Shown: piece after piece, positions 1-33,518 of the stretch
Layout: every line of letters starts with the position of its first letter
Position numbering within the stretch: position 1 is the stretch's first letter
Assembly (NCBI RefSeq): GCF_944380975.1
Contig: NZ_CALWJK010000023.1
Location: 1-33,518, forward strand
Origin: an uncultured Agathobaculum sp.
GTDB taxonomy: Bacteria > Bacillota > Clostridia > Oscillospirales > Butyricicoccaceae
Reading direction: 5' to 3'
Length of the DNA stretch: 33,518 nucleotides
Program-made: the position numbers and the translations under genes
The notes under the pieces: generated by a model
Database searches by the model: none
What the model saw: only the letters and a program-made list of their open reading frames with translations
Told to the model about the DNA's origin: nothing

Positions 1-966
1 CTGTATAAAAACTTGTCTGACGATAAGATCGAAATCCTTCGCCAATCTATCTTGCAGCAAGCGGTAGAAGGTAAGCTCTGTGAGCAGGACCTCAATGATG
101 AGCCAGCTAGCGTGCTGCTTGAAAAAATTAAAGCTGAAAAAGAGCGTTTAATTGCCGAGAAAAAAATCAAAAAGCAAAAGCCGTTGCCTCCAATTAGCGC
201 TGAAGAAAAACCATTTGCGTTGCCGAAAGGTTGGGAGTGGTGCAGGTTACCTGAAATAGGTGAGCTTAGCCGAGGAAAGTCAAAGCATCGACCTAGAAAT
301 GATGCTACCCTATATAAAGATGGAAAATATCCATTGGTTCAAACTGGAGATGTTGCAAGGGCTGGCACATTTATTACAACATACACAGCGCTATACAACG
401 ATGTTGGGTTGGCACAAAGCCGTATGTGGGAAAAGGGAACATTGTGCATCACCATTGCAGCTAATATTGCTGATACAGGTATTTTAAGTTTTGATGCCTG
501 TTTTCCAGATAGTGTTGTAGGGTTTCAACCGTTTGTGCCTGAGTTGGATGTAGAGTTCTTTAAGTGGTATATAGATATATCTAAAAAGAATTTGGAGAAA
601 TATGCCCCAGCAACAGCGCAAAAAAATATCAATATTGATATTTTGTCTAGTTTGATAGTACCTCTTCCGCCGAAAAATGAGCTTAAGAAAATCACAAGAA
701 AAGCAAAAAACATATTGGCACTTTGCAATTCCTTAAGTCACGAGCTGCTTCAATCTAAACAGTATGCCTCACAACTTATGGAATCGGTTTTGCAGGAAGC
801 GTTTAGTGTACAAGAAACTGCAAAGCCTGCACAGGTTATCGAATTCCATCCGGATCAAACAACTTCTGAAACGGAGTTGCTAGCAGCTGCTCGTGGCAAG
901 ATTCGAGAGGAGACCTGGGAGCATCTTTGCAAACGAGCTATGGAGATTGCTGGCGAGGAAAGCTGA
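1..966 (+). CDS. hsdS: Type I restriction-modification specificity subunit HsdS, 3' part (5' end outside window)
   Basis: HsdS recognises the DNA target for a type I restriction-modification complex (HsdR2M2S). The reading frame is open from base 1, so the gene begins upstream. A TTG at 13 is only the first possible start inside the window. What is visible is the central conserved spacer (ILRQSILQQAVEGKL, then the charged helix DEPASVLLEKIKAEKERL), the hallmark LPKGWEW that opens the second target-recognition domain, that domain itself, and the C-terminal conserved helix ending LMESVLQEAF. The first recognition domain must lie to the left, with hsdM/hsdR presumably beyond. The stop codon overlaps the next gene's start by one base, so the two are translationally coupled. 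Identification is secure; the DNA target is unknown. Confidence 0.9.
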   Translation: MYKNLSDDKIEILRQSILQQAVEGKLCEQDLNDEPASVLLEKIKAEKERLIAEKKIKKQKPLPPISAEEKPFALPKGWEWCRLPEIGELSRGKSKHRPRNDATLYKDGKYPLVQTGDVARAGTFITTYTALYNDVGLAQSRMWEKGTLCITIAANIADTGILSFDACFPDSVVGFQPFVPELDVEFFKWYIDISKKNLEKYAPATAQKNINIDILSSLIVPLPPKNELKKITRKAKNILALCNSLSHELLQSKQYASQLMESVLQEAFSVQETAKPAQVIEFHPDQTTSETELLAAARGKIREETWEHLCKRAMEIAGEES

Positions 967-1523
967 TGGACTGGAGACGCAAACGACAAATCAGGAATTT
1001 AGTCGATGGAATTTTGGAGTTAAATACCCTGCATCGTCCACCAATAGAGCTAATTCCTGCTATAATGAAACAGCGGGGGATCGTATTCGAGGAACGAGAC
1101 GAGGATGATGAAGAGTTCTGCGGCGTATATATGGTGGTGAAGCAGGCAAAAATCATCTTTGTCAATGCCAATCTTCGAACATCCCGCAAACACTTTACCA
1201 TTGCCCATGAGTTGGGCCATCATTACTTAGGCCACCCATTACAAAACGGCGCTATTATCTGTGATAGTGATAGCGTTTTTGGAAAAAATAAGCCGGAACA
1301 GGAAAAAGAAGCAGACTATTTTGCCGCCTGCTTCCTGATGCCGGAAAATCTGGTCAAACGAAAGTGGACAGAGTTTTTTAATGATTGCCCGAAGCAGACA
1401 ACGCTGTTTCTGGAAGATCAGCAGCTGGAACAGCAGCATCAATTGCAGCGATATCTGAGTGACTACTTTCAGGTATCAATGGAGGCTATGGGATATCGCT
1501 TAGACGAATTAAAGCTAGTTTAG
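966..1523 (+). CDS. ImmA/IrrE family metallopeptidase
   Basis: This is a zinc metallopeptidase of the ImmA/IrrE (COG2856) type, a family that cleaves repressors or antitoxins in mobile elements and stress responses. The protein has 185 residues when started at the ATG at 966, whose A is the last base of the hsdS TGA; a GAGGAAAG ribosome site lies just upstream. The metal-binding HELGHH is at residues 81-86, followed by the family's downstream helix KEADYFAACFLMP carrying the third ligand (Glu). An in-frame upstream ATG at 927 sits inside hsdS and is less likely. No HTH domain is fused and no XRE-type partner repressor is seen next to it, so its substrate is unknown. Position between hsdS and an ATPase suggests a role in controlling or acting with a defence operon. 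Confidence 0.85.
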   Translation: MDWRRKRQIRNLVDGILELNTLHRPPIELIPAIMKQRGIVFEERDEDDEEFCGVYMVVKQAKIIFVNANLRTSRKHFTIAHELGHHYLGHPLQNGAIICDSDSVFGKNKPEQEKEADYFAACFLMPENLVKRKWTEFFNDCPKQTTLFLEDQQLEQQHQLQRYLSDYFQVSMEAMGYRLDELKLV

Positions 1524-1548
1524 CACCAGCGATAGAGGAGGACACAAT

Positions 1549-2823
1549 ATGAAGCTAACTTTGAAAAACATTGGCAAAATAGGGACAGCTTCAGTTGAGA
1601 TCAACGGCATCACAGTAATTGCTGGTGAAAACAACACCGGTAAAAGCACAGTTGGCCGTGCTCTTTTTGCAGTATTTAACAGTTTTTGTAATGTTCAAAA
1701 GCAAATTGAAAACGAGCGAGTCGATAGTATAGAAAATTTGCTTGATCGGATGTATATGAATGTCAGTTCGAGATTTATGAGAATTGCGAATACAAACGAA
1801 ATTGCAAAAACAATTGTTGCTCATATTGATTCATATAGGCAAGCTGAACTTTCTGATATGCAAAAAAAAATCATGGACTTGCTTGTACAATATGATGAAG
1901 GGAAAATTGAATCTTTTGATGAAAATACTATAGCTGAAACGGTTTCACGTATCAAAGATGTCCTTAATGTCTCTGATATGGATTTTCTAAAATCTGTGCT
2001 TGAACGAAAGTTGGATGCTGAGTTTAATGAGCAAGTCTGCAATATATTTTCTGAAGATGATGGAGAAATCCAGCTCCAGATTGAGGATGCTATCATAACG
2101 GTTTCTGTTGAAAATAAAGGAGCCGTAGACATTCAGAATGCAGGTAATATCTCCCTTCAAACCGAAGTAGTCTATATTGACGATCCGTTTGTTCTGGATG
2201 ATCTAAGAATGTTTTATCGGCGTATGCCAAGTTCTTCTTCGGATCATCGGTATCATTTATGTACAAAGCTCTTTTCGTTGGATTCAGAAGCAAATGTTTT
2301 TGATGAGATCGTTGCCAAAGACAAACTTAATAGCATTTATGAAAAAATATCTTCTATTTGTAGCGGCGATGTCATTCGGAGCAAACGATCTGTAACAGGG
2401 TACCAAAGAAAGGGTAGCGACAAGGTTTTAAATGTTCGAAATCTGTCTACCGGACTTAAGACTTTTGTTATCTTGAAAATGTTGCTCAAAAGTGGTGTGA
2501 TTGAGCGTAATGGTACAATTATTTTGGATGAACCGGAAATTCATCTGCATCCAGAATGGCAGCTTTTGTTTGCTGAATTGATTGTATTGATTCAGAAAGA
2601 GTTTGGGGTTCATGTTCTCTTGAATACGCATAGCCCATATTTTTTGAATGCCATTGAAGTTTATACGGTAAAATATGGAGTGGATGATAAATGCAAATAC
2701 TATTTAGCGTTTTCGCAAGATGATATTTCTAGTATTAGAGATGTGACGGATCATATAGAGGCTATTTATAGCAAATTAGCTAGACCGCTGCAAGATTTAG
2801 AAAATGAAAGAGGTCAGCTATGA
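1549..2823 (+). CDS. AAA (ABC/OLD-like) ATPase, probable defence system component
   Basis: A 424-residue ATPase of the ABC/SMC-like AAA class found in OLD, PARIS AriA and related defence proteins. Walker A is GENNTGKST at residues 26-34, a signature-like LSTGLK lies near 299-304, Walker B is IILDEPEIHLHP with D327-E328, and a switch histidine occurs in NTHSP near 361. The middle (about 50-280) is a charged helical insertion. OLD proteins carry a C-terminal TOPRIM nuclease; this one ends about 60 residues after the switch motif and has none. Its 3' end overlaps the next gene by ATGA, so the two products probably act as a pair. A GAGGAGG ribosome site precedes the ATG. Specific system membership is not recognised. 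Confidence 0.8.
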   Translation: MKLTLKNIGKIGTASVEINGITVIAGENNTGKSTVGRALFAVFNSFCNVQKQIENERVDSIENLLDRMYMNVSSRFMRIANTNEIAKTIVAHIDSYRQAELSDMQKKIMDLLVQYDEGKIESFDENTIAETVSRIKDVLNVSDMDFLKSVLERKLDAEFNEQVCNIFSEDDGEIQLQIEDAIITVSVENKGAVDIQNAGNISLQTEVVYIDDPFVLDDLRMFYRRMPSSSSDHRYHLCTKLFSLDSEANVFDEIVAKDKLNSIYEKISSICSGDVIRSKRSVTGYQRKGSDKVLNVRNLSTGLKTFVILKMLLKSGVIERNGTIILDEPEIHLHPEWQLLFAELIVLIQKEFGVHVLLNTHSPYFLNAIEVYTVKYGVDDKCKYYLAFSQDDISSIRDVTDHIEAIYSKLARPLQDLENERGQL

Positions 2824-3398
2824 TTAATTTAGATTCGTATGCGATTTTTCGTGATAATAGAAAAACGCTTAGAGAAACCTCTAAAGATGATAGCAATCCA
2901 AACGATATCCAATACATGACATCTTCGGAGACAGAAGTTGTAAATTTTGACTTGGTCAAAAGGCATTATGTAAATAAACTTAATCTTTCTGAAGAAGTTG
3001 CAACCTCAGTTGATGCAATCGCCTTGCTTGAGGATGGAATATTATTCATCGAATTTAAAAATGGAAAGGTGAATAACCGCGAAATTAAAGATAAAGCACG
3101 AGACAGCTTGTTGATCTTTCTTGAAATTATTGGGGAAAATATAGCTTTTTCTCGTAGCAATGTTGATTTTGTTGTGGTTTATAATCTTGAAAAGAATCCT
3201 TTACCCAGACAAGTACAAAAGGGGAAATTGCAAGAAACACCATCAAGAGTTGTTATAGCTGATCGCATTATGGCAAAAGCGAATAAAGAATTTATTTGTT
3301 TTGATTTGGAACGGTATGAAAAACTATATTTTAGAAACATTCATACGTATTCCAAGGAGAGATTCGAAGAGTATTTACAGACTTTGCAGCTGGATTAG
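2820..3398 (+). CDS. Small protein with PD-(D/E)XK-like nuclease motif, partner of the ATPase
   Basis: A 192-residue protein whose start ATG overlaps the ATPase stop (ATGA), showing tight coupling. I do not recognise a named family. Residues 64-80 read VDAIALLEDGILFIEFK: an Asp at 65 and Glu-x-Lys at 78-80, separated by a hydrophobic strand. That is the spacing and pattern of PD-(D/E)XK nucleases, and the following NGKVNNREIKDKARDSL would be the usual helix. The rest is mixed alpha/beta with no signal peptide or membrane segment. I infer a nuclease effector controlled by the upstream ATPase, by analogy with ATPase-nuclease defence pairs. It could instead be a nuclease-fold protein without activity. 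Confidence 0.6.
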   Translation: MINLDSYAIFRDNRKTLRETSKDDSNPNDIQYMTSSETEVVNFDLVKRHYVNKLNLSEEVATSVDAIALLEDGILFIEFKNGKVNNREIKDKARDSLLIFLEIIGENIAFSRSNVDFVVVYNLEKNPLPRQVQKGKLQETPSRVVIADRIMAKANKEFICFDLERYEKLYFRNIHTYSKERFEEYLQTLQLD

Positions 3399-3726
3399 AA
3401 TCAATTTGCGTAATATAATTCTTTGGCAACTGAAGTAAATTAATATCATTGCTGGACAATATCCGATATGGTATAGTTGATTCATGATATGGGGGTGATG
3501 CTCTCCATTACTGGCAACAAAAAACTGCAGAGATTCTAATAATAATTCACCGAACGTTGGTTGGCAGCGGAGTAGCTTGTATTATGTTGCATTGAGTGCA
3601 ACGGCGAGTGCAAACACGTTGATAAGAACCTAAATTGTATGTACCAACAGTGATGAAAAATAATATTTTTTGTACATAATGGACGGAATGACAGCAATAA
3701 AGGTTCAAAAAATCGCATTTTTGATT
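3399..3726 (+). other. Gene-free A+T-rich stretch; possible untranslated transcript
   Basis: No credible coding region is visible between the defence operon and the tRNA fragment. It holds one plausible promoter (3449-3477) pointing at the terminator at 3755-3787, which would define a transcript of about 300 bases. Short inverted repeats include TTGCAT/GTGCAA near 3587-3601 and CAAAAA/TTTTTG near 3705-3722. No transcription terminator directly follows the 3398 stop codon. Confidence 0.3.
3449..3477 (+). promoter_or_regulatory. Possible sigma-A promoter
   Basis: TTGCTG (3449-3454) and TATAGT (3472-3477) are separated by 17 bases. No gene follows on this strand before the terminator at 3755, so the promoter would make a short non-coding transcript. 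Each box departs from consensus, so this is tentative. Confidence 0.3.
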
Positions 3727-3749
3727 TTCAAATCCCTGACTCTCCGCCA
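3727..3749 (+). other. tRNA-Ser-like 3'-end fragment: integration (att) site core
   Basis: The 23 bases read as T-loop TTCAAAT, 3' T-stem, acceptor strand ACTCTCC, discriminator G and CCA, exactly the end of a serine-type tRNA gene. The matching 5' T-stem and the rest of the tRNA are absent upstream, so this is a fragment and not a gene. Such fragments mark one end of elements that integrate into tRNA 3' ends, and an integrase gene lies 108 bases away with its 3' end facing it. Confidence 0.7.
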
Positions 3750-3754
3750 GATTA

Positions 3755-3787
3755 CCGCACTTTATCGAAAGATAAAGTGCGGTTTTT
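3755..3787 (+). terminator. Rho-independent terminator (12-bp stem, GAAA loop)
   Basis: A perfect 12-bp stem, CCGCACTTTATC against GATAAAGTGCGG, closes a GAAA tetraloop and is followed by TTTTT (3783-3787). It works on the + strand only, since no T-run follows it on minus. It lies five bases after the tRNA 3' fragment, so it may be a tRNA terminator or one carried by the element to insulate the integrase. Confidence 0.85.
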
Positions 3788-3856
3788 GCTATTATCGCAA
3801 AGAAAACGAAATTATGTTGAGGTTATTGCTTTCTTTGACGACGATCCTGACGACAA

Positions 3857-5050
3857 TCACGCATTTTTGGAAATCACAGTGGTTTGAATCAACTTCTCCA
3901 TGCGCTCTGCGCTGTCGCGGCGCATAGCCTGTGTCAGATGACCGTAGGTATTCAGTGTAAATGCCGCAGAATGATGCCCAAGGTTCTCCTTTACGGTCAG
4001 AACATCGTCACCGTTTTGCAGGGAGAGGGTGGCGAACGTATGTCGGAGCGTATGGAAATAACAATCATTCATGCCAATGCTGGCAAGTATCTTTTTGAGA
4101 TGCTTATATACGGTCCTGCGGTTCAGAGGTCGCCCGAGGTCATTCGTGAAAACCAGATTGAATTCGTTTTCCCATAATGCACCTGCCGCCATGCGCTGTC
4201 TATTTTGCAGCAGTCGCTGCTCCTGTAGAATATGTAACACGGTAGGTGCTACTGTAATGGTGCGTGACTTGCCGTTTTTCAAGGTGTTCATGTAGCAATT
4301 GCAGTCGCCCCGCGTCAAGTATTGCTGTAGTTGTTGATGCAGATACAAAGAGCCGTGTTCCCAGTCGATATCCGGCCAAGATAGACCAAGAATTTCGCCC
4401 TGCCGCATACCTGTGAACAAATCGACCAGATAGAGTCGGTAAAATGGGTCAGGACGGCAGGCCGCAAGAAAACGATCTAATTGCTCATCTGTGATTGTCT
4501 TGATCTCCGGCTTCGGTACTTTGGGCAGAATACATGAACTTGCTGGGTTGCAACGCAACAGACCGATACGAACCGCCAGATCCAGCCCTCGATGCAGAAC
4601 ACCATAAACATTCTTTGCAGTTTTAGGTGAGAGTGCTTTGCCTCCATTGCATACAGGTCGGCAAAGCGAATTCACAAAGGCCTGAATTTGTACCGTGTTC
4701 AATGCCTGCAATTTGATCTTGCCTAGTGCCGGTGTGATATGATTTCGTATCACAGCTTCGTAGGAGTGCAGTGCGTAGGGCTTCAAATTCATGGTATACT
4801 CCGCAAGATAGGTTTGCATCCATTCAGCGACCGTATATTGCGCCGGTTCAATATAAGAGCCGGTGTCGATATCCCGCGTCACCTCACGCAATTTTGCAGC
4901 AACTGCTTTTTGTGTTTTGCCATAAATACAGTGCCGGATTGGTTTGCCGGTTGCGGGATTTATGCCGGAAGTATAGCGTGCTTCCCAGCGTCCGTCTTTT
5001 CGCTTAGTGATGGTTCCGCTACCGGACTCACGTTTTTTACGTTGTGCCAT
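3857..5050 (-). CDS. int: Tyrosine recombinase / site-specific integrase
   Basis: A phage/ICE-type tyrosine integrase of 397 residues. The N-terminus (GSGTITKRKDGRWEARY) is the AP2-like arm-binding domain. A core-binding SAM-like domain follows (about 70-160), then the catalytic domain with Arg in GMRQGEILGLSW (about 216), Lys in LKNGKSR, HTLRHTFAT (about 333-341), His in LGHHS and the nucleophile Tyr in LNTYGHL (about 369). All catalytic residues are present, so it should be active. I place the start at 5050 because AAAGGAGG lies five to six bases upstream; an in-frame ATG at 5074 lies upstream of that ribosome site. The 3' end faces the tRNA-Ser fragment at 3727-3749, the expected attachment site. 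Confidence 0.93.
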   Translation of the reverse strand: MAQRKKRESGSGTITKRKDGRWEARYTSGINPATGKPIRHCIYGKTQKAVAAKLREVTRDIDTGSYIEPAQYTVAEWMQTYLAEYTMNLKPYALHSYEAVIRNHITPALGKIKLQALNTVQIQAFVNSLCRPVCNGGKALSPKTAKNVYGVLHRGLDLAVRIGLLRCNPASSCILPKVPKPEIKTITDEQLDRFLAACRPDPFYRLYLVDLFTGMRQGEILGLSWPDIDWEHGSLYLHQQLQQYLTRGDCNCYMNTLKNGKSRTITVAPTVLHILQEQRLLQNRQRMAAGALWENEFNLVFTNDLGRPLNRRTVYKHLKKILASIGMNDCYFHTLRHTFATLSLQNGDDVLTVKENLGHHSAAFTLNTYGHLTQAMRRDSAERMEKLIQTTVISKNA

Positions 5051-5093
5051 GATGGCCTCCTTTCTATGGCACATGGATTCCGCTGTTATCCTT

Positions 5094-5102
5094 AGTATAG
5101 CA
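5094..5102 (-). promoter_or_regulatory. Extended -10 promoter for the integrase
   Basis: On the minus strand the sequence TGCTATACT provides a TGN-extended -10 element about 45 bases ahead of the integrase start. A -35 box is weak (CATACA at 18-base spacing), as is common with extended -10 promoters. Confidence 0.4.
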
Positions 5103-5202
5103 CATTTACTGTGAACATGTATGAGTTAATGCAGGAAAATAAGGTAATCTGTGAAGATGTAAGTGGATAAAATGTTTGAAGGGAGCATGGCGAGATTACA
5201 AT

Positions 5203-6192
5203 TTATCGACACACCCCAACCTGTGCTTTTTTCGGCAGCATACCCCGCTCTCGCAGCACCCACAGCACCGGCTGCTGAAAATCCCATACCATGATACGCA
5301 CCGGCGCTTCCGGGTCTGGCTGCCGTGCCAGATACTCCAGTAGTTCCATCCATTGCCCCTGAAGCAAGGAGATGGTAACGCCTGACTTGGCCTTCTCCTG
5401 TTCTTCCATCTGCGCAATGGTGATGCGCCAGTCCTTCCGGTCAAAGTGCTGCACAAAGGCTTGTGCTGACCCATCCAGCGGCAGTAAAATCGCGTTGTCC
5501 TCCCATGTGATATGGAAGTTCAGCCTCATGTGCCGCAGCGCACGGGGATCTTTTTTCAGCGCCCAGAGCGAGTATTCCAGAATGTCCGCGATCGCTTCTG
5601 GCGTTTCGACGAGGATCACCTTTTCGAATGACATCATCGCCCCGGCCAGCCGCACGGCCGCGTTTTTCTCGCCGTTGGGATTGAGCCGCTGGTTGCCGTT
5701 CCCGAAGTGATACACCGGATGGATGAACCGCCCCTCGTCATAGATGCAACCGACGAACCGAGAATATTTCAGGCTGTCGGTGCTGCGGACAGCTTTCCGT
5801 TCCTGTTCGCGCTTGATCTGCAAGGACGTCTGGTATTTGCGCCTGCAAAGCAGGACGAAGAACAGCCACGCCTCGTTGATGCGGCTGAGCCGCACTGCCT
5901 TTTCGATGCTGTGCGTGCCCGTCGGCTTATCGTCAATGAACGCTTTCGATTTTCTCCGGTCTTTGTGCAGCACCCGGCAATAGGCTTCAAACCCTGCATC
6001 TGTGACGAAAAAACTCTTGTGGCCCGGCGCCTTGACAACTTCCAGATATCCCGCGCGACACAGCTTCTGAAACGCATCCTGTGTGCGCGCATAGTTGCTG
6101 CCCAGCAATTTGAGCGCATGGTACGGCAGCTGTCCGCAGACAACACTAACTTGTAGCAAAAGCCATGCTGCGCTGTTTCTACATATCCGCAT
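5203..6192 (-). CDS. Mobile-element protein with N-terminal winged helix, replication-relaxation-like
   Basis: A 329-residue protein of a kind seen beside integrases in clostridial elements. The first 75 residues look like a winged helix: a helix pair (SVVCGQLPYHALKLLG), then TQDAFQKLCRAGYLEVVK and a wing ending SFFVTDAGFEAYCR. The rest is mixed alpha/beta with no motif I can name. This layout resembles the replication-relaxation proteins (MobC-like auxiliary factors), but I cannot confirm the family. Its ATG overlaps the end of the upstream gene by 14 bases with GGGAG ahead of it, so the two are translated as a unit. It is transcribed towards the integrase, with 152 bases between them. Likely a role in element replication or mobilisation. 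Confidence 0.55.
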   Translation of the reverse strand: MRICRNSAAWLLLQVSVVCGQLPYHALKLLGSNYARTQDAFQKLCRAGYLEVVKAPGHKSFFVTDAGFEAYCRVLHKDRRKSKAFIDDKPTGTHSIEKAVRLSRINEAWLFFVLLCRRKYQTSLQIKREQERKAVRSTDSLKYSRFVGCIYDEGRFIHPVYHFGNGNQRLNPNGEKNAAVRLAGAMMSFEKVILVETPEAIADILEYSLWALKKDPRALRHMRLNFHITWEDNAILLPLDGSAQAFVQHFDRKDWRITIAQMEEQEKAKSGVTISLLQGQWMELLEYLARQPDPEAPVRIMVWDFQQPVLWVLRERGMLPKKAQVGVCR

Positions 6193-6844
6193 TGTATCCT
6201 GCTCCCAGATTGAAAACCGGGATTTTGCCGGGCCGGATGCAGATCACGGTCTGGTCCCTGTCACCCCAGCAGCTCGTTTGGACGTTGGAGCAGTAGATGC
6301 CGCTGTCGCTGGTCAGCAGGTACCGCTCAATGACGTTCAGCACTGCGCGCGTTTCCAGATTATCATGATCCCGCACATCGGCGGGCTGATGCGATGCCGC
6401 ATAGCAATGGTAAAACACGACCGTACACGCCCGGAACCGCGGCAGGGCGGATGCCCGGCGCGCCAGCAGCCGGTTCAGCGGCTCGCACACAAACTCGGTG
6501 CAGCTGCTTCGTTTGGACAGGCGCAGTGGTAACCGGATCACCACCGAGCCGTCTTTCTGTACGGCCAGTTCGTAGCCGTCCGGCAAATCGTCACCAGTCT
6601 GCTCTGGTTGATCAGCGGTCATGGCTGTTCCCGCATCTGCCCGCGAAAAATATTTCCTGCTGCACAGGAAATATTTTTCGCGGGTCTCTGCATAGGCCTC
6701 ACGGGCGGCGATGGCCGTGTCCTGCGCTGCATTTGCCAGACGGCGTAGGTAGTCATCATCGTCACGGCCTACCGTAAGCCGTTCGGACAATTCATTCAGA
6801 TTTTGTAGGGCGGCGAGGAATGCCGCCCCGGTTCGATCATGCAT
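6179..6844 (-). CDS. Hypothetical mobile-element protein (possibly DUF6100-like)
   Basis: A 221-residue soluble protein with no function I recognise with certainty. The N-terminal 80 residues are a coiled helical bundle (FLAALQNLNELSERL, DDDYLRRLANAAQDTAI) and the C-terminal half is beta-rich (LPDGYELAVQKDGSVVIRL). It recalls the DUF6100 proteins of Firmicute elements, from memory only. I place the start at 6844 (MHDRTG) because GAGGAGGAGG precedes it at good spacing. The frame stays open upstream to an ATG at 6958, but that would add a hydrophobic stretch spanning the ribosome site and an iteron repeat. A perfect 20-bp inverted repeat sits inside the gene at 6640-6684 and encodes the twin REKYF / SRKYF segments. 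Confidence 0.6.
   Translation of the reverse strand: MHDRTGAAFLAALQNLNELSERLTVGRDDDDYLRRLANAAQDTAIAAREAYAETREKYFLCSRKYFSRADAGTAMTADQPEQTGDDLPDGYELAVQKDGSVVIRLPLRLSKRSSCTEFVCEPLNRLLARRASALPRFRACTVVFYHCYAASHQPADVRDHDNLETRAVLNVIERYLLTSDSGIYCSNVQTSCWGDRDQTVICIRPGKIPVFNLGAGYNADM
6640..6684. repeat. Perfect 20-bp inverted repeat inside a coding region
   Basis: The arms CCCGCGAAAAATATTTCCTG (6640-6659) and their exact reverse complement (6665-6684) flank a five-base spacer CTGCA. It lies within the 6179-6844 gene and encodes a short duplicated-looking peptide. No T-run follows on either strand, so it is not a simple terminator. Confidence 0.9.
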
Positions 6845-6890
6845 CGAAGCCTCCTCCTCTCTGCTCTGTGGGTTCGAAAACGCGAAAATC

Positions 6891-7115
6891 ATTACCGCCC
6901 ATACCCATGCGGCAAACAACTGGGTAAAGAGGAACGGCAGTGTGGCAGATAATTTCAATTTTCGAAACTATATTTCTTTTTTTGACGGGTGTTTCATCGG
7001 GAATTAATGCCTTTTTGCAATTACCGCCCAATGCTGCGTTTTTTCAAAAGTGCACCTTTTCGGCGCTTTCGATTTCGGGAAGAAAAGGTGCACTTTCAGG
7101 CGAAATTACCGCCCA
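6891..7115 (-). repeat. Three iteron-like copies of TGGGCGGTAAT
   Basis: The 11-base sequence (minus strand TGGGCGGTAAT) occurs at 6891-6901, 7020-7030 and 7105-7115, all in the same orientation, in the non-coding stretch between the excisionase-like gene and the two element proteins. The spacing (129 and 85 bases) is irregular. Such repeats are typical of protein-binding sites at origins or excision sites; I infer a replication, transfer or recombination function. Confidence 0.6.
7047..7096. repeat. 15-bp inverted repeat with 20-base loop
   Basis: AAAGTGCACCTTTTC (7047-7061) pairs exactly with GAAAAGGTGCACTTT (7082-7096). It lies between two of the iteron-like repeats, downstream of the excisionase-like gene. 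The minus-strand continuation (TGAAAAAACG) has no T-run, so a role as a binding site or transfer-origin hairpin is as likely as termination. The surrounding 6845-7184 stretch has no credible gene. Confidence 0.6.
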
Positions 7116-7184
7116 CTGTTTTGCGGTTTACTGCACGGCTTTACGGGCAAAAAAGTTCTGTTTCTGTCGCGTTTCCAACTTAGC

Positions 7185-7379
7185 CTACTCTCCTGTCTGC
7201 CGATCGATCCATGCAAGAACTTTGTCCTTGGGTGCCAATTTTCGTTTTCCGATATGTAATGTCGGAAAGTCGGCGCGGTTCAAAAGCTGGTACGCACCCG
7301 ACCGTGAAATGCCGAGCAGCATCGCGATCTGTTCGGCATTCAGCACATCGGGGTAGTCCTCATATGCGATCCGTTTCAT
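7185..7379 (-). CDS. Excisionase-family helix-turn-helix protein
   Basis: A 64-residue DNA-binding protein of the excisionase/HTH_17 (MerR-like) type. The motif YPDVLNAEQIAMLLGISR followed by SGAYQLLNRADFPTLHIGKR is the standard helix-turn-helix and wing, and KDKVLAWIDRQ is the closing helix. It probably helps the integrase excise the element or acts as a regulator at the neighbouring repeats. Two in-frame ATGs compete (7385 and 7379); I choose 7379 because AGGAGG is seven bases upstream of it and too close to the other. It starts the minus-strand element operon and has its own promoter (7449-7476), divergent from the gene at 7533. It is separated from the integrase by two genes, unlike the usual adjacent xis-int pair. 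Confidence 0.8.
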   Translation of the reverse strand: MKRIAYEDYPDVLNAEQIAMLLGISRSGAYQLLNRADFPTLHIGKRKLAPKDKVLAWIDRQTGE

Positions 7380-7424
7380 CTTCATCCCTCCTCCCAGTTG
7401 ACAAATTAGATTGTTTCGTCTATT

Positions 7425-7442
7425 ATAGAACTATAATTCTAT
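7425..7442. promoter_or_regulatory. Hyphenated palindrome, possible operator
   Basis: ATAGAA-CTATAA-TTCTAT is an 18-base site with six-base inverted arms. It lies immediately downstream of the minus-strand -10 box in the divergent promoter region, a good place for repressor binding. The binding protein is unknown. Confidence 0.35.
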
Positions 7443-7448
7443 GAGAAC

Positions 7449-7476
7449 ATAATAGCATCTTGAAATGATTTGTCAA
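7449..7476 (-). promoter_or_regulatory. Sigma-A promoter for the excisionase-like gene
   Basis: On minus, TTGACA (complement of 7471-7476) and TATTAT (complement of 7449-7454) are 16 bases apart. The start would fall about 65 bases before the excisionase-like ATG. The element overlaps the promoter on the opposite strand. Confidence 0.6.
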
Positions 7477-7488
7477 TAGGCGTATAAT
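7460..7488 (+). promoter_or_regulatory. Sigma-A promoter for the zinc-finger protein gene
   Basis: TTGAAA (7460-7465) and a consensus TATAAT (7483-7488) are separated by 17 bases, about 45 bases ahead of the ATG at 7533. It interlocks with the minus-strand promoter, so the two transcription starts should interfere with each other. Confidence 0.75.
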
Positions 7489-7532
7489 TATTTTATAAAT
7501 AAATATTTCTATATGGAGGTGGAGGATTTCCT

Positions 7533-8531
7533 ATGCACCTGATCATTCCGTCCGAGTGTCATCTTCGCGTATTTGTTACGGCAAAGCAGGAGGTTTTTGA
7601 ATTTTACGACAATGCAGAACACATGCTGCACCGGCACACCTTTTCTTACGGAGAAAGCATCATCCAACTGCTAGAGAGCTGGAAAGAAACTGATGAACCC
7701 CTTTTACAGGAAGCCTATGAATATCTGATAAAGCGAGCGCAGGTCGGAGAGGAAAACATGGGAGAATGGAATGAAATACTGTTCCGTTTTCAGCATGTGG
7801 ATAACCCGTTCCTCTATCTGCTGGTCATGCAGCTTGCACCGCTGCTGCTCAAATGCTTCTACGATATCGATCCTTCCATTGTCACCGATTTCTGTGAGGA
7901 ACTGGACAAGGTCAGGGCAGATGCACACACGCTGCTGTTCGATTGCCTGAATCCAGAAACAGCGGATATCTGCCGCCGGTATTGGGAGATCTGGGGGCGT
8001 ACACCGATGCGTTTGCCTTCCATCCGCACGGAATTACTTCCTGCCCGCACGCGCGCGGCCTATAACGGCTGGATCTCGCCAGCCGAGAACACGGATCCGG
8101 AATACCTTTACAGTACACAGCAGGAGATGATACTGGCAGAGGTCTGCTATCCTCGTTCTGTACAGGAACTATACGTTTTTCTCAAATCCACCTATCTGCG
8201 CCGTGCGGTACGTTTCAAAGAATGCCGACTGTGCGGCAAGCTGTTTGCAGCAACAGACGGCGACCGGACAGAATACTGCTCCCGTGAATATGAAAAAGGC
8301 AAAACCTGCCGAGAGGTTGGTGCCTCGCGTGTCTATCAGAAGAAACTGCTCGGCAACCCGATCACACGCGCCTATAACCGCGCCTACAAGACCCACAATG
8401 CCCGCATCCGCTATGGCACGATGACGCGCGAGGAATTTAATGCCTGGACGGAAGAGGCAAAAAAGCACCGTGATGCCTGTCAGACTGGCGAAATCTCGCT
8501 GGAACGCTTTGAGGAATGGCTGAAAGATTAA
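7533..8531 (+). CDS. DUF6076-like protein with C-terminal zinc finger
   Basis: A 332-residue protein. The N-terminal 200 residues are helical without a recognised domain. Residues from about 228 onward read CRLCGKLF ... YCSREY ... KTCREVG, a four-cysteine zinc-binding cluster, followed by a basic helix (YQKKLLGNPITRAYNRAYKTHNARI). This end pattern resembles the DUF6076/CGNR-type zinc fingers of Firmicute mobile elements, from memory. DNA binding is the likely property and the biological role is unknown. GGAGGTGGAGG precedes the ATG. The gene has a near-consensus promoter and its own terminator, so it is a single-gene unit divergent from the excisionase-like gene. Confidence 0.6.
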   Translation: MHLIIPSECHLRVFVTAKQEVFEFYDNAEHMLHRHTFSYGESIIQLLESWKETDEPLLQEAYEYLIKRAQVGEENMGEWNEILFRFQHVDNPFLYLLVMQLAPLLLKCFYDIDPSIVTDFCEELDKVRADAHTLLFDCLNPETADICRRYWEIWGRTPMRLPSIRTELLPARTRAAYNGWISPAENTDPEYLYSTQQEMILAEVCYPRSVQELYVFLKSTYLRRAVRFKECRLCGKLFAATDGDRTEYCSREYEKGKTCREVGASRVYQKKLLGNPITRAYNRAYKTHNARIRYGTMTREEFNAWTEEAKKHRDACQTGEISLERFEEWLKD

Positions 8532-8852
8532 ATGGTTCTTAAAATAGCGTGTCCATAACAACAATGGGAGAAAGGTGCTGCTCTCCCGATGGCCTGTGTG
8601 ATTCGGACTGCCTCGCGGCAAAACCTATCACTGCTCGTTTTGTAGGTGCAGACAGCCTGTGCGCTGTCTGCACCTCTTTTTTGCTCTCTCATGCAGGGAA
8701 CGGCTGCACAGCGATCCTATTGTCCAACGATATAACACATATTGGAGATACAAAGGGCGGACACCAAGCTGTACTAGTCAGGATCTATCACAGAATGTAG
8801 ACGCAAAACACACCTGCTTTCGCGAATTCTTGTGGAGGATGCCATAACAATG
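8532..8852. other. Intergenic stretch at the probable right edge of the element
   Basis: Apart from the terminator at 8644-8682 I see nothing coding. Open frames here lack ribosome sites. I looked for a second copy of the tRNA-Ser 3' fragment (CCCTGACTCTCCGCCA) that would mark the far att site and found none here or elsewhere to the right. Confidence 0.3.
8644..8682 (+). terminator. Rho-independent terminator
   Basis: A 13-bp perfect stem, AGGTGCAGACAGC against GCTGTCTGCACCT, has a six-base loop and is followed by CTTTTTT. It lies 112 bases after the zinc-finger gene. Confidence 0.85.
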
Positions 8853-9179
8853 CTAACTGTTTTGCGCCTTATAGTATTCTCCCCATGTCCACATAGCGTC
8901 CAGAATGGGTTTCAGGCTTTCCCCAATCTCGGTTAAACTGTACTCGACTCGAGGAGGAATTTCGGCATACACTTTTCGGCTGACTAGCCCTTTTTCTTCC
9001 ATATCCCGGAGTTGTGCTGTCAACACTTTTTGCGACACACTTCCAATGGATTTCTTTAGTTCTCCAAACCGTTTTGTCCCAGGTATTAAGTCACGCAGAA
9101 TCAGGACTTTCCATTTGTCACCAATCAGCATTAGGATTGTTTCCACCGGACAAGCTGGTAATTCTTTTGTTAACTGCAT
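8853..9179 (-). CDS. HxlR family winged-helix transcriptional regulator
   Basis: A MarR-superfamily winged helix of the HxlR/YodB class, which often senses thiol-reactive or oxidative stress. The hallmark features are present: CPVETILMLIGDKWKVLILRDL at the N-terminus, TKRFGELKKSIGSVSQKVLTAQLRDM as the recognition region, and the wing EIPPRVEYSLTEIGESL. The single cysteine just before the first helix is the usual redox-active position. With the start at 9179 it has 108 residues, the normal family length. The frame remains open to 9302, but the extra 41 residues (rich in basic residues, no ribosome site) do not fit the family, although the ribosome site at 9179 is also weak. It is unlikely to belong to the inositol locus, from which it is separated by a hairpin. 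Confidence 0.85.
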   Translation of the reverse strand: MQLTKELPACPVETILMLIGDKWKVLILRDLIPGTKRFGELKKSIGSVSQKVLTAQLRDMEEKGLVSRKVYAEIPPRVEYSLTEIGESLKPILDAMWTWGEYYKAQNS

Positions 9180-9361
9180 ATAACGAAGTCTTGCGTTTAA
9201 TAATGGCCCCTCTATAATACCTTTTCGGTGAACCCTTATGCTGCTAGGACAGCCGTTTGGATGCATTCCTATATAGCTTTCTAGAGAAGAAAGTATGGAC
9301 ATATGTGCATAATATTCATTAATGCTTTGTATTCAGCGTCCTCGTAATGATTTAATAACGA

Positions 9362-9395
9362 CAGAAGGACGAAGCACATTTGCTTCGTCCTTCTG
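9362..9395. terminator. Stem-loop at the 3' end of the iolG operon
   Basis: A perfect 15-bp stem, CAGAAGGACGAAGCA against TGCTTCGTCCTTCTG, with a four-base loop, 62 bases past the last gene of the minus-strand inositol operon. The T-tract is weak on both strands (CCTTTT on +, TCGTTATT on -), so it is a moderate terminator or an RNA-stabilising end. Confidence 0.65.
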
Positions 9396-9457
9396 CCTTT
9401 TCAGCATATCAAAGTATCATAAGAGGATAGGGATGATTTGGGAATGAGTGTGAGGGA

Positions 9458-10474
9458 TTATTCCAGTGACAGCAGTTCGTTTTTGAGGAAAGATTCCTTG
9501 CAGCGGAATGCGATCTTGGTGGACTGGGTGCCGTCGATAACGCCCGGGGTCGCCTTGCGGCCATTTGCGACACAGTCGCAGAACTCTTCGATTTCGGTGA
9601 TGTAAGCGTCATGCCAGCGGGTGATAAAGTCCTGATAGCATTCGCGGCATACGCCGTGCTTACTCATGACCTCGACAAGAGAATCGGTCGGTACAGAAGC
9701 AATACGCAGCGTGCCGCGGGTGCCGACAATCTCGGTCTCCACGTGCGAACCATGCGCTGCCGCGCGGCCGGCAAAGAAGAACGCCATCGCGTCGTTCTCC
9801 ATCTGCATCAGGCCGGAGACGTTATCGCCGTCGTCCCAATCCTTGTACTGCTTGAATTCATAGCAGCCGCCAATCGCCCACAGCTTCTTCGGCTCGGAAC
9901 CGGTCAGCCAGCGGATCAGGTCGAAATCATGGATGGACATGTCGATGAACTGGCCGCCGGAGCGAGGTGCGTATTCCAGTGTGCCCTCGATGATGGAGAT
10001 GGGGTCCTGCGAGTAGCAGCGTACCAGAATTACGTCGCCGATATCGCCGTTTTCCATCTTCTTCTTGGCTACCTGATAGGAGTGGTCGTAGCGGCGCATG
10101 AAGCCCAGCATAAAGATAAGATCCGGGTGCGCGGCGATAATCTTCTCTGCTTCCTTGCACTTTTCAACCGTGTCGGCCAGCGGCTTTTCACAGAATACGT
10201 GCTTGCCGGCGTCCATCGCGAGTTTGATCATCTCCACATGGGATGCGGTGTTGGTGATGATTGCGACTGCCTCGACGTTCGGGTCCTCGCACAGCGCCTT
10301 GGGATCGTTATATACTGCAGTAACGCCCAGCTCAGCAGCGACCTGCTTGGCGCGGTCAAAGTTTGCGTCCGCAATTGCGACCAGCTCAGAACCGGGTACG
10401 CGGTTTGCAATGTTGCAGGCATGCTCATAACCCAGACGGCCAACGCCGATGATACCGATTTTCAGCTTTTTCAT
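9458..10474 (-). CDS. Gfo/Idh/MocA oxidoreductase, probable inositol dehydrogenase (second copy of operon)
   Basis: An NAD(P)-dependent dehydrogenase of 338 residues. The N-terminal Rossmann fold starts GIIGVGRLGYEH. CEKPLA (catalytic lysine) is near residue 97, GFMRRYDHSY near 125, and the catalytic SIHDFDLIRW near 180. GFMRRYD and the HD pair are shared with IolG (myo-inositol 2-dehydrogenase) and scyllo-inositol dehydrogenases. It is the last gene of the five-gene operon, 57 bases after iolE, with AAAGGAG upstream of its ATG. Because the operon also opens with an IolG, this copy may prefer another isomer (scyllo- or chiro-inositol) or the reverse oxidation state. Exact substrate is not readable from sequence. 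Confidence 0.85.
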   Translation of the reverse strand: MKKLKIGIIGVGRLGYEHACNIANRVPGSELVAIADANFDRAKQVAAELGVTAVYNDPKALCEDPNVEAVAIITNTASHVEMIKLAMDAGKHVFCEKPLADTVEKCKEAEKIIAAHPDLIFMLGFMRRYDHSYQVAKKKMENGDIGDVILVRCYSQDPISIIEGTLEYAPRSGGQFIDMSIHDFDLIRWLTGSEPKKLWAIGGCYEFKQYKDWDDGDNVSGLMQMENDAMAFFFAGRAAAHGSHVETEIVGTRGTLRIASVPTDSLVEVMSKHGVCRECYQDFITRWHDAYITEIEEFCDCVANGRKATPGVIDGTQSTKIAFRCKESFLKNELLSLE

Positions 10475-10531
10475 AGGGATTCGCTCCTTTATTTCAAAAT
10501 TTGAATGTTCTGTTTGCGTGGGGCAGCCGGA

Positions 10532-11431
10532 TCAAAGACCGGTATGCTCTTTGACGTAGGCGCGTGCCATGCGTGCATATTCCAGCGGGTTGGCCTTGGC
10601 CGGGTCTTGCTCCGCTTCCACGACCAGCCAGCCCTCGTAGTTGTATTGGTCGAGCAGCTTAAACACGGTCGGGAAGTCCACGCAGCCCTCCGGGTCGCCC
10701 GGTACGGTGAACACGCCTTCCGGGATCGAACGCAGGAAGCTCTTGTTTTCCGCGTAGCACTTGTCCATGGCGGGCTTGCGCACATTCTTGAGATGGACAT
10801 GGCCGATGCGGTCGTGGTGCTTCTTGAGGATTTCGATCGGGTCCTCGCCGGAGAAGGTCAGGTGGCCGGTGTCGTAGATCATGCTGACATACTTCGGATC
10901 AGTCATGGCGAGCATGCGGTCGATCTCCGTGGTGGTCTGCACGGTGGTTGTCATGTGGTGGTGGTAGACGATCTTCATGCCGTTGTCATAAGCGATCTTG
11001 CCGAGGTGGTTGAGCCCCTTGGTGAGCACTTCCCACTCATCGTCGTTGAGCACCTTCTTGTAGGCAAGCGGGGTGTTCCACTGGTGTTGGATGGAGAAGG
11101 ACTGGTCCGAGGTGTTGATGACTGTCGCGCCGATGGCCTTCAGGAAATTCATGTGGTCAACAAAGGCACGCTCGTTCCACCAAAGCGGCTGCTCGTTTAA
11201 GTATGTGCTGATCCATGCAGTGATGGCGGAAATGCCGCGGCGGCCGAATTCCTTGTTCAAGATGGCGGGGTCACGCGGGTACTGGCAGCCGATCTCAGTG
11301 CCGACATAGCCGGTCAGCGCGATTTCGCTGATGGTTTGGAGAAAGCTGTTCTCCGCGCCCATTTCGGGCATATCGTCCTCGGTCCATGCAATCGGGGCGA
11401 TACCGATTTTGACTTTATTCGGATCTAACAT
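10532..11431 (-). CDS. iolE: Inosose dehydratase IolE
   Basis: IolE removes water from 2-keto-myo-inositol to give 3D-(3,5/4)-trihydroxycyclohexane-1,2-dione, the substrate of IolD. The 299-residue TIM barrel carries the family's signature stretches: GIAPIAWTEDDMPEMGAEN at the N-terminus, GTEIGCQYPRD, YHHHMTTTVQT (metal histidines), YDTGHLTFSGEDP, HVHLKNVR and EGVFTVPGDPEG. GGAAGGA precedes the ATG. A 237-base gap with a GC-rich hairpin separates it from iolI upstream, so expression may be adjusted there; the following dehydrogenase lies 57 bases downstream. Confidence 0.93.
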   Translation of the reverse strand: MLDPNKVKIGIAPIAWTEDDMPEMGAENSFLQTISEIALTGYVGTEIGCQYPRDPAILNKEFGRRGISAITAWISTYLNEQPLWWNERAFVDHMNFLKAIGATVINTSDQSFSIQHQWNTPLAYKKVLNDDEWEVLTKGLNHLGKIAYDNGMKIVYHHHMTTTVQTTTEIDRMLAMTDPKYVSMIYDTGHLTFSGEDPIEILKKHHDRIGHVHLKNVRKPAMDKCYAENKSFLRSIPEGVFTVPGDPEGCVDFPTVFKLLDQYNYEGWLVVEAEQDPAKANPLEYARMARAYVKEHTGL

Positions 11432-11611
11432 GGGATTCCTTCCTTTCGTTTGATGTGTGGCGATCTTGCTTACTGGTTACAGTGTAGCAGTCTGCATGCG
11501 TCTTTTCTTTCAACTTCTTGGGTTTGTTCAAAAAAGTGTGCACAGGAGATAAAATAAAGAAAAACGCTGGGTAAATGCGCAGATTCAATATCAAACAGTG
11601 CCTTGGAAGCG

Positions 11612-11637
11612 GCGCGCCGCACGGAGGGCGGCGCGCT
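11612..11637. other. GC-rich stem-loop between iolI and iolE
   Basis: GCGCGCCGC (11612-11620) pairs with GCGGCGCGC (11629-11637) across an eight-base loop. No T-run follows on the minus strand, which the operon uses; on + it is followed by GAAACGGTGTTTTTT. It may partly terminate transcription or protect mRNA ends within the operon. I see no gene in 11432-11668. Confidence 0.4.
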
Positions 11638-11668
11638 GCGGAAACGGTGTTTTTTGAAAATCCTGCTG

Positions 11669-12499
11669 TTACAGAAAGGGGCGGGTGGTTTCGGCGCCCA
11701 TACGGATGACATCCTCAGCATCCATGGCCCAGTATTCCGGGCGGAACAGCTCAAGGCAGGCGGGGCCGTCGTAGCCCACGGCTTTGACCGCCTCTGCAAC
11801 CTCCTTGACCGGGATCGCGCCCAGACCGGGCATCAGGCGGTGGCAATGGTCGAGGATGCCGAGCGGCAGGTCTTCGCAGTCGTTGATATGGAACACAAAC
11901 AGTTTATCCTTGGGTACCTTGCGGATGAAGTCCACATCCGCGCACTTGTCGTGCAGGTAGACGTTGATGCAGTCGATCGTCAGGCCGACGTTGTCGCGAT
12001 TGACCGCCTGTACGATCTCAAGCGCCTGCCGCACGCTGTTGCAGCACCATTTGCGGTCGCCGATCGGCTCAAAAGACAGCTTGACTCCATAAGGCTCCGC
12101 AATATCAGCAAGTTGGTTGAGTACCTTGACCGAGTCCTCAAACACTTCCTGCTCGTTTTTGGTGCAGATTTCCGCCGTAACGGTCGGTACGACAATGATA
12201 TACGGGTTGCCGATCTGCTGGGCGACTTCGCAGCCAAAGGTGAACAGTTCGACGAGTGTTTTCCACTCTTCTGGGGTGCAGAAGTTGATGTTTTCGATGG
12301 AGTTGAAGGCATAGGGCTTGAGATGGCTCTTGGCGAAAAATGCCTTCAGGTCGTCGACGGTATGCGTTTTAAGGTATTCTTTCAGCATATCAAGACGCAG
12401 TTCAATATAGTCGTAGCCGTATTTTTCACACAGCTCGAGGTCTTTTTCCACCGTGGAATTTTCCTTACAGGTGGCCTCATTATATCCGAGTTTCAACAT
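11669..12499 (-). CDS. iolI: Inosose isomerase IolI (TIM-barrel epimerase)
   Basis: IolI interconverts 2-keto-myo-inositol and 1-keto-D-chiro-inositol, letting chiro-inositol enter the pathway. The 276-residue protein matches the Bacillus family well: GYNEATCKENSTVEKDLEL, ELCEKYGYDYIELR, DIAEPYGVKLSFEPIG, VQAVNRDNVGL, FHINDCEDLP (metal site) and ELFRPEYW at the C-terminus. The start at 12499 has AAAGGAG eight bases upstream; the longer frame from 12523 would run through that site. The gene starts 13 bases after the transporter stop, so both are one transcript. Confidence 0.88.
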   Translation of the reverse strand: MLKLGYNEATCKENSTVEKDLELCEKYGYDYIELRLDMLKEYLKTHTVDDLKAFFAKSHLKPYAFNSIENINFCTPEEWKTLVELFTFGCEVAQQIGNPYIIVVPTVTAEICTKNEQEVFEDSVKVLNQLADIAEPYGVKLSFEPIGDRKWCCNSVRQALEIVQAVNRDNVGLTIDCINVYLHDKCADVDFIRKVPKDKLFVFHINDCEDLPLGILDHCHRLMPGLGAIPVKEVAEAVKAVGYDGPACLELFRPEYWAMDAEDVIRMGAETTRPFL

Positions 12500-12512
12500 A
12501 TAGCATTCTCCT

Positions 12513-13910
12513 TTATAGTTCACCGCGCGCTTCGCGCTCGGCCAGTTCTTTCATGATGGTGGGATAAATCTTGTCCAGTCGGTACAGCAACAATACCACA
12601 ATGGCGACGGCCCAGACCAGAATGGGGCCCCAGTAGAAGATCGCAGCAATCATTTCCTTGGCCGATTCCGGCTGCACCGCACCGCCCGTAGTCGAGCTGA
12701 GGAAGCCTGCGGCTTCGAGCAGCATGGTCATGATGGCGCTGGTCACGCCGGTGCCGACCTTGAATCCAAGCGAACCGGCACCGAAAATCAGGCTTTCCTG
12801 TCGGATATGGGATTTCCATTGACCATATTCTACCACGTCGCCCATCATGCCGAACACAACAGAGGTCAGCGGTGCCTGTCCCAGTGAGCGGATGATGGTC
12901 ATGGTTAGAATCCAGCTGAAGCTGGTGGGGTGGAGCATAATGAGCGCCTGTGCCGCAACCACGATCACACAACCTAGCAGCGAAAGGTCTCGTTTGTTGA
13001 ACCGGCGCAGCAAAAGGGGGCAGGCTAGCGCGCCTACAATGAGCGAAACGATTTCAGCCGTGTAAATGAAGCTGTACAGCTCGTCGTTGCCCAATACATA
13101 TTTGCAGTAGTAAGGCAGGTCGGTGCCGATGATGGTGGTATGGATACAGGTGACCGCCCACAGGATCAAGGTTGCCCAGAAATAGGGGTTGGACAGCAGG
13201 GCTTTCAGGCTGCGTCCCGCAGTCGCTTTGGGCTGTGCCTGTTGCTGCACCTCGAAGCGCACGGTTTCCTTGCAGTTGGCAAAGCAGATGATCAGCAGAC
13301 CGACCGCGATGATGCACCAGATACTCATCACCTTGATCCACGCCGCCTGATCGTCGCCGAACAGCTTGACGATCGGCAGGGCGAAGGTGACGGCAATTAT
13401 TTTGCCGAAGGGGGATAACGCCATGCGGATGACAGACAGCATATCCCGTTCATGGGAGGAGCGGGTCATCAGCGTGGAAAGCGTACCGTATGGCACATTG
13501 ATGGCGGTATAACAAACGGTCGTACACAGGTTGTAGGTAACAAATATGTACCAGAACTGCACGGTTTCGGTAGATTGTGGAATACAGAACATCGAAATGG
13601 TGCATAGTGCATACGGCACGGCCATCCACAATACCCAAGGACGGGCTTTGCCCCATTTGGATTTAGTCTTGTTGACGATCACACCCATAATTACATCGGA
13701 AGTGCCGTCGAATACGCGGGAAATCAGCATCGCAAGGCCGACAACAGCGACGGATACGCCAGCATAATCGGTATAGAACAATGTCAGCACCGCGGTGGTG
13801 ATACCCATGACAACATTGCATGCGGTGTCGCCCAAACCATAGGAGATGCGCGTCCACCAAGAGAGCGGAGCAGCAGGAGATGCGGTTTGCACTGGGGTTA
13901 CAGCTTGCAT
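12513..13910 (-). CDS. GPH-family (MelB-like) MFS transporter, probable inositol symporter
   Basis: A 465-residue cation-coupled sugar transporter of the glycoside-pentoside-hexuronide family with about 12 hydrophobic segments. The N-terminal RISYGLGDTACNVVMG and the first cytoplasmic loop SRVFDGTSDVIMG ... KSKWGKARPW are diagnostic: the aspartates bind cation and sugar. The central charged loop (about 225-245, rich in Gln) is the usual domain linker. GPH carriers move disaccharides, uronates or pentosides, so the cargo is not set by sequence. Its place between iolG and iolI makes inositol the likely one, replacing the IolT or ABC systems of other species. GGGAGG precedes the ATG; it lies 18 bases after iolG. 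Confidence 0.88.
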   Translation of the reverse strand: MQAVTPVQTASPAAPLSWWTRISYGLGDTACNVVMGITTAVLTLFYTDYAGVSVAVVGLAMLISRVFDGTSDVIMGVIVNKTKSKWGKARPWVLWMAVPYALCTISMFCIPQSTETVQFWYIFVTYNLCTTVCYTAINVPYGTLSTLMTRSSHERDMLSVIRMALSPFGKIIAVTFALPIVKLFGDDQAAWIKVMSIWCIIAVGLLIICFANCKETVRFEVQQQAQPKATAGRSLKALLSNPYFWATLILWAVTCIHTTIIGTDLPYYCKYVLGNDELYSFIYTAEIVSLIVGALACPLLLRRFNKRDLSLLGCVIVVAAQALIMLHPTSFSWILTMTIIRSLGQAPLTSVVFGMMGDVVEYGQWKSHIRQESLIFGAGSLGFKVGTGVTSAIMTMLLEAAGFLSSTTGGAVQPESAKEMIAAIFYWGPILVWAVAIVVLLLYRLDKIYPTIMKELAEREARGEL

Positions 13911-13928
13911 GTTCTCGCACCTCCCGGA

Positions 13929-14951
13929 TTATTGGATTTCGCTGAGGCTGACGGGACGATGCTCCTGTAGGGATGTGGCGGCTGCCATGGCGATTTTGAC
14001 CGGCTGAAGGCCATCAAAGCCCGTGACCGGCGTATCGGTGTCGTTCAGGACGGCCTGCGTAAACGCCTTTGCCTCCGCAATAAACGCATTGTTGTATCGC
14101 TCGAGGAAGAACCATGTCGGCTTTGCGATTTCCACGCCGTCGGCGCTCGAGATCATGGCCTGATCGTTCAAGTCGTTGGCAACCTGTACGCAGCCCTTGT
14201 CGCAGTGCACCTCGGTGCGCTGATCGTAGCCGTAATGTGCGGCGCGGCTGTTGTCGATCACGCCGAGCGCGCCGTTTTCAAACTTCATCATCACAATGGC
14301 GGTGTCTACATCGCCGTACTGGTCGTAGCCCGCGCCGGACAGTGCTGCGCCGTATGCGGTGACTTCGGTCACTTCGCTGCCGGCTAGATAGCGGACCATA
14401 TCGAAATCATGGATGGTCATATCCATGAAGATACCGCCGGAAACCTTGATGTAGTCCATGGATTGATGGTCGGGGTCGCGCGAGGTGACTTTGACGATGT
14501 TGGGCTTGCCAAGACGGCCGGAGGCGACGGTGTCGCGCACCATTTTGTGGTTGTGGTCGAAACGGCGCACAAAGCCAACCTGCAGCTTGACACCTGCGTT
14601 CTTGACTGCGTCGAGTGCCTCTTGGATTTTGGCCAGATTGGTGTCGATCGGCTTTTCACAGAAAATATGCTTGCCGGCTTTGGCTGCGCGCATAATAAAG
14701 TCAGCGTGTGTGTTGGTGGAGGAGCAGATAAAGACCGCTTCGATTGATGCGTCGCTGAAAATTTGTTCCGGATCGTCATAGCAGTGGGCAATGCCCATGT
14801 CGGCAGCCCATGCGCGGGTCACGTCGTTCATAAACGGATCAGCAACTGCGTATAGCTCGGCTTCCGGTACGGCATGTGCCAGATTTTCTCCGTGCAGCTT
14901 GCCGATGCGACCAGCGCCTAACAGACCAATACGAACCTTTTTCATTTTCAT
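13929..14951 (-). CDS. iolG: Inositol 2-dehydrogenase IolG
   Basis: The NAD-dependent first enzyme of inositol catabolism, oxidising myo-inositol to 2-keto-myo-inositol. The 340-residue protein has a Rossmann motif LLGAGRIGKLHGEN, CEKPID with the catalytic lysine near 100, GFVRRFDHNH near 127, and MDMTIHDFDMVRYLAGSE with the catalytic Asp-His pair near 175-180. Its order as first gene of a GPH transporter-iolI-iolE operon supports IolG over other Gfo/Idh enzymes. I keep the first ATG (14951) because AAGGAG lies five to six bases ahead; a second ATG two codons in is spaced worse. It is divergent from an AraC regulator across 317 bases. Confidence 0.9.
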   Translation of the reverse strand: MKMKKVRIGLLGAGRIGKLHGENLAHAVPEAELYAVADPFMNDVTRAWAADMGIAHCYDDPEQIFSDASIEAVFICSSTNTHADFIMRAAKAGKHIFCEKPIDTNLAKIQEALDAVKNAGVKLQVGFVRRFDHNHKMVRDTVASGRLGKPNIVKVTSRDPDHQSMDYIKVSGGIFMDMTIHDFDMVRYLAGSEVTEVTAYGAALSGAGYDQYGDVDTAIVMMKFENGALGVIDNSRAAHYGYDQRTEVHCDKGCVQVANDLNDQAMISSADGVEIAKPTWFFLERYNNAFIAEAKAFTQAVLNDTDTPVTGFDGLQPVKIAMAAATSLQEHRPVSLSEIQ

Positions 14952-15018
14952 GCACTCTCCTTCTTCATAGCAACGGGTGTTCCTTGTAGATGCATCAAAA
15001 AAGCAGGATTTTCAAAGC

Positions 15019-15064
15019 GTATCGTCGCGGGCTGTGCTATAATAAAATAAAAAGATGACGATAC
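15019..15064. promoter_or_regulatory. Divergent promoter flanked by inverted GTATCGTC half-sites
   Basis: GTATCGTC (15019-15026) and its exact complement GACGATAC (15057-15064) flank an A+T-rich core. The core holds an extended -10 (TGCTATAAT, 15035-15043) for the AraC side and a TATTAT (complement of 15039-15044) for the iolG side. No strong -35 boxes are present, as expected for an activator-dependent promoter. I propose an operator for one of the two AraC proteins encoded next door. Confidence 0.5.
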
Positions 15065-15268
15065 AGCAAACGATGATTTCTCAGCATTTGTTTTATTTTC
15101 TGCGTTTTCTCTGCTGTTCTTGTGACTTATTATAGAAGAAAATACCCGTGAAGCGTTAGCGGGTTCTTGTGGGAAAAGCGTGCGGCAGGGCGTGAAAAAA
15201 GCCGAAACGGGAAAACAAAATTGTGAAATCTTGTGATTGTTCTTAAGCGAGGAGGGTGGTGTAATCCG

Positions 15269-16123
15269 ATGACAGAGCTTCCTGGATTTGTGAATTGTGT
15301 GCTGATCGACCGAACTAGCAATGATAAACAGTCGCACCTGCCTCATGTTCATGACAACATGCTGGAGTTGTTTTATGTATGCAGCGGCGAGGGACAGTAT
15401 ATGGTTGATAACCGGCTGTATCCGATCTGCAAAGGGGACATGGTGATCTGTAACGCAGGAGTGCTGCATGGAGAGGAACCGGCGTTGGTACGCCAGGTCT
15501 ATTCATATAGCGTGGCGCTGACCGGGGTGCAGCTGGAAGGGTTGCCGCTGAACTGCTTGATTGATCCGTATACCTGCCCAGTAGTCTCTTGCGGACAATT
15601 GGCCGAACAGGTGGAGCACATGATGCGGCTACTATATCTGCTGTCGGCCGATACCGCGCATCTGGGAGCAGTGTGCAGCAGTCTGGCGTATTCTATGGTG
15701 CTGCTCACACAGGCGTTGGTCGGCAGCCGCGCCAGACAGCAGACCGCATCGAAGGTGGAAACACCGTCCGTTTTGGCGCATCGGGTGCGTCAATATCTGG
15801 ATGAGCATTATTCTGAAAACCTGACGCTGCGCGTTGTGGCGGACCGACTGCACATGAATGAGTATTATCTGGCGCACATTTTCAGCGAGGAGTTTGGCAC
15901 GCCTCCCATGCAGTATGTCATCAAACGGCGTATCGGAGAAGCACAGGATCTGTTGATTCATGAAACGCTGCCGATTGCCGAAGTGTCAGACCGTCTGGGA
16001 TATACCAGCGTCTGTCATTTTAATACGATGTTTAAAAAATATGTGGGGATGTCGCCGGGACAATATCGTCGTTCGTTCCGTAAGGATGGTGAAAAACCGT
16101 GTCAGGATGGTAAGCGGGGCTGA
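15269..16123 (+). CDS. AraC family regulator with cupin sensor domain (type A of a regulator pair)
   Basis: A 284-residue transcription factor. The N-terminal cupin (about 20-90) has HVHDNMLELFYVCSGEGQY and GDMVICNAGVLHGEEP, the fold that binds a small ligand such as inositol. The C-terminal double helix-turn-helix carries YLDEHYSENLTLRVVADRL and the signature RRIGEAQDLL ... IAEVSDRLGYTSVCHFNTMFKKYVGMSPGQYR. The start at 15269 is used because the frame extends upstream only by an unlikely GTG (15233); GGAGG lies somewhat far (about 13 bases). It is divergent from iolG and in tandem with a second AraC, so it most likely controls the iol genes. Confidence 0.85.
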   Translation: MTELPGFVNCVLIDRTSNDKQSHLPHVHDNMLELFYVCSGEGQYMVDNRLYPICKGDMVICNAGVLHGEEPALVRQVYSYSVALTGVQLEGLPLNCLIDPYTCPVVSCGQLAEQVEHMMRLLYLLSADTAHLGAVCSSLAYSMVLLTQALVGSRARQQTASKVETPSVLAHRVRQYLDEHYSENLTLRVVADRLHMNEYYLAHIFSEEFGTPPMQYVIKRRIGEAQDLLIHETLPIAEVSDRLGYTSVCHFNTMFKKYVGMSPGQYRRSFRKDGEKPCQDGKRG

Positions 16124-16208
16124 GCGGGGATTAGCAGGGACTAAATATCGATAGTGGTAGTGGAAAGGATGTGCAGACATCCAGACGAATAGGCAAAGGA
16201 GGGACAGC

Positions 16209-17138
16209 ATGGCACAACAACATTCTCTTAATGTGCAGTGCTTTGTAAAAAAAGAATTTCAATCCATGTTCGTCGGGGAGAATGATCCTCGTCTGCTCTA
16301 TGTCAGCGAGATCCGGCCGGATGCCAGCGCGCACCCGCGTGTGATGCACGCGCATGAGGATTTCGTCGAAATTATTTTGATTTGCAGCGGTTCCAGCGAA
16401 TATCTGATTCACGATAAAAAATATTATATCCAGCCGGGAGATTTGCTGGTCTATAATGCAGGCGTGGTTCACGATGAAATATCTGGGCCGGATATGGAGA
16501 TCGGCAGCTATTGTGTGGCGATCGGCGGGCTGCATATGCCAGGCTTGCGTGCTAATGCACTACTGCCCGATGACGCGGGCTATGTTTTCCCGACAGGGCA
16601 GAGTTTTGGCGACCTGCGTATCCTGTTTGAAATGATGTTCCGCAATCTGGCATCGGGTGAGCCGCGTGCAGAATCATTTTGCCATAGTCTGATGCACGCA
16701 CTGCTGGTTAAGGTGCTGACGGTAACGGATGGAGTGGATGCCATAGTGGAAAAACCGGTGGAGGAACCTCACGTTTTGGGACGGCGCATCAAAGAGTACA
16801 TTGATCGGCACTATATGGAGCCGATTACGTTGCAAAGCATGGGAGAAGCATTGCACATCAGCCCATATTATCTGTCGCACGTCTTCAAACAGATGAGCGG
16901 CTACTCACCGGTGCAGTATCTATTGCGCCGCCGGATCGGTGAGGCACAAACGTTGCTTATTACGACCGATTTGTCTATTACACGGATTGCTGAAATGGTG
17001 GGTTACGATACACAGAGCTATTTCAACCTGCAATTTACCAAAAACGTCGGCATGCCGCCCAATAAGTATCGGCAGAACTACATCGTTGCGCAAAAGGAAC
17101 AAGGCGGGAGCGCAAATAAGAAACGAAAAAAGAAATAA
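16209..17138 (+). CDS. AraC family regulator with cupin sensor domain (type B of a regulator pair)
   Basis: A 309-residue AraC protein. The N-terminal cupin holds HAHEDFVEIILICSGSSEY and GDLLVYNAGVVHDEISG. The C-terminal double helix-turn-helix has YIDRHYMEPITLQSMGEAL, then RRRIGEAQTLL and IAEMVGYDTQSYFNLQF. The tail is strongly basic (KKRKKK). It shares AraC organisation with the gene before it but is closer to the AraC at 31721-32617 than to its neighbour, judged by the cupin block. AAGGAGGGA lies upstream of the ATG. It lies 85 bases after the first AraC and ends at a strong terminator, so the two are probably co-transcribed. Confidence 0.87.
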   Translation: MAQQHSLNVQCFVKKEFQSMFVGENDPRLLYVSEIRPDASAHPRVMHAHEDFVEIILICSGSSEYLIHDKKYYIQPGDLLVYNAGVVHDEISGPDMEIGSYCVAIGGLHMPGLRANALLPDDAGYVFPTGQSFGDLRILFEMMFRNLASGEPRAESFCHSLMHALLVKVLTVTDGVDAIVEKPVEEPHVLGRRIKEYIDRHYMEPITLQSMGEALHISPYYLSHVFKQMSGYSPVQYLLRRRIGEAQTLLITTDLSITRIAEMVGYDTQSYFNLQFTKNVGMPPNKYRQNYIVAQKEQGGSANKKRKKK

Positions 17139-17140
17139 AG

Positions 17141-17179
17141 AAAATGCGCTGTACGGCAATGGTGTACAGCGCATTTTTT
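17141..17179. terminator. Bidirectional rho-independent terminator
   Basis: A 14-bp perfect stem, AAAATGCGCTGTAC against GTACAGCGCATTTT, loops over nine bases and ends in a T-run on + (to 17179). On minus the stem is followed by CTTTATTTCTTTTTT. It ends the AraC pair on + and the 37-residue protein gene on minus. Confidence 0.9.
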
Positions 17180-17191
17180 ATGCAATATGGT

Positions 17192-17221
17192 GCGCCCCGG
17201 TATGTTGTGGTACCGGGGCGC
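17192..17221. other. Second stem-loop downstream of the small membrane protein gene
   Basis: GCGCCCCGGTA (17192-17202) pairs perfectly with TACCGGGGCGC (17211-17221) across eight bases. It is read on minus, 33 bases after the small gene's stop, ahead of the bidirectional terminator. Its strength suggests it protects or trims the end of that short mRNA. Confidence 0.55.
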
Positions 17222-17253
17222 TGCACAAGAGAGAAAAAAAGAGTAAGAGGTGG

Positions 17254-17367
17254 TCAACGGTAATCGTAGTCGTAATCGGACAAATCCGAAAACGTGGTGT
17301 ATGTGTTGCTGCGGGTCAAATACATATCAGCAAAAATAATAATCAGGGCAAGAACAGCAACTAACAT
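17254..17367 (-). CDS. 37-residue single-pass membrane protein
   Basis: A short gene read from the minus strand. A near-perfect AAAGGAGG lies seven bases ahead of the ATG at 17367. The protein begins MLVAVLALIIIFADMYL, a likely transmembrane helix with no charged residue for 13 positions, and ends with the acidic, tyrosine-alternating tail DLSDYDYDYR. No family is recognised. It is convergent with the AraC pair, is followed by a stem-loop and the bidirectional terminator, and sits upstream of the long iolD leader on the opposite strand. Being a small membrane protein, it could bind the transporter or another membrane complex; this is inference. The ribosome site, hydrophobic start and matching terminators argue that it is real. 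Confidence 0.7.
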   Translation of the reverse strand: MLVAVLALIIIFADMYLTRSNTYTTFSDLSDYDYDYR

Positions 17368-17990
17368 GATGTTTCCTCCTTTGAAGTGGTTTTGAATAGG
17401 TTGATAAACATGATTGTCTGTCTAAGTTGAGTTCTTTTTGTTGTATATAGCATATCATTTTTGCCGACACGCTTCTTTCAGATTTATGTGTTTTCCGGCA
17501 GTATGGCAAGTTTTTCAAAAGACTGGCATGAAACGGGGAAACACCAAGGAGAACAGCAGCAATATCCTGTAAAAATGCATGCGGCGATTGCGCATGCGAT
17601 AGAGTACAACGACACAGAGAAATGCATGGTTTTATTAAAATATTGAGGTTGTATCTGTTTTTTCACAAAAATATGGGCATATGAGCTGAAAAACAGCGGG
17701 TGAATATAGTGGAATTGCCTGCAAAAGCGAGATATTCAAAAAAACCGCCGCGGCAGCGGTGGAAGCCGTGCAGCCGTGAAATGGGGTTAAATGGGCGTTT
17801 GCAGGTGGAAAAGAGAAAAAACACTTGCCTGAGTGGAGGGAAATGCACAAAAAAGATCGAAAATATAAAAATAAGCATCAAACCAAGATGTTAGAAGAAA
17901 TCTGGCAGACGGAATGATAAACTGAAACCATCAAAAACGAGGGTCGCTAAAACGACCATGCGAGACAAAATGATTTGAGGAGGAAGCATT
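17368..17990 (+). other. Long non-coding region ahead of the iolD operon
   Basis: This 620-base stretch should hold the promoter of the iolD operon and of the small minus-strand gene. I cannot place a consensus promoter with confidence. A small hairpin (GGTCG-CTAAAA-CGACC, 17942-17957) precedes the iolD ribosome site by about 20 bases and could affect translation. Short open frames here (for example 17843-17917, 24 residues) lack well-spaced ribosome sites. No known riboswitch class is recognised. Confidence 0.35.
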
Positions 17991-19943
17991 ATGAGCAAAA
18001 CAAGAATGACTGTTGGTCAGGCAATCGTCAAGTTTCTTAATCAGCAGTACATCGAAATGGACGGCAAGGTAGAACCGTTTGTAGACGGTATTTTCACCAT
18101 TTTCGGCCACGGCATGGTAGTCGGCCTCGGGCAGGCACTTGAGGAGGACCCGGGCCATCTCCGGGTCTATCAGGGCCGCAACGAGCAGGGCATGGCGCAC
18201 GCTGCGATCTCTTACGCCAAGCAGCACAACCGCCGCAAGATTATCGCCTGCTCGTCCTCGATCGGCGTAGGCGCAGCCAATATGGTGACTGCAGCGCTGA
18301 CTGCGACCATCAACAACATTCCGCTGCTTCTGTTCCCGTCCGATTCCTTTGCAACCCGTCAGCCAGACCCGGTACTTCAGCAGCTTGAGGTGCCGACCGA
18401 CCTTTCCATGACTGCTTCCGACTGCTTTAAGCCGGTGGCCAAGTACTGGGATCGCGTGACCCGCCCCGAGCAGCTGATGAGCGCGATGATCAATGCGTTC
18501 CGCGTGCTGACTGATACGGCAAACTGCGGCACCGCGGTCATCTCTATGCCGCAGGATGTACAGGGTGAGAGCTTTGATTTCCCGGATTATTTCTTCCAGA
18601 AGCGCGTACATCACGTTGCTCGCCGTGTTGCCGACGATTATGAGATCAATCAGGCAGTGGAGCTGATCAAAGCTTCCAAGAAGCCGATGTTCATCTCGGG
18701 CGGCGGCGTGCGCTACTCCGAGGCCGGCGAAACCGTGATGGAGTTTTGCAAGGCATTCAACATTCCGGTATCCCAGACGCAGGCCGGCCACTCCGCGCTG
18801 CCGGATTCCTTTGAACTGTCGGTTGGCGGCATTGGCGTTACCGGCGGTCTGGCAGCCAATGCGTTGTGCAAGGATTGCGATTTGGTGATCGGCGTTGGCA
18901 CACGTTTCAACGATTTTGTCACCGGTTCCAAGTGGGTACTGTTCCGAAATCCGGATATTAAGGTGCTGGCGATCAACACCTCCGAGTTCCACGCAGAAAA
19001 GTTGGACGCGACGCGCTGTGTCGGCGATGCCAAGGTAACGCTTGAAGCGATCATGGCGAAGCTGAAGGAAGCAAATTATAAGACTGCCTATACCGATGAG
19101 ATCGACAAGATTCGCAAGGTATGGGAAGAGGAGCGTCTGCGCGTGCTGGGCGTACAGTATCATGGCGAAGGTTTTGGCGAGGGCAAGTTTGTGCCGTGCG
19201 TACCGAGCTGGACCGAGAAGATCATGAACGATTTCATCAACGACATCGGCGGTACGATCACCGAGTCCAACGCAGTCGGTATTCTGCGCGAGGAGATCGA
19301 CGACGATGCGATCGTAGTTGCAGCAGCAGGTTCACTGCCGGCGGATCTCGAGCGTCTGTGGGTCACCGATGCAAAGGATTCCTACAATATGGAATACGGC
19401 GCATCCTGCATGGGCTATGAGATTGCCGGTGCGCTGGGCTCCAAGCTGGCTCAGCCGGACAAGGAAGTGTATGCGCTGGTGGGCGACGGCTCCTTTATGA
19501 TGCTCAATTCGGAGATTCCGACCGCGATTCAGGAAAACGCCAAGATTACAGTTGTGGTATTTGATAACGCGGCGTTCGGCTGTATTAACAACCTGCAGAT
19601 GGGCAATGGTGTCGGTACACTGGCGACCGAAATGCGTCACCGCAATGAGGAAACCGGCAAGCTGGATGGCAAGTACTGCTACACCGACTTTGCCAAGGTG
19701 GGCGAGGGTTACGGCATGAAGGGCTTTACCGCCAAGACGCCGGAGGAATTCCGCCAGGCAGTGCGCGCGGCGAAGCAGGAAAAGGGCTCGTGCATCATTG
19801 ATGCCAAGGTGCTGCCCAAGACCATGGCAGAGGGTTATGAATCTTGGTGGCATATTGGCGTGGCTTCCACCTCGAAGTCGGCGGCGGTGCGGGAAGCCCG
19901 CAAGCGGATTGATGACCACCTGGCAGAAGCGAGAATGTACTGA
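17991..19943 (+). CDS. iolD: 3D-(3,5/4)-trihydroxycyclohexane-1,2-dione hydrolase IolD
   Basis: IolD uses thiamine diphosphate to open the ring of the diketone made by IolE, giving 5-deoxy-D-glucuronate. The 650-residue length is right for the family. The catalytic glutamate is E65 in YQGRNEQGMAHAA. The TPP/Mg motif is G498-D499-G500 SFMMLNSE followed by VVVFDNAAFGCIN about 25 residues later. Other IolD-like stretches are FPSDSFATRQPDPVLQQLE near 121 and ISGGGVRYSEA near 240. GAGGAGG precedes the ATG at good spacing. It opens the + strand operon; iolB follows after a 248-base gap that holds hairpins. Identification is secure. Confidence 0.95.
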   Translation: MSKTRMTVGQAIVKFLNQQYIEMDGKVEPFVDGIFTIFGHGMVVGLGQALEEDPGHLRVYQGRNEQGMAHAAISYAKQHNRRKIIACSSSIGVGAANMVTAALTATINNIPLLLFPSDSFATRQPDPVLQQLEVPTDLSMTASDCFKPVAKYWDRVTRPEQLMSAMINAFRVLTDTANCGTAVISMPQDVQGESFDFPDYFFQKRVHHVARRVADDYEINQAVELIKASKKPMFISGGGVRYSEAGETVMEFCKAFNIPVSQTQAGHSALPDSFELSVGGIGVTGGLAANALCKDCDLVIGVGTRFNDFVTGSKWVLFRNPDIKVLAINTSEFHAEKLDATRCVGDAKVTLEAIMAKLKEANYKTAYTDEIDKIRKVWEEERLRVLGVQYHGEGFGEGKFVPCVPSWTEKIMNDFINDIGGTITESNAVGILREEIDDDAIVVAAAGSLPADLERLWVTDAKDSYNMEYGASCMGYEIAGALGSKLAQPDKEVYALVGDGSFMMLNSEIPTAIQENAKITVVVFDNAAFGCINNLQMGNGVGTLATEMRHRNEETGKLDGKYCYTDFAKVGEGYGMKGFTAKTPEEFRQAVRAAKQEKGSCIIDAKVLPKTMAEGYESWWHIGVASTSKSAAVREARKRIDDHLAEARMY

Positions 19944-20033
19944 TATCCCGTTCTCCTATTTTTCTTCCATGGCTCTCTCACGAATTGATAGTGCATTCTC
20001 CCAATCATTTCTCTTTCATTACCACCCGCAAGG

Positions 20034-20057
20034 CAGCGCGTGCTGTGGCACGCGCTG
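20034..20057. other. Stem-loop in the iolD-iolB gap
   Basis: CAGCGCGTGC (20034-20043) pairs perfectly with GCACGCGCTG (20048-20057) around TGTG. No T-run follows, so it is not a classical terminator; mRNA end protection or processing is more likely. Confidence 0.4.
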
Positions 20058-20121
20058 TCCGACGGGACGGTCAGAGCATGGAAATAGATGAGGAACGATT
20101 CGGTACTGAATATAAATTTGG

Positions 20122-20155
20122 TATAATGCAGCCGCCCGTTATGAGCGGGCGGCTG
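20122..20155 (+). promoter_or_regulatory. Possible internal promoter and 5' stem-loop before iolB
   Basis: A perfect TATAAT (20122-20127) lies just before a 10-bp stem CAGCCGCCCG / CGGGCGGCTG (20129-20138 with 20146-20155). The -35 region is poor (TTCGGT at 17 bases). If active, the RNA would start within or beside the hairpin. It could uncouple iolB and the downstream genes from iolD. Confidence 0.35.
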
Positions 20156-20191
20156 TTTGCTGCCCAAAAACAGGAGAAAGGAGCAAAAAAT

Positions 20192-20983
20192 ATGAAATAC
20201 ACAAGCAAAGGGCCGTTTGAAAAAGGCTACAACAAGATGATCTCCGCTGTGGAAAATCCGGAGATGATGGGGATGGAATTTGGCGTGGTTAAAATGGCGG
20301 CGGGCGACGTGCTGCATTTTGACTACGCGCAGGAGGTTGTGTATGATCTGCTTTCCGGTAAAGTGACCTTTGAATGGGACGGTAAAATCGAATCGGTCGA
20401 GCGCAGTGACTGCTTCCACGAAGGTGCGGTCCTGCTGCATGTGCCGCAGAACACCAAGGTGTCTGTTTTTGCAAAGCAGGACACCGAGATTGCTGTCGTA
20501 CGCACCGAGAACAAGCGCAGCTTTGCAGCCCGCTTGATGCGTCCGGAGGATTGTCTGTGCGCCAATGAGGAGCGCGGCGCAGGTCAGATGAACGAGTGCT
20601 CTACCCGTCTGGTACGCACCTTCTTTGATCGTTCCAACTGCCCGGAAACCAATTTCTTTATCGGGGAAGTGGTGCATTTTCCGGGGAAGTGGTCCTCTTA
20701 TCCGCCGCACCAGCATGTAGAGCCGGAGATGTATTACTATAAATTTTTGCCGGAAAATGGCTATGGCCTTGCGGAGTACGGCGATGACGCATATAAAGTA
20801 AAAAACAACGACCTGACCGGTATGCCGTGCAATGTGACTCATTCGCAGGCGGCAGCGCCCGGCTATGCGGAGTATTATCTGTGGTGCATCCGCTTGCAGG
20901 ACGACAAGAATATTGTTACCACCACGGTGAAGGAATACGAGTGGGTAACGGCACCAGACGCAAAGTACTTCCCGGATATCTGA
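20192..20983 (+). CDS. iolB: 5-deoxy-glucuronate isomerase IolB
   Basis: IolB converts 5-deoxy-D-glucuronate into 2-deoxy-5-keto-D-gluconate. This 263-residue bicupin protein shows the family block FPGKWSSYPPHQHVEPEMYYYKF in pieces: WSSYPPHQH with metal ligands H173 and H175, then E180 and the YYY strand. The first cupin contains GDVLHFDYAQEVVYDLLSGK. The start at 20192 follows AAGGAGC at eight bases; a longer open frame upstream (to 19985) is not needed and overlaps the hairpins. Its product is the branch point: the usual kinase IolC is missing, and the next genes are C4-acid and transketolase enzymes. Confidence 0.9.
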   Translation: MKYTSKGPFEKGYNKMISAVENPEMMGMEFGVVKMAAGDVLHFDYAQEVVYDLLSGKVTFEWDGKIESVERSDCFHEGAVLLHVPQNTKVSVFAKQDTEIAVVRTENKRSFAARLMRPEDCLCANEERGAGQMNECSTRLVRTFFDRSNCPETNFFIGEVVHFPGKWSSYPPHQHVEPEMYYYKFLPENGYGLAEYGDDAYKVKNNDLTGMPCNVTHSQAAAPGYAEYYLWCIRLQDDKNIVTTTVKEYEWVTAPDAKYFPDI

Positions 20984-21002
20984 GGAAAAGGAGGCAAATC
21001 AA

Positions 21003-22124
21003 ATGAAAGCCTTTCAAATCATGCCTGCTGTTGCGGAATATACGGATTTTGGTACGATGGCGCAGGAATTGAACCTTGGCGCGCGCGATCTGATCCTGAC
21101 CAACGAGTACATCTATAACCCGACGATCGCTGCGCTGAACCTTGGCTGCCAGACCTGCTTTCAGGAAAAATATGGCGCGGGCGAGCCGACAGACGTGATG
21201 GTGGATGCCATTTTGGACGATCTGCGCGATAAAGCGTATGACCGTATTGTTGCGGTCGGCGGCGGCACAGTCATCGATATTGCGAAAGTGCTGACCGTGG
21301 CGCGCCCGGAGGACCGTGTAGACGACCTGTATGACCGCATGGCAGACCTGCAAAAGGAGCATCCTCTCATTATCGTGCCTACGACCTGCGGCACGGGCAG
21401 CGAGGTGACCAATATCTCGATTATCAACCGCACAACCAAGGGCGTCAAAGTCGGGCTGGTGTCCCCTGCGATGTTCGCAGACGAGGCGGCTTTGGTGCCC
21501 GCGCTGCTGCAAAGTCTGCCGTATTCCGTGTTTGCCACCTCGTCAATCGACGCGATGGTGCATGCGGTGGAAAGCTATCTCAGTCCGAACGCCTGCGCGC
21601 TCAGCGAGCTGTTTTCGGAAAAGGCGTTGCAGCTGATCCTGCGCGGCTGGAAGCAGGCAGTTGCATCCGGACGTAAGGACGGCTGGAAGCAGTACGCACT
21701 GGAATTTTTGCGCGCGTCCAACTTTGCGGGTATCGCGTTTGGCCATGCAGGCTGCGCAGCGGTGCATGCGATGGCCTATCCGCTCGGCGGCGTGCACCAT
21801 ATTCCGCACGGACAGGCAAATCAGCTGATGTTTGCCGATGTTATGCGCAAATATCAGGAGAAAAAGCCAATCGGCAAGCTCAACCAGCTTGAGGAGATCC
21901 TGTCTAAGGAATTGGAAGTCGAGCCGGTATTTGCTCTGGAAAAGCTGTACGCGCTGATGGATGAGGTGCTGAAAAAGGACCCGCTGCGCGAGCACGGTGT
22001 GACTGCGGAAGAGCTGCCGGACTTTGCGCGCAATGTCATTGAAACACAGCAGCGCCTGCTGGGCAACAACTATGTGGAGCTGACCGAGAACGATATCCTT
22101 TCGATCTACCGCGCGGCGTTTTAA
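21003..22124 (+). CDS. 4hbD: Iron-containing alcohol dehydrogenase, 4-hydroxybutyrate dehydrogenase-like
   Basis: A 373-residue group III (Fe) alcohol dehydrogenase very like Clostridium 4-hydroxybutyrate dehydrogenase, which reduces succinate semialdehyde to 4-hydroxybutyrate. Shared stretches include FILTNE-like LILTNEYIY, FQEKYGAGEP, GGGTVIDIAKVL (NAD binding, glycines 86-88), IVPTTCGTGSEVTN, and the metal ligands D183 and H187 in SSIDAMVHAVESY plus the histidines of AVHAMAYPLGGVHHIPHG. It starts 19 bases after iolB with AAGGAGG upstream. No succinate semialdehyde source (sucD) is present. I infer that its real aldehyde here may be 3-hydroxy-4-oxobutanoate; the family assignment is secure, the substrate is not. 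Confidence 0.88.
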   Translation: MKAFQIMPAVAEYTDFGTMAQELNLGARDLILTNEYIYNPTIAALNLGCQTCFQEKYGAGEPTDVMVDAILDDLRDKAYDRIVAVGGGTVIDIAKVLTVARPEDRVDDLYDRMADLQKEHPLIIVPTTCGTGSEVTNISIINRTTKGVKVGLVSPAMFADEAALVPALLQSLPYSVFATSSIDAMVHAVESYLSPNACALSELFSEKALQLILRGWKQAVASGRKDGWKQYALEFLRASNFAGIAFGHAGCAAVHAMAYPLGGVHHIPHGQANQLMFADVMRKYQEKKPIGKLNQLEEILSKELEVEPVFALEKLYALMDEVLKKDPLREHGVTAEELPDFARNVIETQQRLLGNNYVELTENDILSIYRAAF

Positions 22125-22139
22125 GCGGGGAGGACAGGA

Positions 22140-23447
22140 ATGGATTGGAGAAGTTATTATAAGGAACATACAATGACGCCGGAGCAGGCGGTCGGTATGA
22201 TCCATGACGGCGACCGCGTGGTGTTTGGCCATGCGGTGGGTGAGCCGATCATCTTCCAGCGCACAATGGCGAACATGGCGGAGCAGTTTCATAATGTGGA
22301 AGTCGCGCACATGGTGTATCTCGGCTCGGGCGATTATTTGCAGCCCGGCATGGAAAGCCATTTCCGTCATAATGCCCTGTTTGTGGGCGGCGCGGCGCGC
22401 AAGCCGATTGCAGAGCACCGCGCGGACTATACGCCGGTATTCTTTTCGGACGTACCGCGTATGTTCCGGGATGGGACGTTGCCGGTGGACGTGTTCGCGT
22501 TCACCTGCTCGCCGCCGGACGAGCGCGGATATGTGTCGCTCGGTCTATCCTGCGACTATGGTGCACAGGCGGTCAAGTCTGCCAAAACGGTCATTGCAGA
22601 GGTTAATCCGAATATGCCGCGCACCTATGGTGAGAGCTTTGTGCATGTGTCCGAAATTGATGGGTTTCTGTGTTCATGGGAGCCGCTGCCCGAATCCGCT
22701 CCGGCGAAAATCTCGGAGGAGGATCGCCAGATTGGCAAGTATATCGCGGATCTGGTGCGGGACGGCGACTGCCTGCAGCTTGGTATCGGCGCGCTGCCGG
22801 ATGCAGTGTGCTCGTTCCTCGGGGACAAAAAGGACCTCGGCCTGCACACCGAAATGATCTCGGACGGTGTGCTGCCGCTGCTGGAAAGCGGTGTCATCAA
22901 TGGCAAGCGCAAGCAGCGTGATGTGGAAAAGGTGTGCGTCACCTTTTTAATGGGTACACGCCGACTGTATGATTATGTGGACAACAACCCGATGATCCGC
23001 ATGCTGCCGGTAGATGTGTGCAACAATCCGGCCATCATCTCACAGAATGATAACGTGGTATCCATCAATTCGTGCGTTGAAGTGGATCTGCAGGGGCAGG
23101 TATGCGCGGAAGCGATCGGCTTGCGGCAGATCTCGGGTATCGGCGGACAGATGGATTTTGTGCGCGGCGCGAACCTGTCCAAGGGCGGACGCTCGATCAT
23201 TGCGCTGCATTCGACGACCAAGAATGAATCGGCGTCCAAGATCGTCACTACGTTAACGACTGGCGCGCCGGTCACGACCAGCCGCTGCGATGTCAACTAC
23301 ATCGTGACCGAATACGGTGTCGCGCAGCTTCGTGGACAGACATTGCGCGAGCGTGCCAAGCGTCTGATTGCAATTGCGCATCCCAAGTTCCGCGCAGAAC
23401 TGGCGGAGGAGTATGCGCAGCGTTTTGGAGAAAAACTGACGGTTTAA
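22140..23447 (+). CDS. cat2: 4-hydroxybutyrate CoA-transferase-like protein
   Basis: A 435-residue family I acyl-CoA transferase (acetyl-CoA hydrolase/transferase fold) resembling AbfT/Cat2. The catalytic glutamate is E238 in GLHTEMISDG, the same position as in the Clostridium aminobutyricum enzyme. Glycine-rich LQLGIGALPDAV (213-224) and GIGGQMDFVRGA bind CoA. It would activate the hydroxy acid from the preceding dehydrogenase with CoA from acetyl-CoA or butyryl-CoA, at no ATP cost. It lies 15 bases after the dehydrogenase and 22 before the dehydratase, so these three are a functional unit. The substrate may be 3,4-dihydroxybutyrate rather than 4-hydroxybutyrate. Confidence 0.88.
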   Translation: MDWRSYYKEHTMTPEQAVGMIHDGDRVVFGHAVGEPIIFQRTMANMAEQFHNVEVAHMVYLGSGDYLQPGMESHFRHNALFVGGAARKPIAEHRADYTPVFFSDVPRMFRDGTLPVDVFAFTCSPPDERGYVSLGLSCDYGAQAVKSAKTVIAEVNPNMPRTYGESFVHVSEIDGFLCSWEPLPESAPAKISEEDRQIGKYIADLVRDGDCLQLGIGALPDAVCSFLGDKKDLGLHTEMISDGVLPLLESGVINGKRKQRDVEKVCVTFLMGTRRLYDYVDNNPMIRMLPVDVCNNPAIISQNDNVVSINSCVEVDLQGQVCAEAIGLRQISGIGGQMDFVRGANLSKGGRSIIALHSTTKNESASKIVTTLTTGAPVTTSRCDVNYIVTEYGVAQLRGQTLRERAKRLIAIAHPKFRAELAEEYAQRFGEKLTV

Positions 23448-23469
23448 CCGGAAAGAAGGATATGCAATT

Positions 23470-24915
23470 ATGATGACAAAAGAACAATACATTGCGTCGC
23501 TACGGACGCTGCATCTTAATCTGTACCGCTTCGGGGAAAAGGTAGAAAACGTGGTGGATGATCCGATCGTCCGTCCGTCGCTCAATTCCTTTGCCGCGAC
23601 TTATGAACTGGCGGAGGACCCGCAGCATGATGACCTGATGACAGCCACCTCCAATCTCACAGGCAAAAAGATCAACCGATTCACGCACCTGCATCAGTCT
23701 GCAGATGATCTGATTCGCAAGGTTAAGATGCAGCGCCTGCTGGGTCAAAAGACGGCGGCATGCTTCCAACGCTGCGTGGGTTTGGACGCGGCAAACGCTG
23801 TTTACTCCACGACGTATGAAACCGATGAGACTTGCAGCACCAAGTACCACGAGAATTTCAAGAAGTTTTGGACGGATGTGCAGGAAAACGACTGGGCGGT
23901 CGATGGTGCGATGACCGACGTCAAGGGCGACCGCGGGCTGTCTCCGTCCCAGCAGGCGGACCCCGATCTGTTCCTGCATGTGGTAGAACGCACGCCAGAT
24001 GGCGTGTATGTCACGGGCGCCAAGGCGCACCAGACCGGTTATCTGAACAGCCATTATGTGCTGGTGATGCCGACGATCTCGATGCGCAAAGGCGACGAGG
24101 ATTATGCGATTTCGTTTGCCTGCCCGACTGACGCGGAGGGTATCACGCTGATTCTCGGTCGTCAGTCCTGCGACACCCGCAAGACCGAGGAATACAACGA
24201 CATTGATGTGGGTAATAAAGTGTACGGCGGCCATGAAGTGCTGGTCATCTTTGACCGCGTGTTTATCCCGAACGAGATGATCTTCCTCAACGGCGAGGTG
24301 GAGTTTGCCGGAATGATGGTGGAGCGCTTCGCGGGATATCATCGTCAGAGCTACGGCGGCTGCAAGGTTGGCGTGGGCGACGTGCTGATTGGCGCGACTG
24401 CGCTTGCCACCGAAATGGCGGGCTGTGCGAAGGCAAGCCACGTCAAGGACAAGATCATCGAGATGACGCATCTGAACGAAACACTGTACTGCTGTGGTAT
24501 TGCGTGCTCATCTCAAGGCACCAAGACCAAGAGCGGCAACTACCTGATCGATCTGCTGCTGGCGAATGTCTGCAAGCAGAACGTCACGCGCTTCCCGTAT
24601 GAGATCGCGCGGCTCGCGCAGGACCTTGCGGGCGGTATCATGGTGACCCAGCCGTCTGAGGCGGATTACCGCAACCCGGCAACGCATGACTACATTGAGA
24701 AGTATCTCAAGGGTGTGGCTTCCGTTCCGACCGAGGATCGTATGCGCGTGCTGCGTTTGATTGAGAACATGACGATGGGCACAGCTGCTGTCGGCTATCT
24801 GCCCGAGTCCATGCACGGTGCCGGCTCGCCGCAGGCACAGCGCATCATGATTGCGCGGCAGTCCAATCTGGAGCAGAAGAAAAAGCTTGCCAAAGAGATC
24901 GCGCGTATTCAATAA
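23470..24915 (+). CDS. abfD: 4-hydroxybutyryl-CoA dehydratase-like [4Fe-4S]/FAD enzyme
   Basis: AbfD dehydrates 4-hydroxybutyryl-CoA to crotonyl-CoA by a ketyl-radical mechanism using FAD and an unusual [4Fe-4S] cluster. The 481 residues keep all cluster ligands: C98 and C102 in CFQRCVG, H291 in AGYHRQS and C298 in YGGCK, each one residue below the published C. aminobutyricum numbering. GAMTDVKGDRGLSPS, AKAHQTG, SFACPTDA and GRQSCDTRK are also typical, as is the terminal ESMHGAGSPQAQ. The segment after NSH (YVLVMP) differs from the Clostridium enzyme as I remember it, and this loop lies near the flavin. In this operon it may act on 3,4-dihydroxybutyryl-CoA. The enzyme is oxygen-sensitive, which fits a strict anaerobe. 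Confidence 0.93.
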   Translation: MMTKEQYIASLRTLHLNLYRFGEKVENVVDDPIVRPSLNSFAATYELAEDPQHDDLMTATSNLTGKKINRFTHLHQSADDLIRKVKMQRLLGQKTAACFQRCVGLDAANAVYSTTYETDETCSTKYHENFKKFWTDVQENDWAVDGAMTDVKGDRGLSPSQQADPDLFLHVVERTPDGVYVTGAKAHQTGYLNSHYVLVMPTISMRKGDEDYAISFACPTDAEGITLILGRQSCDTRKTEEYNDIDVGNKVYGGHEVLVIFDRVFIPNEMIFLNGEVEFAGMMVERFAGYHRQSYGGCKVGVGDVLIGATALATEMAGCAKASHVKDKIIEMTHLNETLYCCGIACSSQGTKTKSGNYLIDLLLANVCKQNVTRFPYEIARLAQDLAGGIMVTQPSEADYRNPATHDYIEKYLKGVASVPTEDRMRVLRLIENMTMGTAAVGYLPESMHGAGSPQAQRIMIARQSNLEQKKKLAKEIARIQ

Positions 24916-24923
24916 ACCAAAGG

Positions 24924-24960
24924 ACAAGCGCCCGTCCGAAGGCATCGGGCGGGCGCTTGT
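24924..24960. other. Strong stem-loop between abfD and the transketolase genes
   Basis: ACAAGCGCCCGTCCGA (24924-24939) pairs with TCGGGCGGGCGCTTGT (24945-24960), 16 pairs with one G-U, around a five-base loop. There is no T-run, so transcription probably continues and the hairpin may set the relative amounts of the two halves of the operon. Confidence 0.5.
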
Positions 24961-24983
24961 TAGCATCACTAAAGGAGGAAATT

Positions 24984-25835
24984 ATGGATCAGCAGAAATT
25001 GCATGAGCTTCGCGTATTCGCGGCGGAAATCCGTCTGGAAACATTGAAAATTATCGGCTCGCGTGGTTTTGGCCATGTCGGCGGCTCGATGTCCATGGCC
25101 GACACAATGGCGGTTCTGTACGGCGCGGTGATGAATATTGACCCGAAAAACCCGCGCTGGGAGGGTCGGGATTGGTTTGTGCTCTCCAAGGGCCACGGCG
25201 GACCGGTCATGTATGCAACATTGGGCCTGAAGGGTTATTATCCAATCGAGAATGCTTATACGCTCAATCAGCCGGGCACGGACTTTCCGTCCCATACCGA
25301 CCGCAATAAGACAGTCGGCGTTGATTTGACGACCGGATCGCTTGGTCAGGGTATGAGTGAGGCGGTTGGTGCGGCGCTGGGCAGCCGCGTGCAGGGTCGT
25401 GACAATCATGTGTTTGTGGCAATTGGTGACGGCGAAGCGGATGAGGGTCAGATATGGGAGGGCGCGCAGTTTGCCGCGCATTACCAGTTAGATAACCTGA
25501 TCTGTCTGGTGGATGACAACAAACGGCAGTTGGACGGCGCGGTGGCGGACGTGATGAGCCACGGAAAGGGTATTGGTGCCAAATTTGATGCGTTTGGCTG
25601 GAACGTCATCAATGTTGCGGATGGCAATGACATTGAGCAGATTTATGATGCGCTGCAGCAGGCCTGCGCCTGCAAGGGCAAGCCGAGTTGCCTGATCCTG
25701 AATACGGTCAAGGGCAAGGGCGCGACTTTTGCCGAGCCTTCGGGCGCGCACTCCTCGCAGCCGACGCAGGAGCAGTGGGACGAGGCGATTGCCGCAGCGG
25801 AAGCAGCGCTGGAAGCGGTAAAGAACGAACAGTAA
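24984..25835 (+). CDS. Transketolase, N-terminal (TPP-binding) subunit
   Basis: The N-terminal half of a split transketolase, 283 residues. It has the family stretches GHVGGSMSMADTMAVLYG, LSKGHGGPVMYA, TGSLGQGMSEAVGAALG and the TPP motif GDGEADEGQIWEGAQFAAH followed by LVDDNKRQLDG. The start at 24984 has AAAGGAGG at seven bases. Split transketolases serve the pentose phosphate pathway or special ketoses; a known precedent is SqwG of the sulfo-transketolase pathway. Its place at the end of the iolD-iolB operon suggests that it cleaves the iolB product, with glyceraldehyde 3-phosphate as acceptor giving xylulose 5-phosphate. It could equally be a plain housekeeping pair that happened to land here. 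Confidence 0.9.
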   Translation: MDQQKLHELRVFAAEIRLETLKIIGSRGFGHVGGSMSMADTMAVLYGAVMNIDPKNPRWEGRDWFVLSKGHGGPVMYATLGLKGYYPIENAYTLNQPGTDFPSHTDRNKTVGVDLTTGSLGQGMSEAVGAALGSRVQGRDNHVFVAIGDGEADEGQIWEGAQFAAHYQLDNLICLVDDNKRQLDGAVADVMSHGKGIGAKFDAFGWNVINVADGNDIEQIYDALQQACACKGKPSCLILNTVKGKGATFAEPSGAHSSQPTQEQWDEAIAAAEAALEAVKNEQ

Positions 25836-25849
25836 GGGAGGGGAAAACG

Positions 25850-26818
25850 ATGAGCGTAACATTGATTGGCAAACATGAGAAGGACAGCCGCGCGAACCGC
25901 GACGGCTATGTGGAAGCCATGCTGGAGATGATGGCGGAAAACAAAAAGCTGGTGCATATCGACTGCGATCTGATGGGCTGCATCAACACCGGAAAGCTGC
26001 TAAAGGCATTCCCCAAGCGGACTTTTAACGCAGGCATTGCGGAGCAGAACGCGATGGGCGTTGCTGCGGGCATGGCAGCGACCGGTCTAACGGCCTTTGT
26101 ACATTCGTTCGGCTGCTTTGCCTCCCGCCGTATGTTCGATCAGGCATTTTTGGCGGCGGGCTATTCCGAACTGCCGGTGCATGTCATCGGCTCCGACCCC
26201 GGCGTAACGGCGGCATTCAATGGCGCAACCCACATGCCGTTTGAGGACTGCGCCCTGTATATGACTATCCCGAACGCGGTCGTTATTGACTCGTGCGACA
26301 TTGCGCAGACCAAATCGCTGACCAAGAAGCTGGCGGCGGATAACCGCCCGTCCTATATGCGTCTGATTCGCAAGACGTTCACCACTGTGTATGCAGACGG
26401 ATCAGAGTTTGAGATTGGCAAGGGCGTTACCCTGCGCGACGGCAAGGACGTGACGATCATTGCGTCCGGCATTCTGCTGGACGAGGCGCTCAAGGCACAG
26501 GAGCAGCTGGCACAGCAAGATATCTCCGCGCGTGTAATCGATATGCACACATGGAAACCGCTGGATGACGAACTGGTTCTAAAAGCAGCTGCCGAAACAG
26601 GCTGCATTGTGACCGCGGAAAACCATCAGGTTTCGTGCGGTTTAGGCTCAGCTGTGGCTAATTTGCTTGCGGCAAAGTGCCCGATACCGCTCGAGCGTGT
26701 TGGTATCCAGAACCGTTTCGGCCAGGTTGGCCCGCAGGATTTCCTAATGCAGCAGTACAAACTTACGGCTGCGGATATTGTGGCTGCGGCTTGTCAGGCG
26801 ATAGCAAGAAAACAGTAA
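25850..26818 (+). CDS. Transketolase, C-terminal subunit
   Basis: The C-terminal half (322 residues) of the split transketolase, holding the pyrimidine-binding and C-terminal domains. AGIAEQNAMGVAAGMAATG contains the conserved glutamate that activates TPP. HSFGCFASRRMFDQ, GSDPGVTAAFNGATHMPFED and AENHQVSCGLGSAVA are typical. The start at 25850 follows GGGAGGGG. It begins 14 bases after the N-subunit gene, so the pair is co-translated, and it ends the operon at a 17-bp terminator. Histidines that bind the donor's phosphate in normal transketolases should be compared with SqwH-like enzymes, since a carboxylate-bearing ketose is proposed. Confidence 0.9.
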   Translation: MSVTLIGKHEKDSRANRDGYVEAMLEMMAENKKLVHIDCDLMGCINTGKLLKAFPKRTFNAGIAEQNAMGVAAGMAATGLTAFVHSFGCFASRRMFDQAFLAAGYSELPVHVIGSDPGVTAAFNGATHMPFEDCALYMTIPNAVVIDSCDIAQTKSLTKKLAADNRPSYMRLIRKTFTTVYADGSEFEIGKGVTLRDGKDVTIIASGILLDEALKAQEQLAQQDISARVIDMHTWKPLDDELVLKAAAETGCIVTAENHQVSCGLGSAVANLLAAKCPIPLERVGIQNRFGQVGPQDFLMQQYKLTAADIVAAACQAIARKQ

Positions 26819-26822
26819 CATA

Positions 26823-26860
26823 ACAAAACAAAGGCTGCCTGTGGGCAGCCTTTGTTTTGT
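26823..26860. terminator. Bidirectional terminator between convergent genes
   Basis: A 17-bp perfect stem, ACAAAACAAAGGCTGCC against its complement, with a four-base TGTG loop. Pairing A and T tracts in the stem ends make it usable from both sides. It ends the iolD-transketolase operon on + and the dehydrogenase gene on minus. Confidence 0.85.
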
Positions 26861-26873
26861 GGAAAAGCAGGTT

Positions 26874-28055
26874 TTAGTTTGCTGCTTCACTCGCGGGAAA
26901 ATCGAGCGGCAGGGGAGCGGGACGCTCAAAGGTGGTTTCCGGTTCGCAGAAGATGTGTTCATGCGCAGACTTGAGGATACATTCCATCACTTCCAGCGAA
27001 TGTAGCGCCATATCGCCCGAGGCGCGCGGCGTGCGGTGCTGCGCAAGAGCATAGACCATATCCACCAGACCGATGCCGCGCGGGTTTTCCGCATGGCTGA
27101 CCGAGTTGAACGGATGCTTGTTAGGGACGACGGTCCACGAGGTGTTTACGTGCGCGGGATTGCGGTCGGGGGCTGCCCAGCGGTATTCTGCGGGGGTGCG
27201 CAGCAGCGTGTCGCCGCCGAACAGGTTGGGGCCGGAAATCGGGTCCTTTTCGTCGATCAGCACGGTGCCTTCCGTGCCGTACAGCTCCATGCGCGGCATT
27301 TCGGAATCCCATACGTCAAAGCTGCAGGTCAGCGTGACGATCGAACCGCAGGCAAATTCCAGAATGGCGTTGATGTGGGTATCCACATCAACGGGCAGCA
27401 CTTGTCCCTTGCTGGGACCGGACGGGACTGTGCGGGTGTCGGCGGCCTTGGTGGCCATCGCACAGACGCGCCGCACCGGACCGAGCAGGCTGAGCAGCGC
27501 GGTCATGTAGTACGGCCCCATGTCATACAGCGGGCCTGCGCCGGGCTGATAGAAAAAGGCGGGTGCAGGGTGGTGAAATTCGTGCCCGTGTCCAATGAAG
27601 TAGGCGCCGCCACCGGTGATACGGCCGAGCTTGCCGCTGTCGATCAGCTCACGGATGGTCTGCAGGCGGCCGCCTAAAAAGGTATCCGGTGCGCAGCCGA
27701 TCAGCAGCCCCTTTTCCTTTGCCAGCGTGACCAGCTCCTTGCCTTCTGCATAGGTCATGGCGAGTGGCTTTTCGGTATAGACATGCTTGCCGGCCTTGAG
27801 CGCTGCAAGGTTGTATTCATAGTGCGCCTGCGGCGTGGTCAGGTTGAGGATCAGGTCGACTTCCGGATCGGCAATGACTTCTGCGCCCGAGGCATACGCC
27901 TTGGGGATGCCATGCTGCGCGGCCTTGCGCTGCGCTTTTTCCAGTCCGCGGGAGGCGCATGCAATCACCTCGACCGCATCATATTTTTTCAGATTGTTCA
28001 AATAAACATCGCTGATATCGCCAATACCGATGACGCCAACACGAATTTTTTTCAT
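26874..28055 (-). CDS. Gfo/Idh/MocA family oxidoreductase (inositol locus, third copy)
   Basis: A 393-residue NAD(P)-dependent dehydrogenase. The Rossmann start is GVIGIGDISDVYLNNL, YTEKPLAMT carries the catalytic lysine (near 97), and GPLYDMGPYYMTALLSLLG has a Asp-x(2)-x-Tyr version of the usual active-site pair, unlike the His found in IolG. It is longer than IolG because of an insert near 200-300. This group usually acts on sugars, inositol derivatives or inosose; I cannot say which. It has its own consensus promoter and lies alone between two stem-loops, so it is regulated separately from the operon at 28208-31411. Confidence 0.8.
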   Translation of the reverse strand: MKKIRVGVIGIGDISDVYLNNLKKYDAVEVIACASRGLEKAQRKAAQHGIPKAYASGAEVIADPEVDLILNLTTPQAHYEYNLAALKAGKHVYTEKPLAMTYAEGKELVTLAKEKGLLIGCAPDTFLGGRLQTIRELIDSGKLGRITGGGAYFIGHGHEFHHPAPAFFYQPGAGPLYDMGPYYMTALLSLLGPVRRVCAMATKAADTRTVPSGPSKGQVLPVDVDTHINAILEFACGSIVTLTCSFDVWDSEMPRMELYGTEGTVLIDEKDPISGPNLFGGDTLLRTPAEYRWAAPDRNPAHVNTSWTVVPNKHPFNSVSHAENPRGIGLVDMVYALAQHRTPRASGDMALHSLEVMECILKSAHEHIFCEPETTFERPAPLPLDFPASEAAN

Positions 28056-28103
28056 ATAAATGCAGCTCCTTTTTATCGCATAAAATTATTTGTGCATAAT
28101 TGG

Positions 28104-28131
28104 ATTGTAGCACGTCCGGTTGGAATGTCAA
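28104..28131 (-). promoter_or_regulatory. Sigma-A promoter with extended -10
   Basis: On minus, a perfect TTGACA (complement of 28126-28131) and TACAAT (complement of 28104-28109) are 16 bases apart, with a TGC just before the -10. The ATG at 28055 lies about 42 bases after the expected start. Confidence 0.8.
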
Positions 28132-28164
28132 TTCCGGAATCTGTTGTGTGCCTTATGGGGACGC

Positions 28165-28200
28165 AAACGCGGTGCAGCCGGACAGGACTGTACCGCGTTT
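28165..28200. terminator. Stem-loop at the 3' end of the minus-strand operon
   Basis: AAACGCGGTGCAG (28165-28177) pairs with CTGTACCGCGTTT (28188-28200), 13 pairs with one wobble. It directly follows the 28208 stop codon on minus. The T-run is short, so termination may be partial, but the promoter for the next gene lies just beyond it. Confidence 0.55.
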
Positions 28201-28207
28201 ATCGCTA

Positions 28208-29341
28208 TTATTGCATTTCGGAAACCTTAACCCAGCGGCCTTCGCGCGCGGAGGTCGCCATCGCTTCGAGAATCGTATCGACATAGTGACCATAAGCGAT
28301 GTCAATTTTCACCTTGCGGTCTTCCGTGATGGCGGTCAGGATATCATGCGCCTGAATCGACATGATTTCGTTGTACGCAATGCCTTGCTCATCCGTGCCG
28401 CAGAAGTTAGCATAATCGCCGTTGCGCGTGTTGCCCTTAATGATTTTGTAGCCGCGTTCCTTGGGATCGCAGTCATTGGAGTAGTACAGCAGTTCGTTGA
28501 TGCGCGTCATCTCAAACTTGACCGAGCCCTTGCTGCCCTGAATCTCGTAAGCAAGGCTGACCGGACGCGCAACCGAGACACGGCTGGAGGACATCGAACC
28601 GATGCGTCCGTCCTCATACTTGACGATCACATAGATCTGGTCGTCCGTATCAATGTCCAGCGTTTTGGACGGATCGCGTGCGTCCGGGCGCTGCTTGTAC
28701 GGGGTATCCCAAGACGCAAACACCTCGACGATCTTCTTGCCGACGATCATGTCGGACAGGCTGACCACATGCGCGGTCAGGTCGCCCAGCGCGCCGGTAC
28801 CTGCAGTTGCAGCAAGCTGGCGCCAGGTTGCCGGAGTGTTCGGGTCTGCGCAGTAGGAGCAGTCGAATTCGCCGCGGAAGGTGACAAAATCGCCCAGCTT
28901 GCCGGAATCCATCAATTCCTTTGCCAGCACATTGGCCGGGCATTTGGTGTAGATGAAGTCGACCAGACTCTTGACGCCTGCTTTTTCAATCGCGTCTACC
29001 ATCGCCTTGCCCTCGGCCAGCGTGTTGGCCATTGGCTTTTCGCACAGGATATGCTTGCCTGCCTCAGCAGCAGCGATCGCGATTTCCGCATGGGTGAAAT
29101 TGGGCGTTGCGATGATGACCAGTTCTACTTCCGGATCGCTGATGACGTCATGCCAGTCGATGGAGACTTTCTTATAGCCGAAGCGCTCCGCGGCCAGCTT
29201 GGCTGCCGCTTCGTTGACATCTGCGACATGCTCAAATACCGGTTCCACATCATGATAGGCCTGACGAACGTTGTTTAAGCCAATGGAATGGAAGCTGCCC
29301 ATCCAGTTCGCGCCAATCAGACCGACTTTTACCTGTTTCAT
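28208..29341 (-). CDS. Gfo/Idh/MocA family oxidoreductase (inositol locus, fourth copy)
   Basis: A 377-residue NAD(P)-dependent dehydrogenase. The Rossmann fold begins GLIGANWMGSFHSIGLNNV, CEKPMANTL gives the catalytic lysine, and TGALGDLTAHVVSLSDMIVG carries the Asp-x(3)-His active-site pair seen in inositol dehydrogenases. It is the last gene of an operon behind an IolE/MocC-like protein and a sugar-binding lipoprotein. The pairing with inositol genes suggests an inositol isomer or an inosose as substrate. I cannot tell it from a glucose- or rhizopine-type relative by eye. Confidence 0.82.
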   Translation of the reverse strand: MKQVKVGLIGANWMGSFHSIGLNNVRQAYHDVEPVFEHVADVNEAAAKLAAERFGYKKVSIDWHDVISDPEVELVIIATPNFTHAEIAIAAAEAGKHILCEKPMANTLAEGKAMVDAIEKAGVKSLVDFIYTKCPANVLAKELMDSGKLGDFVTFRGEFDCSYCADPNTPATWRQLAATAGTGALGDLTAHVVSLSDMIVGKKIVEVFASWDTPYKQRPDARDPSKTLDIDTDDQIYVIVKYEDGRIGSMSSSRVSVARPVSLAYEIQGSKGSVKFEMTRINELLYYSNDCDPKERGYKIIKGNTRNGDYANFCGTDEQGIAYNEIMSIQAHDILTAITEDRKVKIDIAYGHYVDTILEAMATSAREGRWVKVSEMQ

Positions 29342-29391
29342 ATGTTTTTATCCTTTCAAAATCAATTTTAATGGTAGGGGGTGCTGGGATA

Positions 29392-30393
29392 TTAGCCCAG
29401 CAGAGCGTTCAGATAATCCAGACGCTCCTGCGCGGTGTCCTTATCGATTACGGTTGCGTCAACGGAGATGTTCTCTTCCACGTCCTCGTTGTTGATCGCC
29501 TGAACCGCAGCTTCTACCGATTTGTAGCCCAGATCATAGCAGTCGTAAGCAACGGAAAGGGTCTCTTCGCCTACCAGAATGGACTCACACGCTGAGCTGA
29601 TGCCGTCAAACCCAAGGAAAATCGTGTTTGCATATGCAGCATGTCCGCTGGCGGTGCGGGCAGCAGCCATTGCCATATCGTCGTTATTGCAGGCAATAAT
29701 CGCAACGCCTTCAGGATGGTTCTGCATAATCGCTTCCATCGAGTTTGCAGCCTTGTCTGCGACTGCATCAGCATATTGGATTTCGGTTTCGAGGAAGTCG
29801 CCGCCAGCGTCTTCAATGCCTTCCTGATAGCCGGTCAGGCGTGCGGTTGCGGTATTGTCACCCTGTACGCCGGAGATGGCGATCGCGGTGATGTTCTCCC
29901 AACCGGCCTGCTCAGCAGCGATTACGGCAGCTTCTGCGCCGAGCTTCGCTGCGGCCTCCTGGTCGATGCCGACAAAGGAGACAATCTCAGGGGCGTCAAT
30001 TCGGGTATCTAAGTTGATGATAGGGATATCCTGACCGGAAATCAGTGTTTTGACCAGATCTGCCTGTAGAGGCGCGATGACTATTGCGTCATAAGTGCCG
30101 GAGTGCAGATCGGTTTCGATCATATTCTGTTGTTCATCGTATGCGGTTTCGGAGCTGGGTCCCTTTACATCCACATTAACCTCGGGGTGGTCAGTCTCAT
30201 ACGCCTCGGCACCGGCAACGACATACTGCCAGTATTCCGAAGCGGTCGTTTTGAGGATGACACTAACCGAGCAAGTGGTATCCGCGGTAGTGCCAGATGT
30301 GGTGTCATCGGTGTTGGTGGTGTTACTGCCACATGCAGTGATGCTCATCATCAGTGCGCTTGCCATCAGTGCGGCCAATAATATCTTCTTCAT
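29392..30393 (-). CDS. Sugar-binding lipoprotein (type 1 periplasmic-binding protein)
   Basis: A 333-residue secreted lipoprotein. The signal peptide (MKKILLAALMASALMM) ends in a lipobox ITA-C21, followed by a Ser/Thr/Asp-rich linker to about 40. The mature part has the RbsB/Peripla_BP_4 fold: SVILKTTASEYWQYVVAGAEA, DAIVIAPLQADLVKTL, INLDTRID, ISGVQGDNTATARLTGYQEG, ACNNDDMAMAAARTA and FLGFDG. It would capture a sugar or inositol outside the membrane. No ABC permease or ATPase gene occurs in this window, so the protein is an orphan here and must share a permease encoded elsewhere or serve as a sensor. It is in an operon with an epimerase upstream (88-base gap) and a dehydrogenase downstream. 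Confidence 0.88.
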   Translation of the reverse strand: MKKILLAALMASALMMSITACGSNTTNTDDTTSGTTADTTCSVSVILKTTASEYWQYVVAGAEAYETDHPEVNVDVKGPSSETAYDEQQNMIETDLHSGTYDAIVIAPLQADLVKTLISGQDIPIINLDTRIDAPEIVSFVGIDQEAAAKLGAEAAVIAAEQAGWENITAIAISGVQGDNTATARLTGYQEGIEDAGGDFLETEIQYADAVADKAANSMEAIMQNHPEGVAIIACNNDDMAMAAARTASGHAAYANTIFLGFDGISSACESILVGEETLSVAYDCYDLGYKSVEAAVQAINNEDVEENISVDATVIDKDTAQERLDYLNALLG

Positions 30394-30481
30394 TCCTTTT
30401 TCTCCTTTTCCGTATGGTGGGGCACTTGGTGGTTTGTGCTTTTGCAGAATAAGATCATATCGGAATTGCGAGAGTTAAGAG

Positions 30482-31411
30482 TTAAATCTTATATCCAATC
30501 CCTTTGAGAAAGTCTACGCTGGCCTTGACGTTTGCAAGGCTGTTCTCGACGTTGCGCGGATCACATTCCTGCTCGATGGTGATGTAGCCGTTGTAGCCGA
30601 TCTCGTCCAGCACATCGGCAACCGCCTTGTAGTCGATCATGCCCTGACCGATAGGGCACATCGAGCCCTTGGCACAGCCCTCAAAGAAACGGATATGTTC
30701 GTGCATAACTTCGTCATATACCTTGGGGTCAATGTCCTTGAAGTGCACATAGTCCAGACGGTCCTTGTACTTGCGCAACCATGCAACCGGGTCCATGCCT
30801 GCGTATTGCAGATGGCCGGTATCCAGCACGAAGCCTGCCAGATCATTGGGGATCTCTTCCGCCAGACGGTCGATCTCGTCACCGAACTCAATGTAGCCGC
30901 CGCAGTGCGGATGCAGGACCGGACGTACACCGTAGCTGTTGGCGCGCTCGCACAGTCCTTTGAAGTGGCTGACCAACTTGCCCCAGCCGGCTTCGTCCAA
31001 GCGGGGGGCGCGGTCGGAATGGCCTGCCGCGTAGTCACGCTCATCGTGGCCCCAGTCCATCACGGTCATATAGGGGGTTGGCCAGCGCTGGCCGTCTTCC
31101 CGGGGGAGGGGCGGCAGCTTGGTAATCAGCTGGCAGATGCCGTCGACTTGATGCAGTAGCTTTTCATAGTTGTCGTCACTGAGGACATCGTCGAAGATCG
31201 TACCCGCGACAATCGACAGCTGGTTCTTGTTTAGTTCTTCGGTCACACCCTCGATGTCGTCGGTTGGAATCCAGCCATTCGGCCCCAATTCAATCGCGCT
31301 GTAACCGGCTTCGTGCGCTTCGCGCAGCACGCGCTGCCATGTCGGCAGATACGGATTGTTGATGTCGTCAACGCCCCAGCAGCAGGGGGCGCCGCAAATA
31401 TGAATACCCAT
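30482..31411 (-). CDS. Sugar phosphate isomerase/epimerase, IolE/MocC-like TIM barrel
   Basis: A 309-residue xylose-isomerase-like TIM barrel. It opens GAPCCWGVDDINNPYLPTW, close to IolE/MocC-type inosose dehydratases, and has AIELGPNGWIPTD, HPHCGGYIEFGDE (metal histidines), VLDTGHLQYAGMDPVAW, HFKDIDPKV and ITIEQECD. The chain is diverged from the IolE at 10532-11431, so it may act on a different inosose or be an epimerase. The start at 31411 has AAAGGAG at eight bases. It heads the three-gene operon with the binding protein and the dehydrogenase, likely a module for a second inositol isomer. Confidence 0.82.
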   Translation of the reverse strand: MGIHICGAPCCWGVDDINNPYLPTWQRVLREAHEAGYSAIELGPNGWIPTDDIEGVTEELNKNQLSIVAGTIFDDVLSDDNYEKLLHQVDGICQLITKLPPLPREDGQRWPTPYMTVMDWGHDERDYAAGHSDRAPRLDEAGWGKLVSHFKGLCERANSYGVRPVLHPHCGGYIEFGDEIDRLAEEIPNDLAGFVLDTGHLQYAGMDPVAWLRKYKDRLDYVHFKDIDPKVYDEVMHEHIRFFEGCAKGSMCPIGQGMIDYKAVADVLDEIGYNGYITIEQECDPRNVENSLANVKASVDFLKGIGYKI

Positions 31412-31708
31412 ATTCGTTACTCCTTTACCAGTGTTTATGTGTGCGGATTGACAATTTTCCTTGGTGTATCCATTATTGCGCATCCGTCCGTTTTTTGCTT
31501 CTACAAAACAGCGGGATTCTTTATAAAAGTTCACAAATATTTCAGCGGAGAGAAAGTGTGGCAAATTGGGAAAACGATATACTTCTGATTAGGATTGGCT
31601 GCTGTCGGCTGCATTGGTTCAAAATAGTCTTTAGATGGGATGCAGCGCCTGATTGTGCGATTTTACAGCAGGAAATTGTATATTTCTGCTTTGAGTGGGA
31701 TAGAAACA
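31412..31708. other. Non-coding region upstream of the IolE/MocC-like operon
   Basis: No gene is supported here. A TTGACA at 31448-31453 with CATTAT 17 bases on is a weak + promoter with no gene to serve. I see no clear minus-strand promoter for the operon; an AraC-dependent one without a good -35 is possible. Confidence 0.3.
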
Positions 31709-31738
31709 CCGGGGTGCTGCCTATTGACAACACCCCGG
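31709..31738 (-). terminator. Stem-loop overlapping the end of the AraC gene
   Basis: CCGGGGTG (31709-31716) pairs with CACCCCGG (31731-31738). On minus the AraC stop codon lies in the loop, so the stem starts inside the coding end. A short T-rich tail (TGTTTCTAT) follows. Confidence 0.5.
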
Positions 31739-32617
31739 CTGGTTAGTTGAGTCTGCTTGTTGTGTTTTGCGATAATTTTTACGAAACTGTCCAGGAGAGA
31801 TGCCAACATATTTGCTGAACAGTTTGTTGAAATGGCTTTGTGCATCGAATCCAACCATTTGCGCAATTTGCGAAATGGGATAATCGGTAGAAATTAAAAG
31901 AGTTTGCGCTTCCCCAATTTTTTTGCGCAGCGCATATTGCATGGGAGGGTAGCCAAGCATGTCTTTAAATACATGCGAGATATAGGATTCGCTCATGCCT
32001 AATGCGGTGCTAATTTGCTTCATGGTAAGTGGTTCCAGATAATGTGTATCGATGTAGTTTTGAATTTTATAACCCAAGTAGTAATTGGGGTGTGGTTCCT
32101 GCGGCCGCTGTTCCGTGTGAATGACACGCCAGATGATTTCAAGAAGTGCCTGTGTTTCGTAATGGATCATGTATTGTGACCACACAGATGGGTGCTCAAA
32201 ATGCGAAAGCATGCTTTCGCACAGAGAGATTACATCCTCAAAACCCTGTGGTATATGAAACACGGGATTGATATTGGCCGGAATCAGCGCATTGGCGCAC
32301 AAATGTGGTATTTTGAGATTGCCAACGGCAAAAAAGTAGTTTCCGATCTGTGCGTTGGCACTGGAAAGCTCATCGTGCACAACGCCGGCGTTGTAGATGA
32401 TAACATCGCCCGGACGGATCAACTGCCGCTGGTCACCGATGAGGTATTCACTGGTTCCGCTGTAAATGATGCTGATTTCCACATGTTCTGCATGGGAATG
32501 TAAGATGCGAGGATAACTGCTGATTTCAGGCAGTACCTTTCCCATATAGTAGAGTTGCGGCAGATGTTCAGAATAGAAAATGGGAGATACCTGCTTTTTC
32601 ATAAAGTGCTGAAGCAT
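31721..32617 (-). CDS. AraC family regulator with cupin sensor domain (type B)
   Basis: A 298-residue AraC protein. The cupin shows LHSHAEHVEISIIYSGTSEY, GDVIIYNAGVVHDELSS and FAVGNLKIPHLCANALIP. The C-terminal half has YIDTHYLEPLTMKQISTAL, then KKIGEAQTLL and IAQMVGFDAQSHFNKLF. The IPHLCANALIP block matches MPGLRANALLP of the AraC at 16209, so the two are paralogues. The start at 32617 has AAAGGA seven bases upstream; the longer open frame to 32785 lacks one. It is divergent from the type A AraC at 32779 and presumably controls the neighbouring epimerase-binding protein-dehydrogenase operon. Confidence 0.87.
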   Translation of the reverse strand: MLQHFMKKQVSPIFYSEHLPQLYYMGKVLPEISSYPRILHSHAEHVEISIIYSGTSEYLIGDQRQLIRPGDVIIYNAGVVHDELSSANAQIGNYFFAVGNLKIPHLCANALIPANINPVFHIPQGFEDVISLCESMLSHFEHPSVWSQYMIHYETQALLEIIWRVIHTEQRPQEPHPNYYLGYKIQNYIDTHYLEPLTMKQISTALGMSESYISHVFKDMLGYPPMQYALRKKIGEAQTLLISTDYPISQIAQMVGFDAQSHFNKLFSKYVGISPGQFRKNYRKTQQADSTNQPGCCQ

Positions 32618-32720
32618 GAGTCGTTCCTTTCCCAATGGTGAAGATATGGTCTCTGATTTCTCATTATAAGGTTTTTGTAAACTATATCTTTCAATATCTT
32701 GCGAAAGTATGTGGATATTC

Positions 32721-32749
32721 TTGCGATTGACACAAAATTTCGGTATGAT
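32721..32749 (+). promoter_or_regulatory. Sigma-A promoter for the truncated AraC gene
   Basis: TTGCGA (32721-32726) and TATGAT (32744-32749) are 17 bases apart, about 30 bases ahead of the ATG at 32779. AAGGAGG follows before the ATG. Confidence 0.55.
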
Positions 32750-32778
32750 AATCCTATCAGTACCAAGGAGGGTGTGCC

Positions 32779-33501
32779 ATGCCAAATAGTGCCGTTTTGG
32801 AAGGGCAATTTGTTCACCTCCACTTTGTCGATGAAAAATATCACGAGCAACATTCGCAGCTGCTACATAAGCATGATGACGCGCTCGAACTGTTCTATGT
32901 GATGAAAGGGGAAGGGCAATATATTGTCGCGGGGAAGAAATACTTTGTACAGTCCGGCAATCTGGTGATTTGCAATGCAGGAATCATGCACGGGGAAGAA
33001 CCGTTTCGCCGGCACAATATGGAAAGCTACTGCTGTGTTTTGCAAGGGGTTTCGCTGCAAGGGCTGGCCTCTAATACATTGAGCAAACCGGAGCAAAATC
33101 CGGTTTTGTATTTTTCGGATGACCGGGCCGCAGTGGAGCATATTCTGCTTGCGCTTTATATGTTGGATCGGCAGGATATAGATCATAAAACAGCATTGGG
33201 ACAGCTGGCAAACGCTTTGCTGAGCATTGTATATGATAAATTGCATCGAAGACAGCAACCCAACATGATCGCAGACAAGAATACAGAGGAATTCATTCAG
33301 AATATCATGCAGTATCTGGATACGCACTATATTGAACCGCTGCAGCTGCATGAGCTGGGAACGCGGTTTCATATCAGTCCGTTTTACCTTGCGCATATAT
33401 TTAAAGCGGAAACCGGTATCTCCATGATGAAATATGTCATGGGACCTGTTGACCAAAAGAAATCTGGGCTGAAAGTTGATATTTTCAGCCCAGATTTTTA
33501 G
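32779..33501 (+). CDS. Truncated AraC family regulator (type A), 3' end lost; probable pseudogene
   Basis: A 240-residue product closely resembling the AraC at 15269: HKHDDALELFYVMKGEGQY, GNLVICNAGIMHGEEP, and the first helix-turn-helix YLDTHYIEPLQLHELGTRF ... PFYLAHIFKAETGISMMKYV. At about residue 220 (near 33440) the AraC sequence ends abruptly. The second helix-turn-helix (RRIGEAQ ... GYTS) is missing and is replaced by an unrelated 20-residue tail read through a terminator-like hairpin. DNA binding by AraC proteins needs both helix-turn-helix motifs, so this copy is probably non-functional. The ATG at 32779 has AAGGAGG upstream. It is divergent from the type B AraC. Confidence 0.7.
   Translation: MPNSAVLEGQFVHLHFVDEKYHEQHSQLLHKHDDALELFYVMKGEGQYIVAGKKYFVQSGNLVICNAGIMHGEEPFRRHNMESYCCVLQGVSLQGLASNTLSKPEQNPVLYFSDDRAAVEHILLALYMLDRQDIDHKTALGQLANALLSIVYDKLHRRQQPNMIADKNTEEFIQNIMQYLDTHYIEPLQLHELGTRFHISPFYLAHIFKAETGISMMKYVMGPVDQKKSGLKVDIFSPDF
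33460..33499 (+). terminator. Terminator-like hairpin beyond the truncation point
   Basis: A 15-bp perfect stem, AAATCTGGGCTGAAA against TTTCAGCCCAGATTT, with an eight-base loop and ending in TTTTT. It lies inside the foreign tail of the truncated AraC frame, so it probably belongs to whatever inserted there and ends a gene beyond the window edge. Confidence 0.65.
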
Positions 33502-33518
33502 CATATATGATGTAAAAA

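Follow-up and report, generated by a model that had tools for sequence, protein, structure and literature searches.

How does a bacterium catabolize inositol when its inositol operon carries no recognizable kinase or aldolase gene? This question is raised by an operon in a 33,518-nucleotide stretch of DNA (the window) from an uncultured Agathobaculum sp. The canonical iol pathway consists of IolG-E-D-B-C-J-A, and was represented in our comparisons by locus L061. The operon is made up of seven + strand ORFs, all complete and separated by 248, 19, 15, 22, 68 and 14 nucleotides; none has an internal stop and a purine-rich stretch lies 5′ of every start. The sequence-only reading had described iolD, iolB, 4hbD-like, cat2-like and abfD-like genes and a split transketolase (TK) on one strand with these gaps, and this arrangement was confirmed exactly. 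The first gene, iolD (17991..19943), encodes the THcHDO hydrolase, a TPP enzyme for ring opening (TIGR04377, 866.7 bits; cut-off 715). The product of the second gene (20192..20983), a 263-aa IolB-like 5-deoxyglucuronate isomerase, was called by the Pfam KduI/IolB family only (PF04962, 164.6 bits), because its score against the NCBIfam IolB equivalog TIGR04378 was 96.4 bits, below the cut-off of 205. Its start Met (ATG at 20192) is aligned in 11 of 11 alignment rows; the mechanical ORF list starts this frame earlier, at TTG 19985. The third gene (21003..22124) encodes an iron-type alcohol dehydrogenase (ADH; PF00465/PF25137), proposed to be a malate-semialdehyde (3-hydroxy-4-oxobutanoate) reductase, whose closest solved relative is Cvir-Hbd2 (352 bits), a name that we read as 4-hydroxybutyrate dehydrogenase. 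The CoA-transferase (22140..23447; PF02550/PF13336), proposed to activate 3,4-dihydroxybutyrate, scored 349.4 bits against TIGR03948 (butyryl-CoA:acetate CoA-transferase-like; cut-off 674.8) and is therefore assigned at the subfamily level only. It is followed by a 4-hydroxybutyryl-CoA dehydratase homologue of the HpaB/AbfD family (23470..24915), proposed to act as a 3,4-dihydroxybutyryl-CoA dehydratase. Its top PDB match over the full length is 1u8v (739 bits), which we take to be the AbfD of 4-hydroxybutyrate/GABA fermentation, and the Cys/Cys/His/Cys positions, presumably the [4Fe-4S] ligands, are identical in the alignment. The last two genes encode the N-terminal (TPP) subunit of the split TK, TkN (24984..25835; PF00456), and the C-terminal subunit, TkC (25850..26818; PF02779/PF02780). 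The TkC model matches the solved split TK 6yaj (361 bits), and TkN of the sister locus L066 matches 6yak (252 bits).

We consider it quite probable that the operon encodes a TK-based inositol pathway in which the C4 half of the molecule is converted to acetoacetyl-CoA and butyrate; we infer every catalytic step from the sequence. IolG, IolE, IolD and IolB would convert inositol to 2-deoxy-5-keto-D-gluconate (DKG), which can be viewed as a D-threo ketose phosphate in which a carboxylate stands in for the phosphate. The split TK would transfer C5-C6 of DKG to glyceraldehyde 3-phosphate, yielding xylulose 5-phosphate and (R)-3-hydroxy-4-oxobutanoate (malate semialdehyde). Malate semialdehyde would be reduced by ADH to 3,4-dihydroxybutyrate, which would be activated by the CoA-transferase, and the AbfD homologue would strip off its 4-hydroxyl. 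The resulting 3-hydroxycrotonyl-CoA is the enol form of acetoacetyl-CoA, from which butyrate and acetate would be formed. Xylulose 5-phosphate would regenerate glyceraldehyde 3-phosphate via phosphoketolase, a gene for which is present in the genome, or via the pentose phosphate pathway. The upper half (IolG, IolE, IolD and IolB) is common to this scheme and the canonical pathway, whereas here neither IolC (DKG kinase) nor IolA (semialdehyde dehydrogenase) is found over cut-off, and TK is proposed in place of kinase and aldolase, giving C4+C2 instead of C3+C3. As to the earlier claim that the C4 half feeds butyrate, the reductive branch is supported, but full conversion to butyrate is not redox-balanced, so that acetate and CO2 must be co-products.

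Scanning of 29 window ORFs gave no match to the iolC, iolJ or iolA families, as the sequence-only reading had stated for the window. It had also called for a genome-wide search. In the whole assembly, which is fragmented and 91% complete, no IolC (best 197 bits; cut-off 300) and no IolA (best 20.6 bits; cut-off 448.5) was found over cut-off. The best match to the IolC model is a PfkB, fructokinase-like gene, which scores 223 bits as fructokinase and 197 as IolC, both below cut-off. The search for IolJ gave a different answer: three class II aldolases (PF01116) are encoded in the genome, all on contigs other than that of the window, so that IolJ activity may be supplied from elsewhere. IolC over cut-off is missing in 18 of 22 TK-type genomes and present in all eight canonical genomes, which were selected for being canonical; the other four TK-type genomes have, in addition, a canonical iolC locus elsewhere. 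At the level of loci, TK and iolC occurred together at 0 of 30 surveyed iolD loci.

TkC proteins of the inositol loci, plus those of L146 and L161, form a single clade (26 rows, 100/100). Asp (D117) and Asn (N125) in the substrate loop are present in 26/26 clade rows and in 12/12 added rows; the solved TKs 6yaj and 6ha3 have His and Asp at these positions, which we take to be E. coli H461 and D469. Among 391 genomes of the class, IolD over cut-off was found in 12 of the 15 with a high-scoring TkC match, versus 28 of 391 overall (P 5e-13, uncorrected for kinship). Without the seven genomes used in the TkC model, the numbers were 5/8 versus 21/384 (P 1.5e-5, likewise uncorrected). The TK clade thus tracks iolD, which, together with the separation of TK from iolC, argues for the proposed cleavage of the IolB product by TK. 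The loop signature extends beyond inositol users; seven of the 12 further TkC rows carrying it belong to genomes without IolD over cut-off, and in one of these (G012) the loop-signature TkC is the sole TkC match at E<=1e-40. The clade may therefore have additional roles, with other substrates or in the pentose pathway. In G312, the two close TkC matches both fall inside the clade, and the only other match is distant (28%). At L100, an iolB likewise has a neighbouring TK from outside this clade.

The same gene order, which the sequence-only reading had proposed to look for, was found in other genomes. The full iolD-iolB-ADH-Cat-AbfD-TkN-TkC order is complete in L044, L050, L104 and L113, and L046 and L052 have it with an IolG-like gene inserted. 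This recurrence indicates that the order is not due to chance. The reductive version was found in Agathobaculum, Butyricicoccus-like MAGs and Clostridium tyrobutyricum; in the last, iolD-E-G-B-tkN-tkC and, further on, ADH-PFK-AbfD-Cat lie on one strand, and the proteins are 45-73% identical. Two bacterial families therefore have ADH, CoA-transferase and AbfD next to inositol TK genes, with AbfDs of different lineages, which supports the predicted reductive C4 branch. The AbfD homologue of the operon falls in a clade of its own, in which the Agathobaculum inositol AbfDs group together. In A. desmolans, the start of the cluster is present and the CoA-transferase is broken, and the 8 kb examined beyond the cluster start gave no match to AbfD or TK; in L109, AbfD and TK are absent after the CoA-transferase. 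In Intestinibacillus massiliensis, no IolC was found over cut-off, and an iolB resembling that of the window, a TK of the clade, AbfD and Cat are dispersed among separate loci; Intestinibacillus AbfDs group with other AbfD paralogues outside the inositol AbfD clade. Named carriers are A. butyriciproducens DSM 100391 and C. tyrobutyricum, and I. massiliensis in the scattered form.

Inositol operons of other clostridial families combine a TK of the same subfamily with a type II GAPDH, a PGK paralogue, a malate racemase and malic enzyme; AbfD was not matched at these loci, some of which are without one member of the set within the sequence examined. In the two loci scanned for the malate racemase (LarAH6) equivalog NF052593 (cut-off 500), L057 scored 548.9 and L066 588.1, and activity has been reported for the family member Mar2 (PMC7583248). 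In 8/8 aligned PGKs at inositol-TK loci, D or S replaces the K of the HxGK motif of two solved references, and the HHGPD of two solved references is replaced by HQA[LV]D in 8/8 aligned GAPDHs. By our own Fischer projection, the predicted TK product is configured like D-glyceraldehyde 3-phosphate and its oxidation would yield D-malate, which fits the racemase and malic enzyme. GAPDH-II, PGK, malate racemase and malic enzyme would thus be the set needed to oxidise malate semialdehyde via D-malate to pyruvate. A second, chemically different gene set suited to the same product further supports, at the sequence level, the idea that TK cleaves the IolB product to malate semialdehyde. The window organism itself has a second inositol-TK locus at the ends of contigs C33 and C4, in which TK and malic enzyme accompany iolD, iolB and iolE, so that the oxidative branch may also operate there; a phylum search gave no GAPDH-II match in its genome.

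Might the operon instead be two neighbours adjacent by accident, namely a truncated inositol cluster and a pentose-phosphate TK with a module for 4-hydroxybutyrate (GABA/succinate) fermentation? AbfD, 4hbD and Cat are used in 4-hydroxybutyrate/GABA fermentation, and the operon encodes these three families of C4-acid enzymes; here, 3-hydroxylated substrates and acetoacetyl-CoA instead of crotonyl-CoA as product are proposed. The genome also encodes a second AbfD (88%), next to which lie an ADH (42%) and ABC transporter genes of the amino-acid type. We nevertheless regard accidental adjacency as improbable, since the run is found in two families despite divergence of its proteins, the same TK clade is joined to inositol genes in loci of other families without an AbfD match, and the inositol AbfDs of Agathobaculum constitute a separate clade. 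TK cleavage could also occur as proposed with another fate of the C4 product: malate semialdehyde would be oxidised or dihydroxybutyrate excreted, and AbfD and Cat would serve 4-hydroxybutyrate. The C33/C4 locus speaks for this, but ADH, Cat and AbfD lie within the same run, they accompany the inositol TK in C. tyrobutyricum, and the phylum search gave no GAPDH-II match in this genome; we think this fate unlikely.

Canonical chemistry with displaced parts, in which an unrecognised kinase and a class II aldolase elsewhere would process DKG and TK would serve triose/pentose exchange, could draw on the three aldolases, the PfkB kinase and the four TK-type genomes with IolC. It is opposed by the 18 TK-type genomes without IolC, set against eight genomes chosen as canonical, and by the better fit of the kinase to fructokinase, and it leaves GAPDH-II, PGK, malate racemase and malic enzyme at TK loci unexplained. 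We consider it very improbable, and return to the TK-based pathway.

No TK-based inositol pathway was found in the open-access literature searched. A near relative is sulfo-TK (SqwGH), in which, according to the available part of PMC9594981, a TPP-dependent transketolase splits a ketose that has an anionic tail and no phosphate, the C2 unit can go to glyceraldehyde 3-phosphate, and a PF00465 alcohol dehydrogenase follows in Clostridia; all three features resemble our proposal. The two differ in that SqwGH acts on sulfofructose and produces a C2 sulfonate in a second TK round, and CoA-transferase, AbfD, racemase and malic enzyme are unmentioned in that part of the article (PMC9594981). A sulfo-TK would be expected to have genes for sulfoquinovose import and isomerisation next to it; the TK described here adjoins iol genes. 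The Anaerostipes inositol-to-propionate pathway is likewise an anaerobic inositol fermentation with a CoA-transferase in its lower part, but runs via 3-oxopropionyl-CoA to propionate in the part of PMC8355322 available, and the word "transketolase" is absent from the text of PMC8355322. A 2025 review describes the gut bacterial inositol-to-butyrate pathway as still incompletely characterised, and names Dysosmobacter welbionis and I. massiliensis for this conversion (unpublished data; the route in I. massiliensis is not known; PMC12482443). Dysosmobacter is not among our 22 named loci. The operon thus offers a gene-level hypothesis, with named carriers, for inositol-to-butyrate conversion in some gut bacteria. 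On balance, we favour a broader reading, in which carboxylate-ketose catabolism is a general, undescribed mode in anaerobic Firmicutes. A TK subfamily with a remodelled substrate pocket would cleave DKG and other 5-keto-deoxyhexonates, releasing malate semialdehyde, which is isosteric with glyceraldehyde 3-phosphate. This product would be either reduced to acetoacetyl-CoA and butyrate by way of a dihydroxy acyl-CoA dehydratase, or oxidised, with a gain in ATP, by GAPDH-II and PGK paralogues acting as malate-semialdehyde dehydrogenase and malyl-phosphate kinase; this would be the missing human-gut inositol-to-butyrate route. If the pathway is true, it would link dietary phytate and inositol to butyrate, provide a second transketolase-type route for non-phosphorylated acids alongside sulfo-TK, and suggest new substrates for genes that annotation would label GAPDH, PGK, transketolase or 4-hydroxybutyryl-CoA dehydratase. 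It would also correct genome-based calls that equate missing iolC with inability to use inositol.

Genes flanking the operon include further inositol-type functions. Upstream on the + strand lies an AraC-family gene (16209..17138; PF12833/PF02311), probably the local regulator; genes 75-90% identical to it lie 5′ of iolD in L044, L051 and L105-L108. All other flanking genes described here are on the − strand. Four encode Gfo/Idh/MocA (IolG-like) dehydrogenases (PF01408) at 9458..10474, 13929..14951, 26874..28055, which is convergent with the operon, and 28208..29341, which scores 294 bits against NF052479, below the cut-off of 650. There are also an MFS_2 sugar/cyclitol transporter (12513..13910; PF13347), a sugar-binding protein (29392..30393; PF13407), and two IolE-like TIM barrels (PF01261; 10532..11431 and 30482..31564). 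Genes 66% and 90% identical to the first of these barrels lie within iolD-iolE-iolG-iolB runs of L120 and L121, and an IolG-like dehydrogenase like that at 9458..10474 adjoins IolE-like genes in L106 and L118.

The seven same-strand open reading frames described in the sequence-only reading were recovered at 17991-26818 (+), all uninterrupted and with exactly the gaps it had given, and a purine-rich stretch precedes the start of each. IolD scored above its family cut-off, and IolB is divergent, with a Pfam match and no NCBIfam equivalog match. The remaining genes encode an iron-type alcohol dehydrogenase (ADH), whose nearest solved protein is Cvir-Hbd2, a butyryl-CoA:acetate-type CoA-transferase, an AbfD/HpaB protein and the two halves (TkN and TkC) of a split transketolase (TK). 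The AbfD matched 4-hydroxybutyryl-CoA dehydratase (1u8v) with 739 bits, and the cluster-binding motifs were aligned. The operon is surrounded by four IolG-like dehydrogenases, two IolE-like TIM barrels, an MFS transporter, a sugar-binding protein and AraC-type regulators. Close to this inositol region, a Type I restriction specificity domain, an M78 peptidase, an AAA ATPase and a phage-type integrase (13-5074) were read as a defence or mobile segment. In the proposed pathway, TK would split 2-deoxy-5-keto-D-gluconate (DKG), the IolB product, in place of the IolC kinase and IolJ aldolase, and the C4 half would reach butyrate through acetoacetyl-CoA. The TK step is the best-supported part of this proposal, and the dehydration of the dihydroxyacyl-CoA, though plausible, is less certain.

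The lack of iolC and iolJ in the window extended to the whole assembly (2.34 Mb, 88 contigs, 91% complete) for the kinase and not for the aldolase. An iolC elsewhere in the genome was rejected, as the best match was a PfkB/fructokinase-like gene with 197 bits against a cut-off of 300; it scored 223 bits as a fructokinase, likewise under that cut-off. No IolA was found in this assembly. Three class II aldolases lie on other contigs, and for this reason an IolJ-type activity could still be supplied by them. The genome also has a phosphoketolase gene (610 bits), so that xylulose 5-phosphate could return glyceraldehyde 3-phosphate together with acetyl phosphate. Another inositol-TK locus appears to be divided between the ends of two contigs that were not joined, C33 carrying iolD, iolB and TkN and C4 carrying TkC, malic enzyme and IolE; intact loci of matching gene content are present in L099 and L101.

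Among the named relatives found, Candidatus Agathobaculum merdavium (L104) is the closest, with 97-99% identity across the seven operon proteins. IolB was 79-100% identical in ten of 394 genomes of the order, including its own, the next best being 39%. The same gene order, which the sequence-only reading had proposed looking for in other genomes, was complete in two (L044 and L050) of nine other loci fetched; in L046 and L052 an IolG-like gene is inserted before TkN, and the order was partial in L045, L047, L048, L049 and L051. In one genome (G342) the second half of the operon is on a separate contig (L145). ADH adjoins IolB on the same strand in 17 of 22 named iolB-type loci, and neither an isolated stray cluster nor an artefact of assembly was therefore retained as an explanation; at least eight of the 22 repeat contigs of the order survey (L044/L106, L045/L111, L046/L110, L048/L115, L049/L112, L050/L116, L052/L114 and L090/L120), which makes the two counts interdependent. 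TK genes were found in nine of the 22 (L104, L106, L110, L113, L114, L116, L118, and L120 and L122 from Clostridium), and several of the loci without them stop at contig ends. The DNA beyond the CoA-transferase of L109 gave no AbfD or TK match, and in A. desmolans (L111) the CoA-transferase is broken, with nothing matching downstream of it. In C. tyrobutyricum, a run on one strand starts with iolD-iolE-iolG-iolB-tkN-tkC and continues with a 466-aa ORF, an IolG-like gene, another 466-aa ORF, a Gfo-like gene, ADH, phosphofructokinase, AbfD (73%) and CoA-transferase (56%).

IolD was above cut-off in 28 of 391 class genomes. At 30 IolD loci outside the own genome, TK was present in seven, IolC in 13 and both in none (P 0.0096, kinship uncorrected), with a tkN match in L079 (37%, 160 aa) scored as no TK and weak tkC matches (28-35%) in L168, L169 and L124 left out. 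Counted by genome (n = 28), a high-scoring TkC (at least 459 bits, a line set after the scores were seen) was found in 12, an IolC match at the iolD locus in 12, both in one (C. tyrobutyricum, at separate loci) and neither in five; in G567 the high-scoring TkC is about 600 kb from iolD. Conversely, IolD was present in 12 of 15 high-TkC genomes (P 5e-13), and in five of eight outside the training genomes (P 1.5e-5), when the IolD and TkC surveys, of 391 class genomes each, were treated as one set. The IolC model was above cut-off in 4/22 TK-type and 8/8 canonical genomes among 30 chosen ones, the canonical genomes having been picked for their iolC; in the four TK-type genomes (G715, G336, G259 and G221) iolC is at a separate locus.

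A tree of 35 TkC rows placed all 26 that were drawn from inositol loci or ADH-TK modules in one clade (100/100). The nine rows outside it comprise two from GAPDH loci, two on long branches and five more; three of these five come from the own genome, and another (L100) adjoins an iolB. In all 26 clade rows, position 117 is Asp and position 125 is Asn (D117/N125), against His and Asp in 6yaj and 6ha3, and R94 stands next to the usual Arg; the loop was compared with the five other rows, the two GAPDH-locus rows being listed apart and the long-branch L168 and L047 excluded. Positions 117 and 125 correspond to H461 and D469 of E. coli TK, tied to the donor phosphate and the acceptor hydroxyl. D117/N125 was also found in 12/12 further rows from high-scoring matches, seven of them from genomes without IolD above cut-off, and the signature thus marks a wider subfamily. 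A clade TK restricted to inositol was ruled out by G012, among others. A clade-signature TK in L184 (G518) adjoins an IolD-like TPP enzyme and an IolA-like dehydrogenase. There are matches in G583 and G739 as well, and in the three genomes the IolD-like enzyme scored 307-325 bits, far under the IolD cut-off of 715; this operon perhaps handles another ring compound. In L146 (G336, 3716-14851), where the vicinity gave no iol match, the run ADH-tkN-tkC-Zn-ADH-AbfD-CoA-transferase precedes an SSF transporter and a glycyl radical enzyme resembling pyruvate formate-lyase. The TK of this module belongs to the same clade, and the module possibly represents the same C4 route supplied by another sugar acid.

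By projection, the TK product of DKG would have the configuration of D-glyceraldehyde 3-phosphate, with a carboxylate replacing the phosphate. Oxidation of this C4 aldehyde (malate semialdehyde) would give D-malate, and a racemase would be needed ahead of an L-specific malic enzyme. G355, of another family, has the run iolE-iolB-iolD-iolG-GAPDH II-PGK-malate racemase-tkN-tkC-malic enzyme. Similar gene kinds accompany iol genes in L066, L067, L073, L086, L091, L092 (one locus with L182), L166, L167 and L180, and in some of them at least one member is missing from the stretch examined. The two malate racemases scanned (L057 and L066) exceed the LarAH6 equivalog cut-off, and Mar2 of this family is reported to racemise malate (PMC7583248). 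In L066, a DUF1638 protein (1147-1893) follows the racemase of this GAPDH-II-type inositol operon. All eight aligned PGKs have D or S after HxG, versus K in 2cun and 4dg5, and all eight aligned GAPDHs have HQA[LV]D versus HHGPD in the references. These changes are compatible with a substrate missing the usual phosphate, a fit and not a proof. Strong GAPDH II matches (63-85%) were found in 8/398 genomes of a phylum survey, two with iolB/iolD and four with TK (some contigs are short); thus the module seems to serve other inputs as well. GAPDH II and PGK are also found without iol matches in L168, L169, L170 and L172 of other families, accompanied by malate racemase in L168-L170, so this malate-semialdehyde module may take further substrates.

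By electron count, DKG (22) gives the C4 aldehyde (14) and acetate (8). Conversion of the aldehyde to butyrate requires six electrons, of which IolG supplies two; the balance closes, for instance, when 3 inositol yield 2 butyrate, 4 acetate and 2 CO2. Inositol-to-butyrate conversion is attributed, in a review, to Intestinibacillus massiliensis (unpublished data) and Dysosmobacter welbionis by an incompletely characterised route (PMC12482443). I. massiliensis has a window-like iolD-iolE-iolG-iolB (L121), a clade TK adjoining another iolB and malic enzyme (L158), and AbfD and CoA-transferase (L142, L143), and its genome had no match above cut-off to the IolC model. In another report, a faecal culture of donor B converted 13C6-phytate to 13C4-butyrate and 13C2-acetate, Butyricicoccus was among the abundant taxa of the unlabelled phytate enrichment, and a donor A culture, likewise with Butyricicoccus, made 3-hydroxypropionate and propionate (PMC7618129). 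The donor B label pattern is compatible with a C4+C2 split and also with acetyl-CoA condensation. No inositol-transketolase pathway was found in the titles, abstract starts and term counts given by searches of one open-access library, subscription papers and preprints being outside this scope.

In the AbfD tree, the C. tyrobutyricum protein groups with 1u8v (97/95), and the inositol AbfDs of Agathobaculum make up a clade of their own (100/98) next to paralogues. By this placement, AbfD seems to have been recruited to inositol TK genes from two lineages. The own-genome paralogue is located near an amino-acid-type transporter. At the site of the window AbfD (23470-24915) that corresponds to chain position 230 of 1u8v, Tyr is found in both solved enzymes and in the other AbfD paralogues, and Leu (Agathobaculum) or Ile (C. 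tyrobutyricum) in inositol-linked AbfDs; a C. algifaecis copy lying apart from the iol locus of its genome has Val.
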